Made by a program: the position numbers and the translations under genes | Notes under the pieces: generated by a model | Seen by the model: the letters and a program-made list of their open reading frames with translations, nothing else | Databases searched by the model: none | Told to the model about the DNA's origin: nothing | Shown: one piece after another, positions 1 to 64,000 of the stretch | How the letters are laid out: every line of letters starts with the position of its first letter | Numbering within the stretch: position 1 is the stretch's first letter | IMG/VR virus record: IMGVR_UViG_3300025087_000941 | Location: 1 to 64,000 of that record | Source: a virus | Direction: 5' to 3' (one strand) | Length of the DNA: 64,000 nucleotides

Positions 1-69
1 TACACCAATAGTTTGCTGCGACGTGGTTGGTTGGATCGAACGCCACGTCTCTGTTATAGGTGGCCATAA
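1..69 (+). CDS. C-terminal end of a small Ser/Cys-family-like protein (partial)
   Basis: This is an open frame running in from the left edge. Its last residues read CYRWP before TAA. The stop and the bases after it (ggccataaaaa) resemble the end of the small gene that stops at 2566 (SDCRRP then ggccataaaaa), so it may be a paralog of that gene. The start lies outside the window. The identification is weak because only 22 residues are visible. Confidence 0.3.
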   Translation, partial: YTNSLLRRGWLDRTPRLCYRWP

Positions 70-126
70 AAAATCTCATTGCGTATCTTCATCTTTCTCG
101 AAACTACCATCTGGTAAGCTTTCCCG

Positions 127-435
127 TTGATCAATTTTCGGTTCGACATCGGGAATACTATCTCATCTTATGGAAATAAGATTTATTCGCAGAAGCCGAA
201 TTGGAAAGTCGTGAAAAAGCTGCCTCATTTTGGATTATACGCTATAACAGAAAAAACTACTCCGAGCTTTTGCGGTGGTGCCATCTATAACAGATGGTTT
301 TCTAGATCCAGTTCGATTACTGATGATCGTCTGGGATGCCGATCATCGGCCATAAGTTTTTCATGCGGTATTTTCGGAGCTGAAATTCGAAAACGCTTGC
401 GTAGATCCGTTTGTGGTAAAGAGTGGCGTTTGTAA
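127..435 (+). CDS. Small Ser/Cys-rich protein (SxC family), 102 aa
   Basis: I do not recognise this protein. It is basic and Ser/Arg-rich, with a TTG start. It has a central SFCGG segment and RSVCGK close to the C-terminus, matching the Ser-x-Cys pattern that recurs in about 33 tiny genes of this window. Its N-terminus (FRFDIG) resembles IRFDIYG in the member starting at 38131. It lies directly upstream of the ubiquitin-like gene. The start codon is uncertain because no good ribosome binding site precedes it. Confidence 0.4.
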   Translation: MINFRFDIGNTISSYGNKIYSQKPNWKVVKKLPHFGLYAITEKTTPSFCGGAIYNRWFSRSSSITDDRLGCRSSAISFSCGIFGAEIRKRLRRSVCGKEWRL

Positions 436-455
436 TCTAGAAGAAAGGATGTGTT

Positions 456-692
456 ATGAGCGAAGAAACAATCACGGTAAGATTCTTGAATCACTTTGGT
501 GGCGGGTTTGCGGAGAAGTTTACGGTTCGTGCTGGCACAACCGTCGGCGAATTCTTGCAAACTCACTTCAATGAAGAAAGGCCTGCGTCATCGTTCAAGA
601 TTCGCGTTAACCGCAATCCGGCTGGGCGCGATGAAGTACTTACGAATGACGCGCTGGTGGTACTTACGCCGTTGAAGCAAGAAGGCGCGTAG
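456..692 (+). CDS. Ubiquitin-like beta-grasp protein (ThiS/MoaD/Ubl type)
   Basis: This 78-residue protein has the layout of a beta-grasp fold. An N-terminal strand (TVRFLNHFG) is followed by the turn and helix (VRAGTTVGEFLQTHF), a central strand (FKIRVNR), and the late segment DEVLTNDALVVLTP that matches the final hairpin of ThiS, MoaD and bacterial ubiquitin-like proteins. The tail ends KQEGA, so one residue follows the last glycine. Trimming by the nearby JAMM peptidase could expose a C-terminal Gly, but that is inference. A strong ribosome binding site (agaaagga) sits seven bases before ATG. The E2-like, JAMM and E1-like genes follow within 4.5 kb, which makes a protein-modifier role more likely than sulfur transfer. 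Confidence 0.75.
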   Translation: MSEETITVRFLNHFGGGFAEKFTVRAGTTVGEFLQTHFNEERPASSFKIRVNRNPAGRDEVLTNDALVVLTPLKQEGA

Positions 693-706
693 AAACGGTT
701 AAGTTT

Positions 707-739
707 GGGGGGGCCGCAACAGTAAATCGCGGCCCCCCC
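707..739 (+). terminator. Perfect GC-rich hairpin after the Ubl gene
   Basis: An 11-bp perfect inverted repeat (GGGGGGGCCGC and GCGGCCCCCCC) flanks an 11-base loop, starting 14 bases after the Ubl stop codon. No T-run follows, so it is not a textbook intrinsic terminator. It could slow transcription, protect the 3' end of the Ubl mRNA, or set a higher level of Ubl than of the downstream enzymes. The hairpin is seen directly; the function is inferred. Confidence 0.55.
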
Positions 740-748
740 GACAAAACG

Positions 749-952
749 ATGCTTTTTTCTCGCGAACGACTTTATTGGTCAGCAGAATCTAAGTCTGATA
801 GCCTGACTCGAACTGTCTATGTGTCAATATGCAGCTCAATCGCCTGGACAGCAAAAGATTGTATAGGGCGCAGAGAAGTGGATTTCTCAGAGGTGTCTTC
901 GGGCGGACGCTCCAAAATAAACTCTTTTGTGCTACCGCATGAAATCCTTTAG
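749..952 (+). CDS. Small Ser/Cys-rich protein (SxC family), 67 aa
   Basis: I do not recognise this protein. It carries VSICSS in the middle and KDCIG further on, both of the recurrent Ser-x-Cys type. It fills the space between the hairpin and the AAA+ gene and ends 14 bases before that gene's ATG. The C-terminal part (NSFVLPHEIL) shows no known motif. There is no strong ribosome binding site, so the call rests on the open frame, position and motif. Confidence 0.4.
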   Translation: MLFSRERLYWSAESKSDSLTRTVYVSICSSIAWTAKDCIGRREVDFSEVSSGGRSKINSFVLPHEIL

Positions 953-966
953 CGTCTGCGTAATTT

Positions 967-2157
967 ATGCTTGATGACATTGTAAAATTCGCCGCGGCAA
1001 ATCAAATCTTTGTCGGATTAATGGGAGCGGCATCTGTCGGCACAGCAGCCTACACTTTGAGAGCACTTCCAAGACTTCTTCAGGACATGGCTAGATGGCT
1101 ATTCTCGGTTGAGATTCTAATCTTCAACACAGACAGTTTCTTTGGTCCTCTAGCCGACTGGTTGATGAAGCATCCCCATACTCAAAAGGTTCGAACATTG
1201 CGTGCTATAGATATTAAAGTTCTAGATTCTGACCATCAGTCTTGGTCGATGGCCCCGGGAGAAGGATGGCACTGGTTTAGGCACGATGGTAGATGGTACT
1301 GGTATTGCAGAAGCATAGACCGCGAGAATTCGCGCGGCAACTTCACCCGAGAAAGTCTTGTTATACGAACGTGGGGCCGTCGACAAGACTCGTTGTATAA
1401 GATATTAAATCTTGTGAACGACTCCCAAAAAGCGATATCTGGGGTTGAAGTAAGGGTTTTCTCTGGTGGTTACTGGCAAAAAATAGGTTACAAATCCGCA
1501 AGACGAGTATCGTCTATATTAAGCGGTGATGGGGCGGCGAATAAACTACTCAAAGATGCCCGTTGGTTTTTGTTGTCATCGAATTGGTATGCCGATCGAG
1601 GAATTCCGTATCGTCGCGGCTATCTTTTTTACGGAGAGCCAGGAACAGGTAAAACATCTTTGGCACACGTTCTAGCAAGCGAACTTGATATTCCGCTTTA
1701 CTTTTTGCCTCTTGGATCTGTAAAAGACGATGACGATCTTAACGAAGCATTTCTCCAGGTAAAACCTAGATCTATTCTTCTAATCGAGGATATAGATGTA
1801 GCCCGCGCAAGTATGGAACGGTCTAAAGAGTCGGAATCGGGCTCGGACGACGGAGAAAAGAAATCTCGATCGGGCATTACGTTGTCTGGATTGCTAAATG
1901 TCATCGACGGCATAGTAGCATCAGACGGCCGGATACTAATAATGACGACAAATCATCCTGACAATCTGGATGCAGCTTTAGTGCGTCCGGGTCGTGTTGA
2001 TGTTAGGTTGTCGTTCGGTAAAGTGTCCAAAGAGGATGCGTTACCAATGATACAAAGATTCGGTTTTGACATAGCTAACATCGATTTAGGTATACAATGG
2101 CCGGCGACTCCGGCAACAATTCAGACAGCGTTGCTCAGTCTCGCTGGGCAGCAATGA
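967..2157 (+). CDS. BCS1-like AAA+ ATPase
   Basis: This 396-residue protein begins with a hydrophobic stretch (about residues 12-30) that could be a membrane helix. A BCS1-type N-terminal region follows, with WHWFRHDGRWYWY at 101-113. The AAA+ core has Walker A GEPGTGKT (223-230), Walker B LLIEDID (271-277), sensor TTNHPDNLD (327-335) and arginine finger RPGR (340-343), the order seen in mitochondrial BCS1. Eukaryotic BCS1 moves folded proteins across a membrane; bacterial and phage relatives are poorly known. Its place between the Ubl and E2-like genes suggests it unfolds, moves or recruits proteins for the conjugation module. The stop overlaps the next small gene by ATGA. Confidence 0.9.
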   Translation: MLDDIVKFAAANQIFVGLMGAASVGTAAYTLRALPRLLQDMARWLFSVEILIFNTDSFFGPLADWLMKHPHTQKVRTLRAIDIKVLDSDHQSWSMAPGEGWHWFRHDGRWYWYCRSIDRENSRGNFTRESLVIRTWGRRQDSLYKILNLVNDSQKAISGVEVRVFSGGYWQKIGYKSARRVSSILSGDGAANKLLKDARWFLLSSNWYADRGIPYRRGYLFYGEPGTGKTSLAHVLASELDIPLYFLPLGSVKDDDDLNEAFLQVKPRSILLIEDIDVARASMERSKESESGSDDGEKKSRSGITLSGLLNVIDGIVASDGRILIMTTNHPDNLDAALVRPGRVDVRLSFGKVSKEDALPMIQRFGFDIANIDLGIQWPATPATIQTALLSLAGQQ

Positions 2158-2351
2158 TCTACGGTTTTCGATATGGGTCCGGCAGCTGCAAAGCGATTAA
2201 GTATAGCTGGGTTCTATCTGCTATAAGCGGGCTAAGAACCCGCACTACAAGGAGTTGGTCCTACAATTGGTGTGCGTCTTGTAGTTCGGGAACTTCTTTT
2301 TCTGTGATTGATGGCGTCCCATACTCTGCTTGTCTTACGACTCTAAAATGA
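2154..2351 (+). CDS. Small Ser/Cys-rich protein (SxC family), 65 aa
   Basis: This gene starts inside the stop of the AAA+ gene (ATGA) and its own stop overlaps the next start (ATGA), so it is translationally coupled on both sides. The protein is rich in Ser, Arg, Tyr and Trp, with GSCKA near the start, WCASCSSG in the middle (a CxxC pair) and YSACLTTLK at the end. No known family was recognised. Confidence 0.6.
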   Translation: MIYGFRYGSGSCKAIKYSWVLSAISGLRTRTTRSWSYNWCASCSSGTSFSVIDGVPYSACLTTLK

Positions 2352-2566
2352 TGCTGTCGCAAACTAGAGTTTTCTTATCGGGAGGATCAACAATCGGATG
2401 TGGTAGTGACAAGATGTCTCGATTACGAATTAGAGCTATATCCTATCCAAGTTACATTAAATCGAATTGTTCGGACTGTAACTCGCTTTCATCTGGATGG
2501 AGCTATTCTAGTTGTGGGACGAGAAATTGCCTGTGGACAGCATGGTCGGATTGTAGGCGGCCATAA
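2348..2566 (+). CDS. Small Ser/Cys-rich protein (SxC family), 72 aa
   Basis: This gene is coupled to the preceding small gene by ATGA. Six cysteines occur in IGCG, SNCSDCNS, YSSCGTRNC and SDCRRP at the C-terminus, including a CxxC pair that could bind zinc. The stop region resembles the end of the partial gene at the left window edge. It lies directly upstream of the E2-like gene, so the three genes from AAA+ to here form one coupled unit leading into the conjugation enzymes. Confidence 0.6.
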   Translation: MMLSQTRVFLSGGSTIGCGSDKMSRLRIRAISYPSYIKSNCSDCNSLSSGWSYSSCGTRNCLWTAWSDCRRP

Positions 2567-2586
2567 AAATCTATTCCGGAGAGAAA

Positions 2587-3630
2587 ATGGACAAGACAGA
2601 TCGACAACTACATAAACGAGCTTACAAAATATACTGTTCGTTGAAGTCCAACTTGGACTCTGATTATGAAAGGGCCTTAGACGAGAAACTAGAAAAAGAT
2701 ATCTGGAGATTTCGACGTTTGGAGCACACGGTCAAATTGCTTTATACGTCATTGGATCGTAGCGAAAACTTGTCTAGAATAAGGTCTAAGTTAGTGACTA
2801 AGCTTTACGCTTTCGACTTTTCAGACGAGCCAAAAGCAAAAATTCAAATCGAGGGGCGAAGGACGTGGATCTCCAACTTCGTAGGAAGTATAAAGCATCT
2901 TCTAGCCAACGGAGCAACTTGCAAAAGGGACGTGATAGAGATGCGTATTGAAGACGTCGAGCTGGATGGCATTATTCTCGGAGACTATGCCGTTAGTGTT
3001 GACTTACGCGATGTCGCATCCGATGGCGTAGCTAGCGACATTAACTGTGTATCCATAGAAATGCTAAATACGGAGAACATGAGTAATAATGGAAATCCAC
3101 ATCCGCATATTTCTCCTGACGGACACATCTGTTGGGGAAACACTAAGCCAGCTATTCGGGCATCACTGCTTGTTGGAGATTTAGTCGGTATATTTGACAA
3201 TGTGGAGTCTTTCCTGCGCACATACAACGACTCATCTCCTTATTACCCCTTAAGTCAGTGGAACGGGCGTTGTTGTGAGCAATGTGGGTCAGAGACAGAG
3301 AACGTTTGCGAAAGTTGCGACAATGCTGACTGCTGCGGTACCTGTTGCTCCTTGTGCGGCAGTTATCGATGCCAAAGTTGTGCAGAGGATTATAACTACT
3401 GCGATTGTTGCCGCACGTCTCTTTGCTCTCAGTGCCTATCTCGTCTAGATAGTCGTTGTTTCGACTGCGGCGGTTGCGGCTGTGCTAAACAATGCTTGGA
3501 ATGTGGAATTGCTACGTGTAATAATTGCGATAGCGGATGGGAAGACGATTGGTGCCTAGAATGCCTAGAAAAACAACGTGCGGAAGAAGATGCGGAAGCC
3601 GAAGAAAGCGAGGCCGAGATTGAAGCCTGA
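2587..3630 (+). CDS. E2-like ubiquitin-conjugating (UBC fold) protein with C-terminal cysteine-rich domain
   Basis: The 347-residue protein has an N-terminal helical region, then an E2-like core containing HPHISPDGHICWG at 172-184. This matches the E2 active-site signature HPN(I)...G.ICL, making Cys182 the likely thioester cysteine. A following segment (LLVGDLVGIFDNVESFL) resembles the helix after the E2 active site. From about residue 239 to 330 there are 27 cysteines, mostly as CxxC or CC pairs, suggesting several bound zinc ions in a treble-clef or RING-like arrangement, and then an acidic tail. An E2 fused to a zinc domain could combine E2 and E3 roles, which is inference. The stop lies inside the start region of the JAMM gene. 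RBS ggagag precedes ATG. Confidence 0.75.
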   Translation: MDKTDRQLHKRAYKIYCSLKSNLDSDYERALDEKLEKDIWRFRRLEHTVKLLYTSLDRSENLSRIRSKLVTKLYAFDFSDEPKAKIQIEGRRTWISNFVGSIKHLLANGATCKRDVIEMRIEDVELDGIILGDYAVSVDLRDVASDGVASDINCVSIEMLNTENMSNNGNPHPHISPDGHICWGNTKPAIRASLLVGDLVGIFDNVESFLRTYNDSSPYYPLSQWNGRCCEQCGSETENVCESCDNADCCGTCCSLCGSYRCQSCAEDYNYCDCCRTSLCSQCLSRLDSRCFDCGGCGCAKQCLECGIATCNNCDSGWEDDWCLECLEKQRAEEDAEAEESEAEIEA

Positions 3631-4327
3631 ACTGCTGTTCACCCCTTATGCGTGGAAGAAACTAGTTTATCTTCGAGATCTGTCCGATAACGAAGTGGGT
3701 GCATTAGGGGTCTCTGTCCCCGGAAAACCCCTGGTCATAGCAGATCTGCTAGTTCCAAAGCAACTCGTGTCGTGGGTATCAGTTGCGTTCGACATGGATA
3801 ATGTGTCGGACTTGTATGCGGACATGTCGGAGAAAAATCGTCCGATGGAGGAGTTTGCGAGGGTGTGGATTCACACGCACCCAGGTAGCTCGGCTACCCC
3901 ATCTGGAACTGACGAGAATACGTTTATGACCAACTACGGAACCTGTAATTGGTCAGTTATGTTCATTCTTGCGAAATCGGGCGCCACGACAGCCTGCCTT
4001 CGATTGAAAACACCACAAAAACTCGACATCCAACTTGGAGTTGGTATCGACTGGACAGTTCCGTTTGATGCTACAGATGAAGTTGAATGGAAGAGCCATT
4101 ACGCACAATCGATATCTGTTTATGTGCCACCAGTCATTGTAAAGCCGACTACTTGTGTCACTAAATCAGCTAACGTGAGAGATGCTTACGAAGACGCGGG
4201 CATTTTTACGGCGGAGGATTTGTGGGAAGATGGTAGTGCCGATTGGTGGGCCAATCCAGAAGACATGTCATACGAAGATGTCGAAGACGAACTCTTTCAG
4301 CAAGAGCTTAAGGATGGCAAGGCATGA
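3578..4327 (+). CDS. JAB/MPN (JAMM) isopeptidase, deubiquitinase-like
   Basis: All JAMM metal-site residues are present: Glu39 in NEVGALG and the signature HTHPGSSATPSGTD at 99-112 (H99, H101, S109, D112). This is the zinc-dependent peptidase fold of Rpn11-type deubiquitinases and bacterial Ubl-processing enzymes. The likely role is maturing the Ubl tail or removing Ubl from targets. The C-terminal third (about 190-249) is acidic and lacks a recognised domain. GTG at 3578 gives the longest form; ATG at 3590 is an alternative, and either overlaps the end of the E2-like gene. The stop overlaps the E1-like start by ATGA. Confidence 0.88.
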   Translation: MRKKMRKPKKARPRLKPELLFTPYAWKKLVYLRDLSDNEVGALGVSVPGKPLVIADLLVPKQLVSWVSVAFDMDNVSDLYADMSEKNRPMEEFARVWIHTHPGSSATPSGTDENTFMTNYGTCNWSVMFILAKSGATTACLRLKTPQKLDIQLGVGIDWTVPFDATDEVEWKSHYAQSISVYVPPVIVKPTTCVTKSANVRDAYEDAGIFTAEDLWEDGSADWWANPEDMSYEDVEDELFQQELKDGKA

Positions 4328-4962
4328 ACCGGTACTCCCGATACGAGGGAATTCTATCGCCAGAGAAGTTACGCGCGCAAGAAGTTACTGTAGTAGGAGT
4401 TGGGGCTATAGGGCGACAGGTTGCTTTGCAACTTGCTACGGTGGGAGTTGGCAAACTCGATCTGTGGGATTTTGATACTGTCGGAGAAGAAAATCTAGGA
4501 ACCCAAGGATATCGACCAGATCAAGTTGGGAAAAGCAAGGTTGATGTCACTAAAGAAGACCTACTTCTTATCAATCCTGAGCTGGTTGTAGAGATACACA
4601 ACCAAAAAATCGGGATGGGGTCAACGACAGCCGATGTTGTAGCTATGTGTGTAGACTCTATTGACGTAAGGAAGAGATTCTTCCTTCGAAACGGAGAGTT
4701 GCTGAAGCTGCTTGTCGATGGTAGAATGAGCGCTGAAACGATTCGAGTTTTAACAAGCAAACACGGAGACGGTAACTACAAAGACAGTTTCTTCGAGCCA
4801 GGGGAAGCTTTTGCCGGTAGTTGCACGACGAAGAGCACGTTCTATTCGGCGTCAATAGCTGCCGGACTAATGGTAGCTGAGATCGCCAAGTGGTTACGAG
4901 GTTACGAAACAACCGCTGACATGACCGTAGATTTACTGTCGAGTGATCTCGCAGTGTCGTGA
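4324..4962 (+). CDS. E1-like (ThiF/MoeB family) adenylating enzyme
   Basis: This 212-residue single-domain E1 has the nucleotide loop GVGAIG at 25-30, acidic residues in LDLWDFD (45-51), then NLGTQGY with the RPDQVGKSK segment typical of ThiF/MoeB/E1 adenylation domains. The usual Arg after NL is replaced, as also occurs in prokaryotic E1-JAB systems. Cys in GSCTTKS near the C-terminus is a candidate for thioester transfer, not proven. The expected reaction is ATP-dependent adenylation of the Ubl C-terminus and transfer to the E2-like protein. It is coupled to the JAMM gene by ATGA. Confidence 0.88.
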   Translation: MNRYSRYEGILSPEKLRAQEVTVVGVGAIGRQVALQLATVGVGKLDLWDFDTVGEENLGTQGYRPDQVGKSKVDVTKEDLLLINPELVVEIHNQKIGMGSTTADVVAMCVDSIDVRKRFFLRNGELLKLLVDGRMSAETIRVLTSKHGDGNYKDSFFEPGEAFAGSCTTKSTFYSASIAAGLMVAEIAKWLRGYETTADMTVDLLSSDLAVS

Positions 4963-4974
4963 AAGGATGTGCCA

Positions 4975-5181
4975 ATGACCAAACGAAAAAATAAGGTGGT
5001 TGTGGATATCGAAAAAACCGCAAAACCGGATATTACTTTGTATAAGTCCGACGATGGCCTAGTTCACCCAACAAGAAAAGCTGCTAAGATTCGTAACAAG
5101 CGGAACAAAAATTTCGGCGTGTTTGGGCGTGATGACCCTACGGAAGATATGTGGGACGACTTTTGTTCCAGAAATTGGTAA
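4975..5181 (+). CDS. Small basic hypothetical protein
   Basis: A 68-residue Lys-rich protein with an acidic C-terminal end (DDPTEDMWDDFCSRNW). The ribosome binding site gaaagga lies about eight bases before this ATG, which is why I prefer it over the GTG six bases upstream. It follows the E1-like gene by 12 bases and may be the last gene of the conjugation operon. No family was recognised. Unlike the tiny Ser/Cys genes, it has ordinary composition and a good ribosome binding site. Confidence 0.65.
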   Translation: MTKRKNKVVVDIEKTAKPDITLYKSDDGLVHPTRKAAKIRNKRNKNFGVFGRDDPTEDMWDDFCSRNW

Positions 5182-5220
5182 AAACAAATTGTATTAACTC
5201 GCTCCGAATAAAGGCTGCTA

Positions 5221-5451
5221 ATGTTGCGCTCGTCGTATCATACCTTTTTATGTGCGGACTCGTTTTGTAATAACACGCCAGTTTCTATGTGTGCAAGCGG
5301 GTGGAATTGCGGTGTGGGGCGGACAATAAGCATCGACGACATATGGCAAACGGGAGTTTTTCGTCGATCCGAGTCGCGTAAAAGTGTTTATGTTAATCAA
5401 ACATCTGTTATTGACGAAATAAGGTCATCTACTTGTCATCCGAGATGCTGA
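5221..5451 (+). CDS. Small Ser/Cys-rich protein (SxC family), 76 aa
   Basis: The protein contains PVSMCASGWNCG in its N-terminal half and ends SSTCHPRC, giving two Ser-x-Cys elements. GVGRTISID resembles the Arg-Val/Ile-Gly segments of other members. The stop overlaps the next gene's ATG by one base (TGATG). No known domain was recognised. Confidence 0.55.
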   Translation: MLRSSYHTFLCADSFCNNTPVSMCASGWNCGVGRTISIDDIWQTGVFRRSESRKSVYVNQTSVIDEIRSSTCHPRC

Positions 5452-5615
5452 TGTCATCATACAACATATGCAGGTCATCCGACTCGGTCTGTGCCGGCAG
5501 GACCATTTCTTTTTGTAGCGGTGTTGCGCAATATAGTCGGAGGAAAGAAATCGAGGATCTCGAAAGAGCTGTTTGGTACTTGATCAGAGAAATTGGCCGC
5601 CTGAGAAGGATTTGA
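5451..5615 (+). CDS. Small SxC-family protein with helical C-terminus, 54 aa
   Basis: It starts in a TGATG junction with the preceding small gene. The first half has DSVCAG and ISFCSG; the second half changes to a charged helix (IEDLERAVWYLIREIG) with coding-like composition. It may be a fusion of a Ser/Cys segment with a helical peptide. Function unknown. Confidence 0.45.
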   Translation: MSSYNICRSSDSVCAGRTISFCSGVAQYSRRKEIEDLERAVWYLIREIGRLRRI

Positions 5616-5618
5616 AAG

Positions 5619-5855
5619 GTGGTGCTTATATCGTCATGCCAACTGATTGTATCCGATACATCTTGTTGTTCGTACAGGCCTATGTCAGAAATATTAACCG
5701 TAAAAGTTAGAGGTCGTTTTACGGCTTGCGTATCCACAGATCGAATATTACAAAGTTTTCCTGCTCGATACTGTCGTAAAAGTGTCGTGACTCATATGCG
5801 ATCTACGTGTAGCGGGAAAACAGGTTCAACAACGAATTACGCTTGGTGGAGGTAA
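5619..5855 (+). CDS. Small Ser/Cys-rich protein (SxC family), 78 aa
   Basis: GTG start (two in a row). It has ISSCQ and DTSCCSY near the N-terminus and MRSTCSGKTG near the C-terminus. It ends two bases before the ATG of the RNA ligase, so the ligase ribosome binding site (ggagg) lies inside its last codons. No recognised family. Confidence 0.45.
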   Translation: MVLISSCQLIVSDTSCCSYRPMSEILTVKVRGRFTACVSTDRILQSFPARYCRKSVVTHMRSTCSGKTGSTTNYAWWR

Positions 5856-5857
5856 AA

Positions 5858-6715
5858 ATGGGGTACCTGAAAATACCGAATCTGTATAAATTCCAACAGA
5901 TTCTTCAGTTCAAACAGGTCTACGCACTCGAAAAGATACACGGTACATCCGCCCACGTCGGGATTACTGACGGAAAACTGCGTATTTTCTCGGGCGAACA
6001 ACAAGCTGTTTTCGAATCTTTGTTTGACCGAGAGGCGCTAACCAAGAACTTTGAATCTCTAGGCCCGCACACGTCTGTAGTGATTTACGGCGAGGCTTAT
6101 GGAGGCAAGTGTCAGGGAATGTCGCATACGTATGGCGGGGCTATGCGATTTGCCGTCTTTGACGTGAAGATAGATCACACCTGGCTTGATGTTCCGAATG
6201 CGTATGACGTGGCCACCAAATTCGGATTGGACTTTGTAGACTTTAAGCTAGTTGATGCTACCCTAGACATGCTTAACACACTTCGGGACGCTCCATCTGT
6301 TCAAGCGCAAAAACTTGGAGTTGCGGGGGACAAAAAGCGAGAGGGAATTGTAATTCGACCCCCGTTTGAAGCTATTCTATCTAATGGAGAGCGTATTATA
6401 GCAAAGCATAAGAACGATGCCTTCAAGGAGATGTCGACAGAACGAAAAGTATTAGATGTGAATAAACTGCAAGTTTTAAAAGATGCCGATGCGATTGCGT
6501 CGGAATGGGTTACGCATATGCGACTCGCTCATGTTTTGCAAAAACTCCCAGAAAATGTTGGTATCGAACGAATTAGGGACGTTATCTTAGCGATACTAGA
6601 TGACATCCGAGTAGAAGGGGCGGGAGAGATAATTTGGAGTAAAGAGGCAGAAAAGGCCGTGTGTAGCAAAGCTGCCGGACTGTTTAAGCAGGGTCTCAAA
6701 CAGATCAGGACATAA
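5858..6715 (+). CDS. RNA ligase, Rnl2 type
   Basis: This 285-residue nucleotidyltransferase has motif I EKIHGTS with the AMP-accepting Lys26, motif III VIYGEAYGG (75-83), motif IIIa RFAVFDVKI (97-105), motif IV EGIVIRP and motif V IIAKHKN, all as in T4 Rnl2-like RNA ligases (PF09414). T4-type enzymes seal nicks in structured RNA, and phage RNA ligases often repair tRNAs cut by host anticodon nucleases. No polynucleotide kinase/phosphatase partner is visible in the window. The ATG is chosen because ggagg lies five bases upstream; an in-frame GTG at 5843 is less likely. Confidence 0.88.
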   Translation: MGYLKIPNLYKFQQILQFKQVYALEKIHGTSAHVGITDGKLRIFSGEQQAVFESLFDREALTKNFESLGPHTSVVIYGEAYGGKCQGMSHTYGGAMRFAVFDVKIDHTWLDVPNAYDVATKFGLDFVDFKLVDATLDMLNTLRDAPSVQAQKLGVAGDKKREGIVIRPPFEAILSNGERIIAKHKNDAFKEMSTERKVLDVNKLQVLKDADAIASEWVTHMRLAHVLQKLPENVGIERIRDVILAILDDIRVEGAGEIIWSKEAEKAVCSKAAGLFKQGLKQIRT

Positions 6716-6716
6716 C

Positions 6717-7010
6717 ATGCCCACGCTTAAATCCGACGAAATAGAAGAGCGTGCTGCCGCACTGATGATGTCAAAAAGGTTGTTCCCCAGCCTGCAATGC
6801 ATATCTTTGTCTGTAAGACAGAAGTCTAGCTGTAATTACGAAAATGCCCGTGTTGTAGAAATAGCGTCTACAGGCGGTGTTTTGACAGTATTTGCTAGTC
6901 GTGAGAGAGCTATTATGGCTCAGCTAGAAAAAATCATCATGACTGGCTTGGCGGCAATTTCCGAAGCGTTCTTGGAGTTGGCTACAAAAGGAATCAGAGA
7001 AGATTTCTAG
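6717..7010 (+). CDS. Hypothetical protein, 97 aa
   Basis: A mostly helical small protein of ordinary composition (SDEIEERAAALMMSKRLF, then RAIMAQLEKIIMTG). It starts one base after the RNA ligase stop. No known motif. Its place in the ligase-RuvC run suggests a role in nucleic acid metabolism, but nothing in the sequence proves it. Confidence 0.6.
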   Translation: MPTLKSDEIEERAAALMMSKRLFPSLQCISLSVRQKSSCNYENARVVEIASTGGVLTVFASRERAIMAQLEKIIMTGLAAISEAFLELATKGIREDF

Positions 7011-7026
7011 GGGACGTTAGACGAAC

Positions 7027-7422
7027 ATGAATCAATCACAAGAAGACTGTGTTTCGACTCTTGGTTTTCCGACCCCGTACCCGCCTATTGACTACGAAGG
7101 TTGGCTACACATCGCCAAGGAATTCGCTCTTCGTGGATTACGCGAAAGCATAGGCGCGTATAAGAAAGTACCGACGAACATGCGTAACAAGCTTGAATTA
7201 TCTGTGTCTAGTTATTTCCCGCTGTTTTTCAGGTCCGTAGACTCTATGCAACCGATTGATAAACTTTGCGAGGTTCGTTCGCGAATGGAGATATTTGGGT
7301 TTGATTACGGTCTCAACATCGTTACAAAAATACCAAAGAAACCTCGGGAATTGGGATTTGCAAGGCCATTCCCGAAACGCGGCAAAATTACTGCCCGATC
7401 TCTTTATAGGCCGGATTATTGA
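7027..7422 (+). CDS. Hypothetical protein, 131 aa
   Basis: ATG start 16 bases after the previous gene. The composition is normal, with a PTPYPPIDYEGW segment near residues 16-27 and a Lys/Arg-Pro-rich C-terminus (TKIPKKPRELG). No catalytic motif was recognised. Its stop overlaps the TTG start of the RuvC-like gene (TTGA). Confidence 0.6.
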   Translation: MNQSQEDCVSTLGFPTPYPPIDYEGWLHIAKEFALRGLRESIGAYKKVPTNMRNKLELSVSSYFPLFFRSVDSMQPIDKLCEVRSRMEIFGFDYGLNIVTKIPKKPRELGFARPFPKRGKITARSLYRPDY

Positions 7423-7913
7423 GTGTGTCGATGCTTAGCTATGTCGGTATAGACCCAGGTCTGCATACGGGAATTGCTGTCTTGCAGCGCGATTCGCGTA
7501 AAGTTGTGTATTTAGCCCAACATGCCGGACAGCGTGAGGCCGTGGTTATTAAATTGTTTCAAGGCATCAAGAATCTCGGCAGTCCTGTGATTGTAACAAT
7601 AGAACAAGCTGTCATTCGTGGATCTGCGTCAGCAAAAAAACACGGGGCGATCGAAAATAGGGCTTACGGAGAATTTATTTACGGCTTCCTTTTTGCTGAG
7701 GGCTATACTGTCTCGATGGTTACTCCAATGAGATGGAAGGGAAATACACCGAAGGTCGTCGTTCACAATCGCTTACTTGCTAAGTTTGATACGGGTTCGT
7801 GGATACCCCCCGATGAAGTGTTGAAATTGCTTAGGGGGACAAAATCGTCTTACGAAGATGCAATGGACGCTCTTGGACTGGCGAACTATGCGTCATCGGA
7901 GCGCGGTGCGTGA
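7419..7913 (+). CDS. RuvC-like Holliday junction resolvase (RNase H fold)
   Basis: The protein (164 residues) begins YVGIDPGLHTG, the first acidic motif of RuvC. The second acidic residue is in VTIEQAV, and SSYEDAMDALGLA near the C-terminus gives the last Asp pair. Length and motif order fit phage RuvC-like resolvases, which cut branched DNA before packaging or in recombination. TTG at 7419 overlaps the previous stop; GTG 7425 or ATG 7431 are alternative starts. The 3' end overlaps the next small gene by GTGA. Confidence 0.85.
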   Translation: MSVSMLSYVGIDPGLHTGIAVLQRDSRKVVYLAQHAGQREAVVIKLFQGIKNLGSPVIVTIEQAVIRGSASAKKHGAIENRAYGEFIYGFLFAEGYTVSMVTPMRWKGNTPKVVVHNRLLAKFDTGSWIPPDEVLKLLRGTKSSYEDAMDALGLANYASSERGA

Positions 7914-8200
7914 ATAAATACGTCGCTTTAAGTTCTGTTGTTACAAACGCATTGTTCTGTCTTAAGCTAAACGTCGGAGGAGCTGTCGTAAATTCGTTGG
8001 ATTCGAGTTTGTCATCGTGCAGCGCAGCTCCTCGTTTAATGTCGGCACTAGGAATCCCGTATATAAAAAGATACACACGACATTTTACATCTAGAGTTCT
8101 TTCTTGCGGATCCAAATGCGAGAGGACGTTCAAATTTAGTCGCGTAGGAAAGTTATCTAGTGTCAGAAGCCGATGCGAACATTACAGCAATGTCTTGTAG
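7910..8200 (+). CDS. Small Ser/Cys-rich protein (SxC family), 96 aa
   Basis: It starts in a GTGA overlap with the RuvC-like gene. Cys residues occur in LSSCSAA, LSCGSKC and RSRCEH. It contains FSRVGKLSS, coded by a 15-base stretch identical to one in the small gene at 17593 (YSRVGKS). An internal ATG at 8039 could give a shorter 53-residue form closer to the size of other members. The end overlaps the next gene. Confidence 0.5.
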   Translation: MNKYVALSSVVTNALFCLKLNVGGAVVNSLDSSLSSCSAAPRLMSALGIPYIKRYTRHFTSRVLSCGSKCERTFKFSRVGKLSSVRSRCEHYSNVL

Positions 8201-8762
8201 CACCATAAGTTTTATGTGCGAGACTAGCGGGATCCGCGTACGTGGGCTTCCCCCAAACTTAGCTGCCCTAGTGTGCGCACGGGTCTCTATCGCACACGTA
8301 GAAAACGCAACTATTCTGTTGTCAGGCATCGGCACCTTGGGTGCAGCTAGAGACATCTATTTGTACTTATCGAAGAGACAGGACTTACAGATAGTGTTGT
8401 CTGATGATTTACGCGTAGCCGAGGCCGTAAAACACGCCGATGATTTTGTAAAGGGAGAATTGTCCGAGGCGGATTTTCTGCCGTGGGTAAAAATATTGAT
8501 TCGAGCGATGAAATTTCGCTGGATAGATATCGATACAAAGTTTCAGATAGGTAAAGTTCTCGCGAGACTGCACGCGCAGCAAGAACGCGGGCTTGGACTA
8601 GGGGGATATAGAATTCTTATGACAGCTAGATATAATGCCATGATCGACGGACTGAGAGCAAAAGATGAGCAGATCGTAAGATTGTTACGCGAAATTACGA
8701 GTTTGGAGGCCCGTTTAATCAAACAGGCGCAACTTAGAAACGTTGTTGTTCCTAATTGTTGA
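8160..8762 (+). CDS. Hypothetical protein with C-terminal coiled coil, 200 aa
   Basis: I do not recognise this protein. The first 25 residues are Ser/Cys-rich (SCSTISFMC), then the composition becomes normal. Residues about 165-192 (AKDEQIVRLLREITSLEARL) form a likely coiled coil. GTG at 8160 has an AGGAAAG eight bases upstream but overlaps the previous gene by 41 bases; ATG at 8190 is the alternative. Confidence 0.6.
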   Translation: MSEADANITAMSCSTISFMCETSGIRVRGLPPNLAALVCARVSIAHVENATILLSGIGTLGAARDIYLYLSKRQDLQIVLSDDLRVAEAVKHADDFVKGELSEADFLPWVKILIRAMKFRWIDIDTKFQIGKVLARLHAQQERGLGLGGYRILMTARYNAMIDGLRAKDEQIVRLLREITSLEARLIKQAQLRNVVVPNC

Positions 8763-8777
8763 ATCGAATATTCAGCT

Positions 8778-9011
8778 GTGAAAGATCTGTTTAAGGTTAT
8801 GAGGGTGCTGGGGCATTATCACATAGCGGGGAATATCTACTACAATTTGTGCTCGGGGGTCGGAGACTTTCCTTTTACTAATTATACTTCTCGGATAGGA
8901 TCCACGACTAGAAAAACGCAATGCGGAAGCGTTGTCAAATCGAGTAAGACACCAGGAGTTTTTAGTTCGTCATGCGCGAATTACCGCGAATTTTTGCTGT
9001 TAGGCATGTAA
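8778..9011 (+). CDS. Small SxC-family protein, tandem paralog 1, 77 aa
   Basis: This is the first of four tandem paralogs. The N-terminal FKVMRVLGHYHIAGNIYYNL matches SVKAVGWYSVSGVIYDRL in the gene at 9284. The C-terminal FSSSCANYREFLLLGM matches FRSSCSSERHDIIRLGCY in the gene at 9035. YTSRIGS matches the SRVGK element of other members. GTG start. No known function. Confidence 0.6.
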   Translation: MKDLFKVMRVLGHYHIAGNIYYNLCSGVGDFPFTNYTSRIGSTTRKTQCGSVVKSSKTPGVFSSSCANYREFLLLGM

Positions 9012-9034
9012 GCGAGTAGCGATTCAAAATTCTT

Positions 9035-9265
9035 ATGAAAATAGTTCAGTCGAGCGCCAGATTACTTGGATACCACGCGCGGTCAGGCCCCCTAAATACT
9101 TATTTGCATTCCAGAATTAACGTGCATTGTTTCATGTCGCGGTCGAACACCAAAAGATATTGTTTCTGCGCCGGTAGCATAGATGATATAAAAATGAAGC
9201 ATCGTTTTCGGTCGTCTTGTTCATCGGAAAGACACGATATTATACGTTTGGGATGCTATTGCTAA
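9035..9265 (+). CDS. Small SxC-family protein, tandem paralog 2, 76 aa
   Basis: The C-terminal HRFRSSCSSERHDIIRLGCY aligns with NRFKSSSKSEVHDILYLGCY of the next gene, while many aligned codons differ only at the third base (for example gat/gac, att/atc, tat/tac, ttt/ttc). That is what selection on a protein produces. The N-terminus (ARLLGYHARSG) matches its neighbours. Five cysteines lie in the last 40 residues. Confidence 0.65.
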   Translation: MKIVQSSARLLGYHARSGPLNTYLHSRINVHCFMSRSNTKRYCFCAGSIDDIKMKHRFRSSCSSERHDIIRLGCYC

Positions 9266-9283
9266 TCGTCGATTTGAGGCTCT

Positions 9284-9502
9284 ATGCGGTTGCCGCATTT
9301 ATCTGTTAAAGCCGTCGGATGGTATTCAGTGAGCGGCGTAATCTACGACCGACTCGTTTCTGTGATGGGGGTACAGAAGAAGAGCCTGAGTTCGATTCAA
9401 CCAAGTTACTCTGGTACCAGAAGCGGCGACAACTTACAAAATCGATTCAAGTCTTCCAGCAAGTCCGAAGTCCACGACATCCTCTATCTAGGATGCTACT
9501 AG
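9284..9502 (+). CDS. Small SxC-family protein, tandem paralog 3, 72 aa
   Basis: Closely related to the preceding gene at both ends. The Ser-x-Cys position is here Ser (KSSSKSE) but the final LGCY is kept. It ends directly against the ATG of the next paralog. ATG start. Function unknown. Confidence 0.65.
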   Translation: MRLPHLSVKAVGWYSVSGVIYDRLVSVMGVQKKSLSSIQPSYSGTRSGDNLQNRFKSSSKSEVHDILYLGCY

Positions 9503-9736
9503 ATGCTCGCCATTAAAGCTAGGTCGGTTATAAGTCATCACACAATGCCAGAGGTTCTATTTTCTAAGCTGCATTCCAATTGCGGGGCGAAAAATTATAG
9601 TGTGGCCAGGTCTCGACAAACGTGGTGTGGTTGGGCCAGTACAATTAGGAGCCACAGCGGTAAACGTCATTTTGTGTCGTGTGCGCACGATATTACAATC
9701 GAGTGGGCAAACGCCCTACCATTCCGGATCTGGTAG
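9503..9736 (+). CDS. Small SxC-family protein, tandem paralog 4, 77 aa
   Basis: It starts immediately after the stop of paralog 3. IKARSVISHHTMPEVLFSKL resembles the N-termini of its neighbours and of the members at 20536 and 21789 (VRTAIN, SRAIIN). RHFVSCAHDI corresponds to the FxSSCxxxxHDI element. Two other frames are also open across this stretch, so the frame choice depends on these matches. Confidence 0.5.
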   Translation: MLAIKARSVISHHTMPEVLFSKLHSNCGAKNYSVARSRQTWCGWASTIRSHSGKRHFVSCAHDITIEWANALPFRIW

Positions 9737-9830
9737 CGATAGGCCATTTGTTGGAAGCTATATCGTCACCAACTCGCGAATGTTTTACATCTCGCACATC
9801 GGAAAACTCAGCTCCTGGGTCATGCTTTGA
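9600..9830 (+). CDS. Alternative small open frame overlapping paralog 4
   Basis: This frame ends FYISHIGKLSSWVML, whose SHIGKLSS resembles SRVGKLSS of the member at 7910, and its stop overlaps the TTG start of the helicase (TTGA), the junction style used elsewhere here. It overlaps paralog 4 for 137 bases in another frame. Only the part after 9737 may be real, or the two frames may be joined by frameshifting; neither is shown. Confidence 0.3.
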   Translation: MWPGLDKRGVVGPVQLGATAVNVILCRVRTILQSSGQTPYHSGSGSDRPFVGSYIVTNSRMFYISHIGKLSSWVML

Positions 9831-11173
9831 ATACTCCGCTCGAAACACCGATGCTGTGGAATCACCAACAACGCGCTATAGATGTTGGGGTGAAGAATGG
9901 GTTTGTTGGAATATTTCACAGTCCTGGGGCTGGTAAGGGCCGCACATCGTTTGAATTACTAAAGAAGTGGGATTCTCCGTTTCCGTGTCTGGTCCTGTCG
10001 GTTAAAGAACAGCTGCACGTCTGGGCAGAAGAAGCCGCGAAATGGATACCAGGATTAAACGTTATAGATGTTGGAGGCAAATCCCAAAAGATTCGCATAG
10101 ATGGCGTTAAATTGGCCAGCGGGCTGTGCGTGATGAATTACGAATCATTCCGCGGTATTCGGGCAGAATGCCGGAATCGAAAATTCAAGACCGTAATCTT
10201 GGACGAGGCTTGGAAAGTGTCCTCTCCCAACGCCAAAATAACCCAAGCAGTGCTTCTATATTTGCATAGCGCGGAACACAGAGTCATCTTAAGTCCGTGG
10301 CCAGCTAGACGGAAATTGGACGATGTTTACGCTTTGATCAAGTTTCTGGACGGGGGGGAGAGACTCGGACATACGTTCAGCGCATTTCGAAATCGTTTTA
10401 TGTACCCGCATCCAGCTGGATTTGGTTGGTTGCCGAGGCATAATGCCGAAGAGGAAGTTGGTAAACTAATAGGCGACATCTGTAGTGTGGTTAGAGACGA
10501 AGACGTTAGGCCAAGTCTTGGTGTGCCGGCGGCTGTGTACGAGTCTGTGTTTGTTGATATGGACGATGCTCAGAAGATTTCCTACGCCGAGGCGATCAAA
10601 AATTGGTCCTTAGACGGCTACGAACTCGGCGGAGGCGGCGAACGCTATCTTCGACTTTGTCAGCTGACCGCGGGGCAAAAATTTGACGTATTTTCGAAGA
10701 ACAATAAAACGTCTTATTTGGTGGACTGGTTAAAACGTCTTGACGAACGCGAACGCGTTGTCGTTTTTACGTGGTTCCGGCCCGAAACCGAGGGCGTAGC
10801 CGAAACTCTTGCAAGAGAAACATCTCGGTCTGTGGTTATGGCCTATGGCGGGATGAAAGACAACATGGAGACTACGCTAGCTAAGTGGGCTAAGATTCCT
10901 GGGTCTGTATTGGTATGCCAGGGTAGTAAATCTGCCGGTTGGCATGCGACGGAGTCGCGATACTGCATATTTCACTCGCAGCCACAGACAGCTCTACAGA
11001 AATACCAGGCTGTTCGCAGGCTGGAAAGGCCGCCTCAAACTAGATCGGTGTTAGTAATCGACTTGTTAATGCGAAATACACTAGAGCCAAGGGTAAGAGA
11101 CGCGCTGATTCAGCAACGAGATTTTATGGATGCGTTGAGAGACTACGTCGGGTCTCTTCGAGAAACATCTTGA
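9827..11173 (+). CDS. SNF2/DEAD-like superfamily 2 helicase
   Basis: The 448-residue protein has two RecA-like lobes. Motif Q-like WNHQQRAID (11-19) is followed by motif I SPGAGKGRTS, motif II ILDEAWK, a motif III-like LSPWPA, and in lobe 2 VVVFTWF and QAVRRLERPPQ (motif VI, QxxRRxxR). The pattern fits phage SNF2-like helicases used in replication or recombination. Motif II reads DEAW rather than DEAH and motif III lacks the usual TGTP, so activity may be altered. TTG start overlaps a small frame; the stop overlaps the next small gene by TTGA. Confidence 0.85.
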   Translation: MNTPLETPMLWNHQQRAIDVGVKNGFVGIFHSPGAGKGRTSFELLKKWDSPFPCLVLSVKEQLHVWAEEAAKWIPGLNVIDVGGKSQKIRIDGVKLASGLCVMNYESFRGIRAECRNRKFKTVILDEAWKVSSPNAKITQAVLLYLHSAEHRVILSPWPARRKLDDVYALIKFLDGGERLGHTFSAFRNRFMYPHPAGFGWLPRHNAEEEVGKLIGDICSVVRDEDVRPSLGVPAAVYESVFVDMDDAQKISYAEAIKNWSLDGYELGGGGERYLRLCQLTAGQKFDVFSKNNKTSYLVDWLKRLDERERVVVFTWFRPETEGVAETLARETSRSVVMAYGGMKDNMETTLAKWAKIPGSVLVCQGSKSAGWHATESRYCIFHSQPQTALQKYQAVRRLERPPQTRSVLVIDLLMRNTLEPRVRDALIQQRDFMDALRDYVGSLRETS

Positions 11174-11418
11174 TTAAGCATTATAGATTTGACAGTTACG
11201 GAACAAAGAGCTGGTGTGGTTCCGTGCGCGACAGTAAAATGGACAACTTCGCTCGGGTCTCAACGCTATATACGGACGTTTTTGGGCCTATAAGCAAGAT
11301 AAACAATCGAAGAATAAGTCTTATCGACAGGTCCGGTTGGACTGGGTCTCGCTGTAATAGTTGCGATTCTTACGGCGACAGAACATCCTTTTTGGGAAGT
11401 CTGTGTATCAGCGTTTGA
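11170..11418 (+). CDS. Small Ser/Cys-rich protein (SxC family), 82 aa
   Basis: First of six small genes between the helicase and the Cas4-like nuclease. The TTG start overlaps the helicase stop. It has SWCGSV, SRCNSCDSYG (a CxxC pair) and ends LGSLCISV. YRFDSYG near the start resembles RFDIYG in the member at 38131. Confidence 0.6.
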   Translation: MIKHYRFDSYGTKSWCGSVRDSKMDNFARVSTLYTDVFGPISKINNRRISLIDRSGWTGSRCNSCDSYGDRTSFLGSLCISV

Positions 11419-11461
11419 TATATCCGGTTTCCTGAGTGATTAACAAGTCGAGCAATTATCC

Positions 11462-11659
11462 GTGATAAAAGCTAGTTACCCACTTCTTAACTTTTACGGG
11501 TGCCAACTAAGTCTTTCTTCTGGTTATTCTTCGAGCCGGAGTAACCACAAAAGCGTAGGTAAGCATATAGCATCTTTTGTCGTTGGTTATACCCAGGTCC
11601 GCTGGTGGACTAGCCGAACAAGCGGGGCTCAGATTAGCAAGATTAGATGCTACAGTTGA
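11462..11659 (+). CDS. Small Ser/Cys-rich protein (SxC family), 65 aa
   Basis: GTG start, 43 bases after the previous gene. PLLNFYGCQLSLSSG resembles PIIRFDIYGCVLADS of the member at 38131, and it ends SKIRCYS. Very Ser-rich. Its stop overlaps the next start (TTGA). Confidence 0.55.
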   Translation: MIKASYPLLNFYGCQLSLSSGYSSSRSNHKSVGKHIASFVVGYTQVRWWTSRTSGAQISKIRCYS

Positions 11660-11850
11660 ACTATTCGATAATCAGATTCGAAGGAGTAGATCTTAGCAGA
11701 TGTTCGTGCCTAAGTTTTCCGATTCTCGCTAGCAAGATAAACTATAGGGAGAAAAGCTATCCGTGTGTATCGTATAATAGCTCGTGCAATGACAAATATT
11801 TCTCTGGTCGGTCGAGCGGCCGACGATACAGCAGAAATATCCGCATATGA
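11656..11850 (+). CDS. Small Ser/Cys-rich protein (SxC family), 64 aa
   Basis: The TTG start is chosen because it overlaps the previous stop by TTGA; an ATG nine bases upstream is also in frame. SIIRFEGVDLSRCSC near the N-terminus resembles the RFD-type start of other members; YNSSCND lies later. The stop overlaps the next gene by ATGA. Confidence 0.55.
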   Translation: MNYSIIRFEGVDLSRCSCLSFPILASKINYREKSYPCVSYNSSCNDKYFSGRSSGRRYSRNIRI

Positions 11851-12095
11851 GAGTTGTTGCCAGAAATTGCTCGATGCGTTATTCTAACTACCAAAGTTCT
11901 ACAAACAGCGCTATTGTCAGCAAATTTTTTAGTAGTAGTTACACTAGGTCCAGAAGATGGCCTTACCCCGCCGGATCGATTATGGGATCTTGTAAGCCAT
12001 CTAGGATATCAGCCGGCATTATCGTTACCCACGATAACCGACACATGACCAGTAGATGCAACAATAGAGTCAACAGCAGTTGTAAGAAAGTATGA
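11847..12095 (+). CDS. Small Ser/Cys-rich protein (SxC family), 82 aa
   Basis: Coupled on both sides by ATGA. Cys in RNCSMRYS, MGSCKPSR and near the end NSSCKKV. It is very rich in Ser, Arg and Asn. No known family. Confidence 0.6.
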   Translation: MRVVARNCSMRYSNYQSSTNSAIVSKFFSSSYTRSRRWPYPAGSIMGSCKPSRISAGIIVTHDNRHMTSRCNNRVNSSCKKV

Positions 12096-12307
12096 AAACG
12101 TCTCTCACGATTCTGCTTAGTTCCTTGTCGATATACGACGTTTTCCAGCTGCGTATGTGTTCGTCAAAACGCGGGGTGCTTTTTACATCGAAAATCGGTT
12201 TTGGTGATCGTAGAAATAGTCTAGTTTGGTCGAATGCGCAGAACTTTTCCTTATTCTATCTCAAGGCTCAGATAGGATATCCCCCATCGCTACTCCCCCA
12301 CGAATAA
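12092..12307 (+). CDS. Small hypothetical protein in the SxC array, 71 aa
   Basis: Coupled to the preceding gene by ATGA and to the next by TAATG. It has only one cysteine (RMCSSKRG) and a more hydrophobic start (LTILLSSLSIY), so it is a divergent member or an unrelated passenger of the array. Confidence 0.5.
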   Translation: MKTSLTILLSSLSIYDVFQLRMCSSKRGVLFTSKIGFGDRRNSLVWSNAQNFSLFYLKAQIGYPPSLLPHE

Positions 12308-12540
12308 TGTTACTTAGTAGAAACCATATCGTCTGGCGGGATGTCTGCGCTACTTCATTCCTTTCATCACTTGATTCTCGTTGTTACCGAAGAAGTTGGT
12401 GCGGTAGTTTGTACCGAGCGAGAACGGGGTCACTTACAAACGGGCGATATTCTAAGCGAGCAGAATCGGTATCCTTGTATATTGGTTCCAGTATTACGGG
12501 TCACGTTACAAGTAATTGTAATAGGAGTTACGGCAAATGA
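12307..12540 (+). CDS. Small Ser/Cys-rich protein (SxC family), 77 aa
   Basis: It starts in a TAATG junction and ends in an ATGA junction with the nuclease gene. It has WRDVCAT, SWCGSLYR and near the C-terminus TSNCNRSYGK. Arg/Ser-rich. The start is set by the junction, since longer in-frame starts would overlap the previous gene deeply. Confidence 0.55.
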   Translation: MLLSRNHIVWRDVCATSFLSSLDSRCYRRSWCGSLYRARTGSLTNGRYSKRAESVSLYIGSSITGHVTSNCNRSYGK

Positions 12541-13460
12541 GCGATCGTAAATCAGGATTAACGCACAGCGGAATTGAGGCGTTTCGCCGTTGCCCAAAAA
12601 GATATTGGTTTGCCAACAGAGCCGGTGGCCGCGGTATTGCATCTGAACAAGATGCGCTTTACTTTCACATAGGATCTGCTTATCATGCTGCGATGGAATT
12701 CGTCGGAAAAGTATGGGAAGAGCGGAAAAACGGGGATATTTCTGAAATTCTCGGAAACGGAATCGCCGATGTGATACAAGGATACGCAGAGTCTAAGCCT
12801 ATCGGGGAAGAAATGCGTGCTCTGGTTCTGACCCACGCTAGAGGATTGGCCTACGCACACGCCGACTTAATGATGGAACGATGCCAACACTGGGACTTCG
12901 TAGCCGTGGAAAAAGACTTCGAAGCCGAAGTCGGATCGACGAAAATATGGGGCCGGGTAGATGCTGTTGTAAGTCATAGTGGACGTACGTGGTTAGTTGA
13001 ACACAAAGCACTGAGTTCTGTTCCCGACAACTTCATCGAAATTGTTCCGAAAGACGCGCAAGTTCTTCGCTATGCACACGCATTGCAACAATCGGGATAT
13101 CCGATATCGGGGGTCATCTACACTGTCGGAAAGAAGTGTGGTCTACGACAGAAGAAGGCAGAGTCAAGGGAAGAGTTTGTTAAACGGGTGTCTGACGATT
13201 ACGAGAAAAATGGGGCTGGCGCCATCCACCACTTTGATGTTATACTTGATCGCGGAGACATAAGCAGGTGCGCAGCCAGTACCGCGGAAACGCTAGAGGA
13301 AATTCACAAAAGAGACGAATCGGGTATATGGACTCAGTGGGAGTCTGGATGTGATCACAAATACGGGACGTGCGAATTTTACCGAATCTGTTTAACCTGC
13401 CCATGGTCCGGGGATGGAGAAGTCCCGTCAGGATTTGTTTTGAGAAGTAAGCGTGGTTAG
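12537..13460 (+). CDS. Cas4/RecB-like PD-(D/E)XK nuclease with Fe-S cysteines
   Basis: This 307-residue protein starts SGIEAFRRCPKRYWF, as in Cas4/AddB-type nucleases with a first cluster cysteine. The core GRVDAVV followed by WLVEHKA gives the PD-(D/E)XK residues (Asp then Glu-x-Lys). The C-terminus has three further cysteines (GTCEFYRICLTCP) that would complete a 4Fe-4S cluster. The likely role is DNA end processing together with the Sak4-like ATPase and SSB that follow. ATGA coupling links it to the preceding array. Confidence 0.88.
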   Translation: MSDRKSGLTHSGIEAFRRCPKRYWFANRAGGRGIASEQDALYFHIGSAYHAAMEFVGKVWEERKNGDISEILGNGIADVIQGYAESKPIGEEMRALVLTHARGLAYAHADLMMERCQHWDFVAVEKDFEAEVGSTKIWGRVDAVVSHSGRTWLVEHKALSSVPDNFIEIVPKDAQVLRYAHALQQSGYPISGVIYTVGKKCGLRQKKAESREEFVKRVSDDYEKNGAGAIHHFDVILDRGDISRCAASTAETLEEIHKRDESGIWTQWESGCDHKYGTCEFYRICLTCPWSGDGEVPSGFVLRSKRG

Positions 13461-13482
13461 GTGTTTTTGAAAGGATATGTTT

Positions 13483-14298
13483 ATGACGTTGATTCCGCGT
13501 AAAGCAATTGCGATTGGTCGAGATCCTTACAGGGTTCTTATTGTAATTACGGGACAGCCCAAAATAGGAAAGAGCACTCTGGCCTGTAACGATCCCGACA
13601 AAACCACGGTTTTACTCGCCACCGAAGAAGGTTATCTAAGCATTCCCGGAGTACTGGCAGTTCCGATCAATGACTGGGCCACGTTTATTGCGGCGTTGGA
13701 CGAACTTGCTGTTCGAAGCGATATTCACCGAATCGTTATTGACACCTTTGGAAAACTGGCCAAGCTAGCTAGAGTTGCTGCTTGTGAGCAGCTGAAGATT
13801 AAACATCCGTCCGAAGCTGGTTATGGCAAGGGATGGGATACTGTAGAAGCCGTATTCTTTCATGGTATGCAAAAACTGAAGGCTCTTGGTAAGCAGGTCG
13901 TAATGATATGCCATACCAAAACTACAGAAGAAGATATTGGTGGCAAAATGATCACTGTCAAACGAATAGAAGCGCCCAAAGCTGCTGCGACATGGTTGGA
14001 TGAGGAGTGCCATGCCAAGGTGTACTACGAAAAGGTGACTAATCCAGCGACTGGAAAGTCCAAAAGACTTTTGTGGTTCCGAGGAAGAGATGATATCGAA
14101 CTCGACGGAAGATATCTCGAAACTGCAAACGTTCCACGGTGTATTGAAATTCCAACGGCGACGCCAGGAACGCCGATTCAACCCGGATGGCCCATTGTTC
14201 AACGTGTGTTCCAGGAGTGTTTTGTTCCAAAAGAAAAGGACGCTGTAGTTAGCGCTCCGCAACCGAAAGAAGAAGGGGTGGTCGTCACCAATGGCTGA
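13483..14298 (+). CDS. Sak4-like RecA-fold ATPase (AAA_24), recombination
   Basis: The protein (271 residues from this ATG) has Walker A GQPKIGKST and Walker B RIVIDTFGK, with ICHTK further on. This layout is typical of phage Sak4-type single-strand annealing ATPases (PF13479), which work with an SSB on recombining ends. The next gene is an SSB, as in many phages. This ATG has AAGGA seven bases upstream; the ATG at 13477 lies too close to it. It overlaps the next gene by eight bases. Confidence 0.85.
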   Translation: MTLIPRKAIAIGRDPYRVLIVITGQPKIGKSTLACNDPDKTTVLLATEEGYLSIPGVLAVPINDWATFIAALDELAVRSDIHRIVIDTFGKLAKLARVAACEQLKIKHPSEAGYGKGWDTVEAVFFHGMQKLKALGKQVVMICHTKTTEEDIGGKMITVKRIEAPKAAATWLDEECHAKVYYEKVTNPATGKSKRLLWFRGRDDIELDGRYLETANVPRCIEIPTATPGTPIQPGWPIVQRVFQECFVPKEKDAVVSAPQPKEEGVVVTNG

Positions 14299-14893
14299 AA
14301 CCGTAAACGCAATGGATATGCTTAGTCAACTTGAAGCCCAACTCGAAAATACTAAACCGTCAACTGGAGGCGGGTTCGAAGAAATACCAGCTGGCTTATA
14401 TCAAGGGATGATCTCTGGTGTAAGCGAGCCTCGAACGTTCGAACGGGATGGTAGGGCTGTTCCGAGTTTCTCGTTTTTGATTGAGATCCTTGCCGACTCC
14501 CATCAGAACCAATACGTGGGTCGGACCTATCGACTGTTTCAAGCGCTTGACTCGGGCCCGAAGGCGAAAAAAAATGTGAATGGCGATGACGAGGACCTGG
14601 CACTGTATCGAGGCCGAGTTGAAACGTTTGGACTTCCAAACGAAGTGAGCACGAAGCTTACCAAGTTGCAAGAAATACTTGGGCCTGGTTCGCACGTGTC
14701 TCAGTATCGAGAGACTTACGGTCCATTGCCCTGCGTAGAGTTCAAACTCGTAGCCGGCGAACGTCCGAATAAGAAGGGGAAGATCCCAGTGTTCTTCAAC
14801 TTCGTTCGGAAGCTGGATCCGGAAGAGGCTGGAGAAATGGATACAATCGACAGTCACGTGACCGTTTCTGTCGGAGACGAGGTCCCGTTTTAG
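14291..14893 (+). CDS. Single-stranded DNA-binding protein (DUF669-like)
   Basis: This 200-residue protein has the N-terminal pattern of DUF669-type phage SSBs (IPAGLYQGMISGV, then YVGRTYRLF) and ends SVGDEVPF, the acidic-Pro-Phe tail that bacterial SSBs use to bind partner enzymes. It directly follows the Sak4-like ATPase. It should coat single-stranded DNA in replication and recombination. A 9-bp inverted repeat and a tRNA-like element follow it. Confidence 0.82.
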   Translation: MAETVNAMDMLSQLEAQLENTKPSTGGGFEEIPAGLYQGMISGVSEPRTFERDGRAVPSFSFLIEILADSHQNQYVGRTYRLFQALDSGPKAKKNVNGDDEDLALYRGRVETFGLPNEVSTKLTKLQEILGPGSHVSQYRETYGPLPCVEFKLVAGERPNKKGKIPVFFNFVRKLDPEEAGEMDTIDSHVTVSVGDEVPF

Positions 14894-14901
14894 TGCGCAA
14901 A

Positions 14902-14944
14902 ATGCTGTGATTAGCCCCCTTACATACCCAACTATTCACAGCAT
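14902..14944 (+). other. 9-bp inverted repeat between SSB and tRNA-like element
   Basis: ATGCTGTGA and its exact reverse complement TCACAGCAT flank 25 bases that include a CCCCC run. The right arm ends one base before the acceptor stem of the tRNA-like element. It could be a processing signal, a weak terminator or a protein site. No T-run follows. Confidence 0.45.
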
Positions 14945-14945
14945 C

Positions 14946-15018
14946 ACAGATGTAGTTTAGGTGAAAAACGCCGGCAGTAGAGCCGAAGTCAGTGGTTCGA
15001 ACCCACTCGTCTGTACCA
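14946..15018 (+). tRNA. tRNA-like element with encoded CCA and a defective anticodon arm
   Basis: The acceptor stem (ACAGATG with CGTCTGT), a 4-bp D stem (GTTT with AAAC) and the T arm (AGTGG TTCGAAC CCACT) are all intact, and CCA is encoded. The anticodon arm is not standard: only four pairs form (CGGC with GCCG) around a 6-base loop AGTAGA that lacks U33 in register. One base may have been lost from the loop (GTA, Tyr, would then be a possible anticodon), or the element may be a tRNA mimic. The amino acid identity cannot be assigned. Confidence 0.55.
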
Positions 15019-15053
15019 GGTGTTGCGCAACAGAAAAAAGGAAAGGAAATAGA

Positions 15054-15320
15054 ATGCAGAGTGGAAAGAAGCAAACAGACGAGAATCCTGTTTTTGGACA
15101 GAAAGTTGTGGATAACGACCGACGGAATCGTGGGACTAAGCTGGTCGTGACATATGTTTACGGGGGTCTGAGTGGCGAACCAGCATCGGTTGAACTACTC
15201 GTCACCAGCGGATCCAAAAAGAACAAGACCCGTGTCGTAAGCGTAGATACTTTCAAATCCCGAAAGTTCATCAAGCTTCCGCGAGGTCGTGGCCGTCCCC
15301 GTAAGAACGCGCTGGTGTAA
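15054..15320 (+). CDS. Small AT-hook-like basic protein, 88 aa
   Basis: This gene lies between the tRNA-like element and tRNA-Leu. ATG follows a purine-rich site with two AAGGAAA copies. The C-terminus contains PRGRGRPRKNA, the core of an AT-hook, which inserts into the minor groove of AT-rich DNA. The N-terminal part is Lys/Asp-rich and mid-protein strands look beta-rich. It may be a DNA-bound accessory protein. Confidence 0.7.
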   Translation: MQSGKKQTDENPVFGQKVVDNDRRNRGTKLVVTYVYGGLSGEPASVELLVTSGSKKNKTRVVSVDTFKSRKFIKLPRGRGRPRKNALV

Positions 15321-15328
15321 TCGAATAT

Positions 15329-15409
15329 GGGCCGGTGGTGAAACGGCAGACACGCGAGTTTTAGGAACTCGTCCATAACTGGGTGCAGGTTCAAGTCCTG
15401 CCCGGCCTA
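15329..15409 (+). tRNA. tRNA-Leu (anticodon TAG)
   Basis: A full cloverleaf with a long variable arm is visible. Acceptor stem GGGCCGG pairs with CCGGCCT (first pair G-T), anticodon stem CGAGT pairs with ACTCG around TTTAGGA (anticodon TAG), variable arm CCATAACTGG, and T arm GCAGG TTCAAGT CCTGC. The long variable arm supports Leu. CCA is not encoded. Confidence 0.9.
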
Positions 15410-15415
15410 TAAAAC

Positions 15416-15634
15416 ATGGCAAAGAAAAAATCCTATCTAGTTGATGAGTCTAGAAATGGACATCGTATTCGCGCATGGACCAGTACGCTGTCAAATACAG
15501 TAGAAATTTGGGATAGCCCAGATGCTGTCGGAGATCCGAAATTCTCGATGACGTGTCCTAAGACAATGAGATTAGATCTAGAAGCGTGTATCGAAAAAGC
15601 CCTTTATACTTTTTGCAATGCTGACCCAAATTAA
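15416..15634 (+). CDS. Hypothetical protein, 72 aa
   Basis: ATG six bases after the tRNA-Leu end. It is of ordinary composition with one Cys-Pro (TCPKTMRLDLEACIEKAL) in a likely helix. No family was recognised. Confidence 0.55.
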   Translation: MAKKKSYLVDESRNGHRIRAWTSTLSNTVEIWDSPDAVGDPKFSMTCPKTMRLDLEACIEKALYTFCNADPN

Positions 15635-15933
15635 AGGATGTTGCAATTGGCGTCCTTACGATTGCTTAATTGATGCGTCATCTGTCGGGCGGCACAAAAA
15701 ATAACAAGTTTCGTTTATAGATGACCGCAATCGTCAACTCAGCAGAACCAATTTGTACGTAAAAAGCTGTTCGGGCAGCTATATTATTCGATCTTACTCT
15801 GTTTGTTATCGAGATTAGCACTTTTAAACGAGATGTCGATGCAACGCGGAATGTTCTGGGGCCTTCAAACTGACTGTTTGTACGATCGGCCAACTGTCGG
15901 CAGCAAATATTCGGTCAGCTTGTTAGATACACT
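15635..15933. other. Gap without a confident gene
   Basis: Only short frames are present. One (ending at 15941, with MSMQRGMFWGLQTDC and SVSLLDTLCE) overlaps the next small gene and has a Ser- and Cys-containing tail like the SxC proteins, but it lacks a clear start. No tRNA, terminator or repeat was seen. Confidence 0.4.
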
Positions 15934-16170
15934 ATGCGAATAGGACATCTTAGTTTACTTTACAAAATGGACACAATTTCGTCCCGCGCTAAGTCGAGAA
16001 CTGTGTCTGTGTTAACTGGTCGACATTCGTGGGGCTCATTTGGTCTAATCAGTCGTTTCTATGCGTCAAGTTGTTCTACTGAAGTACAGAAACTCGATAT
16101 CGGTTCTGTATGTGGAACAAAAGATTTTTCTAGACTTGGGTTTAGCCGATGTTTCAAACTTTCGAATTAG
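15934..16170 (+). CDS. Small Ser/Cys-rich protein (SxC family), 78 aa
   Basis: ATG start. It has YASSCSTE, IGSVCGTKDFSRLGF and SRCFK near the C-terminus. GTKDFSRLGF recalls the HDIxxLG tail of the tandem paralogs at 8778-9502. No known domain. Confidence 0.55.
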   Translation: MRIGHLSLLYKMDTISSRAKSRTVSVLTGRHSWGSFGLISRFYASSCSTEVQKLDIGSVCGTKDFSRLGFSRCFKLSN

Positions 16171-16211
16171 TCGTCGATTTGTGTTTATTGGTAGGAATCG
16201 AAAGAACGTAG

Positions 16212-16445
16212 ATGATCAAACTAACTAATAATATCCGCTTGTCGGGGTCGTTAGTGGGGTCAAAGTCGTTTCCGGAGTGTGCGGTATCGTGGTCGGAATC
16301 GATGTCGATGTTGTCGTCAGAGTCATTATCAGAGTCGTTGTCAGTATCGGAACCAGCGTCGTTTGCGGGGTCGATGTCGGTAACCGGGTCGGGGCCAGAG
16401 CCGACGCTGAATTCGTTGTCGGGGTCGATAACCCACGATTTGTGA
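16212..16445 (+). CDS. Possible Ser-rich repeat protein, 77 aa
   Basis: ATG start; the middle is built of Ser-Glu-Ser type repeats (SSESLSESLSVSE) from a simple DNA repeat. The opposite strand is also open and would encode an Asp-rich protein with a hydrophobic tail. Because all neighbours are on the plus strand this direction is preferred, but a coding role is uncertain. Confidence 0.3.
   Translation: MIKLTNNIRLSGSLVGSKSFPECAVSWSESMSMLSSESLSESLSVSEPASFAGSMSVTGSGPEPTLNSLSGSITHDL
16256..16425. repeat. Degenerate hexamer-like (tcg/gtc) simple repeat
   Basis: Runs of tcggaatcg, tcgatgtcg, tcagagtcg and tcgttgtcag give a 6-9-base periodic pattern. Two plus frames and one minus frame stay open through it because of the repeat itself. 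It reads as Ser/Glu repeats on the plus strand and Asp/Asn/Ser repeats on the minus strand. Confidence 0.6.
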
Positions 16446-16470
16446 TTACACACCCAACAAGAGAGGTCCG

Positions 16471-16740
16471 ATGAAAAAATTTAAAATGCGTTATGATCCC
16501 GGTAAACCAGCTAAACCCGAAAATTTTATTGTGTGGGATAGCATAGGGTTACACGATGGACAACTAGTAAAAGAATTGGTAGATAGGCTCGGAGCCGGTT
16601 TTAACGATGCCACAATTAGGGTGGATTGCGATTATGATTCCAACAGCATCTCATCGGTATCTATCGAATATAGTAGACCGATGACCAAGAAAGAAATAAG
16701 TCTGGGTTCAACAACGACAATAAAGCGCTATCGTATGTAA
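16471..16740 (+). CDS. Hypothetical protein, 89 aa
   Basis: ATG preceded by gagagg. Lys-rich start, then FIVWDSIGLHDGQLVKELVD and an acidic VDCDYDSNS segment. Composition is that of an ordinary soluble protein. No family was recognised. Confidence 0.6.
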   Translation: MKKFKMRYDPGKPAKPENFIVWDSIGLHDGQLVKELVDRLGAGFNDATIRVDCDYDSNSISSVSIEYSRPMTKKEISLGSTTTIKRYRM

Positions 16741-16807
16741 TAAACAGAGGATCTAGCTCGCTTACTTCGGCTTTTGTGTGCTATGCGAGAACTAAAAAAG
16801 GTGGACG

Positions 16808-17404
16808 ATGATCGATCATAAAGCGCCTACGGGATTTATCGGCAATGTAAAAGATCGACTAGACATGTTTCTAGGCTGGCAAACTCCCCCAGAATTACTG
16901 GAGCCCGTTAGAAACTACTTCGGCGGACGAATTCCGTTTGACGTATGCACGACTCCGGATAATCCAACAGACGCTGAAGATTTTTGGACGCCCGACGATA
17001 ACGCCCTTGGACTTGTATGGCCGGATAGATGTTTCGAGAACCCGCCCTACGGTAAGGCAATGAAAAACTGGGTTCAGAAAGCTGTTTTAGAGAGCCAACA
17101 AGACAACAAAGAAATTATACTGTTGCTATCGGCTGCTCGTTGGGAGCAAGGATGGTGGCAAGAATTTATCGCTGTTGCTGATCTTGTGTGCTTCATACGT
17201 GGTCGTGTTAGCTTTATTCGTCCTATTACTGGAGATCGGGTGAGTGGCAATACATACGCCAACATGTTTGTTGGGTTGAAAATTCGAGACCATCGACTAT
17301 TTACAGACTGTTTCAAGAATGTTGGTTTGTGCATGCGGTGGGAATCGTTGAATACTCCGCCTACCGTAACGGCTTATCAACAATATAGGAATCGACAATC
17401 GTGA
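16808..17404 (+). CDS. Phage DNA N6-adenine methyltransferase (Dam family, PF05869 type)
   Basis: The protein (198 residues) has WQTPPELLEPV near the N-terminus, DVCTTPDNP, and the catalytic motif ENPPYG at about 79-84, followed by ILLLSAARWEQGWW. These are hallmarks of the phage-type Dam methyltransferases, which methylate adenine in DNA to evade host restriction. The motif order is that of a small single-domain enzyme. Its stop overlaps the next small gene by GTGA. Confidence 0.85.
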   Translation: MIDHKAPTGFIGNVKDRLDMFLGWQTPPELLEPVRNYFGGRIPFDVCTTPDNPTDAEDFWTPDDNALGLVWPDRCFENPPYGKAMKNWVQKAVLESQQDNKEIILLLSAARWEQGWWQEFIAVADLVCFIRGRVSFIRPITGDRVSGNTYANMFVGLKIRDHRLFTDCFKNVGLCMRWESLNTPPTVTAYQQYRNRQS

Positions 17405-17589
17405 TAACGGCCCAAAAATCCGCCGCTTTGTTTCGACCTCGCCCGGATACGTTGGGTGGCTGGGATACGAGCGTGTGCTCTCAGGTATTTGCGAGCGTGT
17501 CTGTTATCAAAAAGCAAATAAAAAGAATTGCTAGTCGCGTGGCACATAAAAGGCTTTCCGTGTGTAACAAATTGAGTCACAGCATATAA
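17401..17589 (+). CDS. Small SxC-family protein, 62 aa
   Basis: GTG start overlapping the methyltransferase stop (GTGA). It has DTSVCSQV in the middle and RLSVCNK near the C-terminus, two Ser-Val-Cys elements. Lys/Arg-rich in the second half. Confidence 0.6.
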   Translation: MITAQKSAALFRPRPDTLGGWDTSVCSQVFASVSVIKKQIKRIASRVAHKRLSVCNKLSHSI

Positions 17590-17592
17590 GCG

Positions 17593-17829
17593 ATGAACCA
17601 GTTTAGTCGATTTAAAGCCGGTTACTATCGTTCTATGGGTTCGCATACAAAGGCTAAAAGCGTATTAGCGGGTGGTAAACACGGATGTAGCACGTATAGT
17701 CGCGTAGGAAAAAGCCATATTGATCGATCTAGCGTTAGATTTGGGTTTATTTCTGGCGACTCGTCGTGCGATAGTTGTTCTCGTCACAGTTATCATAGTG
17801 TCTGCCGAATAGGAAATATGGTTTCATAG
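17593..17829 (+). CDS. Small Ser/Cys-rich protein (SxC family), 78 aa
   Basis: ATG three bases after the previous stop. It contains YSRVGKS (15 bases identical to the gene at 7910), GDSSCDSCSRHSYHSVCRIG with a CxxC pair, and ends just before tRNA-Thr. FKAGYYRSMGS at the N-terminus resembles the G(Y/H)Y start of the 8778 group. Confidence 0.6.
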   Translation: MNQFSRFKAGYYRSMGSHTKAKSVLAGGKHGCSTYSRVGKSHIDRSSVRFGFISGDSSCDSCSRHSYHSVCRIGNMVS

Positions 17830-17833
17830 TCTT

Positions 17834-17905
17834 GCTGGTGTAGCTCAACGGTAGAGCGGACGCATTGTAGGCGACCAGATATTGGTTCGATTCCAATCGC
17901 CAGCT
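17834..17905 (+). tRNA. tRNA-Thr (anticodon TGT)
   Basis: Acceptor stem GCTGGTG with CGCCAGC, D arm GCTC/GAGC, anticodon stem GACGC with GCGAC (one A-A mismatch) around ATTGTAG, anticodon TGT, and T arm ATTGG TTCGATT CCAAT. CCA is not encoded. The mismatch in the anticodon stem is unusual but the rest is complete. Confidence 0.88.
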
Positions 17906-17925
17906 CAATAAGAAAGGGATACTGT

Positions 17926-18594
17926 ATGCTTCTTAATTCGTTGTTGGACCAACGACCGAACAAATACCAGACCATAAGAATAGATGATAACACTATTTTG
18001 CCTGGGACTCACGATACGCTAAAAATATGGGGCCGGCTTGGTATTCCAAAAAATCTGATCGGGAAGACTTTATTGGATATCGGATGTTCGACCGGAGCTT
18101 ATTTGTTAGAAGCCTTGTACCACGGGGCGGATCTAGTAACTGGAATTGACGAGGCCGTCGATTGTTGTTCGTGGGCAGATAATATACTTAATTACCAGCT
18201 CAGGTACACGTCCGAAAAACCATTTTCGATTATTCCCGGAAGATTCGATAGTTCGATAGCCGTATTTCCGCACGACTATGTACTAGCCCTATCGGTTATT
18301 CACCATCAACGACGGCCGTTAGAGTTTCTTAGGCTACTGCGTTCGGTAACCAAACATACTTTGTGGATTGAGTGGGAGTTGTGGGATGAACATGCGCCAG
18401 CTAAATTAGACATTGTGCCGGAGGAGCTACCACCCCCAATTTCTACATCGTCTTGGGGACTGGGCTACTATCCGACAGAATATGCTGCGATAAATGCTAT
18501 TATAGCATCAGGATTTTCGGAAATAACTCCACTAGGTAAAGTTAGAGACCGTAGTTGTGGAGAGAACAGGATGGCATTCGAATGCCACCCTTAA
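17926..18594 (+). CDS. Class I SAM-dependent methyltransferase
   Basis: This 222-residue protein has motif I LLDIGCSTGAYLLEAL (about 49-64), an acidic residue in VTGIDEA, and ALSVIHHQRRPLEFLRLLR as post-motif. The overall pattern resembles CmoB/tRNA-wobble or small-molecule methyltransferases, but the substrate is not evident. It follows tRNA-Thr and is fused by overlap to a kinase-like gene, so a joint modification pathway is possible. RBS aaaggg precedes ATG. Confidence 0.8.
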   Translation: MLLNSLLDQRPNKYQTIRIDDNTILPGTHDTLKIWGRLGIPKNLIGKTLLDIGCSTGAYLLEALYHGADLVTGIDEAVDCCSWADNILNYQLRYTSEKPFSIIPGRFDSSIAVFPHDYVLALSVIHHQRRPLEFLRLLRSVTKHTLWIEWELWDEHAPAKLDIVPEELPPPISTSSWGLGYYPTEYAAINAIIASGFSEITPLGKVRDRSCGENRMAFECHP

Positions 18595-19241
18595 AAATTA
18601 ATTCTGGAGGCCAACTTAGTAAGACGCTGGAAAATGGTGTTATTACGATTTCTGGGCCAAGTCGTTATCTAAATAGGCTAATCGCTACATACGATTGGAG
18701 TATCCGATTAAACCTACGTGTGGTTCCACTCACGAGGTTAGTAGGCGATAGGGTAGAACGTACGTATGTTGATGGGACAGATGGGTGTTCGATTCAAGAT
18801 GCCACAAGCAGCGATGGCGCAAAGATCGCTATTTTGGACTACCTACTCGGCGGTTACTGCGATCGTTCATTGCACCATAACGTAATTAAAACACCATCTG
18901 GCTTATTATTCTCAATAGATAATGAGCATGCGTTTAGAACGCTAGATGACTATGGTGCGGACTGGGAGAGAGGTGGGATATCGGGATTTCTGTCCTTGTG
19001 GTGTAGCCTTTGGCAGTTAGATAATTCTGAATCGTTGCACAACGCGATGTGTTCTATCGTTGCTAGTGTAGTAGACGCGTTGTCTAGTTCTATGTGCGCT
19101 CTTGACGTACTAACGGGACAAGAACAAGAGGATGCGTTTATACGATCGGGCTTCTTGATACGAACGAGAAGTGTTGCGCATGCCTGGATATTGTGGCGCA
19201 GATATGCCTACGACAAGGTTTTGCGCGGGATAACACTTTGA
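18582..19241 (+). CDS. Kinase-like protein (PI3/4-kinase or FAM20/HipA-like fold)
   Basis: The 219-residue protein contains LDYLLGGYCDRSLHHN followed by LLFSIDNEHAF. This matches the catalytic loop and metal-binding motif (DxxxGNxDRHxxN ... IDNxxAF) of atypical kinases such as bacterial PI3/4-kinase-like proteins. The usual Asn of GNxDR is Gly here. The substrate is unknown; it is paired with a methyltransferase. ATG overlaps the previous gene by 13 bases; a TTG 27 bases upstream is an alternative. The stop overlaps the next small gene by TTGA. Confidence 0.6.
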   Translation: MPPLKINSGGQLSKTLENGVITISGPSRYLNRLIATYDWSIRLNLRVVPLTRLVGDRVERTYVDGTDGCSIQDATSSDGAKIAILDYLLGGYCDRSLHHNVIKTPSGLLFSIDNEHAFRTLDDYGADWERGGISGFLSLWCSLWQLDNSESLHNAMCSIVASVVDALSSSMCALDVLTGQEQEDAFIRSGFLIRTRSVAHAWILWRRYAYDKVLRGITL

Positions 19242-19444
19242 AACTTCGTCGTATTGTGCGGCCCGAGTCGGCCTACGATTCGAGATGTGCCAGCTACCGT
19301 TACTCTTTAATCCACGGATTGGCGGGATCAATGGGGGCTAAAAGAATAAATAGACCATTTTATACTCCGTGGAGCGACGTATTTAAGCATATCTACGCAG
19401 ATAGTCCTATATCAACATGTAAAAGCAAATACTCTGAAATCTAG
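19238..19444 (+). CDS. Small Ser/Cys-family protein, 68 aa
   Basis: The TTG start overlaps the kinase-like stop. DSRCASYRY near the N-terminus and SPISTCKSKYSEI at the end give the two Ser-x-Cys elements. A longer in-frame ATG at 19193 would overlap the kinase gene. Confidence 0.55.
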   Translation: MKLRRIVRPESAYDSRCASYRYSLIHGLAGSMGAKRINRPFYTPWSDVFKHIYADSPISTCKSKYSEI

Positions 19445-19456
19445 GAACAAGAACAG

Positions 19457-20332
19457 ATGGCTATAAGTAAACCGATGTTGGCGGGTAAGGCTGATATATC
19501 TGCTATTCGATACCCCGTCTTAGTGACCCATAAAGTAGACGGTATAAGATGTCTAAAGATTGATGGAAGAGCAGTGACTCGAAAATTTAAGTCCGTCCCG
19601 AACAACTATGTGAGATCGCTGATCGAACGTAGCTCATTGCCCAGCGGTATTGATGGAGAGTTGATTGTTGATGGAGCCGCATTCAACGATACCAGTAGTG
19701 GCATAATGAGCATAGACGGCGAGCCGGATTTTCGGTACTTAATTTTCGATTACGTCGAAAGAGGAAATTTGTCCGAGCCGTATTCGGACAGAATGAGGCG
19801 GCTGTCAAAACTTGATGTGCCAAAATGGGGCGCTAAACTTCTTCCGACTAAGGTTGTTGATTACGGCGCGTTGCTAGAATACGAAAGTAGAGCTTTAGCC
19901 GATGGATTCGAGGGGATTATGATCCGGTCCCCAGACGGACCTTATAAATGCGGGCGTAGTACAACCAAAGAAGGATTTCTAATGAAGCTAAAGAGATTTG
20001 AGGACTCTGAGGCCAAAGTAGTTGGATTCGAAGAAAAAATGCACAACGCGAATGATGCGACTAAGGATGCATTTGGTCGGACAGAACGATCGTCACATAA
20101 AGCCAATATGATTCCAACAGGCGTGCTGGGAGCCCTTGTTGTGGCTTGGGGATCTGACGAAGTCATGTTTCGCGTAGGCTCGGGATTCGACGATGCACAA
20201 AGAAAAGACATCTGGCTGCACCAACGAAAATACATAGGTAGGTTAGTTAAATTCCGCTTTCAACCATCTGGTTTAAAAGAACTTCCCCGATTTCCTACGT
20301 TCATCGGGTGGCGCCACGAAGATGACCTGTGA
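19457..20332 (+). CDS. ATP-dependent DNA ligase
   Basis: This 291-residue ligase has motif I THKVDGIRC (Lys is the AMP site), motif III-like GELIVDG, motif IV FEGIMIRS and motif V LMKLKRF, followed by a short OB-fold domain ending in GWRHEDDL. It is similar in size to T7-type ligases. It seals nicks in phage replication. ATG start 12 bases after the previous gene, with aggaacaagaa upstream. Confidence 0.9.
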   Translation: MAISKPMLAGKADISAIRYPVLVTHKVDGIRCLKIDGRAVTRKFKSVPNNYVRSLIERSSLPSGIDGELIVDGAAFNDTSSGIMSIDGEPDFRYLIFDYVERGNLSEPYSDRMRRLSKLDVPKWGAKLLPTKVVDYGALLEYESRALADGFEGIMIRSPDGPYKCGRSTTKEGFLMKLKRFEDSEAKVVGFEEKMHNANDATKDAFGRTERSSHKANMIPTGVLGALVVAWGSDEVMFRVGSGFDDAQRKDIWLHQRKYIGRLVKFRFQPSGLKELPRFPTFIGWRHEDDL

Positions 20333-20338
20333 CTACAA

Positions 20339-20518
20339 ATGAAACACGCAGTTAAGATCCAAACCAAAATTGGGTTACACGTTTCTCGCCACAGCGAGTT
20401 TGTTTACCGGACATCTAGAATTCGCGGAATCTGGATTAATTCGTCTTTGTCGTTTTGTAACGATCTCTCATCTAGTAAGAGTAGCACAAGATGGGGACTT
20501 CGAAAGTCTATCTGCTAG
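20339..20518 (+). CDS. Small Ser/Cys-family protein, 59 aa
   Basis: ATG seven bases after the ligase stop. It has LSFCNDLSSSKSS and ends exactly KSIC before TAG. Another frame (20370-20594) is open over the same DNA but lacks the motif. No recognised function. Confidence 0.5.
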   Translation: MKHAVKIQTKIGLHVSRHSEFVYRTSRIRGIWINSSLSFCNDLSSSKSSTRWGLRKSIC

Positions 20519-20535
20519 GGGAAAGATAACCAGCG

Positions 20536-20760
20536 GTGAATTACCAACTCAAAGTTCGAACAGCAATAAATTATCACCTTCTGCCAGCGGATGATACTCG
20601 ACTAATGGCATCAAGATCGGGCATGACTTATGCATACGTAGGGCTATGCAGAAGTGTGACGTGGCACAGTTATGGCAACGCATCGAGCGCAGTATCTGCT
20701 ATCGAGAATTGCAACAGATTTTACAAATCTTTGTGCTGCGAGGACGACTGTAAGTTGTGA
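20536..20760 (+). CDS. Small Ser/Cys-family protein, 74 aa
   Basis: GTG start. LKVRTAINYHLL resembles TKSRAIINDQLH of the member at 21789. VGLCRSVTWHSYGNASS and FYKSLCCEDDCKL carry the cysteines. The stop overlaps the next start by GTGA. Confidence 0.55.
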   Translation: MNYQLKVRTAINYHLLPADDTRLMASRSGMTYAYVGLCRSVTWHSYGNASSAVSAIENCNRFYKSLCCEDDCKL

Positions 20761-20996
20761 ACACAACACACGAAGGTAAACCTGCGGTAACGCTTGGCAA
20801 TTTGAGCGACGCAAAAAGTCGTTTTGTCGCTTCCGCATCCTCGGCTAAGTCTGCACGATACTTTTCTCAGTGCGGGTCTGTGCTGGTATACGGTTCTCTG
20901 ACTTTAAAAGCCAACTATGTTCGTGGTAGGCACTTGAAGCGGGGATTAGGCTATAATAACTCGACGTGTTCGATAAAGGATTTCCTATACGTATGA
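20757..20996 (+). CDS. Small Ser/Cys-family protein, 79 aa
   Basis: Coupled on both sides (GTGA, ATGA). FSQCGSVLVYGS in the middle and the ending NNSTCSIKDFLYV, which resembles SSSCANYREFLLLGM of the member at 8778. Rich in Ser and Ala. Confidence 0.6.
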   Translation: MNTTHEGKPAVTLGNLSDAKSRFVASASSAKSARYFSQCGSVLVYGSLTLKANYVRGRHLKRGLGYNNSTCSIKDFLYV

Positions 20997-21196
20997 ATCA
21001 CCCGCTTAAGGTAATCGGCCTTATTTGCTGTGATGGCATCCCATCGAATATAGCCGACCCTGTTCGCGGCTACCCGCGGACATTGTCACGAGTGGGGGTG
21101 GAAAAAACTTTAACGGCGTGTGCAACACGATGTCGTTTTCTGCGCAGTTTAGCAGGTATAATAAGCGTAACAATATTTCAACGAGCGTTTGTGTGA
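20993..21196 (+). CDS. Small Cys-containing hypothetical protein, 67 aa
   Basis: ATGA-coupled to the previous small gene. It has GLICCDGIPSN and TACATRCRFL. It lacks a clear Ser-x-Cys tail and is more hydrophobic, so it is a distant member or an unrelated passenger. Confidence 0.45.
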   Translation: MNHPLKVIGLICCDGIPSNIADPVRGYPRTLSRVGVEKTLTACATRCRFLRSLAGIISVTIFQRAFV

Positions 21197-21225
21197 ATTC
21201 GTGCAAGAACAGGTGGAAAATTTAA

Positions 21226-21510
21226 ATGAAACTTTACGCTATCGCCGACGAGTGCGACAGGCTATTGGCAGAAACCTGTCATGATTGCAAACCGATAAAG
21301 TTTGGAACGTTCGTACCTGGAAAAGATGGCAACTACTACCAGAATCTGTTTATCTTTGCATATAAATCCAAGAAGGGTTTTAACATGGGGGCCGAGGGGT
21401 ATATACAGTATGTGAAGACAGTAATAAGCGAAGATCCTAGTCTTATCGAGCCCGAATTTGCGTTTGATGTTGAAGATCTGCGGGTTGTTGAATTTGTTAT
21501 GAAAGAATAG
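21226..21510 (+). CDS. Hypothetical protein, 94 aa
   Basis: ATG preceded by aggtggaaa. It is an ordinary acidic soluble protein (LYAIADECDRLLAETCHDC, later FAFDVEDLRVVEFVMKE). No known domain was recognised. Confidence 0.65.
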   Translation: MKLYAIADECDRLLAETCHDCKPIKFGTFVPGKDGNYYQNLFIFAYKSKKGFNMGAEGYIQYVKTVISEDPSLIEPEFAFDVEDLRVVEFVMKE

Positions 21511-21618
21511 ATAGGATGTATTACTGATGAACTTGCCGATGTGTCGTCGTGTGATAATGAACGATTTGTTTTTATCAGATGAGACTCTTTTCGGCTGTCG
21601 TCAAGATCTGACGAGGTA

Positions 21619-21792
21619 ATGGAATCTTCTTGTGGGCTTGTTTTTACTGGCAACTCCTGTTCGTGGGATATCGAGTTAGTCGCCACAAACGAGAATCTGG
21701 TGAACACTGTCCGCAATCCGTGTCGTGGTCAAAATACATTCTCGAAAGACTGTGACCCGCAAATAGATTATGACATCCCGGATTACGCGTGA
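21619..21792 (+). CDS. Small Cys-containing protein in the SxC array, 57 aa
   Basis: ATG start; ESSCGLVFTGNSCSWD and NPCRGQ give the cysteines; the C-terminal part is acidic (DPQIDYDIPDYA). The stop overlaps the next start by GTGA, which supports translation. Confidence 0.45.
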   Translation: MESSCGLVFTGNSCSWDIELVATNENLVNTVRNPCRGQNTFSKDCDPQIDYDIPDYA

Positions 21793-22040
21793 ATAATATT
21801 ACCAAAAGTCGAGCCATCATTAACGATCAGTTACACGATAGGACAATCGCAGTATATCTAAATTCGACAATTGGCGGGAATGTAATATCCGCGTGCGGAT
21901 CTTTATCGCGTATAGTATTCCACTCACGACGGCGCGCATCAAGTAGATGCGCGTGCAAAGACGGTTCGTGGGAATGCTATAAATCGAGGAGCCTGGGTTA
22001 CTGCACCAGCGTTGCAAGGTCCGGCAGTCGCGCTTTCTGA
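21789..22040 (+). CDS. Small Ser/Cys-family protein, 83 aa
   Basis: GTGA-coupled to the preceding gene. ISACGSLSRIVFHS, SSRCACKDGSWECYKS and LGYCTSV carry six cysteines. The N-terminus resembles the member at 20536. It is the last small gene before the control region. Confidence 0.55.
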   Translation: MNNITKSRAIINDQLHDRTIAVYLNSTIGGNVISACGSLSRIVFHSRRRASSRCACKDGSWECYKSRSLGYCTSVARSGSRAF

Positions 22041-22495
22041 CTTTTTGTACGAGCGGCTTTCAAGCCGCGTAGTAGCACCTTCGTCGGCGTTGAATACCAC
22101 TATTCCCGTTTTTTCCATAATTGCTGTTCTTGGCGGCAGCATCCGTGATTTCATAATATATAACATCTGAAATTTTTCCTCGGCTCCCGAGACACAAGAA
22201 GAAAAAACCAAAAAAGATTTTTATTGGTAATACTCTTTCTAATAACACATCTTTCTGAGCCTAATAGTCTTATAAGTTGCTATTAGGCTTACTTAAACTA
22301 TCTAGGAGTATGTTGTTATCTCGCCGACGTAAGATTGCCGACTCTATTATACCCGTGACGCCTATTCCAACGAATCCATTCGGTATTGTGACTATTAGCT
22401 GTTTAAGTCCCCTGTAGAAGATATAAGAGAAGAAGAAAAAAAGATGAATAGTGAGAGAAGAGATTGTTAATGTGGTTCTGTAATAACGAAACTGG
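22041..22495. promoter_or_regulatory. AT-rich intergenic control region
   Basis: This stretch has no convincing long gene on either strand. It holds a GCGGCT/AGCCGC hairpin with a 4-base loop at about 22052, a dyad of AGCCTAATAG and CTATTAGGCT (22258-22289), and a purine-rich run (22421-22462). Two micro-frames of 8 and 12 codons (22444-22508) overlap by TAATG. The region probably controls the downstream regulator and replication genes. Confidence 0.5.
22258..22289. promoter_or_regulatory. Inverted CCTAATAG boxes (operator-like dyad)
   Basis: AGCCTAATAG and its exact reverse complement CTATTAGGCT are separated by 12 bases. Related boxes occur at 22586-22595 (AGCCTAATAG) and 22693-22702 (CCTAATAGGC), the last just before the ribosome binding site of the HTH regulator. 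Spacing and repetition suggest binding sites of that regulator. In an RNA the dyad could also form a hairpin. Confidence 0.55.
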
Positions 22496-22717
22496 ATGCA
22501 CAGAGTAAAGGAGGTGGATATTATTACGTATAATCAAACATCTCTTTTCCCGTTTTTTTCTACACGCTCCCGAAGAGATCAAAAAAGCCTAATAGTCGGT
22601 CATAAGAAGCTGCTTCTAGCCACTATTATTACGAAAGAGCCAAAAAGATTTCAGACGAATTTTCGCTGCCGTGTTAAAACAGGCCCAAAAACCCTAATAG
22701 GCGAAAGGAAGTGCTAA
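22496..22717 (+). CDS. Possible small basic protein upstream of the regulator, 73 aa
   Basis: ATG start overlapping a 12-codon micro-frame; the stop lies one base before the regulator ATG. Lys/Arg-rich. Two of the CCTAATAG boxes fall in the same frame and read KSLIVGHKK and KTLIGERKC, so it is unclear whether the repeat matters as DNA or as protein. Confidence 0.35.
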   Translation: MHRVKEVDIITYNQTSLFPFFSTRSRRDQKSLIVGHKKLLLATIITKEPKRFQTNFRCRVKTGPKTLIGERKC

Positions 22718-22718
22718 A

Positions 22719-23279
22719 ATGGAAGTTAATAACAACATAAGTAATAATAGTGGGATCGTTAAGGACATTCGCCTTGCAGCTAATCTGACTCAGGTGGACG
22801 TGGCTAATATGACGCTAGTATCATCGGCTATAATCCAAAGGGTGGAGGCCGGTACAGCTTCTCCCAAAACGAATATGAACGTCATAGAAGCGATTCTAAG
22901 AGATCCAGAGGGGTTCCGAGTCAGCCCGGAGAATATCGTGCGTCTGAAGCAGGCTGTAGAAGCCAGGGAGCATTCTGCGAAGAAGCGCCTGGACAAGTAT
23001 GACGACGCGTACCCACTATCTTCGAAGGATATTCGCGGCATTAGAACGCTGCTTGGATACTCCCAAACGGCAATGGCTGTGAAGATGGATGTAAGTCAGG
23101 GCACCCTGGCTCGCTGGGAATCGGAGACGGATTCCTACAGCCCTAAACCGATCTATCGAGCTAAGTTCGTTTATTTGGGATCCGAGAAGATTGCAGGTGA
23201 AACCGGCAAGACGAAAAAAGATGCTGAAGACGAGTTGTATAGGCGTCTTGCAGAAAGCACATTGACTTCGGCGCAATAA
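22719..23279 (+). CDS. Transcriptional regulator with two XRE/Cro-C1 HTH domains
   Basis: The 186-residue protein carries two helix-turn-helix units. The first is around residues 13-48 (IRLAANLTQVDVANMTLVSS ... RVEAG) and the second around 105-140 (IRTLLGYSQTAMAVKMDVSQ ... RWES). Both match the XRE/Cro-C1 pattern with Gln in helix 2. Two domains in one chain could bind inverted sites as a monomer. CCTAATAG boxes upstream suggest it controls its own operon and the replication genes. RBS gaaagga is well placed. Confidence 0.85.
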   Translation: MEVNNNISNNSGIVKDIRLAANLTQVDVANMTLVSSAIIQRVEAGTASPKTNMNVIEAILRDPEGFRVSPENIVRLKQAVEAREHSAKKRLDKYDDAYPLSSKDIRGIRTLLGYSQTAMAVKMDVSQGTLARWESETDSYSPKPIYRAKFVYLGSEKIAGETGKTKKDAEDELYRRLAESTLTSAQ

Positions 23280-23315
23280 CGTGGTTGATTGTGGGAACAC
23301 GTGCGAGAGAATCAA

Positions 23316-26204
23316 ATGACTGACAATCGACTGGCCGAAAAACTGGCAACTCTGCCAGCGGACGAGATACTCCTAAAAATGGACGTGGCTGTTAACAAAG
23401 ATGGCCAGTCCATTAAAGTAAGGTGCTTCAACAGGGGCGCACACAAGAATGGAGATAACAACCCGTCCTTGTCGGTAGATGTAACGAGTCACAAATATCA
23501 TTGTTTTGTTTGTGGAGTTGGCGGAACGGATATAGTTTCGTTGTTGGGCAGGATGTTCAAAAGAAATAAAGAACGGTTGATGGAGCATATTTGCCACCGC
23601 GTATTTCACCAAGTAGTCCCAGATTCGGTTGTAACAGCTAGACACGAGAAACTGATAAACGACCCCGCCTATGTCGAATATCTTGATCACCTGCTCACTA
23701 AGCGTGGAATATCCAAGGATGTAATAGTTGCTCACAAAATAGGCGTAGACGACGGCGGGCGCATAACTGTGCCTATTGACGGGCCGTTCGGATTTTATTG
23801 TGATATGCGCCGGTGGGATGCGTTGAGGAAAGATACGAGACCACACGCACCGAAATACCTTCCATATGACAGCGACATTTACGGGAAGCAGTCCTACGGC
23901 GCAGTATGGCCTGAATCTACGCTTGGAAAACGAAATGACATACTTTTGTGCGAGGGAGAGGGTGATACACTTCGTGCACTTTCGGCTGGGGCCGGAGCTG
24001 TAACGATTGTTGGAGGGGTTGGAGCTTTCACAAAAGATCCATCGTTTGGAAACAAGCTTGTTGGTAAGGCTTTGACCATATGTCTTGATAATGACGAAGC
24101 TGGTAGGAAGGCGTCGGCAGCTGTTGTTGCAAACATAAAGCAATCTGGCGTATCGAAATTCCAAGTCCTACCTGTTCCAAATCCGCACAAAGATCTAACA
24201 GATTGGTTATTCGAAGCTGGGTCTGATGCTCTTCCCAAGGCCCTTGAATCGTTGGACTGGTCAGTACCCCCATGTTTTTCAATTCAGTTGCCAGCAGAAG
24301 AAGATCAAAACGTAGCTACACAGCAACAGCCACAATCCGACGAGGTCGCACTATCCAATATTGTGCGCCCCGAAGCTGTTCGAACGAATCTGACATTTAT
24401 CGGACAGGTAGCCAGTGTGGCGATGCAGCCATTTTTAGTCCCGCGAAAATTTCGGGTAGCGTGTCGGGGAGATAAGGGAGACGAATGTGGCCGTTGCCCC
24501 AACAGTCAAAGAGACCTGAATGGGGTATACGAGATTCTGCTTACCGACGACGCTTACGTAGACTGCATAGACCAGAAAGACGTTGCTGTCCGCAAGCGCG
24601 TTGCTTTACATGCTGGTATTCCGCAAGCATGTCGGTATGGTGTTTCGATCATAGACACACACCCAGCGTTGCCAATCAAGCTAATACCTGGTGCGCATCG
24701 TCCCGGCCGAGATGTTACGACGGAACATGTAACGAGAGATGCAATATACTCTGGGCACTATTTAATGGCTGGGATTACATCTAAGTTCAAAGGATATACA
24801 AGACCACACCCAGAGACGCAGAGAGCAGTAACTGTTGTTACGGAAACATCTTCTGGAGTGAGGGCTTGGGACGGATACTCAATTCCCGGGTATCTTGCGT
24901 CCGATCTTCGGGATCTATTTCACGGTAAGCATCCCTATGAATCCATGTATTGGCTTGCGGAGCAACTTGGTACTTATTACACCCGAGTTGCCGGCCGACA
25001 ACTGCTGCACGTTATATCCGACATAGCATTCCACTCAATTTTGGAAATACCCGTGGGTGGAAAGCTTCAGAATGGATTCATGGATGTTCTGATTGTAGGA
25101 GAAACTACATGCGGAAAAGGCGCTTGTGTAGAGGGCATGGTCAATACGTATGGAGCCGGGGAAGTGGTATCTGGCAAACGATGTACAGTAGCCGGCCTGA
25201 TAGGCGGGACTGTGCGTCACTCAGGCGGATTCGACCTAAGCATCGGCGTATGGGCGCTCCGAGACGGCGAAATCGTAATCATGGACGAGAAAACACATCC
25301 ATCAGTATTCTCAACCATGACAAGGCCAAGACGCGAAGGGGTCGCAGAATTCACACAAGCGGGGATAACCCACCGCGCAATGGCAAGAGTTAGAAAGATA
25401 TGGATTCAAAATCCGCCATCGGGCAAGACCATGCTCGATTACCCATTCGGTGTAGAAGTCCTTAAAGAACTTGTGCCCGCATCAGAGGACGTTGCTAGAT
25501 GGGACATGGTAGTTGGGGTTTTGTCTGACGTGTCTGACGATGCCATCATACAAGCGTCACTTCCGATACGTTCTAAGCCGAAGATCAGCAGAGACAGCCT
25601 TCGGGCAAAATTGATGTGGGCATGGAGTAGAAGGCACAACAACGTAAACTTTCACAAGAGCGCGCGTGACGCCGTATCTAAATATACGAAAGAGGTAAAT
25701 GCTGAATATGTACATCCGGGGCTAGGACTTGTTCAATCCGGGTCAACGCATATTCGTTTGCGTAAAGGCGCAGCAGCAATCGCGGCCACTACTTTTTCCA
25801 CAAAAGATTCCGATCTTGAAATGGTTCACGTAACCGGAGATCATGTAGAAGCATTCGTGAAAATACTACGAGATGCCTACGACGCCCCGGCTCTAAGACT
25901 GTCAGAAATGTGCCGTATTCACAACAAAGCCACTTACGAGCAGCTCAAGACTTTGATACGTCGTCTAATCAAAACGTCCACCGACCCAGACTTCGCATCA
26001 GTCATGCTTAGACAGTCTCCGTCAAATCGTCGGACGTGGGAGGCGTTCTCTCCCCCAGCAATAAACGGGGCTGGATTCGTGGACGAGATGATTCGTTGCC
26101 GCGGGCTGATTTCAGACGATGGTGGAATGACCATGAGACTATCTTCTGAAGCTGTTAAAGCTTTTGAAATGGCCGGTAAACAGTCTGTTACTACTTGTGC
26201 CTAA
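23316..26204 (+). CDS. Primase-helicase: CHC2-like zinc finger, TOPRIM, MCM-like AAA+
   Basis: This 962-residue protein has an N-terminal zinc-binding primase region (YHCFVCGVGGTDIVSLLGR). A TOPRIM domain follows, with LLCEGEGDT, IVGGVGAF and ICLDNDEAG. Next comes an OB-like segment with CRGDKGDECGRCP, resembling the MCM N-terminal zinc region. The C-terminal AAA+ core has Walker A GETTCGKGA, then VSGKRCTVAGL and Walker B GEIVIMDE, the MCM order. It should make primers and unwind DNA at the fork. ATG chosen with gagag upstream; an in-frame TTG lies 27 bases earlier. Confidence 0.85.
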   Translation: MTDNRLAEKLATLPADEILLKMDVAVNKDGQSIKVRCFNRGAHKNGDNNPSLSVDVTSHKYHCFVCGVGGTDIVSLLGRMFKRNKERLMEHICHRVFHQVVPDSVVTARHEKLINDPAYVEYLDHLLTKRGISKDVIVAHKIGVDDGGRITVPIDGPFGFYCDMRRWDALRKDTRPHAPKYLPYDSDIYGKQSYGAVWPESTLGKRNDILLCEGEGDTLRALSAGAGAVTIVGGVGAFTKDPSFGNKLVGKALTICLDNDEAGRKASAAVVANIKQSGVSKFQVLPVPNPHKDLTDWLFEAGSDALPKALESLDWSVPPCFSIQLPAEEDQNVATQQQPQSDEVALSNIVRPEAVRTNLTFIGQVASVAMQPFLVPRKFRVACRGDKGDECGRCPNSQRDLNGVYEILLTDDAYVDCIDQKDVAVRKRVALHAGIPQACRYGVSIIDTHPALPIKLIPGAHRPGRDVTTEHVTRDAIYSGHYLMAGITSKFKGYTRPHPETQRAVTVVTETSSGVRAWDGYSIPGYLASDLRDLFHGKHPYESMYWLAEQLGTYYTRVAGRQLLHVISDIAFHSILEIPVGGKLQNGFMDVLIVGETTCGKGACVEGMVNTYGAGEVVSGKRCTVAGLIGGTVRHSGGFDLSIGVWALRDGEIVIMDEKTHPSVFSTMTRPRREGVAEFTQAGITHRAMARVRKIWIQNPPSGKTMLDYPFGVEVLKELVPASEDVARWDMVVGVLSDVSDDAIIQASLPIRSKPKISRDSLRAKLMWAWSRRHNNVNFHKSARDAVSKYTKEVNAEYVHPGLGLVQSGSTHIRLRKGAAAIAATTFSTKDSDLEMVHVTGDHVEAFVKILRDAYDAPALRLSEMCRIHNKATYEQLKTLIRRLIKTSTDPDFASVMLRQSPSNRRTWEAFSPPAINGAGFVDEMIRCRGLISDDGGMTMRLSSEAVKAFEMAGKQSVTTCA

Positions 26205-26208
26205 TCTG

Positions 26209-26433
26209 GTGATACAAAACGTAGAACGATTGTCGACCACAACCTATACTATGCGCGTATCGTTTTCTAGACTTTGTAGATGCGACAGCGCCTTTGTTTT
26301 CGACGACTCTGTGACGTCAACAATAGTTCGGTGTGTCGGGTGCAACCAACCACTTGTAAGAGAACAAAATGTAACTGTCGTATCAGAAAGTTGTGGGTCT
26401 ATTTCCGGGATGCTTTCAAATGCAAAACAGTAA
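26209..26433 (+). CDS. Small Cys-rich protein, 74 aa
   Basis: GTG start four bases after the primase stop. LCRCDSAFVF and RCVGCNQP could form a zinc ribbon (CxC ... CxxC). A later ESCGSISG fits the Ser-x-Cys pattern, so assignment to that family or to a zinc ribbon is open. It overlaps the methyltransferase start. Confidence 0.5.
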   Translation: MIQNVERLSTTTYTMRVSFSRLCRCDSAFVFDDSVTSTIVRCVGCNQPLVREQNVTVVSESCGSISGMLSNAKQ

Positions 26434-27145
26434 ATCAGTTCGACTACGGCCGTTTCTAAGTTTTTACGGCTCAAAATGGCGACTGGCAAAACATTACCCC
26501 GAACCAAGATTTGATACGATAATTGAACCATTTGCTGGCGGGGCCGGCTACTCTACTTGGCACCATACTAAGAATGTAATTTTGATTGAGAAAGATCCAA
26601 AGATAGCATCGGTTTGGGACTATCTTATCCACGTAACGTCAGACGAGATGCTGTCTCTACCGGATATAACAGACGGTAAAACTGTCGACGACTTAAGCAT
26701 TCCACAAGAAGCGAAGTATTTGATCGGCTGGTGGATCCAGGGGGCCGTCTCCTCGCCAAGAAAGTCTGCATCTTCGTGGATGAAAAACGCAGGGCCAAAT
26801 CCTACTAGATTCTGGGGAGAAATAGTTCGCCGTAGGTTGTCGGAACAAGTCGAACAAATTCGGCACTGGAAAATAGTGCTTGGCTCTTACGAAGATTATC
26901 CTGATATACCAGCTACATGGTTCATTGACCCGCCGTACCAGAAAATGGGCAAACACTATAGATACTGCAAGATAGACTACAATAAATTGGCTGAGTGGGC
27001 TATGTCCAGGTCGGGTCAAGTCGTTGTCTGTGAAAACTCGGGGGCTGACTGGCTTCCGTTTGTGCCGTTTAGAGACTCCTTATCCTCGCAGGCCAGAACC
27101 CCAGGACGAAAATATTCGAAGGAAGTTATTTTTGGTCGCGAGTAA
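26420..27145 (+). CDS. D12-class DNA N6-adenine methyltransferase
   Basis: The 241-residue enzyme begins with RPFLSFYGSKWRLAKHY, as in D12 methyltransferases. It has motif I EPFAGGAGYST and catalytic motif IV WFIDPPYQK, then a target-recognition region. This class methylates adenine, often in GATC-like sites. This ATG is preferred over a GTG 27 bases upstream that lies deeper in the previous gene. The stop overlaps the next ATG (TAATG). Confidence 0.88.
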   Translation: MQNSKSVRLRPFLSFYGSKWRLAKHYPEPRFDTIIEPFAGGAGYSTWHHTKNVILIEKDPKIASVWDYLIHVTSDEMLSLPDITDGKTVDDLSIPQEAKYLIGWWIQGAVSSPRKSASSWMKNAGPNPTRFWGEIVRRRLSEQVEQIRHWKIVLGSYEDYPDIPATWFIDPPYQKMGKHYRYCKIDYNKLAEWAMSRSGQVVVCENSGADWLPFVPFRDSLSSQARTPGRKYSKEVIFGRE

Positions 27146-27525
27146 TGAGAACTAGAATAATAAGACAAACCTGGATTATAGAAAATCATTTGTGCAGAAG
27201 ATGTGGCGGTCGAGTTCTTCGATGCGTAACCGGTAACGGCGTGACTCCTGGCGGAGATCCGATATTCAAGTGTGGAGATTGCGGCAACTCCACAAGTGGG
27301 TTTAGCGCAGATGTTATTTGTTGGTGTGGCTTTCATCACAGCGGGAACCACAACATAACAGCTTACAAGTGTGTTCCGTTTTTTGTGCTCGCCGAACGTC
27401 CAGAATTGCGAAACGCATTTCTTAGTTGTGGATGCGACCCGGCACAAGAAGAAGTAGGAATTATGCTGGAGAAGGATTTCTACAAAACCGATCTTGTGCC
27501 CGACGCAGAAATGCCGAAACTATGA
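27145..27525 (+). CDS. Zinc-ribbon hypothetical protein, 126 aa
   Basis: It contains CRRCGGRVLRC and KCGDCGNS, two CxxC knuckles that should form a zinc ribbon, plus ICWCGFHHSGNH and SCGCDP. It is TAATG-coupled to the methyltransferase and ATGA-coupled to the next gene. It may bind nucleic acid, but no specific family was recognised. Confidence 0.7.
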   Translation: MRTRIIRQTWIIENHLCRRCGGRVLRCVTGNGVTPGGDPIFKCGDCGNSTSGFSADVICWCGFHHSGNHNITAYKCVPFFVLAERPELRNAFLSCGCDPAQEEVGIMLEKDFYKTDLVPDAEMPKL

Positions 27526-27758
27526 GCGATTGGATCAGCGGAATTCCCAAAAAGAGCTGTGAATACTGGCTTTGGTGTCGTAGTCGACTCAAGCCTGCGC
27601 GTGGCTATGTCTTAATAGTAAACAAACAAGCCGAAGTTACAATTAGTTGCGGAATGGGAAGTGACACATTCTCATCCAATAAAAAGTTAAGTTGCGGTAA
27701 TGTTCCATGGCCATTTACCCACTACGCTGTTGTAAAGCCGCCTCCACTACCGAAATAG
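27522..27758 (+). CDS. Hypothetical protein, 78 aa
   Basis: ATGA overlap with the zinc-ribbon gene sets the start. KKSCEYWLWCRSR and the strand-rich middle (GYVLIVNKQAEVTISCG) suggest a small beta-rich protein. No known domain. Confidence 0.6.
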   Translation: MSDWISGIPKKSCEYWLWCRSRLKPARGYVLIVNKQAEVTISCGMGSDTFSSNKKLSCGNVPWPFTHYAVVKPPPLPK

Positions 27759-27761
27759 TAA

Positions 27762-28142
27762 ATGGTTAGATTCAAACAAAAGTCTCGAATTTGGGGACCT
27801 TTTCAAAACTGGTGGACCACTATAGGTTCTACGATCTATTATCCGCCCGATTCTGGTTACCCCGATCGAATATTTCACGATGACGTTCTTGCGACACTCT
27901 CGCACGAACTAGTACACGTTAGACAATGGAAGAAATACGGATGGCTGCTCCTGTTGCTTTACTTTCTGTTTCCATTACCTATCGGATTTGCATATTTTAG
28001 GTGGAAGTTTGAACGTGAAGCCTATCTAACCGAGATTAAACACGGTTGGAGCATAGACCTGTGCGTTGATGTTATTTGGGACGACTATTGGTGGCCGTGG
28101 CCGAAGTCGTGGATGAGAAACTGGTTTAGGAGGAATTCGTAA
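27762..28142 (+). CDS. Membrane-associated HExxH metallopeptidase-like protein
   Basis: The 126-residue protein has LSHELVHVRQWKKYG, the zincin HExxH motif. A hydrophobic helix (LLLLLYFLFPLPIGFAYF) follows directly, and then KFEREAYLTEI, where Glu may be the third zinc ligand, an arrangement seen in small membrane-associated peptidases. It is Trp-rich at both ends. It could act on a host membrane or envelope protein; this is inference. Confidence 0.65.
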   Translation: MVRFKQKSRIWGPFQNWWTTIGSTIYYPPDSGYPDRIFHDDVLATLSHELVHVRQWKKYGWLLLLLYFLFPLPIGFAYFRWKFEREAYLTEIKHGWSIDLCVDVIWDDYWWPWPKSWMRNWFRRNS

Positions 28143-28526
28143 ATGAATATTTTGCATGTTGGGGATACTGTCCGACTCACAGGAAATTGGCTCGTCGATA
28201 CATCTGCGTATGATGCAGAAGCTTTTGCAAAGCAGGTGGGAAAGTTAGGTGTCGTAAGGCATAATTACGAGTCTTGTTGCGACGTAGAATTTCCGGGCCA
28301 TGTAGGTTGGCTGACAATTCCGCGCGACAAACTAGATTTAGTAAGTAGCAAACAGCCTGATCAAATATGTGTTTTTGACGAAAGGAAATACGACTTTATT
28401 TCCAGGTGCAGGTACTGGGATGGTACAAATTCCGCATATGTACTGATGGCGGAAGCGGATATAGCATCCGCCCTTTACGACTACATCGTGGAATTATGCA
28501 CAAAGTCCGATCAAACAACAAAATGA
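28143..28526 (+). CDS. Hypothetical protein, 127 aa
   Basis: ATG directly after the preceding stop. VGDTVRLTGNW near the start looks like a small beta-barrel (KOW/SH3-like) strand pattern, and the C-terminal half is helical (AEADIASALYDYIVELC). No firm family. ATGA overlap with the next gene. Confidence 0.6.
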   Translation: MNILHVGDTVRLTGNWLVDTSAYDAEAFAKQVGKLGVVRHNYESCCDVEFPGHVGWLTIPRDKLDLVSSKQPDQICVFDERKYDFISRCRYWDGTNSAYVLMAEADIASALYDYIVELCTKSDQTTK

Positions 28527-29278
28527 AGTTGCGCATTCTTAGCGACTTACATAACGAGTTTAGTAAGTTTGCCCCGCCTAAGATCGAGACCGACGTTGTT
28601 GTGTTAGCTGGCGATCTGCATAATGGCGTGATGTCGGCCAAATTCATCCTCGACAACTTTAAAGACAAGCCAGTAGTGTTTGTTGCTGGGAATCACGAAT
28701 ACTATTCCAACGCCTGGCCAAAGTTGCGTGACAAACTCGCGAAAAAATTCGAAGGTACGAATGTCGCATTTCTCGACAGAGAGTCGATTGTCATAGACGG
28801 TGTTCGATTTCTTGGGGCGACGCTATGGACGGATTTTGCGTGTTATGGAGAAAGCGCTATCGAAGCAGCCAAAGAATACGCAGCCCCAAACGTCTCCGAC
28901 TTTAGTGTTATTCACAACAGCGACACCGGCAAGTTGATCACTCCCGAGGATACTAGGCTAGAGCATTGGTTGGATCGTAACTGGCTAAAAGAAAATCTCG
29001 AACAATCCTTTCCTGGGCCAACCATAGTTGTTACACACCATGCACCATCGTCAAAATCGTGTCATCCTCGTTTTATGGGTAGTCGGATAAATCCATGTTT
29101 TTACTCGAATATGGACTCTTTAGTTACGTTAGCAGATGTATGGGTGCATGGGCATGCGCACGACACGTACAATTACAAGATAGGAAATTGTCAAGTAATA
29201 TGCAACCCCAGAGGATATCCTGGCGAAGATGCTGGTTTTAGATGCGATCTTGTGTTTGATCTGAAAGGCGAAATGTAA
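28523..29278 (+). CDS. Calcineurin-like metallophosphoesterase
   Basis: The 251-residue protein has ordered metal motifs: ILSDLHNEF (DxH), VLAGDLHN (GD), FVAGNHEYY (GNHE), VTHHAP and VHGHAHD (GHxH). The fold hydrolyses phosphoesters in nucleotides, nucleic acids or proteins. The substrate cannot be told. It is ATGA-coupled to the preceding gene and placed in an operon with zinc-ribbon proteins. Confidence 0.9.
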   Translation: MKLRILSDLHNEFSKFAPPKIETDVVVLAGDLHNGVMSAKFILDNFKDKPVVFVAGNHEYYSNAWPKLRDKLAKKFEGTNVAFLDRESIVIDGVRFLGATLWTDFACYGESAIEAAKEYAAPNVSDFSVIHNSDTGKLITPEDTRLEHWLDRNWLKENLEQSFPGPTIVVTHHAPSSKSCHPRFMGSRINPCFYSNMDSLVTLADVWVHGHAHDTYNYKIGNCQVICNPRGYPGEDAGFRCDLVFDLKGEM

Positions 29279-29407
29279 ATGACAGAAGAACACGAATGCG
29301 TATGCCACAATTGCTACGGTACGAGTATTGATCATTATCACCCAGACACAGACAACGGAACCCGAATAAGGTGCGACGTCTGCGCGAGAACCGGTAAGTG
29401 CTGCTAA
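29279..29407 (+). CDS. Mini zinc-ribbon protein, 42 aa
   Basis: ATG at the phosphoesterase stop. Two CxxC-type pairs (CVCHNCYG and RCDVCARTGKCC) separated by about 20 residues form a complete small zinc ribbon. It is short but the cysteine spacing is clean. Function unknown. Confidence 0.6.
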   Translation: MTEEHECVCHNCYGTSIDHYHPDTDNGTRIRCDVCARTGKCC

Positions 29408-29458
29408 TTCGGAGTCGATTTACTGTGACCAAATCTTCGAAGGGACGATAAACAAGTC

Positions 29459-29917
29459 ATGCGAATTATTGTTAGTGCCTTGGGATTTATGCTGCTCGCG
29501 ATTTCGCTAGGTTGTGATCGGGTGGACACGGAGTACTCTACCACGTTAGAGGAGTCCGCAAAGGTAGTTAACGTTGTGTTTACCCCCATAAGACACACTA
29601 CGAAAAATGAGTTTAATGCGGTATACAACCCTTTTCAGGGGGAATTCCAGATGGTTCCTGTGTGCAAGTCGGTTGAGATTCCAGAGAGGTTTTCCACTGT
29701 ATTTGAGTGTTCTCACGGCGGGTTCATTGTTACCAGACCGAATATTTACCATCGGTTCGTGAACCGGCTAAAAGAGTCTCCGAGGGGGGTAGAGGTTTTG
29801 GTTACGTATCGGGAGGTGTATCGTTGTACCTACGAAACAGATCGCTACCCCCCAGCAGAACCAAAGGAACGAGTGTTGATTGATCTAGACTTTTTGGATG
29901 CAAAAGTAAAGGAATAA
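29459..29917 (+). CDS. Lipoprotein, 152 aa
   Basis: The first 19 residues form a signal peptide with lipobox AISLGC, so Cys19 would be lipidated and the protein exposed at the host membrane. The rest is beta-rich with VTRPNIYHRFVNRLK. Phage lipoproteins can block superinfection at the host surface; here that is only a possibility. Confidence 0.7.
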   Translation: MRIIVSALGFMLLAISLGCDRVDTEYSTTLEESAKVVNVVFTPIRHTTKNEFNAVYNPFQGEFQMVPVCKSVEIPERFSTVFECSHGGFIVTRPNIYHRFVNRLKESPRGVEVLVTYREVYRCTYETDRYPPAEPKERVLIDLDFLDAKVKE

Positions 29918-29977
29918 AGTGCGACGCTCAAATAAGATTTGTTATGCAAACCCGTAACTGGTATCGGCCGGTCAATT

Positions 29978-30472
29978 ATGCCGACTAAATTTGTAAAAGG
30001 CGATCTGTTCGCGTATCCGGGGCTAACCGCGATTGCCCACGGATGTAACTGCGCGGGAAGAATGGCAAGAGGCATCGCTGTAGAGTTTAAGAATCGCTTT
30101 CCGATCATGTATAAGGAGTATCGGAAGCTATGCGACGATAGGCAGCTTAATATCGGAGATGTGTTTACGTGGCAAGCGTCTAGCAAAACAAGCATCGTTG
30201 TATTCAATCTTATGACCCAGAAAACTTGGATGACGACAGCTGAGCTACCAGCAGTAGAAAAAGCTTTACGAGGGGCCATATGCCAGGCCAAGTCTATGGG
30301 GATAGAAAAAATAGGGCTTCCCCGCATAGGGGCGGGACTTGGTAAGCTTCCTTGGGACGACGTAAAAAAGATTCTTGTACAGGTTGGCTCGGAAACGTCC
30401 ATCGAACTGGTAGTAATCGAAACATATGTGCCCCCAACTACTAACAAAAAATTAGGTGTTCGTATACGATGA
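29978..30472 (+). CDS. Macro domain protein (ADP-ribose binding/hydrolase)
   Basis: The 164-residue protein has the macro-domain start VKGDLFAY, AHGCNCAGRMARGIAVEF in place of the usual NAANxxGxMGxG loop, and GLPRIGAGLGKLPWDDVKKI, the ADP-ribose phosphate loop. Macro domains bind ADP-ribose or remove it from proteins and DNA. With NAD-pathway genes 1.4-2.4 kb downstream, it may counter ADP-ribosylating or NAD-consuming defences. ATG chosen at the domain start; the stop is ATGA-coupled. Confidence 0.85.
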   Translation: MPTKFVKGDLFAYPGLTAIAHGCNCAGRMARGIAVEFKNRFPIMYKEYRKLCDDRQLNIGDVFTWQASSKTSIVVFNLMTQKTWMTTAELPAVEKALRGAICQAKSMGIEKIGLPRIGAGLGKLPWDDVKKILVQVGSETSIELVVIETYVPPTTNKKLGVRIR

Positions 30473-30849
30473 CCAACTGGATCGGGCTTCAGATCGACTC
30501 GGCAAGCGGGACTACTCTTAGGTCTGGCACGGGAAGTTGGCAAATAACTCAAGTTCCAACCTTTGGTATTCAGATAGGAGTGGTTTGGGGCCCCCTGCGA
30601 AGGCCATATTCGTGGAAAGGGCACAATCCGTGGCTGGTTGAAGCTGACTGGACTCTTCGAATTCCGTGGGTTGTGTTACCGTGGGTCCATTTTTGGTGGT
30701 GGCGCAACTCAGATCATCCCGCTAGACTGTATTTAGGAGGCAAGCTATTTTTTGCACACAATAGACCAAACGAAGATGTGTGGCGGGACCCAAATCTGGA
30801 CCCAGAAGGTTGGTATGTAACTCCATCGGCAAGCTTTCGAGTCGGATAG
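30469..30849 (+). CDS. Trp-rich hypothetical protein, 126 aa
   Basis: ATGA overlap with the macro-domain gene. The middle is very rich in Trp and Pro (IPWVVLPWVHFWWWRN), which could touch a membrane. No known family. Confidence 0.6.
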   Translation: MTNWIGLQIDSASGTTLRSGTGSWQITQVPTFGIQIGVVWGPLRRPYSWKGHNPWLVEADWTLRIPWVVLPWVHFWWWRNSDHPARLYLGGKLFFAHNRPNEDVWRDPNLDPEGWYVTPSASFRVG

Positions 30850-30865
30850 CTTTTAATACACAGAG

Positions 30866-31201
30866 ATGAAACTTAGACAAATCTATCGATGTTACGGCGC
30901 ACCAGAATCAAGATGTTCTAGCCGTTTTTATTCGCTTTGTAACGGGTATGCCGCCGGGCAACATCAGAGTATAAACGATTGTATTCCTGCTAGCGTGAAA
31001 TCCATACCTTTCAACGCAATTAGTTTGTGCTGTGCCGGAGACAGCTATTTTCCATCGGGCAGGCCGAGTCCGAGGCGGCGGACATCGCCAACAATCATAC
31101 CTGTGATGAGAGTCTGCCCGACATCGAAGTCTGTATGGCTACGTTGCCCTGTGGTGATCGGGCTGACCATGTCCCCTACGGCGGCGACGTGCTCACCGTG
31201 A
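30866..31201 (+). CDS. Small SxC-like gene running into a GC-rich block
   Basis: The first 55 residues look like an SxC member (FYSLCNGYAAG and ISLCCAGDS). After that the DNA becomes much richer in GC and the protein becomes Pro/Arg/Thr-rich, suggesting that the original 3' end was replaced. The next gene uses another frame of the GC-rich block. Confidence 0.35.
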   Translation: MKLRQIYRCYGAPESRCSSRFYSLCNGYAAGQHQSINDCIPASVKSIPFNAISLCCAGDSYFPSGRPSPRRRTSPTIIPVMRVCPTSKSVWLRCPVVIGLTMSPTAATCSP

Positions 31202-31308
31202 GGGAGATTCTCGAAGCTCAAGTTGACGCGGATCGTCTGGCAGAACGAATCGCTGCGGAGGACGCGAAGCAGGGGCACCTATTTGACGTGAAAGATGTCA
31301 GAGCCTAA
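31027..31308 (+). CDS. GC-rich hypothetical protein, probably acquired, 93 aa
   Basis: GTG start. Codons are strongly GC-rich in third positions (gcg, ctg, gac, gcc), unlike its neighbours. Acidic and helical (REILEAQVDADRLAERIAAE). The contrast in base composition suggests recent transfer. No family was recognised. Confidence 0.6.
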   Translation: MLCRRQLFSIGQAESEAADIANNHTCDESLPDIEVCMATLPCGDRADHVPYGGDVLTVREILEAQVDADRLAERIAAEDAKQGHLFDVKDVRA

Positions 31309-31310
31309 GT

Positions 31311-31811
31311 ATGTCAAAGCCCAAAAATTCAGAAATAGCCGCCTCTAACAACCACCACGAAAAAACGTGCTGCTGTGTAGATTGCTGTTTGCTAGTAGCC
31401 GCCTCTAACAACCACAACAAAGAGGAGTGCTGCTGTGTAGATTGCTGTTGGCTAAGAGAGAACACCAAACAAAAGGTACGCAAAACACGAATTCTAAGTA
31501 AGGCAAAAAACACCACGTCTTTTCCGCCAAATCTCACCGGCGGGCAAAAAAATGGGGGTAACGTGAAGTATACAGTTAAACAGTTGCTTAAAAAGATGGG
31601 CTACGAATACGACGGGAGAATCGATAGCTACGTTCAAAAGAAGGGCTTGAAATTACCAAAGAAAATATCTGCTGAGATAATAAGAGAACTTTTCAAAACG
31701 AAACGTCGTAAGAAAAATAGCGCATCATTTGATCCCTACGCAGGGGGCTACGATATGAATTATGGTGTAGGCGCTAGCTGGCCCGGAGACGATACCAGTG
31801 ACAATTGTTAA
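31311..31811 (+). CDS. Hypothetical protein with Cys-rich tandem repeat, 166 aa
   Basis: A 60-bp tandem duplication gives two copies of AASNNHxxxxCCCVDCC in the first 50 residues; each has five cysteines and could bind metal. The C-terminal part is Lys-rich with YTVKQLLKKMGYEYDGR, then a Gly/Tyr-rich end. ATG two bases after the previous stop. Confidence 0.6.
   Translation: MSKPKNSEIAASNNHHEKTCCCVDCCLLVAASNNHNKEECCCVDCCWLRENTKQKVRKTRILSKAKNTTSFPPNLTGGQKNGGNVKYTVKQLLKKMGYEYDGRIDSYVQKKGLKLPKKISAEIIRELFKTKRRKKNSASFDPYAGGYDMNYGVGASWPGDDTSDNC
31336..31455 (+). repeat. 60-bp tandem duplication
   Basis: Two adjacent 60-base copies begin tagccgcctctaacaaccac and end attgctgttKgctaR. They differ at a few positions and keep the reading frame of the surrounding gene. 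Confidence 0.85.
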
Positions 31812-31853
31812 TACGACCATCCTGAGTATTAGAGCATCTTCGGAATCTATAAC

Positions 31854-32624
31854 ATGATAACTATAAACAAACATGTTCTTAAGCCGACGATCTTTCCAGA
31901 CCGAACAAGCCAGGTATGGCATTTGCCAAAGAGAACTATTCGTAAACGCAACCGAATTGTGTGGGTGTTCGAGAACGATGCCGAAATTTTTCACTTGTGC
32001 CAGCTGAAAGACCTACTCGACGCTAGCGGGTCAGAATTTTGCGACGTTAGAGTAGATTATCTTCCATACGCAAGGCAAGACAAGAGCATAACCAATAATT
32101 CGTGTTTCGCGCTTCACACGTTTTCCAGGATATTAAACTCGTGTCAATTTGACGATGTGTACTTCTTCGACGGGCACAGCGAAAAATCGACAGAGCTTGT
32201 CGACAACGCATGGAACTCTTTGCCCGAAAAGTTTCTCGTAGGCCCTGTAAATAAAGTCCGAGCGGATACAATAGCTTATCCCGATAAGGGAGCAGCCGAT
32301 CGTTATGACAAGAGCTATGACGAGCTGTTGGGAAGTAAGAAGCCCGGCACCGTATTTGGCCACAAAAAGCGGGATCCCAGAACCGGCCATGTAAAGTATA
32401 CTCGTCTAACAGGAGAAGTAGCTGGAACTACCCTTATCGTGGACGACATTTGCGATGGCGGCATGACGTTTGTCTTATTTGCTGAGATGCTTTATCGGAA
32501 CGGCGCATCAGAAGTTCATCTGTACGTCACCCACGGAATTTTCAGCCGTGGCCTTAAACCACTTCAAGACGCGAGGATCAAACGAATTTTTACCAAAGAT
32601 GGGGAAGTTACGAGACGATGGTAA
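31854..32624 (+). CDS. PRPP synthetase-like enzyme, likely ADP-ribose pyrophosphokinase of NARP1 (Adps)
   Basis: The 256-residue protein has the PRPP-synthetase signatures DYLPYARQDK and the PRTase loop TLIVDDICDGGMT. It is shorter than housekeeping Prs (about 310) and its N-terminus differs. It is two genes upstream of a NAMPT-like gene. Phage pairs of a Prs-like Adps and a NAMPT-like Namat form NARP1, which rebuilds NAD+ from ADP-ribose and nicotinamide. The pairing fits that pathway, but ordinary PRPP synthesis for NMN formation cannot be excluded from sequence alone. Confidence 0.78.
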   Translation: MITINKHVLKPTIFPDRTSQVWHLPKRTIRKRNRIVWVFENDAEIFHLCQLKDLLDASGSEFCDVRVDYLPYARQDKSITNNSCFALHTFSRILNSCQFDDVYFFDGHSEKSTELVDNAWNSLPEKFLVGPVNKVRADTIAYPDKGAADRYDKSYDELLGSKKPGTVFGHKKRDPRTGHVKYTRLTGEVAGTTLIVDDICDGGMTFVLFAEMLYRNGASEVHLYVTHGIFSRGLKPLQDARIKRIFTKDGEVTRRW

Positions 32625-32628
32625 CCAA

Positions 32629-32892
32629 ATGAGATACAAGAAGAAATCTGTAGAAGTTGACGCCACTCGATGGCAAAAGTTAGGAGATCACCCGGCCGTA
32701 ACCCAACATTTTTCGCGAGTGAATCCCTGCTGGCGTTGCTACGAATCGTTCGATCTTCACGGGTGGATCGAAACTTTAGATGGTGGACACATCGTGTGCC
32801 CAGGCGCCTACATAGTAACGAATGCGAAAGGTGAAAATCGGCCTGTAGGGGCTTACATCTTCGAACTTACTTATGAACCAATTCACGAATAG
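32629..32892 (+). CDS. Hypothetical protein between the NAD genes, 87 aa
   Basis: ATG five bases after the Prs-like stop. The pattern SVEVDATRW ... GGHIVCPGAYIVTNAKGENRP resembles small phage proteins with a PGDYIVT-type ending, of unknown function. Composition is normal. It sits tightly between the two NAD-pathway genes. Confidence 0.65.
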   Translation: MRYKKKSVEVDATRWQKLGDHPAVTQHFSRVNPCWRCYESFDLHGWIETLDGGHIVCPGAYIVTNAKGENRPVGAYIFELTYEPIHE

Positions 32893-32901
32893 GACTTAAT
32901 A

Positions 32902-35307
32902 ATGACGAGCTATATCCCGACTTTGTTGTGCGACTTTTACAAAATAAGTCATCGAGAACAATACCCGCAAGGAACGGAGGTAGTGTACTCGACCTGGACA
33001 CCTAGATCTTCCAGGATTCCAGAGATCGATCATGTAGTCAATTTCGGGCTTCAGGGTTTTATCGAAGAATGGTTGATTGGCTACTTCGGTACCAATTTCT
33101 TCGCCCGTTCTGTCGAAGATGTGGTTGCAGAATACACGAGGTATATCAGGCATACGCTTGGAGTTTCTGACCCACAAGACCAGCACATCCGAGACTTGCA
33201 CGCTTTGGGATACCTTCCCCTGCTTATTAAAGCGTTGCCAGAGGGAACCGAAGTGCCAATACGGGTTCCGATGTTTACGATCCAAAATACAAAGAAAAAA
33301 TTCTTTTGGCTGACAAACTATCTAGAGACACTCATATCCACCGAACTATGGCAGTCGATGACTTCAGCAACAATTGCGAAGCGATATCGGCGGATACTAG
33401 ATCGTTACGCAGATGAGACAGGCGGGGATCTCGGATTTGTCCCATTTCAGGGCCACGACTTTTCTATGCGGGGTATGAGCAGCATAGCCAGCGGAGCGCG
33501 AAGCGCCGCCGGGCATCTTCTCAGCTTCGTCGGCACCGACACGATAACCGGAATTCAGTACCTAGAAAAGTACTACGACGCTGACATCGAGAAAGAGTTG
33601 GTCGGTTGTTCTATTCCAGCTACTGAGCACAGTGTGATGTGCGCCCACGGACAAGATGAGCTGTCATGCTACCGACGTCTTATCACCGAAGTCTATCCAA
33701 AGGGCTTTATATCGATTGTTTCCGACACGTGGGATTTGTGGAAAGTTCTCTCTGACGCGATAGCTCCACTTAAAAACACGATCCTTAGTCGGGATGGCAA
33801 AGTCGTCATAAGACCCGATTGTTATGCCGACGACACCATGATTTTAACTCAAGATGGTTGGAAGCTTTTCAAAGATTTGGACGAAAACAACGATCTTGTT
33901 GCTCAGGTGCATGAAAACGGTATGCGTGAATTTGTTAAACCGATTAGATATATTAAACAAAACTACACCGGAGAAATGATCTCTTTCAGCGACGGTAAGG
34001 GGAAACTGGATTTACTCGTTACCCCAAATCATAGAATGGTATTCTACCAAAACCACAAAATTAAAATCCAGGAAGCGAAAGACGCCAGGGTCGGTTTTTG
34101 GGAGAAGGATATTATTAGAAGCGCGGAAATGCCGTCGAGAGGCATATCTTTGTCCCCACTTGAGAGACTTAAAATCGCATTTCAAGCTGATGGTTCTTAT
34201 CTTACAAGAGGCCACGGAATAAGATTTAGTTTTTCTAAGCAACGTAAAATCGACAGATTAAAAGATATTTTAGCCCTGGTCGGAGTAAAATACAAAATAT
34301 ACAACTTATCGGATGGTAAATTTGAGTTCAACGTTCACATAGACGAGTCTATCATGCAAAAAAACTTTGGTTGGGTTACTACATCTGATTTGTGTGGAAA
34401 TTGGAGCAGAGAATTCATTGAGGAATTGTCCTACTGGGATGCAACAAGGCGAAGTGAGCATAGATTCAAATTTGATACAACGAATCCGGGAGTGATGGCT
34501 GATGTTGAGTTGATAGCGTTAGCTGCTGGATACGGAATATATATAACCAGTCGTGAAGACAACCGAAAAGATTGTTTTTCGGATGTTTACACTGCCCACA
34601 TACTTAAATCGAATAAACTAGGTGGCCAGTCAGTCCATAAGAAAACTGTAGATTACGATGGTGTTGTATATTCTGTTCAAGTTCCAACGGGCATGCTACT
34701 AGTTAAACGAAACGGTGGGTCGCTAGTATCTGGAAATTCGGGGGACCCCGTAAAAATCGTTTGCGGAGATGCTAGTAATAAAACTGATGCTGCTCGAAAG
34801 GGCGTTATCGAAATTCTGTGGGACATTTTCGGCGGAACAACGAACTTAAAAGGATTCAAACAGTTAGACCCACATATCGGGGCAATTTATGGGGACGCGA
34901 TAAGTCTCGAACGGGTAGAGAAAATTTGTTCGCGTCTAAAAGCTAAGGGATTTGCATCTACCAACATGGTATACGGGATAGGTTCGTTGACATATCAGCA
35001 TAACACTCGGGACACATTTGGGTTCGCGATGAAGTCCACGCATTGTGTGATAAACGGAGTCCAAACTCCGATATTCAAGGATCCTGTCACAGATAACGGG
35101 ACGAAAAAATCGGCTAAAGGGGTAGTTATGGTACACAAAAACGATAGTGGGAGTCTGTGTTTTACCGACGGCCACGACCTATCCGGCGAAGGCCGACCCG
35201 ATCTGTCGCCCGATTTGCTATCCCCCGATTTGCTATCCCCCGTATTCAAAGACGGAAAACTCCTTCGACGCGAGTCACTCAATACTATACGTGCCCGAAT
35301 GCTTTAG
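32902..35307 (+). CDS. NAMPT-like nicotinamide transferase (NARP1 Namat candidate) with intein
   Basis: The extein (about 495 residues after splicing) starts LLCDFYKISHREQYPQGT and has SIVSDTWDLW and the family motif RPDSGDP, as in nicotinamide phosphoribosyltransferase. The motif is split by a 306-residue intein between Asp306 and Ser613. In NARP1 the NAMPT-like Namat joins nicotinamide to ADP-ribose pyrophosphate to give NAD+, restoring NAD+ drained by Thoeris, DSR or similar defences. The C-terminus has a small LSPDLLSPDLLSP repeat. Without splicing the active site would be broken. Confidence 0.85.
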   Translation: MTSYIPTLLCDFYKISHREQYPQGTEVVYSTWTPRSSRIPEIDHVVNFGLQGFIEEWLIGYFGTNFFARSVEDVVAEYTRYIRHTLGVSDPQDQHIRDLHALGYLPLLIKALPEGTEVPIRVPMFTIQNTKKKFFWLTNYLETLISTELWQSMTSATIAKRYRRILDRYADETGGDLGFVPFQGHDFSMRGMSSIASGARSAAGHLLSFVGTDTITGIQYLEKYYDADIEKELVGCSIPATEHSVMCAHGQDELSCYRRLITEVYPKGFISIVSDTWDLWKVLSDAIAPLKNTILSRDGKVVIRPDCYADDTMILTQDGWKLFKDLDENNDLVAQVHENGMREFVKPIRYIKQNYTGEMISFSDGKGKLDLLVTPNHRMVFYQNHKIKIQEAKDARVGFWEKDIIRSAEMPSRGISLSPLERLKIAFQADGSYLTRGHGIRFSFSKQRKIDRLKDILALVGVKYKIYNLSDGKFEFNVHIDESIMQKNFGWVTTSDLCGNWSREFIEELSYWDATRRSEHRFKFDTTNPGVMADVELIALAAGYGIYITSREDNRKDCFSDVYTAHILKSNKLGGQSVHKKTVDYDGVVYSVQVPTGMLLVKRNGGSLVSGNSGDPVKIVCGDASNKTDAARKGVIEILWDIFGGTTNLKGFKQLDPHIGAIYGDAISLERVEKICSRLKAKGFASTNMVYGIGSLTYQHNTRDTFGFAMKSTHCVINGVQTPIFKDPVTDNGTKKSAKGVVMVHKNDSGSLCFTDGHDLSGEGRPDLSPDLLSPDLLSPVFKDGKLLRRESLNTIRARML
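33820..34737 (+). mobile_element. Intein with LAGLIDADG-type endonuclease region
   Basis: The intein begins with Cys (CYADDTMILTQDGW, block A), has block B TPNHRMVFY and a LAGLIDADG-like segment (LERLKIAFQADGSYL). It ends with block F/G (VYSVQVPTGMLLVKRNGGSLV, then SGN) followed by Ser as the +1 residue. It sits exactly inside RPD/SGDP of the NAMPT active site, a typical choice of insertion in a conserved site. The penultimate residue is Gly rather than His. Confidence 0.9.
35194..35240 (+). repeat. 15-bp tandem repeat in the NAMPT-like tail
   Basis: About 2.5 copies of gatttgctatccccc encode PDLLS repeats near the C-terminus. The first copy is degenerate. Confidence 0.7.
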
Positions 35308-35319
35308 GACACCGACAAC

Positions 35320-35676
35320 GTGAACGACGGCAACGAACTTTATCTGTCCCGAACCTATCCAGATATTTTTAAGCACGGCAGCTGTTGCGAATGCGGAGAC
35401 GGTTGGTTTAATCTTATCGACAATTTGTGTCGGGCGATAGTTTCAAGCGAGGGTTACGCGCCTGGAACAAATTACGTAGAACAAGTAAAAGAGAAGTTTG
35501 GTGGATTGCGTTTCTATGTGTCTAATGGAACGGAGGATGCCCACGACTTAATAAGTCGGGCTGAGGACGCGTCTTACGCTATTTGTGAGTACTGTGGGAT
35601 ATCTGATGGTGTTACAACTAGTGGCGGTTGGCTAAAGAGTCTATGCCAACGTTGCAGGAATCTCAAACAAAAATAA
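35320..35676 (+). CDS. Conserved phage zinc protein, 118 aa
   Basis: GTG start. CCECGDGWFNLI, the segment QVKEKFGGLRFYV, and CEYCGISDG followed by LCQRCRN are a pattern I recognise from small conserved phage proteins of unknown role, probably with one zinc site. Composition is normal. Confidence 0.75.
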   Translation: MNDGNELYLSRTYPDIFKHGSCCECGDGWFNLIDNLCRAIVSSEGYAPGTNYVEQVKEKFGGLRFYVSNGTEDAHDLISRAEDASYAICEYCGISDGVTTSGGWLKSLCQRCRNLKQK

Positions 35677-35689
35677 CGCTACAAACAAG

Positions 35690-35890
35690 ATGTCTTACGA
35701 CCCCGCGAAACGAGTAGTGCTAACCAAACTTGCAGATGGTCGGAGCGGCAGAAGGAAAATCGCTGGTAAGAAAGGTTACATTCTGGAACAGGATTTTGAC
35801 CTCTATTACAGCACAAAAATAAGAATGGATGCTGGTTGGCAAGACTGGTTTTCCAAAAGTCAGTTCGAAAGATTGGACAAAAAGAAGTAG
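35690..35890 (+). CDS. Hypothetical protein, 66 aa
   Basis: ATG start; Lys/Arg-rich with DFDLYYSTKIRMDAGWQDWF in the middle. It ends three bases before the methyltransferase. No known family. Confidence 0.6.
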   Translation: MSYDPAKRVVLTKLADGRSGRRKIAGKKGYILEQDFDLYYSTKIRMDAGWQDWFSKSQFERLDKKK

Positions 35891-35893
35891 CCA

Positions 35894-36682
35894 ATGCCAA
35901 TTACTATACGAAACGAAGACTGCCTTGTCGGAACAGCTAGCCTAGACCCAAATTCGGTGTCGGTAGTTGTTACATCCCCGCCGTATAATCTAGGCACGGC
36001 CTACAAAACCTATCGAGACTCTTTACCAGAACAAGACTATCTGGATTTTATGTCTAAGTGGGCAGACATTACTGATCGCGCTCTAGACGATAACGGGTCC
36101 GTATTCTTGAACATTGGATACAAACCTAGTGACCCGTGTTTTCCATTTCGCGTTATTCAGTCGGTTACAAGCAATAACCGACTGAGGGTTCAAAACGTAA
36201 TACATTGGATCAAGTCGATTGCTGTTAATGGAAACACGGTTGGGCATTACAAGCCTATTAACAGCGATCGTTATTTGAACGGATGTCACGAGTATATTTT
36301 CCATCTTACTAAGACGGGAAAAGTTCTGTTGGATCGAACATCCGTTGGCGTAGCTTACAAGCACAAATCCAATTTGACCCGTGGGTCGAGAGGAAAAAAC
36401 GGGGACCTGCGATGTCGAGGTAACGTGTGGCTAATCCCCTACGAGACAATACAGAATAGAAACAAAGATCGTCCTCACCCGGCTACGTTTCCTGTTAGAC
36501 TACCAGAGATGTGTATTCAATTGCACGGACTTAGCAGAACTAAACTAGTTCTGGATCCGTTTGCAGGCATCGGGACAACTGCGCTGGCGTGCAAGAATTT
36601 GGGCGTCGATTTCGTAGGCTTTGATATAGACGAAAATTACTGTGAAATTGCTATTAATCGTCTAAGAACGGAGTTGGGTTGA
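35894..36682 (+). CDS. Site-specific DNA methyltransferase (N4-cytosine/N6-adenine, SPPY type)
   Basis: The 262-residue enzyme has motif IV TSPPYN near residue 30 and motif I DPFAGIGTTALAC close to the C-terminus, the beta-class order (catalytic motif first). It has no endonuclease partner next to it, so it is likely a solitary phage methyltransferase that protects DNA. The stop is joined to a micro-frame by TGATG. Confidence 0.88.
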   Translation: MPITIRNEDCLVGTASLDPNSVSVVVTSPPYNLGTAYKTYRDSLPEQDYLDFMSKWADITDRALDDNGSVFLNIGYKPSDPCFPFRVIQSVTSNNRLRVQNVIHWIKSIAVNGNTVGHYKPINSDRYLNGCHEYIFHLTKTGKVLLDRTSVGVAYKHKSNLTRGSRGKNGDLRCRGNVWLIPYETIQNRNKDRPHPATFPVRLPEMCIQLHGLSRTKLVLDPFAGIGTTALACKNLGVDFVGFDIDENYCEIAINRLRTELG

Positions 36683-36726
36683 TGAACAACAAACCGAAGC
36701 TTGTGTTAGGAATAAGCGAAAGATGA
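36682..36726 (+). CDS. Bridging micro-frame, 14 aa
   Basis: It starts in a TGATG junction with the methyltransferase stop and ends in an ATGA junction with the next gene, so it could carry ribosomes across the gap. It encodes MNNKPKLVLGISER. It is too short to judge as a protein. Confidence 0.35.
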   Translation: MNNKPKLVLGISER

Positions 36727-36941
36727 AAGAACCCAGAAAACCAGACATGAAGGAGTTCGTCCCCGGCGACCAACTCTGTAAATGCGGTAATATAGGTAAG
36801 AAGGGTCGTTGTCCGTATGCCGAAGAGATGGCAGAGCTAGATGACCCAAACGACCCAAACTACCCAAACGACTCAAACGAGCCGCCGTTCATCTGTAACT
36901 GCTGCGACACGTGTCGATACGAGTGTAGCCAAGATGTTTGA
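36723..36941 (+). CDS. Zinc-binding protein with Asp-Pro-Asn repeat, 72 aa
   Basis: It has LCKCGNIGKKGRCP, a DPNDPNYPNDSN repeat from a tandem acccaaacg DNA repeat, and ICNCCDTCRYEC at the end. The paired cysteines at both ends suggest a zinc site. ATG is ATGA-coupled to the micro-frame. Confidence 0.6.
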   Translation: MKEPRKPDMKEFVPGDQLCKCGNIGKKGRCPYAEEMAELDDPNDPNYPNDSNEPPFICNCCDTCRYECSQDV

Positions 36942-36989
36942 AACGTCGCGGGTGGCTCGGAAACCTAGATGGGAAGAAATCAGTAATCT

Positions 36990-37151
36990 ATGTGTCAAGA
37001 CACACAGTTGCCGCCGTTCGCTATAAACTGGTGTTGCCCCCGATGTGGGGAATGTTGGCAACACCACCACGGATTACCGCTAGCCTTGAATTACGAATGC
37101 TGTGTATGCGGCGTGTTAGGCCAGTATCACAGCGAGTACCCGTGTTGCTAA
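36990..37151 (+). CDS. Mini zinc-ribbon protein, 53 aa
   Basis: ATG with gggaagaa upstream. WCCPRCGECWQHHHG and ECCVCGVLG followed by a final PCC form a zinc ribbon with extra His residues. A longer frame that overlaps it in another phase lacks this pattern and is probably a shadow. Confidence 0.6.
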   Translation: MCQDTQLPPFAINWCCPRCGECWQHHHGLPLALNYECCVCGVLGQYHSEYPCC

Positions 37152-37165
37152 TGAAAGGACTAAAT

Positions 37166-37426
37166 ATGATTAATTGGCAGAAGGTCGACCAGTGGGCTCG
37201 ATTAGTCGTCATAGCTTCGATCGGTTTTATACTTTGGCTTATTTATCCTTCCTCTCCACAGATTGAAGCCAGTAGTTCAACAAGTAGATTCGTTATTTCC
37301 GCCATAGGTTATGGTGTTTACACGATTAAAGACCAGGAAACGGGTCGCGAATATCTTATGTCCGCGCAACACAGAACAATACTCGAAATTTGTATGAAGG
37401 ATTTCCAAAAGACGAAGGAAAGATGA
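37166..37426 (+). CDS. Small membrane protein, 86 aa
   Basis: The ATG is chosen because aaagga lies eight bases upstream. Residues about 13-30 (LVVIASIGFILWLIYP) form one membrane helix; the rest is soluble with GYGVYTIKDQETGREY. Function unknown. ATGA overlap with the next gene. Confidence 0.65.
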   Translation: MINWQKVDQWARLVVIASIGFILWLIYPSSPQIEASSSTSRFVISAIGYGVYTIKDQETGREYLMSAQHRTILEICMKDFQKTKER

Positions 37427-37632
37427 CAATGGACCAACAGCAAATTCTAGAGCCTGGAAAGATTGTTAATATCAAATTACCAAGTGGATCTACCATTACC
37501 GTAGTTGGATGCTCGTTGTGCTACGCGAAAGATGGCTATGTCGAGCCTCGTCACCCAAACGCAAGGTACGTTCGGTGTCCTGCATGTGCCGGCACAGGAT
37601 ATAACACAATCGGATATCGCATAATCGGATGA
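37423..37632 (+). CDS. Zinc-finger-like small protein, 69 aa
   Basis: ATGA-coupled on both sides. CSLCYAKDG and RCPACAGTGY are two CxxC pairs of the DnaJ type (CxxCxGxG). It may bind zinc and unfolded protein or RNA. Confidence 0.65.
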   Translation: MTMDQQQILEPGKIVNIKLPSGSTITVVGCSLCYAKDGYVEPRHPNARYVRCPACAGTGYNTIGYRIIG

Positions 37633-37871
37633 TGTTCGTTACGCGTTTACTAACTGAAATATCGGATCAATCGTCTTGTGTTGTAGCGAATAGGTCGAAA
37701 TCATCGTTTTCGACGGGTTATTTCGATTATTGTAACGGACGATCAAGATCTTATTCGATGTCGGCTACAGACGGCTATGTCGGATCTAGTGTTGGATTGG
37801 GTAATAACAGAGCATCTTTCTGTGAAGGTGTTTTCGACGTTTCTATGTGCAGATCGAAGATGCCCCAATGA
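37629..37871 (+). CDS. Small Ser/Cys-rich protein (SxC family), 80 aa
   Basis: ATGA-coupled on both sides. QSSCVVANRSKSSF, FDYCNGRSRSYS, ASFCEGVFDVSMCRSK near the end. Ser makes up about a fifth of the protein. First of a run of three members. Confidence 0.65.
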   Translation: MMFVTRLLTEISDQSSCVVANRSKSSFSTGYFDYCNGRSRSYSMSATDGYVGSSVGLGNNRASFCEGVFDVSMCRSKMPQ

Positions 37872-38134
37872 GTTATTTTAACTCGCCATCGATTAGTGTA
37901 TACTCGGTTGAGCGGGACGGCTGTCATCGAGGGCTTTCTGGGTCTAGATCAGCATCGTTTGACGCATCTTATTGCAGCTCGGATCGTCGTGGGGGTTTGT
38001 GGCGTTCGTCGTGCGTATCCGCTTTTTTTGGCCCCCGAACAGGCTCCGTAACAGGACATAATGGTGGAAGAATGTCGATGGAAATGGCGAGTAGTTTATT
38101 CGTTGTTTCTTTGTGCGGATGTAGCAGCCGATGA
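37868..38134 (+). CDS. Small Ser/Cys-rich protein (SxC family), 88 aa
   Basis: ATGA-coupled on both sides; the start is set by that overlap. ASYCSSDRRGG, WRSSCVSAFFG and the ending FVVSLCGCSSR. Very rich in Ser, Gly and Arg. The DNA of the last motif (tctttgtgcgga) is nearly the same as in the next gene. Confidence 0.65.
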   Translation: MSYFNSPSISVYSVERDGCHRGLSGSRSASFDASYCSSDRRGGLWRSSCVSAFFGPRTGSVTGHNGGRMSMEMASSLFVVSLCGCSSR

Positions 38135-38406
38135 ATCGTTTCGTTCCAACGTCTCTCCCTATCATAAGATTTGATATTTACGGCTGCGTGTTGGCCGATT
38201 CGAGATCTGTGTCATCCACGGATCACAGACCGTTCAATAATTCCATATGCAGAAGTAATAAAACGAAGTGGCATAAATCTTATATCCACTCATACAATAT
38301 GAAAACAAACCGGTCATTTTCGGGCCAATGGGGGGTTTCCGAGTCTTCACACGTAGCCAATATGTATACGAAACTAGCTGTTTCTCTGTGCGGATCTGCT
38401 GTTTGA
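38131..38406 (+). CDS. Small Ser/Cys-rich protein (SxC family), 91 aa
   Basis: ATGA-coupled to the previous gene and TTGA-coupled to the next. PIIRFDIYGCVLADS at the start, NNSICRSNK in the middle and LAVSLCGSAV at the end. This is the clearest example of the two-motif layout. Confidence 0.65.
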   Translation: MNRFVPTSLPIIRFDIYGCVLADSRSVSSTDHRPFNNSICRSNKTKWHKSYIHSYNMKTNRSFSGQWGVSESSHVANMYTKLAVSLCGSAV

Positions 38407-38507
38407 TCGAACTCAACGATGATGCGCAGAATTTAATCGTGATTCTAGCCATTATATTGGCTGGGTTGTTGGCCATTTACGAAGGCTGTAAGCAATGCGC
38501 GAGATAG
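38403..38507 (+). CDS. Single-helix membrane micro-protein, 34 aa
   Basis: TTG start overlapping the previous stop. Residues about 11-26 (LIVILAIILAGLLAIY) form one membrane helix, followed by a short EGCKQCAR tail. Its end overlaps the next gene by 13 bases. It could be a small membrane toxin, holin-like or regulatory peptide; only the helix is clear. Confidence 0.5.
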   Translation: MIELNDDAQNLIVILAIILAGLLAIYEGCKQCAR

Positions 38508-38830
38508 ATCAATTTCGAGAACAGATGTCCAATTTTCCGGACGAGGAGCCGCAAGAACATTGTTCTTGGCCGTCTAAAAGAGACATACCCGTATGGTCAT
38601 TACACAGCGACCATAACAAAAACTTCTGCTTTATCGGGTTCGAGTACCCAGGAATATCGACCTATGTCGACGCATTTACAAAGCGAACTACAGGAAGGAC
38701 TATCAAAGCAGGCCCAAACATGGTAAAAGCTCTAAAACTTTTACACAAAACTTTTGGGGATTTCCCCGAAGACCTAGAAGTTGGCGATGGATGGTCCTAC
38801 TTCAAGGCAATAGTCATAGTAAAATTGTGA
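38495..38830 (+). CDS. Hypothetical protein, 111 aa
   Basis: ATG start. Ordinary soluble composition with GFEYPGISTYVDAF and a helical segment NMVKALKLLHKTFGDF. No family was recognised. Confidence 0.65.
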   Translation: MREIDQFREQMSNFPDEEPQEHCSWPSKRDIPVWSLHSDHNKNFCFIGFEYPGISTYVDAFTKRTTGRTIKAGPNMVKALKLLHKTFGDFPEDLEVGDGWSYFKAIVIVKL

Positions 38831-38866
38831 AAGAAACTCTGTGAATTATCGACGATCGGAATAAGT

Positions 38867-39247
38867 ATGGGAAAGCGTTGTACTGGACGTTGCTGTAAAT
38901 CGTTTCGTATTCCGTATTCGCCAGAACAACTGAGAGAGTTTTACGCCGCATGGGCGAGCGGGGATGCGCAACGAAAAACTGTCTCCGATATTCACTTAAT
39001 ATACCCGATGGTGACCCCGTTAGAGGAATGTGTAGGTGGGTGGACTTACTCTTGCAAACACCTAGATACGAACAATAATTGTAGTATCTACGACAATCGG
39101 CCTGATATGTGCCGAAACTTTCCTTACGAAAAAAGATGCCCATTTCCAGAGTGCGAATGGTCTAGAGTAAGCAAAGAATCGTTTGGACGTAACCGACGAA
39201 AGAAACACGGCCGAATAAAGCGGATTAAAGCGCTGCGGGCAAAGTAA
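38867..39247 (+). CDS. YkgJ-like metal-binding protein (CxxxCC family)
   Basis: The 126-residue protein starts CTGRCCKSF and continues with CKHLDTNNNCSIYDNRPDMC then RNFP, the signature of YkgJ/FliB-type zinc or iron-sulfur proteins (PF03692). A basic tail follows (RRKKHGRIKRIK). Its role in phages is not known. ATG with aataagt upstream. Confidence 0.8.
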   Translation: MGKRCTGRCCKSFRIPYSPEQLREFYAAWASGDAQRKTVSDIHLIYPMVTPLEECVGGWTYSCKHLDTNNNCSIYDNRPDMCRNFPYEKRCPFPECEWSRVSKESFGRNRRKKHGRIKRIKALRAK

Positions 39248-39249
39248 TT

Positions 39250-41553
39250 ATGCTGAACCGATTTTCGTGTGTTGCTTGTGAGCTGCATCAAACATGCCGT
39301 GGTCCAATATCGCCAAGCGAGCCCAGTAACCCGCTTCTGGTTATTTGTGGGGACCGTCCCGGAGCCATCGAAGACATGATGGGGTCGCACTTTATTGGGC
39401 CGATCGGGGAAATACTGGATGATGCGATGGTGTCGGCTGACCTAGCAAGACACGACGCTGTTCTTTTGAATACTGTTCTATGCGCTACCCCGGGAAATCG
39501 CGATGCTACGAAAAAAGAAATGGACGTATGTGTAGCAAAGAACATACTTCCACTAGTCGAGAAATATAAGTCTCTTCCGTGGGTTCTTATGGGAGCGCAT
39601 GCGATAAAACTGATTGGTGGATTGAGTGGCGGCGTTCGTCAGAATCTCGGTCATCGGTGGGTTAGCAAACATGGGTTGAAGTGCTACGCATGTCCAAATC
39701 CAGCCGCTGTTAAACGGGGAATTTACCGAACCGACCAGATAGCTCGAATTCTTCGGTCTGCTCTAGGTAGACTTACAATCGTTGAAATTACCAAGCCGAT
39801 AGCTAGGGTAATTGCAGTCGACACGGAAACGACAGGCCTCGATTTTTATCGAGATGCTCGACCATTCATAGCAACATCTTGTGATGGTAAGCTATCTAAG
39901 CTATATGAACTAGACAGTGCGTCTGAACGGGCTGATCTACAAAAAGACATTGACAGTGCCGATGTGGTTGTAATGGCTAACGCCCTGTTTGATTGTGGCC
40001 ATCTCCGTTCGATAGGAGTGAACGTCGATCTTAGGCGAACATTTGACGTCCAATGGTCTGCGTCCGCAGACGATAGCGGGAATTGCCCCTACAAACTGGA
40101 ACGTCTTGGCGACTATTACTTCAAAAATGGCGGTGCGCATAAGCGAAAATTGGACGAACGGTTGAAGCAGATTCTAGCTGAGCGCGGTGAAAAGACTCTA
40201 TCGGGCGGATTCAAGTCCATTCCCAGAGAAAATTTGAACTCCTATGCTCTGTTCGACGCCACTTTAACGTATGCGTTGTACAATCACCCGGATATGGCCA
40301 GGGCACGAGACGAAAATGATGCCTACATAGCCCGAGAACGCCGACTACTAGAAACGTCACAACATATCGAGGATCGAGGGTTTCTTATCGATCCTAGCCG
40401 AATCCAAGATGCTATACGCAGCATGGAAACTAAAAGGGACCGCGCTTTAGCTGATTTACGAATGCATCCCGATGTTCGACCCGACTTCCCTGATTTCAAC
40501 CCGAGTTCTCATGTTCAAACTCGCAAGCTACTCGATCAACTCGAAATTTACAGTCCTGAGAAGACAAAGACGGGGTCCCCATCCTATGGAAAATTTGCAC
40601 TTTCGCTGATAGAAAGCGACGTGGTTAAGCTGATCTTGGCTTACCGTAGCTATCGTCTACTCGCCGGAGGTGCCTTACAATCTTTGCCCCTCGCAACGGA
40701 TAGCAACAATCGAGTGCACCCGTCATTTCACTCGACGGGCACAGAATCGGGAAGATTCACGTGCAAGACTAGAGCAGAAACCAAAGACGAACGAGTCAAC
40801 CTGCACGGTATTCCGAAAGATAAAAAGGTTCGATCGGTGTTTGTGGCTCCAGAAGGTTGGTCGATAGTTTCAATGGATATGAGTCAGATCGAGAATCGAG
40901 GCACAGCGCACTTTGCCGGGGCAAGGAAACTTATCGACGGTTACAACGCCGATCCAAATATGGACTTCTACGCTGCGATCGCGTCAGAGATATGCCAACG
41001 AAAGATAGACAAGTCGATTCCAGAAGACGCGAAGATTCGGCAGGATACCAAGGCTGTAGTACTGGCAAAGGGCTATGGAGCTGGGTACAAGAAAATTTCC
41101 AAGATGATTCGAAAGTCCCCGGAATATACGCAGGAATTCATCGCTAGATACGATCAAGCGATTCCCGAGTTACACGACTTTATGGCTCGGGTAGGTTCAG
41201 ATGTGTATAAGAAAGGTAAGGTAAGAGTTTTTGACTGGGAGAGTCCGGTAGACAGGAGAGTTGCCTATCAGGGCGTGAATCGTATAATACAAGGAGTGTG
41301 CGCAGTTCACCTGAAAAGGCTGTTAAATGAGATCGACTCGATAATTGCTGGGCACGACGACATTTACGCTGTTTTGCACGTACACGACGAAATAGTGTTT
41401 GAGATCAAAACTTCTCGGTTGTCACACTGGTTACCAATGTTGAAAGAAATAATGGAGAGCGGATGGGACTGGAAAGTTCCTGTTGTTGTGAATACGGAGG
41501 TTGGCAATGACTGGGGATATACGAAGCCTTACGAATACGAAAGAACTAGATGA
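39250..41553 (+). CDS. Uracil-DNA glycosylase-like domain fused to family A DNA polymerase
   Basis: Residues 1-180 look like a family 4 UDG: CVACELHQTC (two cluster cysteines), then GDRPGAIEDMMGSHFIGPIG. A 3'-5' exonuclease domain follows (VIAVDTETTGLDF), then polymerase A with motif A VSMDMSQIENRG, motif B RQDTKAVVLAKGYGAG and motif C LHVHDEIVFE. The fusion would place uracil detection on the replicative polymerase. Total length 767. It is ATGA-coupled to the next gene. Confidence 0.88.
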   Translation: MLNRFSCVACELHQTCRGPISPSEPSNPLLVICGDRPGAIEDMMGSHFIGPIGEILDDAMVSADLARHDAVLLNTVLCATPGNRDATKKEMDVCVAKNILPLVEKYKSLPWVLMGAHAIKLIGGLSGGVRQNLGHRWVSKHGLKCYACPNPAAVKRGIYRTDQIARILRSALGRLTIVEITKPIARVIAVDTETTGLDFYRDARPFIATSCDGKLSKLYELDSASERADLQKDIDSADVVVMANALFDCGHLRSIGVNVDLRRTFDVQWSASADDSGNCPYKLERLGDYYFKNGGAHKRKLDERLKQILAERGEKTLSGGFKSIPRENLNSYALFDATLTYALYNHPDMARARDENDAYIARERRLLETSQHIEDRGFLIDPSRIQDAIRSMETKRDRALADLRMHPDVRPDFPDFNPSSHVQTRKLLDQLEIYSPEKTKTGSPSYGKFALSLIESDVVKLILAYRSYRLLAGGALQSLPLATDSNNRVHPSFHSTGTESGRFTCKTRAETKDERVNLHGIPKDKKVRSVFVAPEGWSIVSMDMSQIENRGTAHFAGARKLIDGYNADPNMDFYAAIASEICQRKIDKSIPEDAKIRQDTKAVVLAKGYGAGYKKISKMIRKSPEYTQEFIARYDQAIPELHDFMARVGSDVYKKGKVRVFDWESPVDRRVAYQGVNRIIQGVCAVHLKRLLNEIDSIIAGHDDIYAVLHVHDEIVFEIKTSRLSHWLPMLKEIMESGWDWKVPVVVNTEVGNDWGYTKPYEYERTR

Positions 41554-42152
41554 CTAACGTAAATATACTGGACGAGGCTAAGTCTCTTGTATTGGGAGAT
41601 CGAAACTCGGCTTATGGCCCTGCGTGGGAAGACTATGGACGAACCGCCAAATTGTGGTCAATTATTCTGAACCACGAGGTAACAGCAGCTCAGTCAGCTC
41701 TGTGCATGGTCGTCGTTAAGTTAAGCCGGGAGTGCTTCAAGCATAAACGAGACAACTTGGTAGACATGGCCGGATATGCAGCGGTGGTCCAATCTATCGA
41801 AGAGCATAAACCCGATGAGGATCCACAAAAAGAACCTGGACTTATCTATCTTGCATCTCCGTATTCCCATCCAGATGAAAGCGTAAGAATAGATCGGTTT
41901 GAGAAGACTCGAAACAAGGTATCCGAACTTGTTAGATCAGGACTGGCCGTATACTCACCAATCATCAACAGTCACGTGCTTACGGGGAGTCTGCCCGGTG
42001 ATTGGGGGTTTTGGGAAAAAATTGACAAGAAGTTTCTAGAACGATGTGACGAACTAAGAGTGCTGATGTTGCCAGGATGGGAGACGAGTGTTGGTGTTAA
42101 AGCGGAGGTCGAATTTGCAGTCGGCCACAACAAGCCGGTAATTTATTGCTAA
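41550..42152 (+). CDS. DUF6378-like and DUF1937-like (deoxyribosyltransferase-related) fusion
   Basis: The N-terminal 90 residues match the phage DUF6378 pattern (DRNSAYGPAWEDYGRTAKLW, KRDNLVDMAGYAA). The C-terminal part (LIYLASPYSHPDESVR ... VGVKAEVEFAVGHNKPV) matches DUF1937, related to nucleoside 2-deoxyribosyltransferases. Both are common in phage nucleotide metabolism. The joined form may couple nucleotide sensing and salvage. ATGA overlap with the polymerase. Confidence 0.75.
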   Translation: MTNVNILDEAKSLVLGDRNSAYGPAWEDYGRTAKLWSIILNHEVTAAQSALCMVVVKLSRECFKHKRDNLVDMAGYAAVVQSIEEHKPDEDPQKEPGLIYLASPYSHPDESVRIDRFEKTRNKVSELVRSGLAVYSPIINSHVLTGSLPGDWGFWEKIDKKFLERCDELRVLMLPGWETSVGVKAEVEFAVGHNKPVIYC

Positions 42153-42166
42153 GGAGGGGACTCGAA

Positions 42167-42517
42167 ATGAGTGAGATTATGAATACGAACTATGGGTTCA
42201 AAGAAGCATTCGAGGACACCCAAAAAGATATTCACGATATTGCCGTGAAGTCGGGATGGTGGGACAATCAGAGAAACGATGGCGAACTGATCGCTTTAAT
42301 GCACTCAGAGTTGTCCGAAGCTTTGGAAGTTTTGCGAGACGGGGACAAAAAGTCGGACAAGGTTCCCGAATACACGCTTTTAGAACTCGAACTGGCCGAT
42401 GTAGTTATTCGTCTTATGGATTTTGCTGAGGCTAGAATGTTGGATGTTGCGGGAGCGATTCTCGCAAAAGCCGAATTCAATAAAACCAGGCCCCATAAAC
42501 ACGGTCGAAAGTTTTAG
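42167..42517 (+). CDS. MazG-like NTP pyrophosphohydrolase
   Basis: The 116-residue protein has LMHSELSEALEVLRDG and ELADVVIRLMDFAE, the EExxE and ExxD metal motifs of all-alpha NTP pyrophosphohydrolases. In phages MazG shapes nucleotide or alarmone pools. This ATG follows AAGGAGGGG, a very strong ribosome binding site. Confidence 0.88.
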   Translation: MSEIMNTNYGFKEAFEDTQKDIHDIAVKSGWWDNQRNDGELIALMHSELSEALEVLRDGDKKSDKVPEYTLLELELADVVIRLMDFAEARMLDVAGAILAKAEFNKTRPHKHGRKF

Positions 42518-43255
42518 GTGCCTGTGGGTCTAGTAGCCGTTAATCCGGAGGGAGCTAAACTAAAGCCGAAATCGATAGTTGGAAACTACATAGTCCGCCG
42601 AGAAATACGGTACCCAGACGGAACAAGTAGTAGAGGCGCTTATACTGCCCGACACGTAAATACCGGAAGAAAGTACGTGATCAAGTCCAGATACACAGAA
42701 AGAGAACGAAAAATATTATTCGGTTTCGACCACCCAAACATCGTCAAACCCGTCGAAGTGATCGATTACAGAGGCGATTGTTTTCTTGTGTTGAGTTACG
42801 CCGGTCCAACAATCGAAAAGTTATCCATCAGCAGGTCGGACACCCCATTCACAGATGACCAACTCTACAAAATTCTTCGGTCTCTATTACTTGGTTTATG
42901 CGCAATACACAGCAGGAGTATAGCCCATCGCGACCTACACACCGGAAACGTTGCTGTATCTAGGTTAAGCAATTCATCAATTCTGGATTTTGGATCCGCT
43001 GTGAAATCAAACGGTGATTCAAGATATTTTGCGGATGACATAGAATGTTTTGGCTCCGTGGCTGTCGAGCTATACGCCATCGGGAGATATTTGGGCTATG
43101 ACAGCGTTCCAACAGATAGAGTAGATGGGTGGTTCGGCAAATTTATTGGCTGTGTAAGATGTCGACTTTCAAAGGGCAGAAGGCGCCAATTTAGCGATTC
43201 TCGGAGTAACGAAGCGCTTGTATTTTTGGATGAATGCTACGAAAACGGCGCTTGA
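42518..43255 (+). CDS. Eukaryotic-type Ser/Thr protein kinase
   Basis: The 245-residue kinase has the ATP-binding Lys in YVIKSRY, the catalytic loop IAHRDLHTGNVAV (HRD with the following Asn), DFG in ILDFGSA, and the C-lobe FADDIECFGSVAVELY. It has no membrane helix or sensor domain. Phage kinases of this type phosphorylate host proteins or RNA polymerase; the target here is unknown. The GTG follows directly on the MazG stop. Confidence 0.85.
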   Translation: MPVGLVAVNPEGAKLKPKSIVGNYIVRREIRYPDGTSSRGAYTARHVNTGRKYVIKSRYTERERKILFGFDHPNIVKPVEVIDYRGDCFLVLSYAGPTIEKLSISRSDTPFTDDQLYKILRSLLLGLCAIHSRSIAHRDLHTGNVAVSRLSNSSILDFGSAVKSNGDSRYFADDIECFGSVAVELYAIGRYLGYDSVPTDRVDGWFGKFIGCVRCRLSKGRRRQFSDSRSNEALVFLDECYENGA

Positions 43256-43280
43256 GCTATTGCAGCTATACCGGTATAAT
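43252..43280 (+). promoter_or_regulatory. Sigma70-like promoter with a palindrome over the -10 box
   Basis: TTGAGC (-35) and TATAAT (-10) are 17 bases apart, 20 bases before the ATG of the next gene. The 12-base perfect palindrome TATACCGGTATA covers the -10 box, so a repressor could block it. This is the best promoter match I found in the plus-strand half. Confidence 0.55.
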
Positions 43281-43300
43281 AGTCTAGGAAAGGATCAACA

Positions 43301-43555
43301 ATGGATGTGGATTTTGAAACACGCCCTAAACAGCCAATTCCAATCAATGTCCGAGCTGTCTCTGGAGGAGACGCATTCAAACATGAAGATAAACTCTACA
43401 TGAAGCTGGAAATACCCAAGGAACTTAAGACCAAGGAATTTCCTTACAACGCTATAAGGTTAGGAACAGGTGAATTGGTCGTTTTCAACCCTAGCGAGGC
43501 CGTAGAAATAAGACACGACGCGAAGATTATTTTGATTCGCGACGATGAAGAATAG
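43301..43555 (+). CDS. Hypothetical protein, 84 aa
   Basis: ATG with aaagga upstream and a promoter-like sequence before it. The composition is normal (KLEIPKELKTKEFPYNAIRL, then VVFNPSEAVEIR), probably a small beta-rich protein. No family was recognised. Confidence 0.65.
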   Translation: MDVDFETRPKQPIPINVRAVSGGDAFKHEDKLYMKLEIPKELKTKEFPYNAIRLGTGELVVFNPSEAVEIRHDAKIILIRDDEE

Positions 43556-43568
43556 TAGAGGTTCCGAT

Positions 43569-45149
43569 ATGCCAAACGCAAGACTTGGCGCACTAAAGCG
43601 CTGCGCTAAAATTTGTCGTAGGGTTAGAAGAGATCTCTCGATTCAAGAAGTAAAAGATGCCGGTGTGGGTCGGGGGGCGTTGTACAGCCAATTTGGCAAC
43701 GTCAACAACCTGAATAGGGCCATTCGGCAGGAATATCCAGATTACTTCGACGATGTTGAGATCGATCTAACCAACCCAACACAAACAAGAGCCAAGAAAA
43801 GGCTGGTAAACGCAAAAAGACTTTTTGTTACGACGGCTGTAGTCGGCTGTAAAGTCAACGACACAGGATTCAAAACTGTTACTCGTATGTGCGAGGAACG
43901 GGGCATGGAATTGGTAGTTATGATCTGTGCCGATTCTGCCGCCACAGCCTACCAAACCAGGACTATAGATAAGCGTCTAAAAGACGCTATTATCGTCACG
44001 CAAGACATGCATTTGAATTCTAATCTGTACCTTAATGCCATACAAATACAGGCTAAACAAATCAATCCTCTAACTGGCCTTCGTAGATTTGCCCAGGACC
44101 GCGGATCTTTTATAGCCCCGTCGCCAAAACAGTTTCTTCTCACAGCCCCAAGATCCCAACAAAAGATTCCACACATTCAAATAACGACGGGGGCGATAAC
44201 TGACTCAAACTACGATTCAAAATTCTACAATTCTAAGCGAACGGCCAAAATTGCTGACATGGACCACGTTATAGGTGGGGTAGTTGTTGAACTTTGTAAG
44301 AAGGGTCGGTTCCATATACGGCATGTTCAGATCGACAAGAAGGGTATTCTCGTAGACCTTGGAATAGCGTGGGGGCCAACATCCCAAGAATTTGTTCGAG
44401 CGGACGCAGTTATTCTCGGCGATCGCCATAACGGCGCTTTAAACAAGGCGTGTAATACAGCAACAAATCGATTGCTAGACACGCTAAAACCCCACAAAAC
44501 GTTTGTTCACGATCTCTGCGACTTTGCATCAATTTCGTACCACGATCGGAACAAGCTGTCCCAGCGTTACAGGTCCTACCTAGCTGGCCGATCTCTGTTG
44601 AAGAATGAGCTTAAACTGAGTGTTAGAGACATAGAAAATCTGGCTAGTAGAAGCGACGAAGTCTTGGTCGTTAAAAGCAACCACGATGAGTGGTTAGACA
44701 AGTGGATAGACACGGGCGCATTTGTCCAGGACGCCACCAACATCGATATTTCTGTCGATGTGCTGAAAGCAAAACTAAACGACCAGGATGCTCTTAAAAC
44801 CGGGTTAAAATTGTGCGGGCTGGACGCTAAGAATGTTTCATTTCTTACCCGCGATTCGGATGTTCGTGTCGGCCCGTTTTTATGTTCGGCGCACGGGGAC
44901 TTGGGAGTTTCTGGCACAAAACCAGGCGGCCCGCAGGGGCTGGAACGTGCTTTTGGATCGGGTGTGTTTGGGCATTCTCATACTGTACATGTGTGGCGAG
45001 GGATACTCCAGGTTGGAACATCATCAGATTTGAAACTGTCTTACAATCCGGGACTAGTATCTTGGATGCACGCGCATGCAGCTGTGTGGAAAACTGGGCA
45101 CTGGCAAATGTACTTGATAATCGACGGCAAATTTTCCGATAATTACTAA
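43569..45149 (+). CDS. Metallophosphoesterase-like protein, possibly T5 A1-related
   Basis: The N-terminal 50 residues contain a possible helix-turn-helix (GRGALYSQFGNVNNLNRAIR). The C-terminal half has ordered phosphoesterase-like motifs: AVILGDRHNG, VKSNHDEWLD, CSAHGDLGV and FGHSHTVH. The overall size (526 residues from this ATG) and layout recall the T5 A1 pre-early protein, which is involved in host DNA breakdown; I am not certain of that match. GAGG lies eight bases before this ATG. Confidence 0.6.
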   Translation: MPNARLGALKRCAKICRRVRRDLSIQEVKDAGVGRGALYSQFGNVNNLNRAIRQEYPDYFDDVEIDLTNPTQTRAKKRLVNAKRLFVTTAVVGCKVNDTGFKTVTRMCEERGMELVVMICADSAATAYQTRTIDKRLKDAIIVTQDMHLNSNLYLNAIQIQAKQINPLTGLRRFAQDRGSFIAPSPKQFLLTAPRSQQKIPHIQITTGAITDSNYDSKFYNSKRTAKIADMDHVIGGVVVELCKKGRFHIRHVQIDKKGILVDLGIAWGPTSQEFVRADAVILGDRHNGALNKACNTATNRLLDTLKPHKTFVHDLCDFASISYHDRNKLSQRYRSYLAGRSLLKNELKLSVRDIENLASRSDEVLVVKSNHDEWLDKWIDTGAFVQDATNIDISVDVLKAKLNDQDALKTGLKLCGLDAKNVSFLTRDSDVRVGPFLCSAHGDLGVSGTKPGGPQGLERAFGSGVFGHSHTVHVWRGILQVGTSSDLKLSYNPGLVSWMHAHAAVWKTGHWQMYLIIDGKFSDNY

Positions 45150-45201
45150 GCAACAACCTAAGTTTTAAACGATTACCCAGTAACCAGAAATTCTATTTGC
45201 T

Positions 45202-45753
45202 GTGAATTTAGTGATGGTTAAACGGACGACGCCTCAACTATTGGAAGAGATGAAAAGACACTATTCACACCCAAGAGGGTTTGTTGGCCGTAACATTTGT
45301 TACGCAATTTTTTATGGTGGACATTGTTATGGGCATATCGTAGGAGGCTCGGCTACTAGATTTCTTCCCGGACGGGACAAATTCCTCGGCATAAGCGCAA
45401 AAATAATGCTAAACAATATCGTCAACAATATATTTTTCCACGTTGAGCCCAAATACGAAGGATACCCAACGAGAAATTTCACGACAAGGATTATCCGCCT
45501 TTTTGAAAAAGTTGTTGCCGAAGACTGGAAAAATAAGTATGGCGATAAAGTAATAGCATTTGAAACACTTATCGAGTTACCGAGAGTAGGAGAGTGTTAT
45601 CGTCGTGCGGGGTGGGTGGAAGTTGGAATAACAAAGGGATATACGTGTAAAAGAGTTAGTGGCAGGGGGACTGATAACTGGACTGGTAAAAGGGTGTGGG
45701 ACACTAAAAATCTTCGTCCAAAGCGGGTTCTTATGCGTATTGTAACCGAATGA
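45202..45753 (+). CDS. Mom/DUF4338-like GNAT-fold protein
   Basis: The 183-residue protein has HYSHPRGFVGRNICYAIF, then PTRNFTTR, DWKNKYGDKVIAFETLIE and GECYRRAGWVEVGITKGYT. The ETxxE ... CYRxAGWxxVGxTKG pattern resembles DUF4338 (also in Druantia) and Mom-like GNAT proteins. Mom modifies adenine in phage Mu DNA and protects it from restriction. With three methyltransferases in the window, a DNA modification role is plausible but not shown. Confidence 0.6.
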   Translation: MNLVMVKRTTPQLLEEMKRHYSHPRGFVGRNICYAIFYGGHCYGHIVGGSATRFLPGRDKFLGISAKIMLNNIVNNIFFHVEPKYEGYPTRNFTTRIIRLFEKVVAEDWKNKYGDKVIAFETLIELPRVGECYRRAGWVEVGITKGYTCKRVSGRGTDNWTGKRVWDTKNLRPKRVLMRIVTE

Positions 45754-45788
45754 ACGATGTTAACTGTAAGCAAGGTGTAAGGAAAACA

Positions 45789-45905
45789 ATGCGAAACAAC
45801 AGTTTGGAGAAAAATAAGCTGCTTAGAGCGATACTAACAGCTGTGATAGGCATAGCCCTAGGACTTATATCATCTATTTTTATTCTGGGGCGATTCAGCA
45901 AATAG
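45789..45905 (+). CDS. Single-helix membrane micro-protein, 38 aa
   Basis: ATG with gtaagga upstream. A basic start is followed by a 22-residue membrane helix (AILTAVIGIALGLISSIFIL) and the tail GRFSK. It ends one base before the helicase ATG. It may be a small membrane regulator. Confidence 0.6.
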   Translation: MRNNSLEKNKLLRAILTAVIGIALGLISSIFILGRFSK

Positions 45906-45906
45906 A

Positions 45907-47766
45907 ATGGAAATTTATACTCGTCTTGCAAATATCTTCCCCGGTGTTGAAAAGAGGGAAGCGCAACTGGCGTATTGGTCATCCGTGGATAAAACCATCA
46001 GCGGCCAAGGCAATAATCGGCTTATGATCGAGGGCGGTTGCGGGGTTGGGAAAACCGTTGCTTATCTGATTCCTCTTATCGACGAAGTTCGTCGAACCGG
46101 AAAGCGGGCTGTTGTATCTACATCGAGTAAGGCATTGCAGGCCCAGCTCCTTACCAAGGACATACCCCTCGCTCAAAAAGCATCTGGAAGTTGTGGGGTT
46201 GCGCTACTACAGGGGAAGTCCAACTATGTTTGTGTTGAACGTTTGGATCGTGCTCCTATAACTTGCGGACTTGAACCGGCGCTAAGAAACGCAATCAAAG
46301 CCTATACCGACAGAACTGACGTAGACGGTTTTATCTCCGACTTAGGAACCGTACCAAACTCTGTTAAAGCTGCTATTTCGGGGTCGAACGACGAATGCGG
46401 AAGCAAAGATTGTAAAGAAGCCGAATGCTTCTTCTACAAAGCCAAGCAAAGGGCTGTGAACGCGCAGTTAGTCGTTATCAATCACCACTTGTTGATAAAG
46501 AACGCCGAACTTATCCAGAAATACGGGGTAGGAATTCTCGGGGACTTCGATTATCTAGTTGTGGATGAAGCACACGAACTTGCAGATACAGCTAGAAGTT
46601 GTCTGGGCTTCAAACTCTCCCCCGGAAAGTTATACGCCCTATCTCACGAGGTCGAAACGAAACTAAATGCGCGGGACGACGCACGTAGTCTAATGAATCT
46701 AGGACTTCGATTTGGGGACCTGCTAAAAATTCTGTATGCTACCGGCATATCCCGCGTGAAAACCCCGATATTTCACCCACACGCAAAATCTTTTATAGGA
46801 GATTTAGAGGCTGTTGTAGTTAGACTGGAAACGAAGTTTTCGAAGGTTGACGGAGCAAGTTCGATTGTTGACAAGCTTCGCAACACGTTCGAAGAAGCTT
46901 TTCGGTTTATTTGCGCCAAAGATACCGACAAGTATGTTTACTGGCTACAAAAAGACAACGAGATTATTTCAGCAGAATGCCGATTTCTCGACCCAAAATA
47001 CTTTTTGGACGAGATGTTCGGAGAACGCCGAGTGATTTTGACGTCGGCCACATTGGATACCGGGGATTCCTTCAAGTTCATGATGAACGAAACGGGGCTA
47101 ACCGGCGCTGCTACTTGCAAGGTACCATCGCCATTTGACTTCAAAACCAACGCCAGGCTTCTTATTCCCGACACGATAACAGTAGACCCAAATCACGAGG
47201 CATTTTCGGATCAGGCTATGGCATCTTTGCTCGACGTGATAAATGCGTGTCGCGGACGAGTTCTTGGACTGTTTACTTCCCGCAGAATGTTAGATGCTGC
47301 TTATATAGCAGTCAAAGAAAATACAGCTTTTGATGTCGTGATGCAGGGACAGGATACGATAGATAACTTGATTAAACGCGTTAAACAGAATCCGGGGACC
47401 GTGCTTCTCGGTACGAGCAGTCTGTGGACAGGTATAGATATTCCAGGCGATGCCGTACAGTGCGTAGTCATAGACCGAATACCATTCAAATCCCCAGAAG
47501 ACCCTGTTCATGCGGCTCTTTGCGAAAGAAGTTCAAATGCTTTTGCCTACGTATCTCTGCCGCATGCGCTGATGTCGACTAGACAGGGGGCTGGACGACT
47601 TATCCGGAGTGCGACAGACAGGGGAGTACTATGCTTTCTTGACAAGCGCGTCGACACCAAAGCCTACGGTAAAACGCTTAGAAATGTTTTACCTTACATG
47701 CCGAGAATTCATACAGCTAATGAGATAGATGTATTTCTGGCAAACCGAGAGGCCATAACATGCTGA
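45907..47766 (+). CDS. DinG/XPD-like superfamily 2 DNA helicase
   Basis: The 619-residue helicase has Walker A GGCGVGKT, four cysteines in the Fe-S position (NYVCVERL and ECGSKDCKEAECFFY), and motif II VVDEAHEL. Lobe 2 contains LTSATL, GTSSLWTGIDIPGD and RQGAGRLIRS. These are DinG/XPD features with an Fe-S cluster. It unwinds DNA, likely in repair or at stalled forks. The 3' end overlaps the next gene. Confidence 0.9.
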   Translation: MEIYTRLANIFPGVEKREAQLAYWSSVDKTISGQGNNRLMIEGGCGVGKTVAYLIPLIDEVRRTGKRAVVSTSSKALQAQLLTKDIPLAQKASGSCGVALLQGKSNYVCVERLDRAPITCGLEPALRNAIKAYTDRTDVDGFISDLGTVPNSVKAAISGSNDECGSKDCKEAECFFYKAKQRAVNAQLVVINHHLLIKNAELIQKYGVGILGDFDYLVVDEAHELADTARSCLGFKLSPGKLYALSHEVETKLNARDDARSLMNLGLRFGDLLKILYATGISRVKTPIFHPHAKSFIGDLEAVVVRLETKFSKVDGASSIVDKLRNTFEEAFRFICAKDTDKYVYWLQKDNEIISAECRFLDPKYFLDEMFGERRVILTSATLDTGDSFKFMMNETGLTGAATCKVPSPFDFKTNARLLIPDTITVDPNHEAFSDQAMASLLDVINACRGRVLGLFTSRRMLDAAYIAVKENTAFDVVMQGQDTIDNLIKRVKQNPGTVLLGTSSLWTGIDIPGDAVQCVVIDRIPFKSPEDPVHAALCERSSNAFAYVSLPHALMSTRQGAGRLIRSATDRGVLCFLDKRVDTKAYGKTLRNVLPYMPRIHTANEIDVFLANREAITC

Positions 47767-48017
47767 AAATTCGTCCATCTAAAGTAATTGACGCTGTGTG
47801 TGATTCGTGTAAAACAAGTCTAATATATTGCGTTACCCGTAGTTACTTAAACGCAAATTTCGCTCTGATCGAAAACAACTTCGGTTATGGGAGCAGATTG
47901 GACGATATTATGATATCGATCCGCGAGGGGTATCCAAAAATAGCTTTTCATTTGTGCGAAAACTGCTACGAAAAGGCTCTTGCGGCAGTTGGCCTAAAAG
48001 ATCCGCGATCTGCGTAA
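47760..48017 (+). CDS. Zinc-binding small protein, 85 aa
   Basis: ATG overlaps the helicase end by seven bases. CDSCKTSLIYC near the start and LCENCYEKAL near the end supply four to five cysteines for one zinc site. Normal composition otherwise. No family was recognised. Confidence 0.65.
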   Translation: MLKIRPSKVIDAVCDSCKTSLIYCVTRSYLNANFALIENNFGYGSRLDDIMISIREGYPKIAFHLCENCYEKALAAVGLKDPRSA

Positions 48018-48021
48018 TTTT

Positions 48022-49182
48022 ATGGTTGCTGGTCACGGCTACCTAGATTCAGGATATAAAAGGGTTCCCGGCGACGGCAGGAGTACCACACAGACATTGC
48101 GTTGTGCCTGGGAAGGCGCATTAAAGGATCGAGCAGATAAACCAGTTTGCCCAGAGTGGATTGTCGCTATTCCAACTGCGAGGGTCCACTATCCAGACCC
48201 GAATATTCGGGGATTGTGGATACACGGCGGTGAAAACATGTCGTTTCTGTCAGACACGTGGGACACAGTCGACATGGATACTAGGAACAACAAAGCAGAT
48301 GGAGTCGAACATCTTATACCCGGACACGATCTTGTTGTTTTTGACTGGCGAAGGAAATTCGCCGTAATTTTAGACATCGAACTTATTGCGGCATTAAACG
48401 AATTCAAACCAAAGATTCTTGTTCTAACATCTAGCTTCGATTGTAATGGACTGCTCAAATTTCTTGGACTTCCGACTGACACACAACCATTGCGTATTAT
48501 ACGTTATCGTGGTATTTTTGTAGAAACGTCGGCTATAAAAAAGACATCGCGGGCCACTATAACATCTGATGATGCTGCATTTATCAAGATTGTTACTAAA
48601 CTAGACAAAAAAACGGAGGGGGCAGCGGAGATCTGGCTAGATGACGTAGAGAGAGTCTGGCCAGTAAGACGAGAACACAAAATGATTCTTGTAGGCACAA
48701 TGCGCGCAGCGCGGATCGTTAAAAAGTTGGTAGACACACACGGATGCAGATACTGGCCACGGGAGGGTCACAAGTTGGTACGCATTCTTAAGTCTGTTAA
48801 CGACATGCGGTGGTTTGCCCGATGTCGGGCAAACCGTATGTTAATAGTTTCGATGGATACTGTAGGTGGGAAACCAGATGTTTGTTCTCGTCTCGAAAGA
48901 CTCGCCAAAAAACATATAACAACTTTTGTATTGCAACCGCCGACAACCCAATTAGGGGTCGTTGCGTGGAAGAAGATACGATCACGATCATTCTCAGTTG
49001 TAAGAATAGCCTGGTCTTTGTGGATGGACTTGTTCTTCCGGTGGCGTAGAAGCCACGTAGGTTGTGAAGGTGCGTTAGATTTGTTCAACAGAATAGCAAC
49101 AGAAAGTAAGGTAAAGAATGTCCAAGACTCATTCTCATCAGATGCTCGCAGTATTCCTACCGAAAGAGTGGGAGTCTCTTAA
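48022..49182 (+). CDS. Hypothetical protein, 386 aa
   Basis: ATG start. The N-terminal half has an alpha/beta look with LVVFDWRRKFAVILDIE and PKILVLTSSFDCNG; the C-terminal part is basic and Trp-rich (RIAWSLWMDLFFRWRRSH). No catalytic motif was recognised. It overlaps the next gene by 65 bases in another frame. Confidence 0.7.
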   Translation: MVAGHGYLDSGYKRVPGDGRSTTQTLRCAWEGALKDRADKPVCPEWIVAIPTARVHYPDPNIRGLWIHGGENMSFLSDTWDTVDMDTRNNKADGVEHLIPGHDLVVFDWRRKFAVILDIELIAALNEFKPKILVLTSSFDCNGLLKFLGLPTDTQPLRIIRYRGIFVETSAIKKTSRATITSDDAAFIKIVTKLDKKTEGAAEIWLDDVERVWPVRREHKMILVGTMRAARIVKKLVDTHGCRYWPREGHKLVRILKSVNDMRWFARCRANRMLIVSMDTVGGKPDVCSRLERLAKKHITTFVLQPPTTQLGVVAWKKIRSRSFSVVRIAWSLWMDLFFRWRRSHVGCEGALDLFNRIATESKVKNVQDSFSSDARSIPTERVGVS

Positions 49183-49333
49183 GGCTGCACTAGCTAAGGC
49201 AGCATTGTCTCAAACCGACCCCGAGATGCGTACGGTATCCGGCCTTGCTCGCATTCTCATCGCTCGCGGGCTTAACTTCAAACCAGACATGGAACAGCCC
49301 GAGGAGGCAGTAGCTGCAAATGACGTTCTGTAA
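49118..49333 (+). CDS. Hypothetical protein, possible ribbon-helix-helix, 71 aa
   Basis: ATG with aaggtaaag upstream. FLPKEWESLKAALAKAAL and GLARILIARGL suggest a strand followed by two helices, as in ribbon-helix-helix regulators, but the match is weak. It overlaps both neighbours. Confidence 0.55.
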   Translation: MSKTHSHQMLAVFLPKEWESLKAALAKAALSQTDPEMRTVSGLARILIARGLNFKPDMEQPEEAVAANDVL

Positions 49334-49694
49334 TTCTGATGTAATAGTTCTTACAAAAAAGAACTGGAAAGACGCTGCTAATATGGTGAATGCCGGACTG
49401 AGTGTGATGAGCACAGAATTCCATCCCCAGGACAGGATGGCTGTTGCATACGGAATGCTCGATAAGTTCGGATACGTTAAAGACGCTAAGCCCTGGACAG
49501 TTTCGAGTGCGACGGTTTCGTTTTCAAGAGACAAAAACGGGGCCCCAACAGTAAAAATGCAGGTAAAGCCATCGGTTCAGACAAAGATTTTGTACACTAC
49601 AATGTACACGGTCATATTCGTCGTTCTACGAATAAGACTAGCGTTGTTCGACTTTCCAATATGGTGTATCAGAAAGTTATTTCGGCGGCGCTAA
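49320..49694 (+). CDS. Hypothetical membrane protein, 124 aa
   Basis: ATG overlaps the preceding gene by 14 bases. The C-terminal 35 residues are hydrophobic (TTMYTVIFVVLRIRLALFDF) with a basic end (RKLFRRR), so it likely has one membrane helix. Its end overlaps the minus-strand operon by 18 bases (convergent). Confidence 0.6.
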   Translation: MTFCNSDVIVLTKKNWKDAANMVNAGLSVMSTEFHPQDRMAVAYGMLDKFGYVKDAKPWTVSSATVSFSRDKNGAPTVKMQVKPSVQTKILYTTMYTVIFVVLRIRLALFDFPIWCIRKLFRRR

Positions 49695-50288
49695 TTTTTT
49701 CTTTTCTTCCTTATCGACTTGGTCAAAGCTGAATTTGCCTCGGTGATATACGTATGAGTCGAAGCATTTGACCACTCGTTTACCGTGAGCAACAACTCTA
49801 CGATTGTAATCTGTTTCGTTTCCGTAAAAAGGAATGGACTCGTCAAAACCGCCTATTTCGTGCCAAGTACGTCTCCGTAGTCCAAAACAAAACCCCAAAA
49901 CGTCTTTGTCCAGGATTTGTCCTTTGTAGCGTTCGATTGCTGTGATAGCAGCTCTCTCTAGCCAACCACGGCACGGGCTGGCTGGTATTTCATTTGTACC
50001 TATGTCTATTCGATTAGTGCCTTGATTTGCGCCTGGGCCAACTACCGAAACGGATGGGTTTTCGAATGCCTTTAGAAGGGGAATAATCCAGCCAGGAGAC
50101 ACCCATACATCGACATTGAGAAGAAACACGAGTTGTTCGGCCGCATTTTTTACGATCCGATTCCACAGAGTTGTAAGTGGAATGTTATCTTTTGTATTAT
50201 CGATGAATACACAATGTGCTTCTGGTGTCATGTCGAACATCAAAGTACGTGTCTCGTCCTCAATTTCATGCGACCGATAACCAATCAT
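49677..50288 (-). CDS. GT2-family glycosyltransferase (GT-A fold), 203 aa
   Basis: It has LLNVDVWVSPGW with the metal-binding acidic motif, and GGFDESIPFYGNETDYNRRV, typical of GT2 enzymes. It starts two bases after the stop of the upstream gene, which decides the ATG. It is the last gene of the minus-strand operon and ends converging with the plus-strand gene before it. Substrate unknown. Confidence 0.8.
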   Translation of the reverse strand: MIGYRSHEIEDETRTLMFDMTPEAHCVFIDNTKDNIPLTTLWNRIVKNAAEQLVFLLNVDVWVSPGWIIPLLKAFENPSVSVVGPGANQGTNRIDIGTNEIPASPCRGWLERAAITAIERYKGQILDKDVLGFCFGLRRRTWHEIGGFDESIPFYGNETDYNRRVVAHGKRVVKCFDSYVYHRGKFSFDQVDKEEKKKLAPPK

Positions 50289-50290
50289 AA

Positions 50291-51163
50291 CTACTCTAGC
50301 AGAAATGGTATTACCCCCCTGACTCGTTCGATAAACCCGTAATCCGAGATATTTAAACAAACATCAAGATCTGGGACGAAAGTGCTGTTGAGAGCCCAAT
50401 CTATTTTGAGCACAAATTCATCTGTCGAGTACGCCCAGTGTTCTTTTGGCAGCCATTCAATTATAGCCCCGGCGGGATATGCAATTACGTTGAGCCCTGA
50501 TAGATAAGCGTCGGCAGCAGCAAGACCAAACGCTTCGGGCGGACCCGTAGTCCATCCAGCTGTTTGTAAAAATACGCTGTGAGAGTGGTAAAGTTCATCT
50601 ACAACCGACTCGCTCGGGTCCTCGATTAGCGATACTCCAAGAAACCGGCATTCCTCTCTAAGCACCTTCAAAGCATCTTTATGGGTATTGCAAGTTGAAC
50701 CTGCAATTGTAACTGGCACTTCGAAATTCCCCCGTCGGAAGATTTCTACGGCTTTGGCTACACCCTTCGGTACAGTTAGTCGGCCGTGAAACAAAACGCC
50801 CTTGTTATTTGTACGCCCTCTCGTCTTGCCGAATAGCGGTAAGACGACCGGAGTTATTCCCCACGCCGATTTTACCTGCTCTGCGCTCCACTTGCTAGAC
50901 GCAATTACAGTAGTCTGATGAATCCAGGATGCCGTAGTTCCAGCTAGTGGGACGTGGCACCACGTGAAGTGTTTCTTAGCCGATATGGGGACTCCAACTG
51001 GCCGCATGTCGAAGAAGTACTGATACGCACATTTTGGCGAGGGTTCGCCGTTTCCAACGAATGTAACATCGTGGAAAGCAGATAGCCACGTAGCAAAGTC
51101 TTTGCTCCAGCGCTGTCCGCCGCCAATCCCGTCAGACGGATCAAATACCAAAACTCTAGCCAC
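50291..51163 (-). CDS. GT4-like glycosyltransferase (GT-B fold), 290 aa
   Basis: The start RVLVFDPSDGIGGGQRW and the C-terminal GPPEAFGLAAADAYLSG (the EX7E-like donor site) fit GT-B family 4 glycosyltransferases. The segment VLFHGRLTVPKGVAKAVEIF is the usual start of the second domain. It overlaps the upstream gene by eight bases. Sugar and acceptor unknown. Confidence 0.8.
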   Translation of the reverse strand: MARVLVFDPSDGIGGGQRWSKDFATWLSAFHDVTFVGNGEPSPKCAYQYFFDMRPVGVPISAKKHFTWCHVPLAGTTASWIHQTTVIASSKWSAEQVKSAWGITPVVLPLFGKTRGRTNNKGVLFHGRLTVPKGVAKAVEIFRRGNFEVPVTIAGSTCNTHKDALKVLREECRFLGVSLIEDPSESVVDELYHSHSVFLQTAGWTTGPPEAFGLAAADAYLSGLNVIAYPAGAIIEWLPKEHWAYSTDEFVLKIDWALNSTFVPDLDVCLNISDYGFIERVRGVIPFLLE

Positions 51164-51842
51164 GATACTGCTTCCACACGTCGCTTCGCCGGTCCTGCCA
51201 CACCATCGAGTAGCCGCGATCAGAAATCGTAGATGTAATGCCTTCTGGGTTTATTACCCACCAACCACATATCGAGTCTACGTGGGTGTGAGTAGCACCC
51301 GTAAGATGCAGTCGAAGGACAAAGTCATGATCGTATCTCCAAAAAGGCGTATCCGGCTCGAAAAACTGAATTCGTTTGAATAATGACCGCCTGAATACGC
51401 ACCCCTGTAGGGGCACAGTATTTCGGTGTAGGAGGTAGTCGCCTGGGATGCCATCATAAATAGTAGCTGGTTGCCTGTCTTCGCGCAGCTCTTCTACTTT
51501 AGACGAGCACCAGTCAGCTCGGGTTTCGTGACATCGTAATACGAGCTGATGGATGTTGGATGGTGGATCGTCATCAAATCCATGTACCACATAATCCGCT
51601 GTTGACCCGTGAATTGCATTTCCAACCAGAAATCCCGGATTCCCAGTGTGTTTTTTAACAGACCATTTTGAATTTCGAGCGCCATTTGGTAGCTGGAATT
51701 TGCCATCTTGAACAACAATAATGCGAACACCAATATCGTGTTCGTTGTTTGCAAGATTAGTCCACGCAGAGTAGATACCAGCTAATGAAGCTCGTCCAGA
51801 TGATGGGATAATAACATCAACAGTAGGTTTATGGTTCGACAC
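51156..51842 (-). CDS. GT2-family glycosyltransferase, 228 aa
   Basis: VDVIIPSSGRASLAGIY at the start and VVHGFDDDPPSN (acidic donor motif) indicate a GT-A fold family 2 enzyme. PFWRYDHDFVLRLH near the C-terminus corresponds to the catalytic region. It is tightly packed with both neighbours in the glycan operon. Confidence 0.8.
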   Translation of the reverse strand: MSNHKPTVDVIIPSSGRASLAGIYSAWTNLANNEHDIGVRIIVVQDGKFQLPNGARNSKWSVKKHTGNPGFLVGNAIHGSTADYVVHGFDDDPPSNIHQLVLRCHETRADWCSSKVEELREDRQPATIYDGIPGDYLLHRNTVPLQGCVFRRSLFKRIQFFEPDTPFWRYDHDFVLRLHLTGATHTHVDSICGWWVINPEGITSTISDRGYSMVWQDRRSDVWKQYRG

Positions 51843-51844
51843 GG

Positions 51845-52180
51845 CTAACTAGTGAAAACGCCTAGCGTGTTTCGTACATGTTTAAAGATGTCGTAGTCTC
51901 CGTCTTGGGCGGCGGTCGCCAATATAGCAAAAAGATCGGCAGCAAACCCAAAGTTGCCACTTACTAGATGTTGCAAGAACAAAAGTATTGTAACCGACTG
52001 CCAATCATAAGAAAACACGATGTCCTGTTGGATGTTACGTCTGAACAGGTCTAATTCATCGTCGTCAAGTGCGGCCCGTAATTCTTCGACATATTCGATA
52101 AGCTCTTTTTGGAGATGCCGGGGAATTTTGCTGCCTAAGTGATCTACAGTCTTTAGAAATCCTGTAATGTCATTCGTCAT
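51845..52180 (-). CDS. Hypothetical helical protein in the glycan operon, 111 aa
   Basis: Mostly helical (LQKELIEYVEELRAALDDDE, later FAADLFAILATAAQDG). The ATG overlaps the upstream epimerase end by 11 bases. No catalytic motif. It may be an accessory subunit; its role cannot be told. Confidence 0.6.
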   Translation of the reverse strand: MTNDITGFLKTVDHLGSKIPRHLQKELIEYVEELRAALDDDELDLFRRNIQQDIVFSYDWQSVTILLFLQHLVSGNFGFAADLFAILATAAQDGDYDIFKHVRNTLGVFTS

Positions 52181-53171
52181 ACAAAGATGTCTTCCAATGT
52201 TTTGGGGCCTTATCACACGGAGTAGACAGTAGGGTTGGCTCCCAGGGAAATGGGCCACAACGTTTTACCCAATCCACAATATCGATTACAGCTTGTTCCC
52301 ACCCAATGTTCTCGCGGAACCCAAGTAATTGTTTTGCTTTTGTGTGGTCGCAAAAAGCGTGTTTTACTTCCCCGTACCGGCTTTGCAGGTGTTCGATCTT
52401 TGCGTTCGGAACAAGTCCTTGAATAATCCCAGCCATCGCAAGGACTGTTGTTTTGACTTCCCCCCCGATGTTAAACGTATGCCCGTTGGCGTCGGAAGAA
52501 AGAATACACTTAATGTAACAACTAAGAGAATCTTGGATGTTCGAAAACGCCCTTGTCTGTAACCCGTCCCCGTATACAGTCATATGCTCCCCAGCAACTG
52601 CCTTGTTGGCTAGAATTGTGGCGACGTTTCGTAGAGGGTCTACAAACTGGCCTGGGCCTATTACGTTGTGCGGTCGGACGATGCACCAGTCTAAGGAGTG
52701 AGCATCTGCTATCATCCGTGTTGTTTTCTCGATAGCTTCCTTGTTTACTCCGTATGGATCGACTGGCTTAGTTGGCATATCTTCCGTAAACGGAGGCATC
52801 TGATCTCCGTAAACAGACATACTAGAAAAAGATACGATTCGCTTTAACTTGTGGCGAAGGCACGCCTCTACGATAGATGAAAAGGCTCCGAGATTGTTTC
52901 TTGTTACTGAGTCGATTCGATACCATGACGCCCCCTCTCGCGGGTCGGCAGCAAGATGGGCGATAATTTCTGGCTTTGTAACATCTGCTACATACCTAGC
53001 GAATGCGTGGTCAGAAATATCTCCCACTAGGAGGGGAACTCCTGGAACTACATTACGCCCACCAACCATAGAGTCAACACTTGTGACTCGATGGCCTAAG
53101 TCTCGTAGTTCTCGGCAAATATGATGGCCGATAAATCCTGATCCACCAGTTACAAGGATGTTACGCGCCAA
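52170..53171 (-). CDS. NAD-dependent nucleotide-sugar epimerase/dehydratase (extended SDR)
   Basis: The 333-residue protein starts with the Rossmann motif VTGGSGFIGHH (GxxGxxG) and has the catalytic YGVNKE (YxxxK) after SFSSMSVYG. NTP-sugar epimerases and dehydratases of this type remodel UDP-, GDP- or dTDP-sugars. Exact sugar unknown. It overlaps a second epimerase upstream. Confidence 0.88.
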   Translation of the reverse strand: MARNILVTGGSGFIGHHICRELRDLGHRVTSVDSMVGGRNVVPGVPLLVGDISDHAFARYVADVTKPEIIAHLAADPREGASWYRIDSVTRNNLGAFSSIVEACLRHKLKRIVSFSSMSVYGDQMPPFTEDMPTKPVDPYGVNKEAIEKTTRMIADAHSLDWCIVRPHNVIGPGQFVDPLRNVATILANKAVAGEHMTVYGDGLQTRAFSNIQDSLSCYIKCILSSDANGHTFNIGGEVKTTVLAMAGIIQGLVPNAKIEHLQSRYGEVKHAFCDHTKAKQLLGFRENIGWEQAVIDIVDWVKRCGPFPWEPTLLSTPCDKAPKHWKTSLYDE

Positions 53172-54141
53172 GCGGTAATCTTTCGTTGAGTATTGAGCGG
53201 ATGATGTCGTCTAGATTTTTTGTCGGTGCCCATCCGGTGTCCCGACGTATTTTTTCGACGCTTGGAATACGGATAGCCATGTCTTGGAACTTCTTACCGT
53301 AAGCTTCGTCGTACGAGATTCTTTTAATCTCCGATGTCGAACTTGGAATAGCAGCTAGAACTCGCGTAGCAAGTTCGTTAATTGTCACGGGATCTGGATT
53401 TCCGATATTGTAAACTTCGCCAATTGTATGACTAAATTCTGACACACAAATCGTTGCGTCTACGTAATCGGGCGCGGCGCCAAAACATCTAACTTGTTCC
53501 CCAGTCCCGTGAACCAGAAGTGGCTTATTCTCCAGTGCGTTTTGAATAAACGTTGGTAGCACCATTCCGTATTGCGAGGACTGTCTAGCCCAGGAACAGT
53601 TGAAGAATCTGACGACTGTTACCGGAAGTTTCTTTTCTTCCAGGTACGCAAAGCCAAGAAATTCGTCTAAGGCTTTGGAACAGGCGTACCCCCATCGACT
53701 TTTCGTAGTCTCTCCCAAGCACAGCGTGGATGACTCCGTAAATGGAACTTTGTCACTTAGCCCGTAAACTTCAGATGTGCTAGCTATCACGGTTCGGACG
53801 CCGAACTCTGACGCAGTTTCTAACACATTTTCAGTTCCGCGCACGTTTGTACGGATAGTATTAACTGGCTCTGCAACAACCTTCTTTACGCCTACGACAG
53901 CGGCTAGATGAAAGACTACATCTGCTACTGCCATGCTATCTTGTAAAACTCGTTTGCCGTCGTATGCTCCGACATCATCTACGTAGAAGTTGAATCCACT
54001 ATCTTTAAATGCGTTTTGCAGGTTCTTGATACTGCCGGTAGACAGATTATCGATACCTACCACAGTGTGGCCTCTACGAAGCAGCTCGTCAGTTAGATGA
54101 CTCCCAATAAAACCAGCGGCTCCTGTTACGATAGTTCTCAT
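53161..54141 (-). CDS. NAD-dependent nucleotide-sugar epimerase/dehydratase (GalE/WbpP-like)
   Basis: It starts VTGAAGFIGSHLTDELL (GxxGxxG), binds NAD through GIDNLSTG, and has SSTSEVYG and WGYACSKALDEF (YxxxK). This is the UDP-sugar 4-epimerase/4,6-dehydratase layout. Together with the DegT aminotransferase, formyltransferase and acetyltransferase it suggests synthesis of an N-acylated amino sugar. ATGA-type overlap with the upstream gene. Confidence 0.88.
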   Translation of the reverse strand: MRTIVTGAAGFIGSHLTDELLRRGHTVVGIDNLSTGSIKNLQNAFKDSGFNFYVDDVGAYDGKRVLQDSMAVADVVFHLAAVVGVKKVVAEPVNTIRTNVRGTENVLETASEFGVRTVIASTSEVYGLSDKVPFTESSTLCLGETTKSRWGYACSKALDEFLGFAYLEEKKLPVTVVRFFNCSWARQSSQYGMVLPTFIQNALENKPLLVHGTGEQVRCFGAAPDYVDATICVSEFSHTIGEVYNIGNPDPVTINELATRVLAAIPSSTSEIKRISYDEAYGKKFQDMAIRIPSVEKIRRDTGWAPTKNLDDIIRSILNERLPLGA

Positions 54142-55298
54142 ACTAGGTCCCCGACATCATAACCAAGATTTTTGGCTTCTTGCAGAATGTAAAAAGCTCT
54201 GGCTTTATTGGTGTGCTTTTCTCGAACATGTTGGTAAGCCGCCTTTGCTACGTTCTCTGTAGACTGTGGATTAGCCAGAGCATAGGCTACGCTGTTCCTT
54301 AGAATATCCATCTTCTGCTGGTCCCCCTGCCAAGACATGTCGTTTTCGTAACGATAGAAATGAACCCCGGGGATTAATGGATCATTCATTTCGATGTGCA
54401 AGTCGCCTATTACGCAACTGCCAGCGGCGAAGGCTTCCCAGGTTCGAATACAGTCAGTGCCCATGCGTTGATGGTCGATTACAATCTTGGAGTCTTGCAA
54501 CGTTTTCAAATACTCTTTATGCCCCAACGGGTGGCCGACAGCAGCCATAATCTTGGCTGACGGGAATCGAGATGTTACTGTATCGACTACGGTATCGCGA
54601 ACGAGCTTTCTAAGAACTTGGGTAGCGCCGAATACGCAGAACACGTCGATTGTTCGTTCGGCGAACGGCTTGAAGTCGAAGTCCCACATCGAGCTGAATG
54701 GAAGAGGACGAACGGGAACGTCGACTCCCGTTAGCAGAGTTTTCGGATTGCCATGCTTGATGAACGTGCGCTTGAAGTAAACATCAGGATAGAAAGCACC
54801 AATGAAGTCCGTTCGTATTTGGTAGTAGTCTTCCATGTCGGTGAAGATAAGTGTTGGTAACTTGTCTCGACCCAAAACACTCATGATCTCGGACAACGCA
54901 GCGGAACTGTGCCATCTTGCAGACCCGAGAACGATAGCGCTGATCTCGCCAGATGCTATAGCAACTATAATCTCCTCGAACGTCGGGTTGTAAGTCTCGA
55001 ACGGTTCTACAAAATGAAGAGGGCCGTCTCCGGACATCGGGACGCTTGGAAATCTGCTTGGTTCCCACGAACGATAAAGAGATGGGTCAGTCCACAATTC
55101 TCCCCAAGCACCCTTTGGGCCTAGATAATGGGTATTGCCGACGTAACGTTCTGGGTAGTGGTCAGCTAGGCCATGATAGGTATTCTTTCTTGGCCACTCC
55201 CATACACGATCTTTGCCGAGGAGCTTAACAAACCCACGGAGATTGAAATATTCTCCGTAGTCCGATCCAAGATTCGTTAAAAAAAGTAGCCGGCTCAA
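54138..55298 (-). CDS. GT-B-like glycosyltransferase, 386 aa
   Basis: The start RLLFLTNLGSDYGEYFNLRG resembles ILFVTDPEADYGAALLYRG of the gene at 55789, so the two are paralogs. The C-terminal TWEAFAAGSCVIGDLH matches the donor-binding end of GT-B glycosyltransferases. Coupled to both neighbours by 4-base overlaps. Confidence 0.75.
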   Translation of the reverse strand: MSRLLFLTNLGSDYGEYFNLRGFVKLLGKDRVWEWPRKNTYHGLADHYPERYVGNTHYLGPKGAWGELWTDPSLYRSWEPSRFPSVPMSGDGPLHFVEPFETYNPTFEEIIVAIASGEISAIVLGSARWHSSAALSEIMSVLGRDKLPTLIFTDMEDYYQIRTDFIGAFYPDVYFKRTFIKHGNPKTLLTGVDVPVRPLPFSSMWDFDFKPFAERTIDVFCVFGATQVLRKLVRDTVVDTVTSRFPSAKIMAAVGHPLGHKEYLKTLQDSKIVIDHQRMGTDCIRTWEAFAAGSCVIGDLHIEMNDPLIPGVHFYRYENDMSWQGDQQKMDILRNSVAYALANPQSTENVAKAAYQHVREKHTNKARAFYILQEAKNLGYDVGDLV

Positions 55299-55792
55299 AT
55301 AAGATGCTCAATCAGTTTTCGGCGGGAATCGGCAGATGCAACATCATCTCCGTAACTCCCTAGAACAACTCCCCCAACAGTCTCTTTAGTGACCGACGGA
55401 GGAAGTTGCAGTCCGTTAGCGATGACGATCGTGTCGCATAGTCCTACACTATGAAGTAACTCGGCCTCTTTCTCAGACAAGGCCAGAAAAACGAGCTGGT
55501 TTTCTTGCTTAAGACTCCGAATCAGTTGTTTATCGAAGCAGCCAAAAACAAGGGTCTTTCCTTTCCTGGCCGTCGTTTGTCTATCCGATCGAATTGCGAT
55601 GCCACTGGGTAGCCTTGGTCCTTCGAATATAATTTCTGACTTTTCGTTGAAAGCCGGCTGTTTTACATCGGACTTCACAACAGGGGGACACAGTTCCTCA
55701 ACCAATTCAGGGTCAACAGGTTCTTGTGCGGCATCTGGTGGCCGCAGGTCAGACAACGGCTGGCGTTTCCTGGGTTGTTTATCGAAAATCAT
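55295..55792 (-). CDS. Hypothetical protein in the glycan operon, 165 aa
   Basis: The first 60 residues are Pro/Glu/Lys-rich and probably disordered; the second half (GKTLVFGCFDKQLIRSL, TIVIANGLQLPPSV) looks like a small alpha/beta domain. It is joined to both flanking glycosyltransferases by 4-base overlaps. No known family. Confidence 0.6.
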   Translation of the reverse strand: MIFDKQPRKRQPLSDLRPPDAAQEPVDPELVEELCPPVVKSDVKQPAFNEKSEIIFEGPRLPSGIAIRSDRQTTARKGKTLVFGCFDKQLIRSLKQENQLVFLALSEKEAELLHSVGLCDTIVIANGLQLPPSVTKETVGGVVLGSYGDDVASADSRRKLIEHLI

Positions 55793-56766
55793 GCTACTTC
55801 CTTGATTCTAGCCAAAAAATATTCGGCTCTGTGTTTGGGTGTATGATAATCCAGCAACTTCTTTTGCCCTTTCGTTGCTACGTCTCGTAACATATCAGGC
55901 TCGGCTAAAAGGTCTTTTACGATTTGGCCAAGTTGACTATGGTCAGTGTATCTAATACAGTCGACGCCGTGTTCAAAATTATTAGGCATAGCTAAGCTGG
56001 AATCTGTAAGAAGGGCGGCTCCGTGAAACGGGACTTCCCATTGTCTAAGAGTATCGACTCCATGCCCTCTTACCGATACGCCTATTAGGGCGTTTCGCAG
56101 ACCCGTAGCGTAACGATCTCCCTGGCATCGGTTCACAGACCCACCTTGTTGGAAATCGTTGATCTGAGCCGTCGCTATGCTGCGTAGTGGGTGCGTAATG
56201 CTGCACGAGAGGAACACACCAGACCTTTGAGGGTCGAGTGGGTTACCCGGCTCTAATAGATCTGCCCATCCACAACTAAACGGAAGAGGAAAAATTTTAA
56301 AGCCGTCTCGGACAACGGGAACACTGAAGAACTCCCTTTTGAACATAATAGGCAAAACATTGGATACAATAGATGGTGTCAATAGCAGGTTGTGATCTTC
56401 GTGATCTGTAACGACAGCCCTCGGAAACTTGGCTTTATGATAGAGGTAGTCCCAGGCTTTCCAAACCCCTCGTCGATTCGACGACAAAACAGTAAGGTCA
56501 AATGTCGCGGACTCCGAAAGAACTCTGTCTGCGTTATAACCAAGATCTGGAGTTAGTTTCATCCAGTCGAACCAAGATGTAAGCCCTTCGTGATCTGGGT
56601 AGAACGGAACTTCTCCGCGAGTGTACTTGTGGGTATGCGGGGAATGCCACGTCGGTTTTGACGGAAAGTCTACTACGTTCGATTCGCCGAGAGCGGTGCA
56701 CAACCCGCGATAAAGTAAAGCGGCTCCGTAGTCGGCTTCTGGATCTGTTACAAAAAGTATCTTCAC
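55789..56766 (-). CDS. GT-B-like glycosyltransferase, 325 aa
   Basis: It is a paralog of the enzyme at 54138, sharing the N-terminal ILFVTDPEADYG and the donor-side PFHGAALLTDSS. It has no signal peptide, so it acts in the cytoplasm. It begins one base before the upstream methyltransferase stop. Sugar unknown. Confidence 0.72.
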   Translation of the reverse strand: MKILFVTDPEADYGAALLYRGLCTALGESNVVDFPSKPTWHSPHTHKYTRGEVPFYPDHEGLTSWFDWMKLTPDLGYNADRVLSESATFDLTVLSSNRRGVWKAWDYLYHKAKFPRAVVTDHEDHNLLLTPSIVSNVLPIMFKREFFSVPVVRDGFKIFPLPFSCGWADLLEPGNPLDPQRSGVFLSCSITHPLRSIATAQINDFQQGGSVNRCQGDRYATGLRNALIGVSVRGHGVDTLRQWEVPFHGAALLTDSSLAMPNNFEHGVDCIRYTDHSQLGQIVKDLLAEPDMLRDVATKGQKKLLDYHTPKHRAEYFLARIKEVA

Positions 56767-57516
56767 TTACAGCTTCCTCCACACTGTGTGAAAGGAGTGA
56801 TGATTCAGCATAGTTGCATGTTCGATCACTTCTAGCCCCGGAACAGATTTCGCTATTTGCGCGAATTCTTCGACTGTCCAAGCGTGTTTGTGATCTGGGT
56901 CTAGTTTCCACACATCTAAGCGCGGGGGGCGATGTTCGGGAACAACAATAGCGATGTGACCAGTTCCGGGTATTAGAAGTCGAGACCACTCTTTAAGTGT
57001 GTCTACAGGATCGGCTTCGATATGTTCGAGGACGTGGTTCGCAAGAACAAGATTGAAACACCCATCCGGGAATGCCCCGGTCCCCATAACTTCGACAGTA
57101 TCCCCGCACAGTTCGTCATAGCGAAGATAGGACTCACCAAAGAATCCTCCGTCTACTCGCAAGTCACCCCCTATAGTTGCACGCTCTGAAACCGGTGTAG
57201 TGGGCGGATAGTGTGATTTAAGACCAGTACGAACGTCTGTGTTTACACATCTAGGAGCAGGAACTCCGGCCGATCCGAATTCGATACCTGTAAGATTCGG
57301 TATAAGACAGCATTTGATGGCCCATGTGATGTTCACGGCGCGCTGAAAATGCCCAACTTCGTTGTTAGGTTTACGTATGTCCATAAGTTGTGGATGTCTC
57401 GGTCTTCGATAGTCGAGTGCATCGAAGTGTTCCAGAAGATAGTGCCACTCGGGGCAAATATTTTGCTCTTTAATATAGGCTGTAGTCCACGTAGAAAAGT
57501 CGTTGTGGTTTGTCAC
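56767..57516 (-). CDS. Class I SAM methyltransferase, 249 aa
   Basis: LTGIEFGSAGVPA is the SAM-binding motif I region, and FNLVLANHVLEHIEADPVDT the motif II-III region, as in methyltransferase type 11. In glycan operons such enzymes methylate sugars or carriers. Coupled upstream by a 4-base overlap. Confidence 0.78.
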   Translation of the reverse strand: MTNHNDFSTWTTAYIKEQNICPEWHYLLEHFDALDYRRPRHPQLMDIRKPNNEVGHFQRAVNITWAIKCCLIPNLTGIEFGSAGVPAPRCVNTDVRTGLKSHYPPTTPVSERATIGGDLRVDGGFFGESYLRYDELCGDTVEVMGTGAFPDGCFNLVLANHVLEHIEADPVDTLKEWSRLLIPGTGHIAIVVPEHRPPRLDVWKLDPDHKHAWTVEEFAQIAKSVPGLEVIEHATMLNHHSFHTVWRKL

Positions 57517-57743
57517 ACACTGCTCCAGTCAAATTCGGCTATCGGGACAGGGCTTGTGTGCGTGACTTCGGGATCTAACGTCTCAGTTTCCTGCGTTAAA
57601 CCGTTGTTGCTTTCGCAAATTTGCCGACAGAAATTCGTAGGTTCCTGAGCCGTTATACGTATATCCTCTTTACCGTTTTGCATTATTATGCCGGGCCGAT
57701 TGCGACAATATGTGGGTATCGTGAATCCAGGCCACGGAATCAT
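57513..57743 (-). CDS. Hypothetical protein, 76 aa
   Basis: It is joined to both neighbours by 4-base overlaps, which supports translation. The sequence is Pro/Thr-rich with two cysteines in NFCRQICES. No recognised family. Confidence 0.55.
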   Translation of the reverse strand: MIPWPGFTIPTYCRNRPGIIMQNGKEDIRITAQEPTNFCRQICESNNGLTQETETLDPEVTHTSPVPIAEFDWSSV

Positions 57744-59281
57744 TGTCGACTAAGTTTCTCTTTGTGCTTGTATACGCCCAATCGGATGCTCCCGTCGACT
57801 CCTAGACAGGAATTATGATCGGTTAAAACCCTAGTCGAATCGGGTATCCTATCAGCCAACTCTTTCTTCAGAGATCCAACTAATAGTCCACATTTATCGG
57901 GATAGTGCCAAAGCCCGTCCTTCCCCCCTGTGACTTGGCGAGATGGTCGAAAGGTATTAATGGCGTAGCGAGTTCTCATTATAACACTGTCTAAACTGAG
58001 TAACTTCGAATACGACAGGTCTCGACAAACATCGTCAAAAAAGAAGTCGGACGTGTCTGGGTATGCCGTGTCGTGGAATCCACCAGTCTGTAGAAACGCC
58101 TCTCTCGTCATAGTCATCCCCATGACGTATCCGTACCTACGCTCAGCACAATCCTCGACTGCAGCGTAACCCGGAGCAATGAATTGCGATCCTATTAGCG
58201 TAGTTATGTTTTCTTCCGTCTGCATGTGGTTCTCTAGCTTTATGACATCACAGAATCTGTCCGTGTGCCACCATTTGGGCAGTATTTTTGGATCAGCTCC
58301 TCGTAGTTCGACATAACGAGGAATAAGAACATCTGCGTAACCCCTCCACTTTAACATGTTTAGATCCCAGTTCGGCATAAACCAAACTCCACAAGACATG
58401 TTTGTAACTACGTACTCTGTGCTCATTATATCAGAAATGGCTCGGTTGAACCCCTCCCAAACCCCCAACCACGGTTTTTTACCACGTTGTTGTATCTGAT
58501 AACCAGACATCACGCGAACTCGGATCCGTGGAAATAACGACTGATTTTCGGCAATCCAATCCCTCATCGGCGTGTTTTTGCCGCGGTGTTCTGCAAATTC
58601 CGCGATAGACGCGCGCTCGTATTCCGGGTGGCACATAAGAATTACTTCGTGGCCATCGTAGAAAGAGTTCTTATTGACCGATTCTAGAAACCTAAGTATT
58701 GTCAGAATTCGGTCTCTCACATATACCGTAAGGGTTACTCGATTGTTGTCTTTAATATTTCCTGGTCCGGATGTCAAGTACCCATTGTCGGGGCGAAATC
58801 CCAGAGATTGGAGTTCCTCAGATCTAAGTTCTTTAATTTCGCGCCTGTTAAAACTTACTGGGGTAGGTAGTTGTATATAACATCCACGAGTCCCCAGAAT
58901 CTTGTTTATCTTTCTGGTAAATATCCCGCGAATATCCGATACGACTTGTTTGACAGCACGATTTGATAACCGAAGAGATACCCCAGCTATACCAAATCTT
59001 CCGTGTGTAGGCTTCTCGGTATCCACTGCTATCACACCGACACACTGCCCATTTTTGGCTGATACAGAATATAGAGCAACAACTTCAGGAATCTCTCGGT
59101 CCCAACTAGAAAACGTAGTCCAGTTTACCCGTATATTTTTGAACCTGCTTAAATCGAAGACTTTACTATCTATCGGCGTATAAACCAAAGACCCGCGTAC
59201 AGAACCCGCTGCGTGCAATCGGGCAGTTCGATTCAATTCAGAAGACAGAGACGGTTGTGGGGTTGAAAGCGACATCGGCAA
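57740..59281 (-). CDS. Two-domain glycosyltransferase-like protein, 513 aa
   Basis: The C-terminal half contains VNKNSFYDGHEVILMCHPE, NMSCGVWFMPNWDLNMLKW and GMTMTREAFLQTGGFHD, a GT-A-like pattern. The same elements occur in the C-terminal half of the 520-residue protein at 60583. The N-terminal 190 residues are beta-rich and unrecognised (a possible acyltransferase-like segment with VALYSVSAKNGQCVGVIAVD). Acts in the cytoplasm on unknown sugar. Confidence 0.65.
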   Translation of the reverse strand: MPMSLSTPQPSLSSELNRTARLHAAGSVRGSLVYTPIDSKVFDLSRFKNIRVNWTTFSSWDREIPEVVALYSVSAKNGQCVGVIAVDTEKPTHGRFGIAGVSLRLSNRAVKQVVSDIRGIFTRKINKILGTRGCYIQLPTPVSFNRREIKELRSEELQSLGFRPDNGYLTSGPGNIKDNNRVTLTVYVRDRILTILRFLESVNKNSFYDGHEVILMCHPEYERASIAEFAEHRGKNTPMRDWIAENQSLFPRIRVRVMSGYQIQQRGKKPWLGVWEGFNRAISDIMSTEYVVTNMSCGVWFMPNWDLNMLKWRGYADVLIPRYVELRGADPKILPKWWHTDRFCDVIKLENHMQTEENITTLIGSQFIAPGYAAVEDCAERRYGYVMGMTMTREAFLQTGGFHDTAYPDTSDFFFDDVCRDLSYSKLLSLDSVIMRTRYAINTFRPSRQVTGGKDGLWHYPDKCGLLVGSLKKELADRIPDSTRVLTDHNSCLGVDGSIRLGVYKHKEKLSRQ

Positions 59282-59286
59282 TTTAC

Positions 59287-59823
59287 CTACTCTTTGGTTG
59301 ACCGAGTCATGTGTATAGACGTTCGATCACTGGTTGATCGAATAAACCCGGCTTTGTTGTAACACTTTATAGCCGAAAAGTTCTCTAACTTGACGTTCAA
59401 ATAGATTGATTGGATGCCGAGAGTTCGGGCGTATCCAACGATAGCGTCGATGGCTTTGGGCATAATGCCTCTACCAAGAAAGACATCTTCTCCTATCATC
59501 ATTCGGCCTATTTCCGCCTTACTGTTCAGATAGTCGATATTGTACAAAGAAATAAATCCGACGTAATCGCCCTGGCATGCTATTATAAAACTTCGATCTG
59601 TGGTAGATGCCACATAGTAATCCCACCAAGCACGATGTTTTTCCTTCGTTACTTCAGAACTGTCGAAGAATCCACAACGAACTCTGCTTTTATTCCTCCA
59701 TGTTTGCACCAACAGAATGTCGGATTCTTTGAGCGATCGTAGCTCGACATCGCCCAGTCTAATAGAGACATTGTTTACGACCGTTGGATTAGATGGAATT
59801 GTGTCGATCATTGTGGTTACCAT
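59287..59823 (-). CDS. GNAT N-acetyltransferase (PseH/WecD-like)
   Basis: The 178-residue protein has the GNAT order: VELRSLKESDILLVQTWRN at the start, FIIACQGDYVGFISLYNI, then EIGRMMIGEDVFLGRGIMPK (acetyl-CoA pyrophosphate loop, with Gly-Arg-Gly) and NFSAIKCYNKAGFI. In sugar operons such enzymes acetylate amino sugars. It overlaps the formyltransferase gene by 35 bases. Confidence 0.82.
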   Translation of the reverse strand: MVTTMIDTIPSNPTVVNNVSIRLGDVELRSLKESDILLVQTWRNKSRVRCGFFDSSEVTKEKHRAWWDYYVASTTDRSFIIACQGDYVGFISLYNIDYLNSKAEIGRMMIGEDVFLGRGIMPKAIDAIVGYARTLGIQSIYLNVKLENFSAIKCYNKAGFIRSTSDRTSIHMTRSTKE

Positions 59824-60586
59824 TCTCTTGGTCGTAAGACAGTTTAACTGTATAGAATCTGTTGCCAAGTTTAACAAATGGTTGTGGGAATGGCGGGAAT
59901 GTTAGAGCCTGGACATGGCGGATGAGGTTGGAATCGGCTTTGTCTAAGTAATGTCCAGGAAAATCCGATCTGAAGTACAAGTTCCCCCGTTTTTCGTGGT
60001 CAGCAGGTAAAGTGTCGAGAAGGCAAATATCTTGTTTACTGTTAGCAAATTCTAGGACCGGCAAAAGTTTTTTGAACAGCTGTGTTGCTGTTTCTACTGC
60101 GTCATCGTACAGATCCCTTCCCGTATACCAACATGGAAACTCCCGCTCGGCAAACGCTACTAAACGTCCGTGGTCGATTTGACTATCCATCTCGTGAATT
60201 GACACGCCATAAAAATCGTCTCCCCGAAGAACTGGCCACACAGTTGGAAAGGCTCCGCGGTACTTACGAATATCTCCGAGATGGACGTTATAGGCTCCAA
60301 AAGCCGGTAAAGACAGAATACTTTTCGGTAGTATTTTATCGTAGTAGGCAGAAATAACAACGTCGGTATTACTAGGAATGCTGGGCGCAGAAAAAGACGT
60401 CGAATATGGAATTCCTCTTGTCTTGGCTAACGGATGGATTTTTTCGAACCAGCTATCTTTTGGATCTGTTGACAAGTCGGATTTATTTGATACAATCGAA
60501 ACTACTTCGATATTACTGCTCGACAAAAGTTCCTTGAGTACAGCTGCGCCCACCGTCTTTCCGCCGAAAAATGCGACTGTTTTCAT
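59789..60586 (-). CDS. Formyltransferase (sugar N-formyltransferase-like)
   Basis: The 265-residue protein has the formyltransferase signature YNVHLGDIRKYRGAFP and VSIHEMDSQIDHGRLV, supplying the catalytic Asn, His and Asp. It resembles tetrahydrofolate-dependent sugar N-formyltransferases (for example VioF, FdtF) more than methionyl-tRNA formyltransferase because of the small size and context. It would formylate an amino sugar made by the DegT enzyme. Confidence 0.82.
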   Translation of the reverse strand: MKTVAFFGGKTVGAAVLKELLSSSNIEVVSIVSNKSDLSTDPKDSWFEKIHPLAKTRGIPYSTSFSAPSIPSNTDVVISAYYDKILPKSILSLPAFGAYNVHLGDIRKYRGAFPTVWPVLRGDDFYGVSIHEMDSQIDHGRLVAFAEREFPCWYTGRDLYDDAVETATQLFKKLLPVLEFANSKQDICLLDTLPADHEKRGNLYFRSDFPGHYLDKADSNLIRHVQALTFPPFPQPFVKLGNRFYTVKLSYDQENGNHNDRHNSI

Positions 60587-62145
60587 GACGTCCTAATAGA
60601 CTGGTCCAGACTAAAAAATCTGTTACCTACTCCAGCTCTCTCTGCTGGATCAAAGTCTATCGGAAAGTGTCCCTCCATACAGAACGAATCTTGCGGGCTG
60701 TACTTTTTATTGTCCCCGGCTAGCCGTTGGTCGAAGTGGTTCCATCCATCTGTGTCATGAGGGGCTATACGACTAAGGTCAAATCCGTTTGTAGATGTAA
60801 AGAAGTCTTTGTCTATGATTTGCGCGTATTGGCTTATCGCGTGTCTGTGGCATCCATTCTCGCTGACGAGTAGATTTGGTTTGTGTATCCCGGTGACATC
60901 GAGCCATTCTAAAAACTCGATTTCGGAGATGTAGTAATCGTGTAAATCGGACAGATTTCGAGTTTTTACGAGCACCCTTTCGTGTGTAAACTTGTTTACT
61001 CTTTGGATGTAGCACCAATACGCGTTTAACATGTTATCGGCGGAATGGTCATCTAAACGAATAAAATCATTTGACTGCGCGTAAGCGAACAGAACTACCG
61101 GGACAAGTGCCTTTTGATCTGTTGCCCACTTGAGAAGATTGATGTCCCAATTGGGAGAATAATAAAAGTCGCAATTTCCTACGTTGGACACCCAGTTTGT
61201 AGACGCATAATCGAACCCAGTATTAGTAGCCTCGGCCATTCTCCTATGCCAATCGAACATACTCGCTATCGGCTGTTTCCGGTCAGGCAGAAAAATTTCT
61301 CTTATGCTTAGTCTTGGTAATAGACTCGTATCCAATCTGTACAAGTAATCTCTCATAGTAGAAAATCCCGGCAGCTCGTCTTGCGGAAACGTCTCTATGT
61401 CGCAAGATTCGCGAACCAGAATTATTTCTGTGCGAAAGAAACTATTTTTGTCTATGTTTCGTAGAAACTGGTCAAGGCTTCTTATCCTATTCGCTGCGTA
61501 GACTGGAATTGAGATAAGCAAGTCGTTGGACACCAACCCCCTTTTTACCAGCAAATAGCTATCCCCCCAGGGGAGCGCCTGTTTTATGCACACACGAAAG
61601 TATTCGCCAAGACGTTTTAGTTCTTCGTCGTACAATGTATTGCCGATAAATTGGGGGTGCGAGATAAAGGAAATCTGCGATATTTTGTCGGCGAGATCTT
61701 TATCTATTGACCGAAGTATGTCGTACTCCGAACCTTCGCAATTCATACGAATCAAGGCAACGGGTCCTGTTGATTCGACAACCGATTTAAGAGATGCTGT
61801 CTGAACTGTGGGAGATGTGTCATTAGCGCAAAGTATGCTAGCAGCATCCCCTCCCCAGTTACCCATTCTAGCTGATCCGGTTGCGTTTGTTACGGCCATC
61901 GGTAACACAGTCGCCATTTCGCCGAAACGAGACTGTGTTTTTTTGGCTCGTTCGACGTCGGGTTCGAATCCTATTATCTTGTTGGGGTATTGTGTAAAAT
62001 GTTGTATTTCGTCTCCTTCGGACGTTCCGATATCGAGAATGATGCCGTCATTCAAAAGACAAGGCATGTAAGGAAACATGGCGTATCCACCATAAGACGA
62101 CGCATAGGATAAAACTCGGTCGCGACAGAATTTTTTATCTGTCAT
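60583..62145 (-). CDS. FkbM-type methyltransferase fused to a glycosyltransferase-like domain
   Basis: Residues 1-200 carry ILDIGTSEGDEIQHF, IIGFEPDVERA and LIRMNCEGSEYDIL, the FkbM methyltransferase pattern. Residues 210-520 share RNIDKNSFFRTEIILVRE and YYSPNWDINLLKW with the GT-like protein at 57740. A two-step enzyme that adds and methylates a sugar is the simplest reading. Coupled by 4-base overlaps to both neighbours. Confidence 0.72.
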   Translation of the reverse strand: MTDKKFCRDRVLSYASSYGGYAMFPYMPCLLNDGIILDIGTSEGDEIQHFTQYPNKIIGFEPDVERAKKTQSRFGEMATVLPMAVTNATGSARMGNWGGDAASILCANDTSPTVQTASLKSVVESTGPVALIRMNCEGSEYDILRSIDKDLADKISQISFISHPQFIGNTLYDEELKRLGEYFRVCIKQALPWGDSYLLVKRGLVSNDLLISIPVYAANRIRSLDQFLRNIDKNSFFRTEIILVRESCDIETFPQDELPGFSTMRDYLYRLDTSLLPRLSIREIFLPDRKQPIASMFDWHRRMAEATNTGFDYASTNWVSNVGNCDFYYSPNWDINLLKWATDQKALVPVVLFAYAQSNDFIRLDDHSADNMLNAYWCYIQRVNKFTHERVLVKTRNLSDLHDYYISEIEFLEWLDVTGIHKPNLLVSENGCHRHAISQYAQIIDKDFFTSTNGFDLSRIAPHDTDGWNHFDQRLAGDNKKYSPQDSFCMEGHFPIDFDPAERAGVGNRFFSLDQSIRTS

Positions 62146-63251
62146 AGCACAGCTTCTATTAGCGCGTCTGAAATACTGTCAACATCGCCGTCGGTCAACC
62201 ACAAGTGCATAGGTAAGGATAGGATGGACCCAGCGACCGCGTCAGTATTGGGGCAGTCGTGATCCGAGGATCTGTAAACATCGTGCTCGTAGGTAGGAAG
62301 ATAGTGGACGGATGTACCTATCCCACGGTCAGCGAGATTGTTGATTATATCATTTCGTTTTGTCGGATCTACCTTCACGACGAACAGATGCTGGGCGGAC
62401 GTGTTTCTAACGTCGTGTCCGATTAAAGACACTCCACTTACACACCACAACCTAGACCTGTAGAGACTCGCTATTTCCCGACGACGGCTATTATTTTCGT
62501 CTAGTTTTTCGAGTTGCACAAGACCTATGGCCGCCGAAACATCTGACAGATGATACTTCCACCCAACAGAATCAATAGAGTAGCCCCAACTATAATGCCC
62601 TCCAACAGATCTCGAACAAGTACTCTTATCTACCCCCAACCATCGGAGCTTTATCGCTCGTTCATAAAGTTGTTGACTGCGAGTTACAAGAGCGCCGCCT
62701 TCCCCCATTGACAGGTTTTTGACGGCGTGAAAAGAGAAACAGGTAATATTATTTCTCCCTATTCGCGTACCGCGATAAAAAGCTCCGCAGGCGTGCGCGG
62801 CATCTTCGACAACAGGGATGTGTTTAGTAACTCTTCGTATGGAGTCCATGTCGCATGGTTCTCCACCATAGTGCATAACCATTACAGCTTTCGTTTTTTT
62901 GGTTATCTTTCTAGCTATGTCATCGGAAGATACGCACAAAGTATGTGGGTCGATGTCTGTCCATACAGGAGTAGCGCCCACGTATCTAATTGCGTGGGCA
63001 CCGGCTACAAAGTTAAGAGCCGGGATGATTACTTCATCTCCCTCTCCGATATCGAGTAAAACTAGCGCTAGGTGCAGCGCCGACGTGCAACTGTTAGTGC
63101 CAACAACATATACACCATTTCCTATAAAGTTAGCAAAAGCGTCCTCGAATTTTTTTGTTCGAGGTCCTAACCCGGACCAACCAGATCGAAGGACTTCGGC
63201 TACAGCCAGTTCTTCTTCTATACCGTACTTAGGCTTTAGAACAGGTATCAC
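62142..63251 (-). CDS. DegT/DnrJ/EryC1-family sugar aminotransferase
   Basis: The 369-residue enzyme has SGWSGLGPRTKKFEDAF, VVEDAAHACGAFY (PLP phosphate region) and FSFHAVKNLSMGEGG with the PLP-binding Lys. These enzymes transfer an amino group to a keto-sugar bound to a nucleotide. It fits between the SDR dehydratase and the formyl/acetyltransferases. Confidence 0.9.
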   Translation of the reverse strand: MIPVLKPKYGIEEELAVAEVLRSGWSGLGPRTKKFEDAFANFIGNGVYVVGTNSCTSALHLALVLLDIGEGDEVIIPALNFVAGAHAIRYVGATPVWTDIDPHTLCVSSDDIARKITKKTKAVMVMHYGGEPCDMDSIRRVTKHIPVVEDAAHACGAFYRGTRIGRNNITCFSFHAVKNLSMGEGGALVTRSQQLYERAIKLRWLGVDKSTCSRSVGGHYSWGYSIDSVGWKYHLSDVSAAIGLVQLEKLDENNSRRREIASLYRSRLWCVSGVSLIGHDVRNTSAQHLFVVKVDPTKRNDIINNLADRGIGTSVHYLPTYEHDVYRSSDHDCPNTDAVAGSILSLPMHLWLTDGDVDSISDALIEAVL

Positions 63252-63266
63252 TATAGTTCCCCAGAA

Positions 63267-64000
63267 CTATTTAGAATTTCGAAAGTCGACGCACAACTTA
63301 CACCCGCAAATAGGAGAAGTCCCTCGTTGTACCCCGTTCTTCGAAATCCACGTTATGTCCATCGCTGGTATAACGGCGCAAACCCGAGGATGGGCGAAGT
63401 CGAATGGGTGATTGCTCATAGATGGCGGCACACCAAAATCTTTGCAGAACAGCTTTCTGGATCGCGTCATGGTTTCGCTAGCTTTAAGTTCGGGGCATTC
63501 TTGAAATGTGGCTGACCATTGATGCCAAAGGAACGGAAACGTAAGTCCAAACGCAGGGTGCCCTTTTTCACAACGTTTGAATGAAAAAAAAGTTTCCTCG
63601 TGAAAGGATCTATAATGATCCGGAAATCTCGCGGCTTCTGCCCACTTTTCCTTAGTGAACCCAAAACAGCACCCCGACGGTGCGCCTAACCGACCAGGTG
63701 TCGCATCTCCCGCGTCCCATCTATTAACGTGTTCTCGATTGCCCGAAGAGTCCTTTTTACGCGCGTCGTAGGTTCGGGGTGTAACCGAGTCCGGGTTCTC
63801 TAAAAGCGCCGGCACATCAACTGGGTCAAACCAGTAAAACCCCCAAGACGCCGACCCAGCAGACGGATTGTTGTCGAGAAAATACTCCATAGTTCTTACC
63901 CAGTCATCTACTACAAGGATGTCGTCGTTCAACAGGATAACAATGTCGGCACCTCGTTTGATTAGAGTATCTGTTAGCGCATTCCACGACGGGGCTATGC
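63267..64000 (-). CDS. GT2-family glycosyltransferase (partial, extends past window)
   Basis: The frame runs off the right edge. The visible N-terminal side has ADIVILLNDDILVVDDW with the acidic donor motif, then GFTKEKWAEAARFPDHYRSF and EETFFSFKRCEKG. It ends 15 bases upstream of the aminotransferase. Its N-terminus lies outside the window. Confidence 0.78.
   Translation of the reverse strand, partial: IAPSWNALTDTLIKRGADIVILLNDDILVVDDWVRTMEYFLDNNPSAGSASWGFYWFDPVDVPALLENPDSVTPRTYDARKKDSSGNREHVNRWDAGDATPGRLGAPSGCCFGFTKEKWAEAARFPDHYRSFHEETFFSFKRCEKGHPAFGLTFPFLWHQWSATFQECPELKASETMTRSRKLFCKDFGVPPSMSNHPFDFAHPRVCAVIPAMDITWISKNGVQRGTSPICGCKLCVDFRNSK

Follow-up and report, generated by a model that had tools for sequence, protein, structure and literature searches.

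Gene content of the locus

The window, that is, the whole stretch of viral DNA that was analysed (64,000 nucleotides), contains on one strand genes for a ubiquitin-like beta-grasp modifier (Ubl), a BCS1-like AAA+ ATPase, an E2-like protein, a JAMM/MPN+ peptidase, and an E1-like adenylating enzyme, followed by a small basic open reading frame (ORF). An earlier note had described the five larger genes as a single unit, and all of them are present, each on the + strand. The Ubl-E2-JAMM-E1 part of this unit holds, its order being kept in dozens of phages. The ATPase gene, in contrast, probably does not belong to it: the gene is flanked by a hairpin and a gap of about 430 nt, and it is absent from the clusters of relatives.

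Several minor ORFs lie in the same region. The small basic ORF (4969..5181, + strand, 70 aa) is located directly 3' of the E1 gene and is supported by a coding score of 0.18 and the Shine–Dalgarno (SD) sequence GAAAGGAT; no homologue of it was found, nor any match in Pfam, PHROG, or NCBIfam. The tiny interleaved Ser/Cys genes proposed in the earlier note are not supported, as their coding scores are near zero, almost no SD sequences precede them, and none was found in relatives. The sole hint for them is a GGGAGG lying approximately 11-16 nt 5' of position 2400.

Ubiquitin-like protein and adjacent hairpin

The Ubl gene (456..692, + strand, 78 aa) is preceded by the SD sequence AAGGATG. Profile searches returned no family match for its product, and its assignment comes from structure prediction. 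The AF2 model, built from a 31-row alignment, has a pLDDT of 80.6 and a pTM of 0.68, and its elements follow the order b-b-a-b-b-b, ending in a disordered tail. In a Foldseek comparison with the PDB (prob 1.00), the best match was the MoaD-type protein 6jc0, and SUMO2 and the Caldiarchaeum ubiquitin 6fno were also matched. A beta-grasp fold is thereby predicted, in line with the original description of the gene.

The C-terminus differs between lineages. The window Ubl (..LTPLKQEGA) terminates in Gly-Ala, not Gly. It shares 34% identity over the full length with the syntenic Ubl of L008, the sister locus of the window, which also has ..TPTNLKGA and then runs on past it. In crAss-like phages, a conserved SG after the last strand is followed by a C-terminal extension, as expected of a pro-modifier. 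The majority of clostridial Ubls terminate in ..KADNA(A), without a terminal Gly.

A strong GC hairpin is located on the + strand 3' of the Ubl gene (704..742, about 706-740). Its arms, GGGGGGGCCGC and GCGGCCCCCCC, show perfect GC pairing, and RNA folding gives -31 kcal/mol (z -5.3), a value matched by 0 of 200 shuffles. The hairpin, which has no T run, is predicted to serve as a terminator or 3' stabiliser. It was not listed in the earlier note.

E2-like protein

The E2-like protein (2587..3630, + strand, 347 aa) carries the motif N-P-H-P-H-I-S-P-D-G-H-I-C182-W-G. In a 14-row alignment of the window, L008, and clostridial-phage E2s, the motif and the residues P173, C182, and G184 are invariant. 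The earlier claim of an E2-like protein is upheld for the motif and its candidate active-site residue Cys182; the fold model is of low confidence (AF2 pLDDT 50, pTM 0.28) and, being uninformative, was left unused. Comparison by hhalign gave an E of 2e-5 against clostridial-phage E2s and an E of 0.0027 (score 28) against the PRTRC-B/Prok-E2_D profile; when a related alignment was shuffled 100 times, no score exceeded 19.6. The protein has no match in Pfam, PHROG, or NCBIfam, the E2 profiles of the phage clades (A9 vs A7) do not match one another, and profiles of the phage E2 families, searched against the PDB, found no E2. Taken together, the motif and the weak profile similarity weakly suggest an E2. 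The C-terminal 120 residues, on which the earlier note did not remark, contain 27 Cys and 12 CxxC pairs and are predicted to bind zinc.

JAMM peptidase and E1 enzyme

The JAMM gene (3578..4327, + strand, 249 aa) overlaps the 3' end of the E2 gene, an arrangement common among relatives when the first possible starts are used. It begins with GTG, with ATG 3590 or TTG 3620 as alternatives. Its product matches Prok-JAB with an E of 1.9e-4, slightly below the curated cut-off, and the JAB of L008 at 8e-12. The JAMM signature is complete, as had been claimed, and consists of Glu39 followed by H99-x-H-x7-S-x2-D (stretch HTHPGSSATPSGTD). The described ATGA coupling to the E1 gene was likewise found, as an overlap at 4324-4327.

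The E1-like enzyme (4324..4962, + strand, 212 aa) belongs to the ThiF/MoeB superfamily, with a Pfam ThiF match at E 1.8e-28. In HMM searches, ThiF/MoeB models are its best matches; the PADLOC E1-E2 match is confined to the Rossmann core, and the PRTRC_ThiF model gives 30 of 144.75 bits, below the NCBIfam cut-off. In the phylogenetic tree, the window and phage E1s join PRTRC E1s against ThiF-like enzymes (97/91). Cys167 is invariant in five aligned phage E1s (from the window and from crAss-like, Flavobacterium, and Xanthomonas phages). The window enzyme has neither CxxC zinc pairs nor a rhodanese domain.

BCS1-like ATPase

The identity of the ATPase (967..2157, + strand, 396 aa) is as originally proposed: it matches BCS1_N (3e-16), AAA (3e-21), and phrog_7485 (1e-84), and contains Walker A (GEPGTGKT) and Walker B (ILLIEDID) motifs. 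Homologues occur in 238 phage records, mostly of large phages, where a function in virion assembly has been proposed (PMC7824862). The window ATPase shares phrog_7485 and the BCS1_N and AAA domains with them, and its position alone is special. Of the phages with the Ubl system, 1 of 30 yielded the ATPase, encoded away from the cluster, and in viral contigs 0 of 54 BCS1 loci had Ubl, E2, JAB, or E1 genes nearby. It was rejected as a fifth component and is probably a neighbour outside the Ubl module.

Conservation and genomic setting of the module

A survey with profiles built here identified Ubl-E2-JAMM-E1, in the same order and on the same strand, at 46 other loci. These fall into two large clades, one of crAss-like phages and one of Clostridia phages and MAG contigs, together with Flavobacterium phages. 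In the cultured crAss-like phage phiCrAss001, the set corresponds to gp79-gp76, and in the Clostridia phage and MAG loci a reverse transcriptase follows E1. The closest relative of the window is an 81-kb viral contig, where the four genes are present and the ATPase is absent; at L008, the order is shown by motif and synteny. The family was reached only via paired alignments with distant phage E1s. When the window E2, E1, or JAMM alone served as a DNA or protein query, neither phages nor viral contigs yielded a close relative, and a search with the window and L008 E1s found no second relative of the window type. Xanthomonas and Erwinia phages have E1 and an E2-like motif, and no Ubl or JAMM was found in them; a 70-aa and a 243-aa Xanthomonas gene, considered as Ubl and JAMM, respectively, found no support.

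No article naming the set in phages was found among the open-access papers searched, Yutin 2021 (PMC7886860) does not mention it, and the crAss-like genes are annotated merely as hypothetical, metalloprotease, or ThiF. What these enzymes mean jointly in cultured gut crAss-like phages seems to have gone unrecognised. The combination, previously called unusual in a phage, is unreported in the papers searched but not rare among phages.

The surroundings of the module are rich in replication genes. In the window, these encode an RNA ligase, a RuvC-like resolvase, a helicase, an exonuclease, Sak4, a DNA ligase, a primase, and PolA; in crAss001, a helicase, Sak4, a primase, UDG, and a resolvase; and in Xanthomonas phages, a DNA ligase and topoisomerases. 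Because the module lies in such a gene block in several lineages, the likely targets would be DNA replication and recombination proteins of the phage or host.

Comparison with known systems

The PRTRC cassette resembles the window in having separate E2 and E1 genes, and operon type 6d (PMC1779556) also includes a JAB and a small Ubl. The PRTRC-B motif YHAPFFNVYENGSVCMG is similar to the window motif HPHISPDGHICWG, and PRTRC E1s cluster with phage E1s against ThiF/MoeB. However, the window proteins score below the PRTRC cut-offs, with no match for Ubl and E2, and in the PRTRC loci seen here E1 directly follows the E2 gene, unlike in the window. The window E2 also has a Cys-rich tail, and the window set is phage-borne within a replication block.

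The crAss-like clusters share all four genes, their order, and their strand with the window, and their E1 and JAB are homologous. They differ in the Ubl extension after SG, in the E2 motif (HSH..C[TLI]G), with no Cys-rich tail noted, and in lacking an intervening BCS1 gene. The Clostridia clusters, Ubl-E2-JAB-(X)-E1-RT (L009-L025, L054-L062), also share the order, and their E2 motif, [NH]PHI..YxC[LMWI]G, is close to that of the window; their E2s are longer (about 480-520 aa), their Ubl ends in ..KADNA, and the reverse transcriptase is downstream.

BilABCD and CBASS Cap2/Cap3 follow a comparable logic of Ubl and target conjugation with E1, E2, and JAB. Cap2 is an E1-E2 fusion. In the Bil system, BilA contains two Ubl domains and the E1, BilD, forms a pseudodimer of two domains (PMC11354881). 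The window, in contrast, has a single 78-aa Ubl, a single-domain 212-aa E1, a separate E2, and no cGAS.

Proposed mechanism and alternative explanations

The four genes are read, with moderate confidence, as a phage-encoded, self-contained, and reversible Ubl conjugation module. This reading is preferred because of the predicted Ubl fold, the gene order in dozens of phages, and the placement of E1 with PRTRC in the tree. From these observations we infer the chemical steps, the role of the zinc tail, and the targets. The E1 probably adenylates the Ubl C-terminus and forms a thioester via Cys167, and the Ubl would then be transferred to Cys182 of the E2. The Cys-rich zinc tail of the E2 may choose the target instead of a separate E3. 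Where a C-terminal extension exists, as in crAss-like phages and L008, the JAMM would mature the Ubl, which in the window already ends at ..EGA, without an extension; the JAMM would later remove the Ubl from targets. Counting against the module reading are the Gly-Ala end of the window Ubl, the missing terminal Gly of most clostridial Ubls, the low-confidence E2 model, the mismatch between the E2 families, and the Xanthomonas and Erwinia phages with E1 and an E2-like motif in which no Ubl or JAMM was found. More tentative, and on balance doubtful, is the broader proposal that a widespread, unrecognised family of phage Ubl systems, in crAss-like, Flavobacterium, Clostridia, and other phages, modifies the replication and recombination machinery of the phage, the window standing for a lineage in which a Cys-rich zinc domain built into the E2 serves as the E3.

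Sulfur transfer, which the earlier note had raised for E1 and JAMM, ranks second to conjugation. Here, the two enzymes would activate a ThiS/MoaD-like carrier to a thiocarboxylate for cofactor, nucleotide, or tRNA modification, and the "E2" would be something else. Ubl-JAB-E1 trios are known from sulfur assimilation (PMC1779556), and both the MoaD-type Foldseek match and the ThiF/MoeB matches of E1 agree with such a role. It is nevertheless disfavoured and considered unlikely: the tree joins E1 to PRTRC E1s, not to ThiF/MoeB, the enzyme lacks CxxC pairs and a rhodanese domain, none of the window genes that were searched matched a sulfur or cofactor enzyme, and complete loci have, ahead of JAB, a fourth gene that carries a conserved histidine-cysteine motif.

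Still less probable is a counter-defence decoy, in which the JAMM strips host tags or the Ubl competes for a host E1/E2 of the Bil, CBASS, or Bub type. Bacterial Bil and CBASS Cap2 conjugation does act against phages (PMC10097602, PMC11354881), hosts could carry kindred systems, and a JAMM could take off their tags. However, a full E1-E2-Ubl-JAMM set exceeds what a stripper needs, it is conserved across crAss-like phages, and its place is among replication genes instead of a variable island of counter-defence genes.

AAA+ ATPases process ubiquitylated proteins in eukaryotes, and the BCS1 gene sits between Ubl and E2 in the window, but a five-part operon whose ATPase acts on tagged proteins as a segregase or translocase is very improbable given the hairpin and gaps that set the gene apart, the counts reported above (1 of 30 and 0 of 54), and the assembly role proposed for its common large-phage homologues.

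Significance of a probable phage-borne conjugation module

Work on bacterial Ubl conjugation has so far dealt mainly with host responses to stress or to phages. The full set, retained with a fixed order of genes in phages of distant lineages, cultured crAss-like phages among them, would mean reversible protein tagging run by the phage itself. Because phiCrAss001 and DAC15 carry E2-JAMM-E1 genes and both grow in culture, the targets of such a phage tag are directly testable.

Conservation of the gene set in phages

The record spans 65.8 kb, of which the window covers 64.0 kb. The earlier note described a five-gene ubiquitin-like (Ubl) conjugation operon, and all five genes are present at the coordinates and on the strand claimed: the Ubl (456-692), a BCS1-like ATPase (967-2157), an E2-like protein (2587-3630), a JAMM (JAB) peptidase (3578-4327) and a ThiF-type E1 (4324-4962), all on the plus strand. 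Pfam identifies the E1 (ThiF, 1.8e-28), the ATPase (BCS1_N, 3e-16; AAA, 3e-21) and, weakly, the peptidase (Prok-JAB, 1.9e-4); the Ubl and the E2-like protein have no convincing family match in Pfam, PHROG, NCBIfam or PADLOC.

The window E1, used as a query, matches only distant phage E1s. Upstream of ThiF in Flavobacterium phage Fpv3 and in two crAss-like phages, cr128_1 and Dulem 41, lie genes for a JAB peptidase and an HSH..C.G protein and, further upstream, a gene for a beta-grasp-like protein. E1 alignments widened the locus set by 44 viral and 10 bacterial-genome contigs. Using profiles built in this analysis, Ubl-E2-JAB-E1 is found in identical order and strand in 46 loci, a count of loci rather than of independent events because a few phages were entered twice (e.g. 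L040/L041). Most incomplete sets are truncated by a contig end, and in loci L046, L047, L048 and L007 at least one of the four genes lacks a profile match. In the cultured phage phiCrAss001 the set corresponds to gp79 and gp78 (both annotated as hypothetical), gp77 (metalloprotease) and gp76 (ThiF). A crAss-type E2 query matches 74 phage records. Among 299 Bacillota genomes, matches to a clostridial E1 outside its own genome resemble ordinary ThiF-type enzymes, most of them over the nucleotide-binding core only.

The closest relative, L008, is an 81.3 kb viral contig with the four genes ordered as in the window and no BCS1-like ATPase in the set. Its Ubl is 34% identical to that of the window end to end (..TPTNLKGA followed by an extension, against ..TPLKQEGA), its E1 is 35% identical, its JAMM protein matches at 8e-12 (BLASTP), and its E2-like protein carries a C-terminal Cys motif. 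Directly upstream of the L008 Ubl, 3586-4143 encodes a second small protein, possibly also E2-like, that contains the motif HPNI..C and ends in a CxxC/Cys pair domain.

In Clostridia phages and MAGs (L009-L025, L054-L062), a reverse transcriptase that contains the motif YTRYADD lies downstream of the set (L012, 8184-9338; L055, 7938-9077), and one small gene sometimes separates JAB and E1.

E1-E2-Ubl-JAB operons have been on record in bacteria since 2006 (PMC1779556), and the bacterial Bil, CBASS and Bub systems were investigated later. No report of the present set in phages was found in the literature searched, in which coverage of key papers is incomplete.

Properties of the encoded proteins

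A beta-grasp fold for the Ubl is borne out by structure prediction. The AlphaFold2 model (31-row alignment of syntenic phage Ubls; pLDDT 80.6, pTM 0.68) has a predicted beta-beta-alpha-beta-beta-beta topology with a loose C-terminal tail. In a Foldseek search of the PDB the matches are beta-grasp proteins at probability 1.00, including a MoaD-type subunit, SUMO2 and Caldiarchaeum ubiquitin in complex with its JAMM protein; E-values start at a modest 2e-4, in keeping with a fold of 78 residues. The candidate C-terminus for conjugation is Gly-Ala in the window Ubl, SG followed by an extension in those of crAss-like phages, and DNA(A) in most clostridial ones.

The protein at 2587-3630 is probably E2-like, judging from its sequence. 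P173, C182 and G184 are invariant in 14 of 14 aligned rows, and the window and L008 proteins match clostridial-phage E2 over 36 columns around the Cys (hhalign, E 2e-5, probability 77). Against the PRTRC-B profile the single window sequence scores 28 (E 0.0027) and the related 14-row alignment 24.8; the shuffle control, with a maximum of 19.6 over 100 column-shuffles, applies to that alignment and not to the single sequence. Motif conservation and profile similarity favor the assignment, but the AlphaFold2 model (pLDDT 50) does not supply the fold, and neither the crAss nor the clostridial E2 profile finds the other; the label is therefore kept as "E2-like". Residues 228-347 contain 27 Cys and 12 CxxC pairs, and a Xanthomonas phage protein with HPHM..CLG likewise ends in a Cys-rich tail.

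The E1 has two Cys in total and zero CxxC; Cys167 and the residues of the ATP site do not vary among five divergent phage enzymes. Trees separate phage E1s from bacterial ThiF-like enzymes (100/99), place phage and PRTRC E1s together against the latter (97/91) and group the window with L008 (100/96); phage monophyly relative to PRTRC is not recovered with support (61/35). Because branches are long, these trees serve as supporting evidence only.

Extent of the module and its setting

The claim that the BCS1-like ATPase belongs to the operon is not supported, given its distribution, its distance and its absence from the relatives' clusters. Homologues occur in 238 phage records, and such ATPases are recorded in jumbo phages with a suggested role in membrane-proximal virion assembly (PMC7824862). 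Among 30 phages with the Ubl system a detectable copy occurs in only one, the L008 phage, some 25-30 kb away from the cluster. Within the retrieved flanks of 54 BCS1 loci there is no profile match to Ubl, E2, JAB or E1. The interleaved small Ser/Cys genes likewise find almost no support, with coding scores near zero and ribosome-binding sites essentially absent. Directly 3' of the Ubl gene, a perfect GC-rich hairpin (704-742; at least 11 bp, no T run, -31 kcal/mol) may allow Ubl output to exceed that of the enzymes.

Neighboring genes encode an RNA ligase, RuvC-like resolvase, helicase, exonuclease, Sak4, DNA ligase, primase and PolA in the window; a helicase, Sak4, primase, UDG and resolvase in crAss001; and a DNA ligase and topoisomerases in the Xanthomonas phage. 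By association only, these neighbors point to a DNA replication or recombination setting. The conjugation chemistry and targets of the phage set can be inferred at most.

Other genes of the window

A single 767-aa protein (39250-41553) combines an N-terminal uracil-DNA glycosylase domain (UDG, 1.4e-13) with exo and Pol A domains of a family A DNA polymerase. An intein-like insertion (306 aa) splits the nicotinamide phosphoribosyltransferase gene (32902-35307), its borders being VVIRPD/CYADDTMI and VSGN/SGDPVKIV (slashes mark the junctions). Together with a PRPP-synthetase-like gene immediately before it (31854-32624) and a gene for a macro-domain protein (29939-30472), this gene suggests NAD metabolism. 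A protein kinase domain protein is encoded at 42518-43255 (Pkinase, 7.7e-16). On the minus strand, 49677-64000 holds a long run of glycosyltransferase, sugar-nucleotide epimerase/dehydratase, aminotransferase and methyltransferase-like genes, apparently phage-borne surface-sugar synthesis.

Follow-up and report, generated by a model that had tools for sequence, protein, structure and literature searches.

Four tandem paralogous tiny genes in a bacterial virus belong to a genome-wide set of short basic proteins with an S-x-C signature

The four genes studied here lie in tandem at positions 8778-9736 of the window, the 64,000-nucleotide stretch that was analysed, which sits within the 65,799-base virus record IMGVR_UViG_3300025087_000941 and comes from a bacterial virus known solely from DNA surveys. 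As originally predicted, all four are open in frame on the plus strand at these coordinates, and they encode proteins of 72-77 residues: gene A (8778-9011, 77 aa) has a GTG start with an alternative ATG at 8799, gene B (9035-9265) encodes 76 aa, gene C (9284-9502) 72 aa, and gene D (9503-9736) 77 aa, its ATG directly following the TAG of gene C. The cluster is flanked upstream by a gene for a 200-residue protein with no assigned function (8160-8762) and downstream by an SNF2-type helicase gene (9827-11173; PF00176, E 1.2e-18; phrog_62, E 8.8e-59). No large gene overlaps the four ORFs on either strand; the minus strand holds short ORFs only, none of which reaches the 65-residue threshold in this gap. 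Clear Shine-Dalgarno sequences are found at few of the tiny starts in the cluster. A further plus-strand frame of 76 aa (9600-9830) overlaps gene D, and its stop shares a TTGA with the earliest start of the helicase (9827). It is thus uncertain where the helicase truly begins and whether this frame is a gene.

Judged by their sequences, the homology of B and C is beyond doubt. They share 32% identity over 75 residues (BLASTP E 1.6e-7), their local alignment score is 88 against a mean of 23 for shuffled sequences (z about 14-16), and when the record was searched in all six frames with protein B, the matches were B itself and C (E 1.8e-6). By the alignment tests, the homology of A and D to the others is weaker and more diverged, yet significant. 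In global alignments compared with shuffled-codon controls, all six pairs gave p ≤ 0.0075 (≤ 0.005 for D), with A/B, A/D and B/C below 1/400, which bears out the proposal that the four are paralogs; local alignments of pairs involving A or D gave p values of 0.0025-0.013. D and B also match at the DNA level, with 22 nucleotides at 73% in the same register around LxxxLHS and an identical 10-mer, CACGATATTA, that codes for HDI in the same reading register. The C-terminal motif FxSSCxxxxHDIxxLGCY, which had been attributed to all four proteins, is truly common to B and C, but A keeps only FSSSC and D only SCAHDI.

The original prediction took synonymous change between B and C, at about nine of nineteen aligned C-terminal codons, as the best evidence that the tiny genes are real. 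The count is correct: the C-terminal block of 24 codons contains 4 identical, 9 synonymous and 11 non-synonymous codons, with differences at codon positions 1, 2 and 3 of 0.46, 0.21 and 0.71. The dN/dS ratio proposed as a check has no finite estimate because synonymous sites are saturated, with pS for B/C at 0.88 over the whole length and 1.09 in the C-terminal block. Moreover, protein-guided alignment itself inflates third-base relative to second-base differences, the codon-shuffled control for B/C having a mean excess of 0.16. Against this, the observed excess was 0.29 for B/C (p 0.052, borderline) and 0.37 for A/B (p 0.005), and no further pair among the four reached significance under this control. 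The argument points in the right direction, but the third-base excess is mostly an alignment effect and dS is saturated. Conservation at the protein level is nevertheless required, because the similarity in amino acids outlasts a near-random choice of codons. On these comparisons we take the four genes to be real, tandem, paralogous and conserved at the protein level. Better proofs of their reality than synonymous change are the tiling of intergenic gaps by plus-strand frames, the coupled starts, and an S-x-C signature that is found in frame only.

The cluster is one of several. About 30 tiny plus-strand ORFs, mostly of 57-96 aa, occupy the spaces that separate replication genes along about 38 kb. 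The first two, at 2154-2351 and 2348-2566, are coupled and lie between the AAA ATPase gene and a gene at 2587, and both have ATGA starts. Three in tandem follow at 5221-5855 (5221-5451, 5442-5615 and one ending at 5855), the first two being alike (z 6.5). Downstream of the four-gene cluster, a chain of about six (11170-12540, with starts at 11170, 11462, 11647, 11847, 12092 and about 12310) runs into the exonuclease gene at 12537, with stop/start overlaps at 11170, 11847, 12092 and 12537. ORFs with S-x-C are found at 15934-16170, 17401-17589 and 17593-17829. A repetitive segment at 16154-16453 is open on both strands, serine-rich on the plus and Asp/Ser/Asn-rich on the minus. Further members are an ORF at 19193-19444, a chain at 20339-21196 (starts at 20339, 20536, 20757 and 20993) with GTGA and ATGA overlaps, and two ORFs at 21619-22040 with a GTGA link at 21789. 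The ORF at 30866-31201 is similar to that at 19193 (z 9.2); its extent is uncertain, and towards the 3' end it runs over a second frame (31027-31308) with the look of an ordinary gene. The last cluster, at 37629-38406, comprises three ORFs coupled by ATGA overlaps (37629, 37868 and 38131), the last two alike (z 6.6).

Plus-strand ORFs of at least 45 aa cover 6898 of the 8555 gap bases, compared with 3593 on the minus strand and a mean of 2775 (maximum 4289) in shuffled sequences. In the gaps or at their edges there are 17 four-base NTGA stop/start overlaps (ATGA, GTGA or TTGA), in a few of which one partner is a large gene or an alternative frame; the minus strand has none, and shuffles have a mean of 1.5 and a maximum of 6. 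The choice of tiny ORFs and the gap limits were set partly by eye. The tetranucleotide ATGA is itself rare across the window (402 occurrences against 587 in dinucleotide shuffles), yet recurs at gene junctions. Codon-usage scoring by frame was uninformative in this genome, which has little codon bias. Promoter-like sites numbered 4, compared with 6.7 in shuffles, which gives no promoter signal above chance.

The tiny proteins are rich in serine (16.3%) and cysteine (4.9%) and strongly basic, with K+R at 14.1%, D+E at 5.3% and a median net charge of +7. Simply counting serine- and cysteine-rich ORFs does not discriminate, as both residues also abound in the antisense frames of GC-rich genes, and we therefore used a test for S-x-C. 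This tripeptide occurs 59 times in frame in the tiny ORFs against 20.2 expected, compared with 2 and 10 times in the other plus frames, and shows no excess in the large genes (14 against 18.7 expected). When hand-picking was avoided by taking all plus-strand ORFs of 45-130 aa, 86 were found against 47.5. No excess like that of the window's plus strand was seen on the other strands of any phage locus examined, and T-x-C, C-x-C and A-x-C are not enriched in the tiny proteins. Because its serines use both TCN and AGY codons, S-x-C is a protein-level motif. It often takes the form aromatic-x(1,2)-S-x-C-[GSN]-S, with one element about half-way along the protein and another close to the C-terminus; S-x-C-[SGN]-S was counted 11 times against 1.0 expected and aromatic-x(1,2)-S-x-C 24 times against 4.1. 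In 19 of 34 proteins an S-x-C lies within 16 residues of the C-terminus, compared with 3.7 in composition-matched shuffles.

Among the tiny ORFs, clear similarity is seen in adjacent pairs (9035/9284, 5221/5442 and 37868/38131) and in a few distant ones (19193/30866 and 2154/38131), and a profile pooled from all tiny ORFs is weak, reaching p ≤ 0.05 in leave-one-out tests for 6 of 33. Several unrelated tiny families, each duplicated locally and alike across the genome through convergence on a serine- and cysteine-rich composition, would account for both observations. However, composition-matched shuffles produce fewer S-x-C motifs, and fewer near the C-terminus, and by simple count two S-x-C elements recur at a spacing of 47-48 residues in 7 of 46 pairs. 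We regard separate origins as less likely. Descent of all members from one ancestor is likely, on the basis of composition and a short motif, rather than proven, because the pooled profile is weak.

No homologue was found outside this virus. A DNA search of 50,697 phage genomes gave no match, and tblastn of protein B in phage genomes found nothing better than an E of 7. No credible match to the tiny proteins was found in Pfam, PHROGs, NCBIfam or the PDB sequences. Scans of IMG/VR with B alone, with an alignment of B and C and with the pattern ExHDIxxLGCY, and of GTDB genomes with B and C, which require short exact peptide matches, found no homologue; the alignment of all four proteins was too diverse for scanning. 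No close relative of the virus was found, and neither the loci around distant primase relatives (about 25% identity) nor those around relatives of the nicotinamide phosphoribosyltransferase (NAMPT) protein (67% or less, the same virus aside) showed an excess of S-x-C tiny ORFs like that of the window. A profile search of 30 of these records gave one weak partial match with an internal stop (E 0.013). AlphaFold models from two tiny-protein runs had pLDDT values of 44 and 51, with no confident fold. Within the sensitivity of each search, and in collections from which records close to the window's genome may be missing, the tiny proteins thus appear to constitute a family new to the databases searched.

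The large genes in the left part of the window encode an AAA ATPase, a ThiF-family protein, an RNA ligase, a RuvC-like resolvase, an exonuclease, a Sak4-like protein, a DNA ligase, a primase-helicase, a DNA polymerase and NAMPT. All tiny-ORF clusters lie within the left 38.5 kb, amid these replication and recombination genes and apart from structural genes. The sole other contig of the same virus, IMGVR_UViG_3300025117_000573 (IMG/VR; 52,658 bases), starts to the right of the four-gene cluster and is 100% identical to the window where compared, over 26659-43810 (17.2 kb) and at the window's right end (0.7 kb). From its length and orientation we computed that it reaches about 13.5 kb beyond the virus record, which is therefore a fragment. 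This extension holds long ORFs that probably represent structural (late) genes, and no tiny-ORF clusters comparable to those of the window. To the extent that the two contigs show it, the tiny genes are thus restricted to the replication region.

We propose, with a probability of about one half, that the four genes form one cluster within an expanded, phage-specific orphan family of about 30 tiny early proteins that probably act on host targets. Repeated tandem duplication would have expanded the family, whose members sit in gaps of a region that holds the replication genes and is probably early. The proteins would be made early and translated by coupling, as members of operons. Being small and basic, they may bind host proteins or nucleic acids, with the S-x-C elements as a shared structural or functional element, and shifts in host targets may have driven the duplicates apart, as in host-takeover modules of the SPO1 type. 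A more far-reaching version, which we put forward only tentatively, is that about a tenth of the known early region is given over to one fast-diversifying superfamily of tiny coupled proteins, with a novel S-x-C-based fold and mechanism, that serve as variable host-directed effectors.

In its anatomy the arrangement resembles small-gene host-takeover modules such as that of Bacillus phage SPO1, described as a cluster of 26 genes (PMC6873191), the host targets in our case being inferred. The source portrays many short, clustered phage genes with orphan sequences and a proposed action on the host (PMC6873191), and here, too, short genes are clustered in the same orientation and located away from the structural genes. 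Unlike the SPO1 module as described there, the set would comprise one or a few families that have given rise to about 30 paralogues with a common S-x-C, spread over about 38 kb and known from sequence alone.

Another reading accepts that the family is real and translated, and takes S-x-C as a site of modification or maturation, the proteins being precursors of RiPP-like peptides (for example lanthipeptides) or substrates of enzymes that the phage encodes. The proteins are indeed serine- and cysteine-rich, multi-copy and variable. Among the phage's genes is one for a protein kinase domain (42518-43255; PF00069, E 7.7e-16), and in the region 2587-4962, adjoining the first tiny-gene cluster, a ThiF-family protein (4324-4962; E 1.8e-28) lies beside a weak JAB-domain match (3578-4327), a pairing that suggests a phage-encoded ubiquitin-like system. 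The links of kinase and ThiF to the tiny proteins are, however, ones of proximity only. Prochlorosins, a multi-copy family of RiPP precursors, likewise comprise many tandem or dispersed short serine- and cysteine-rich paralogues in one genome. Unlike prochlorosins, the tiny proteins have no conserved leader, their alignments showing similarity at both ends, and they vary beyond a core. LanC-like, radical SAM and YcaO proteins are absent from both virus records, which may be incomplete, although control genomes gave matches, and S-x-C is shorter than the usual lanthionine ring. We consider this reading unlikely.

Small zinc-finger or zinc-ribbon proteins, which phages are known to have, are similarly short, basic and cysteine-containing. 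The tiny proteins differ from them in having no conserved set of metal ligands, a single cysteine in protein C and no Pfam or PHROG match, and zinc binding is not supported, since no cysteine or histidine is invariant among the four.

The marked basicity, the serine content and the number of copies might also suit small proteins with which phage DNA is coated or condensed, or minor components of the virion. The genes stand among replication genes, away from the structural genes on the overlapping contig, and their high diversity would be odd for a coat protein, which makes a structural or packaging role improbable. A non-coding region, in which structured RNA or spacer DNA happens to contain open frames, is in the main refuted: the amino-acid composition is partly near that of random ORFs and codon usage lacks a clear coding signal, but gap tiling, coupled starts and the in-frame-only motif argue against it, RNA folding shows no excess over shuffles on either strand (z between -1.6 and +2.9), and Rfam has no match here, its matches elsewhere in the window being tRNAs only.

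Very short phage genes are commonly set aside as doubtful predictions or as orphans with no relation to one another. In this virus, tests on sequence alone indicate that a whole set of them is real, chained and probably related, and their motif lends itself to mutation and to searching. Should the proteins of our proposed family act on the host, their targets could be mapped with a ready-made series of about 30 paralogues; otherwise they would be a clear case of massive expansion of a small viral protein.

Among the small genes of the region, one contains two direct 59-nucleotide copies that are 88% alike (31336-31454) and encode a repeated cysteine-rich segment, ASNNHxxExCCCVDCC. Close by, the NAMPT gene (32902-35307; phrog_448, E 7e-186) is interrupted at residues of about 304-614 by a segment that matches inserted regions of other phage families and is probably an intein. 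It adjoins a ribose-phosphate pyrophosphokinase gene (31854-32624), and together the two suggest NAD salvage.
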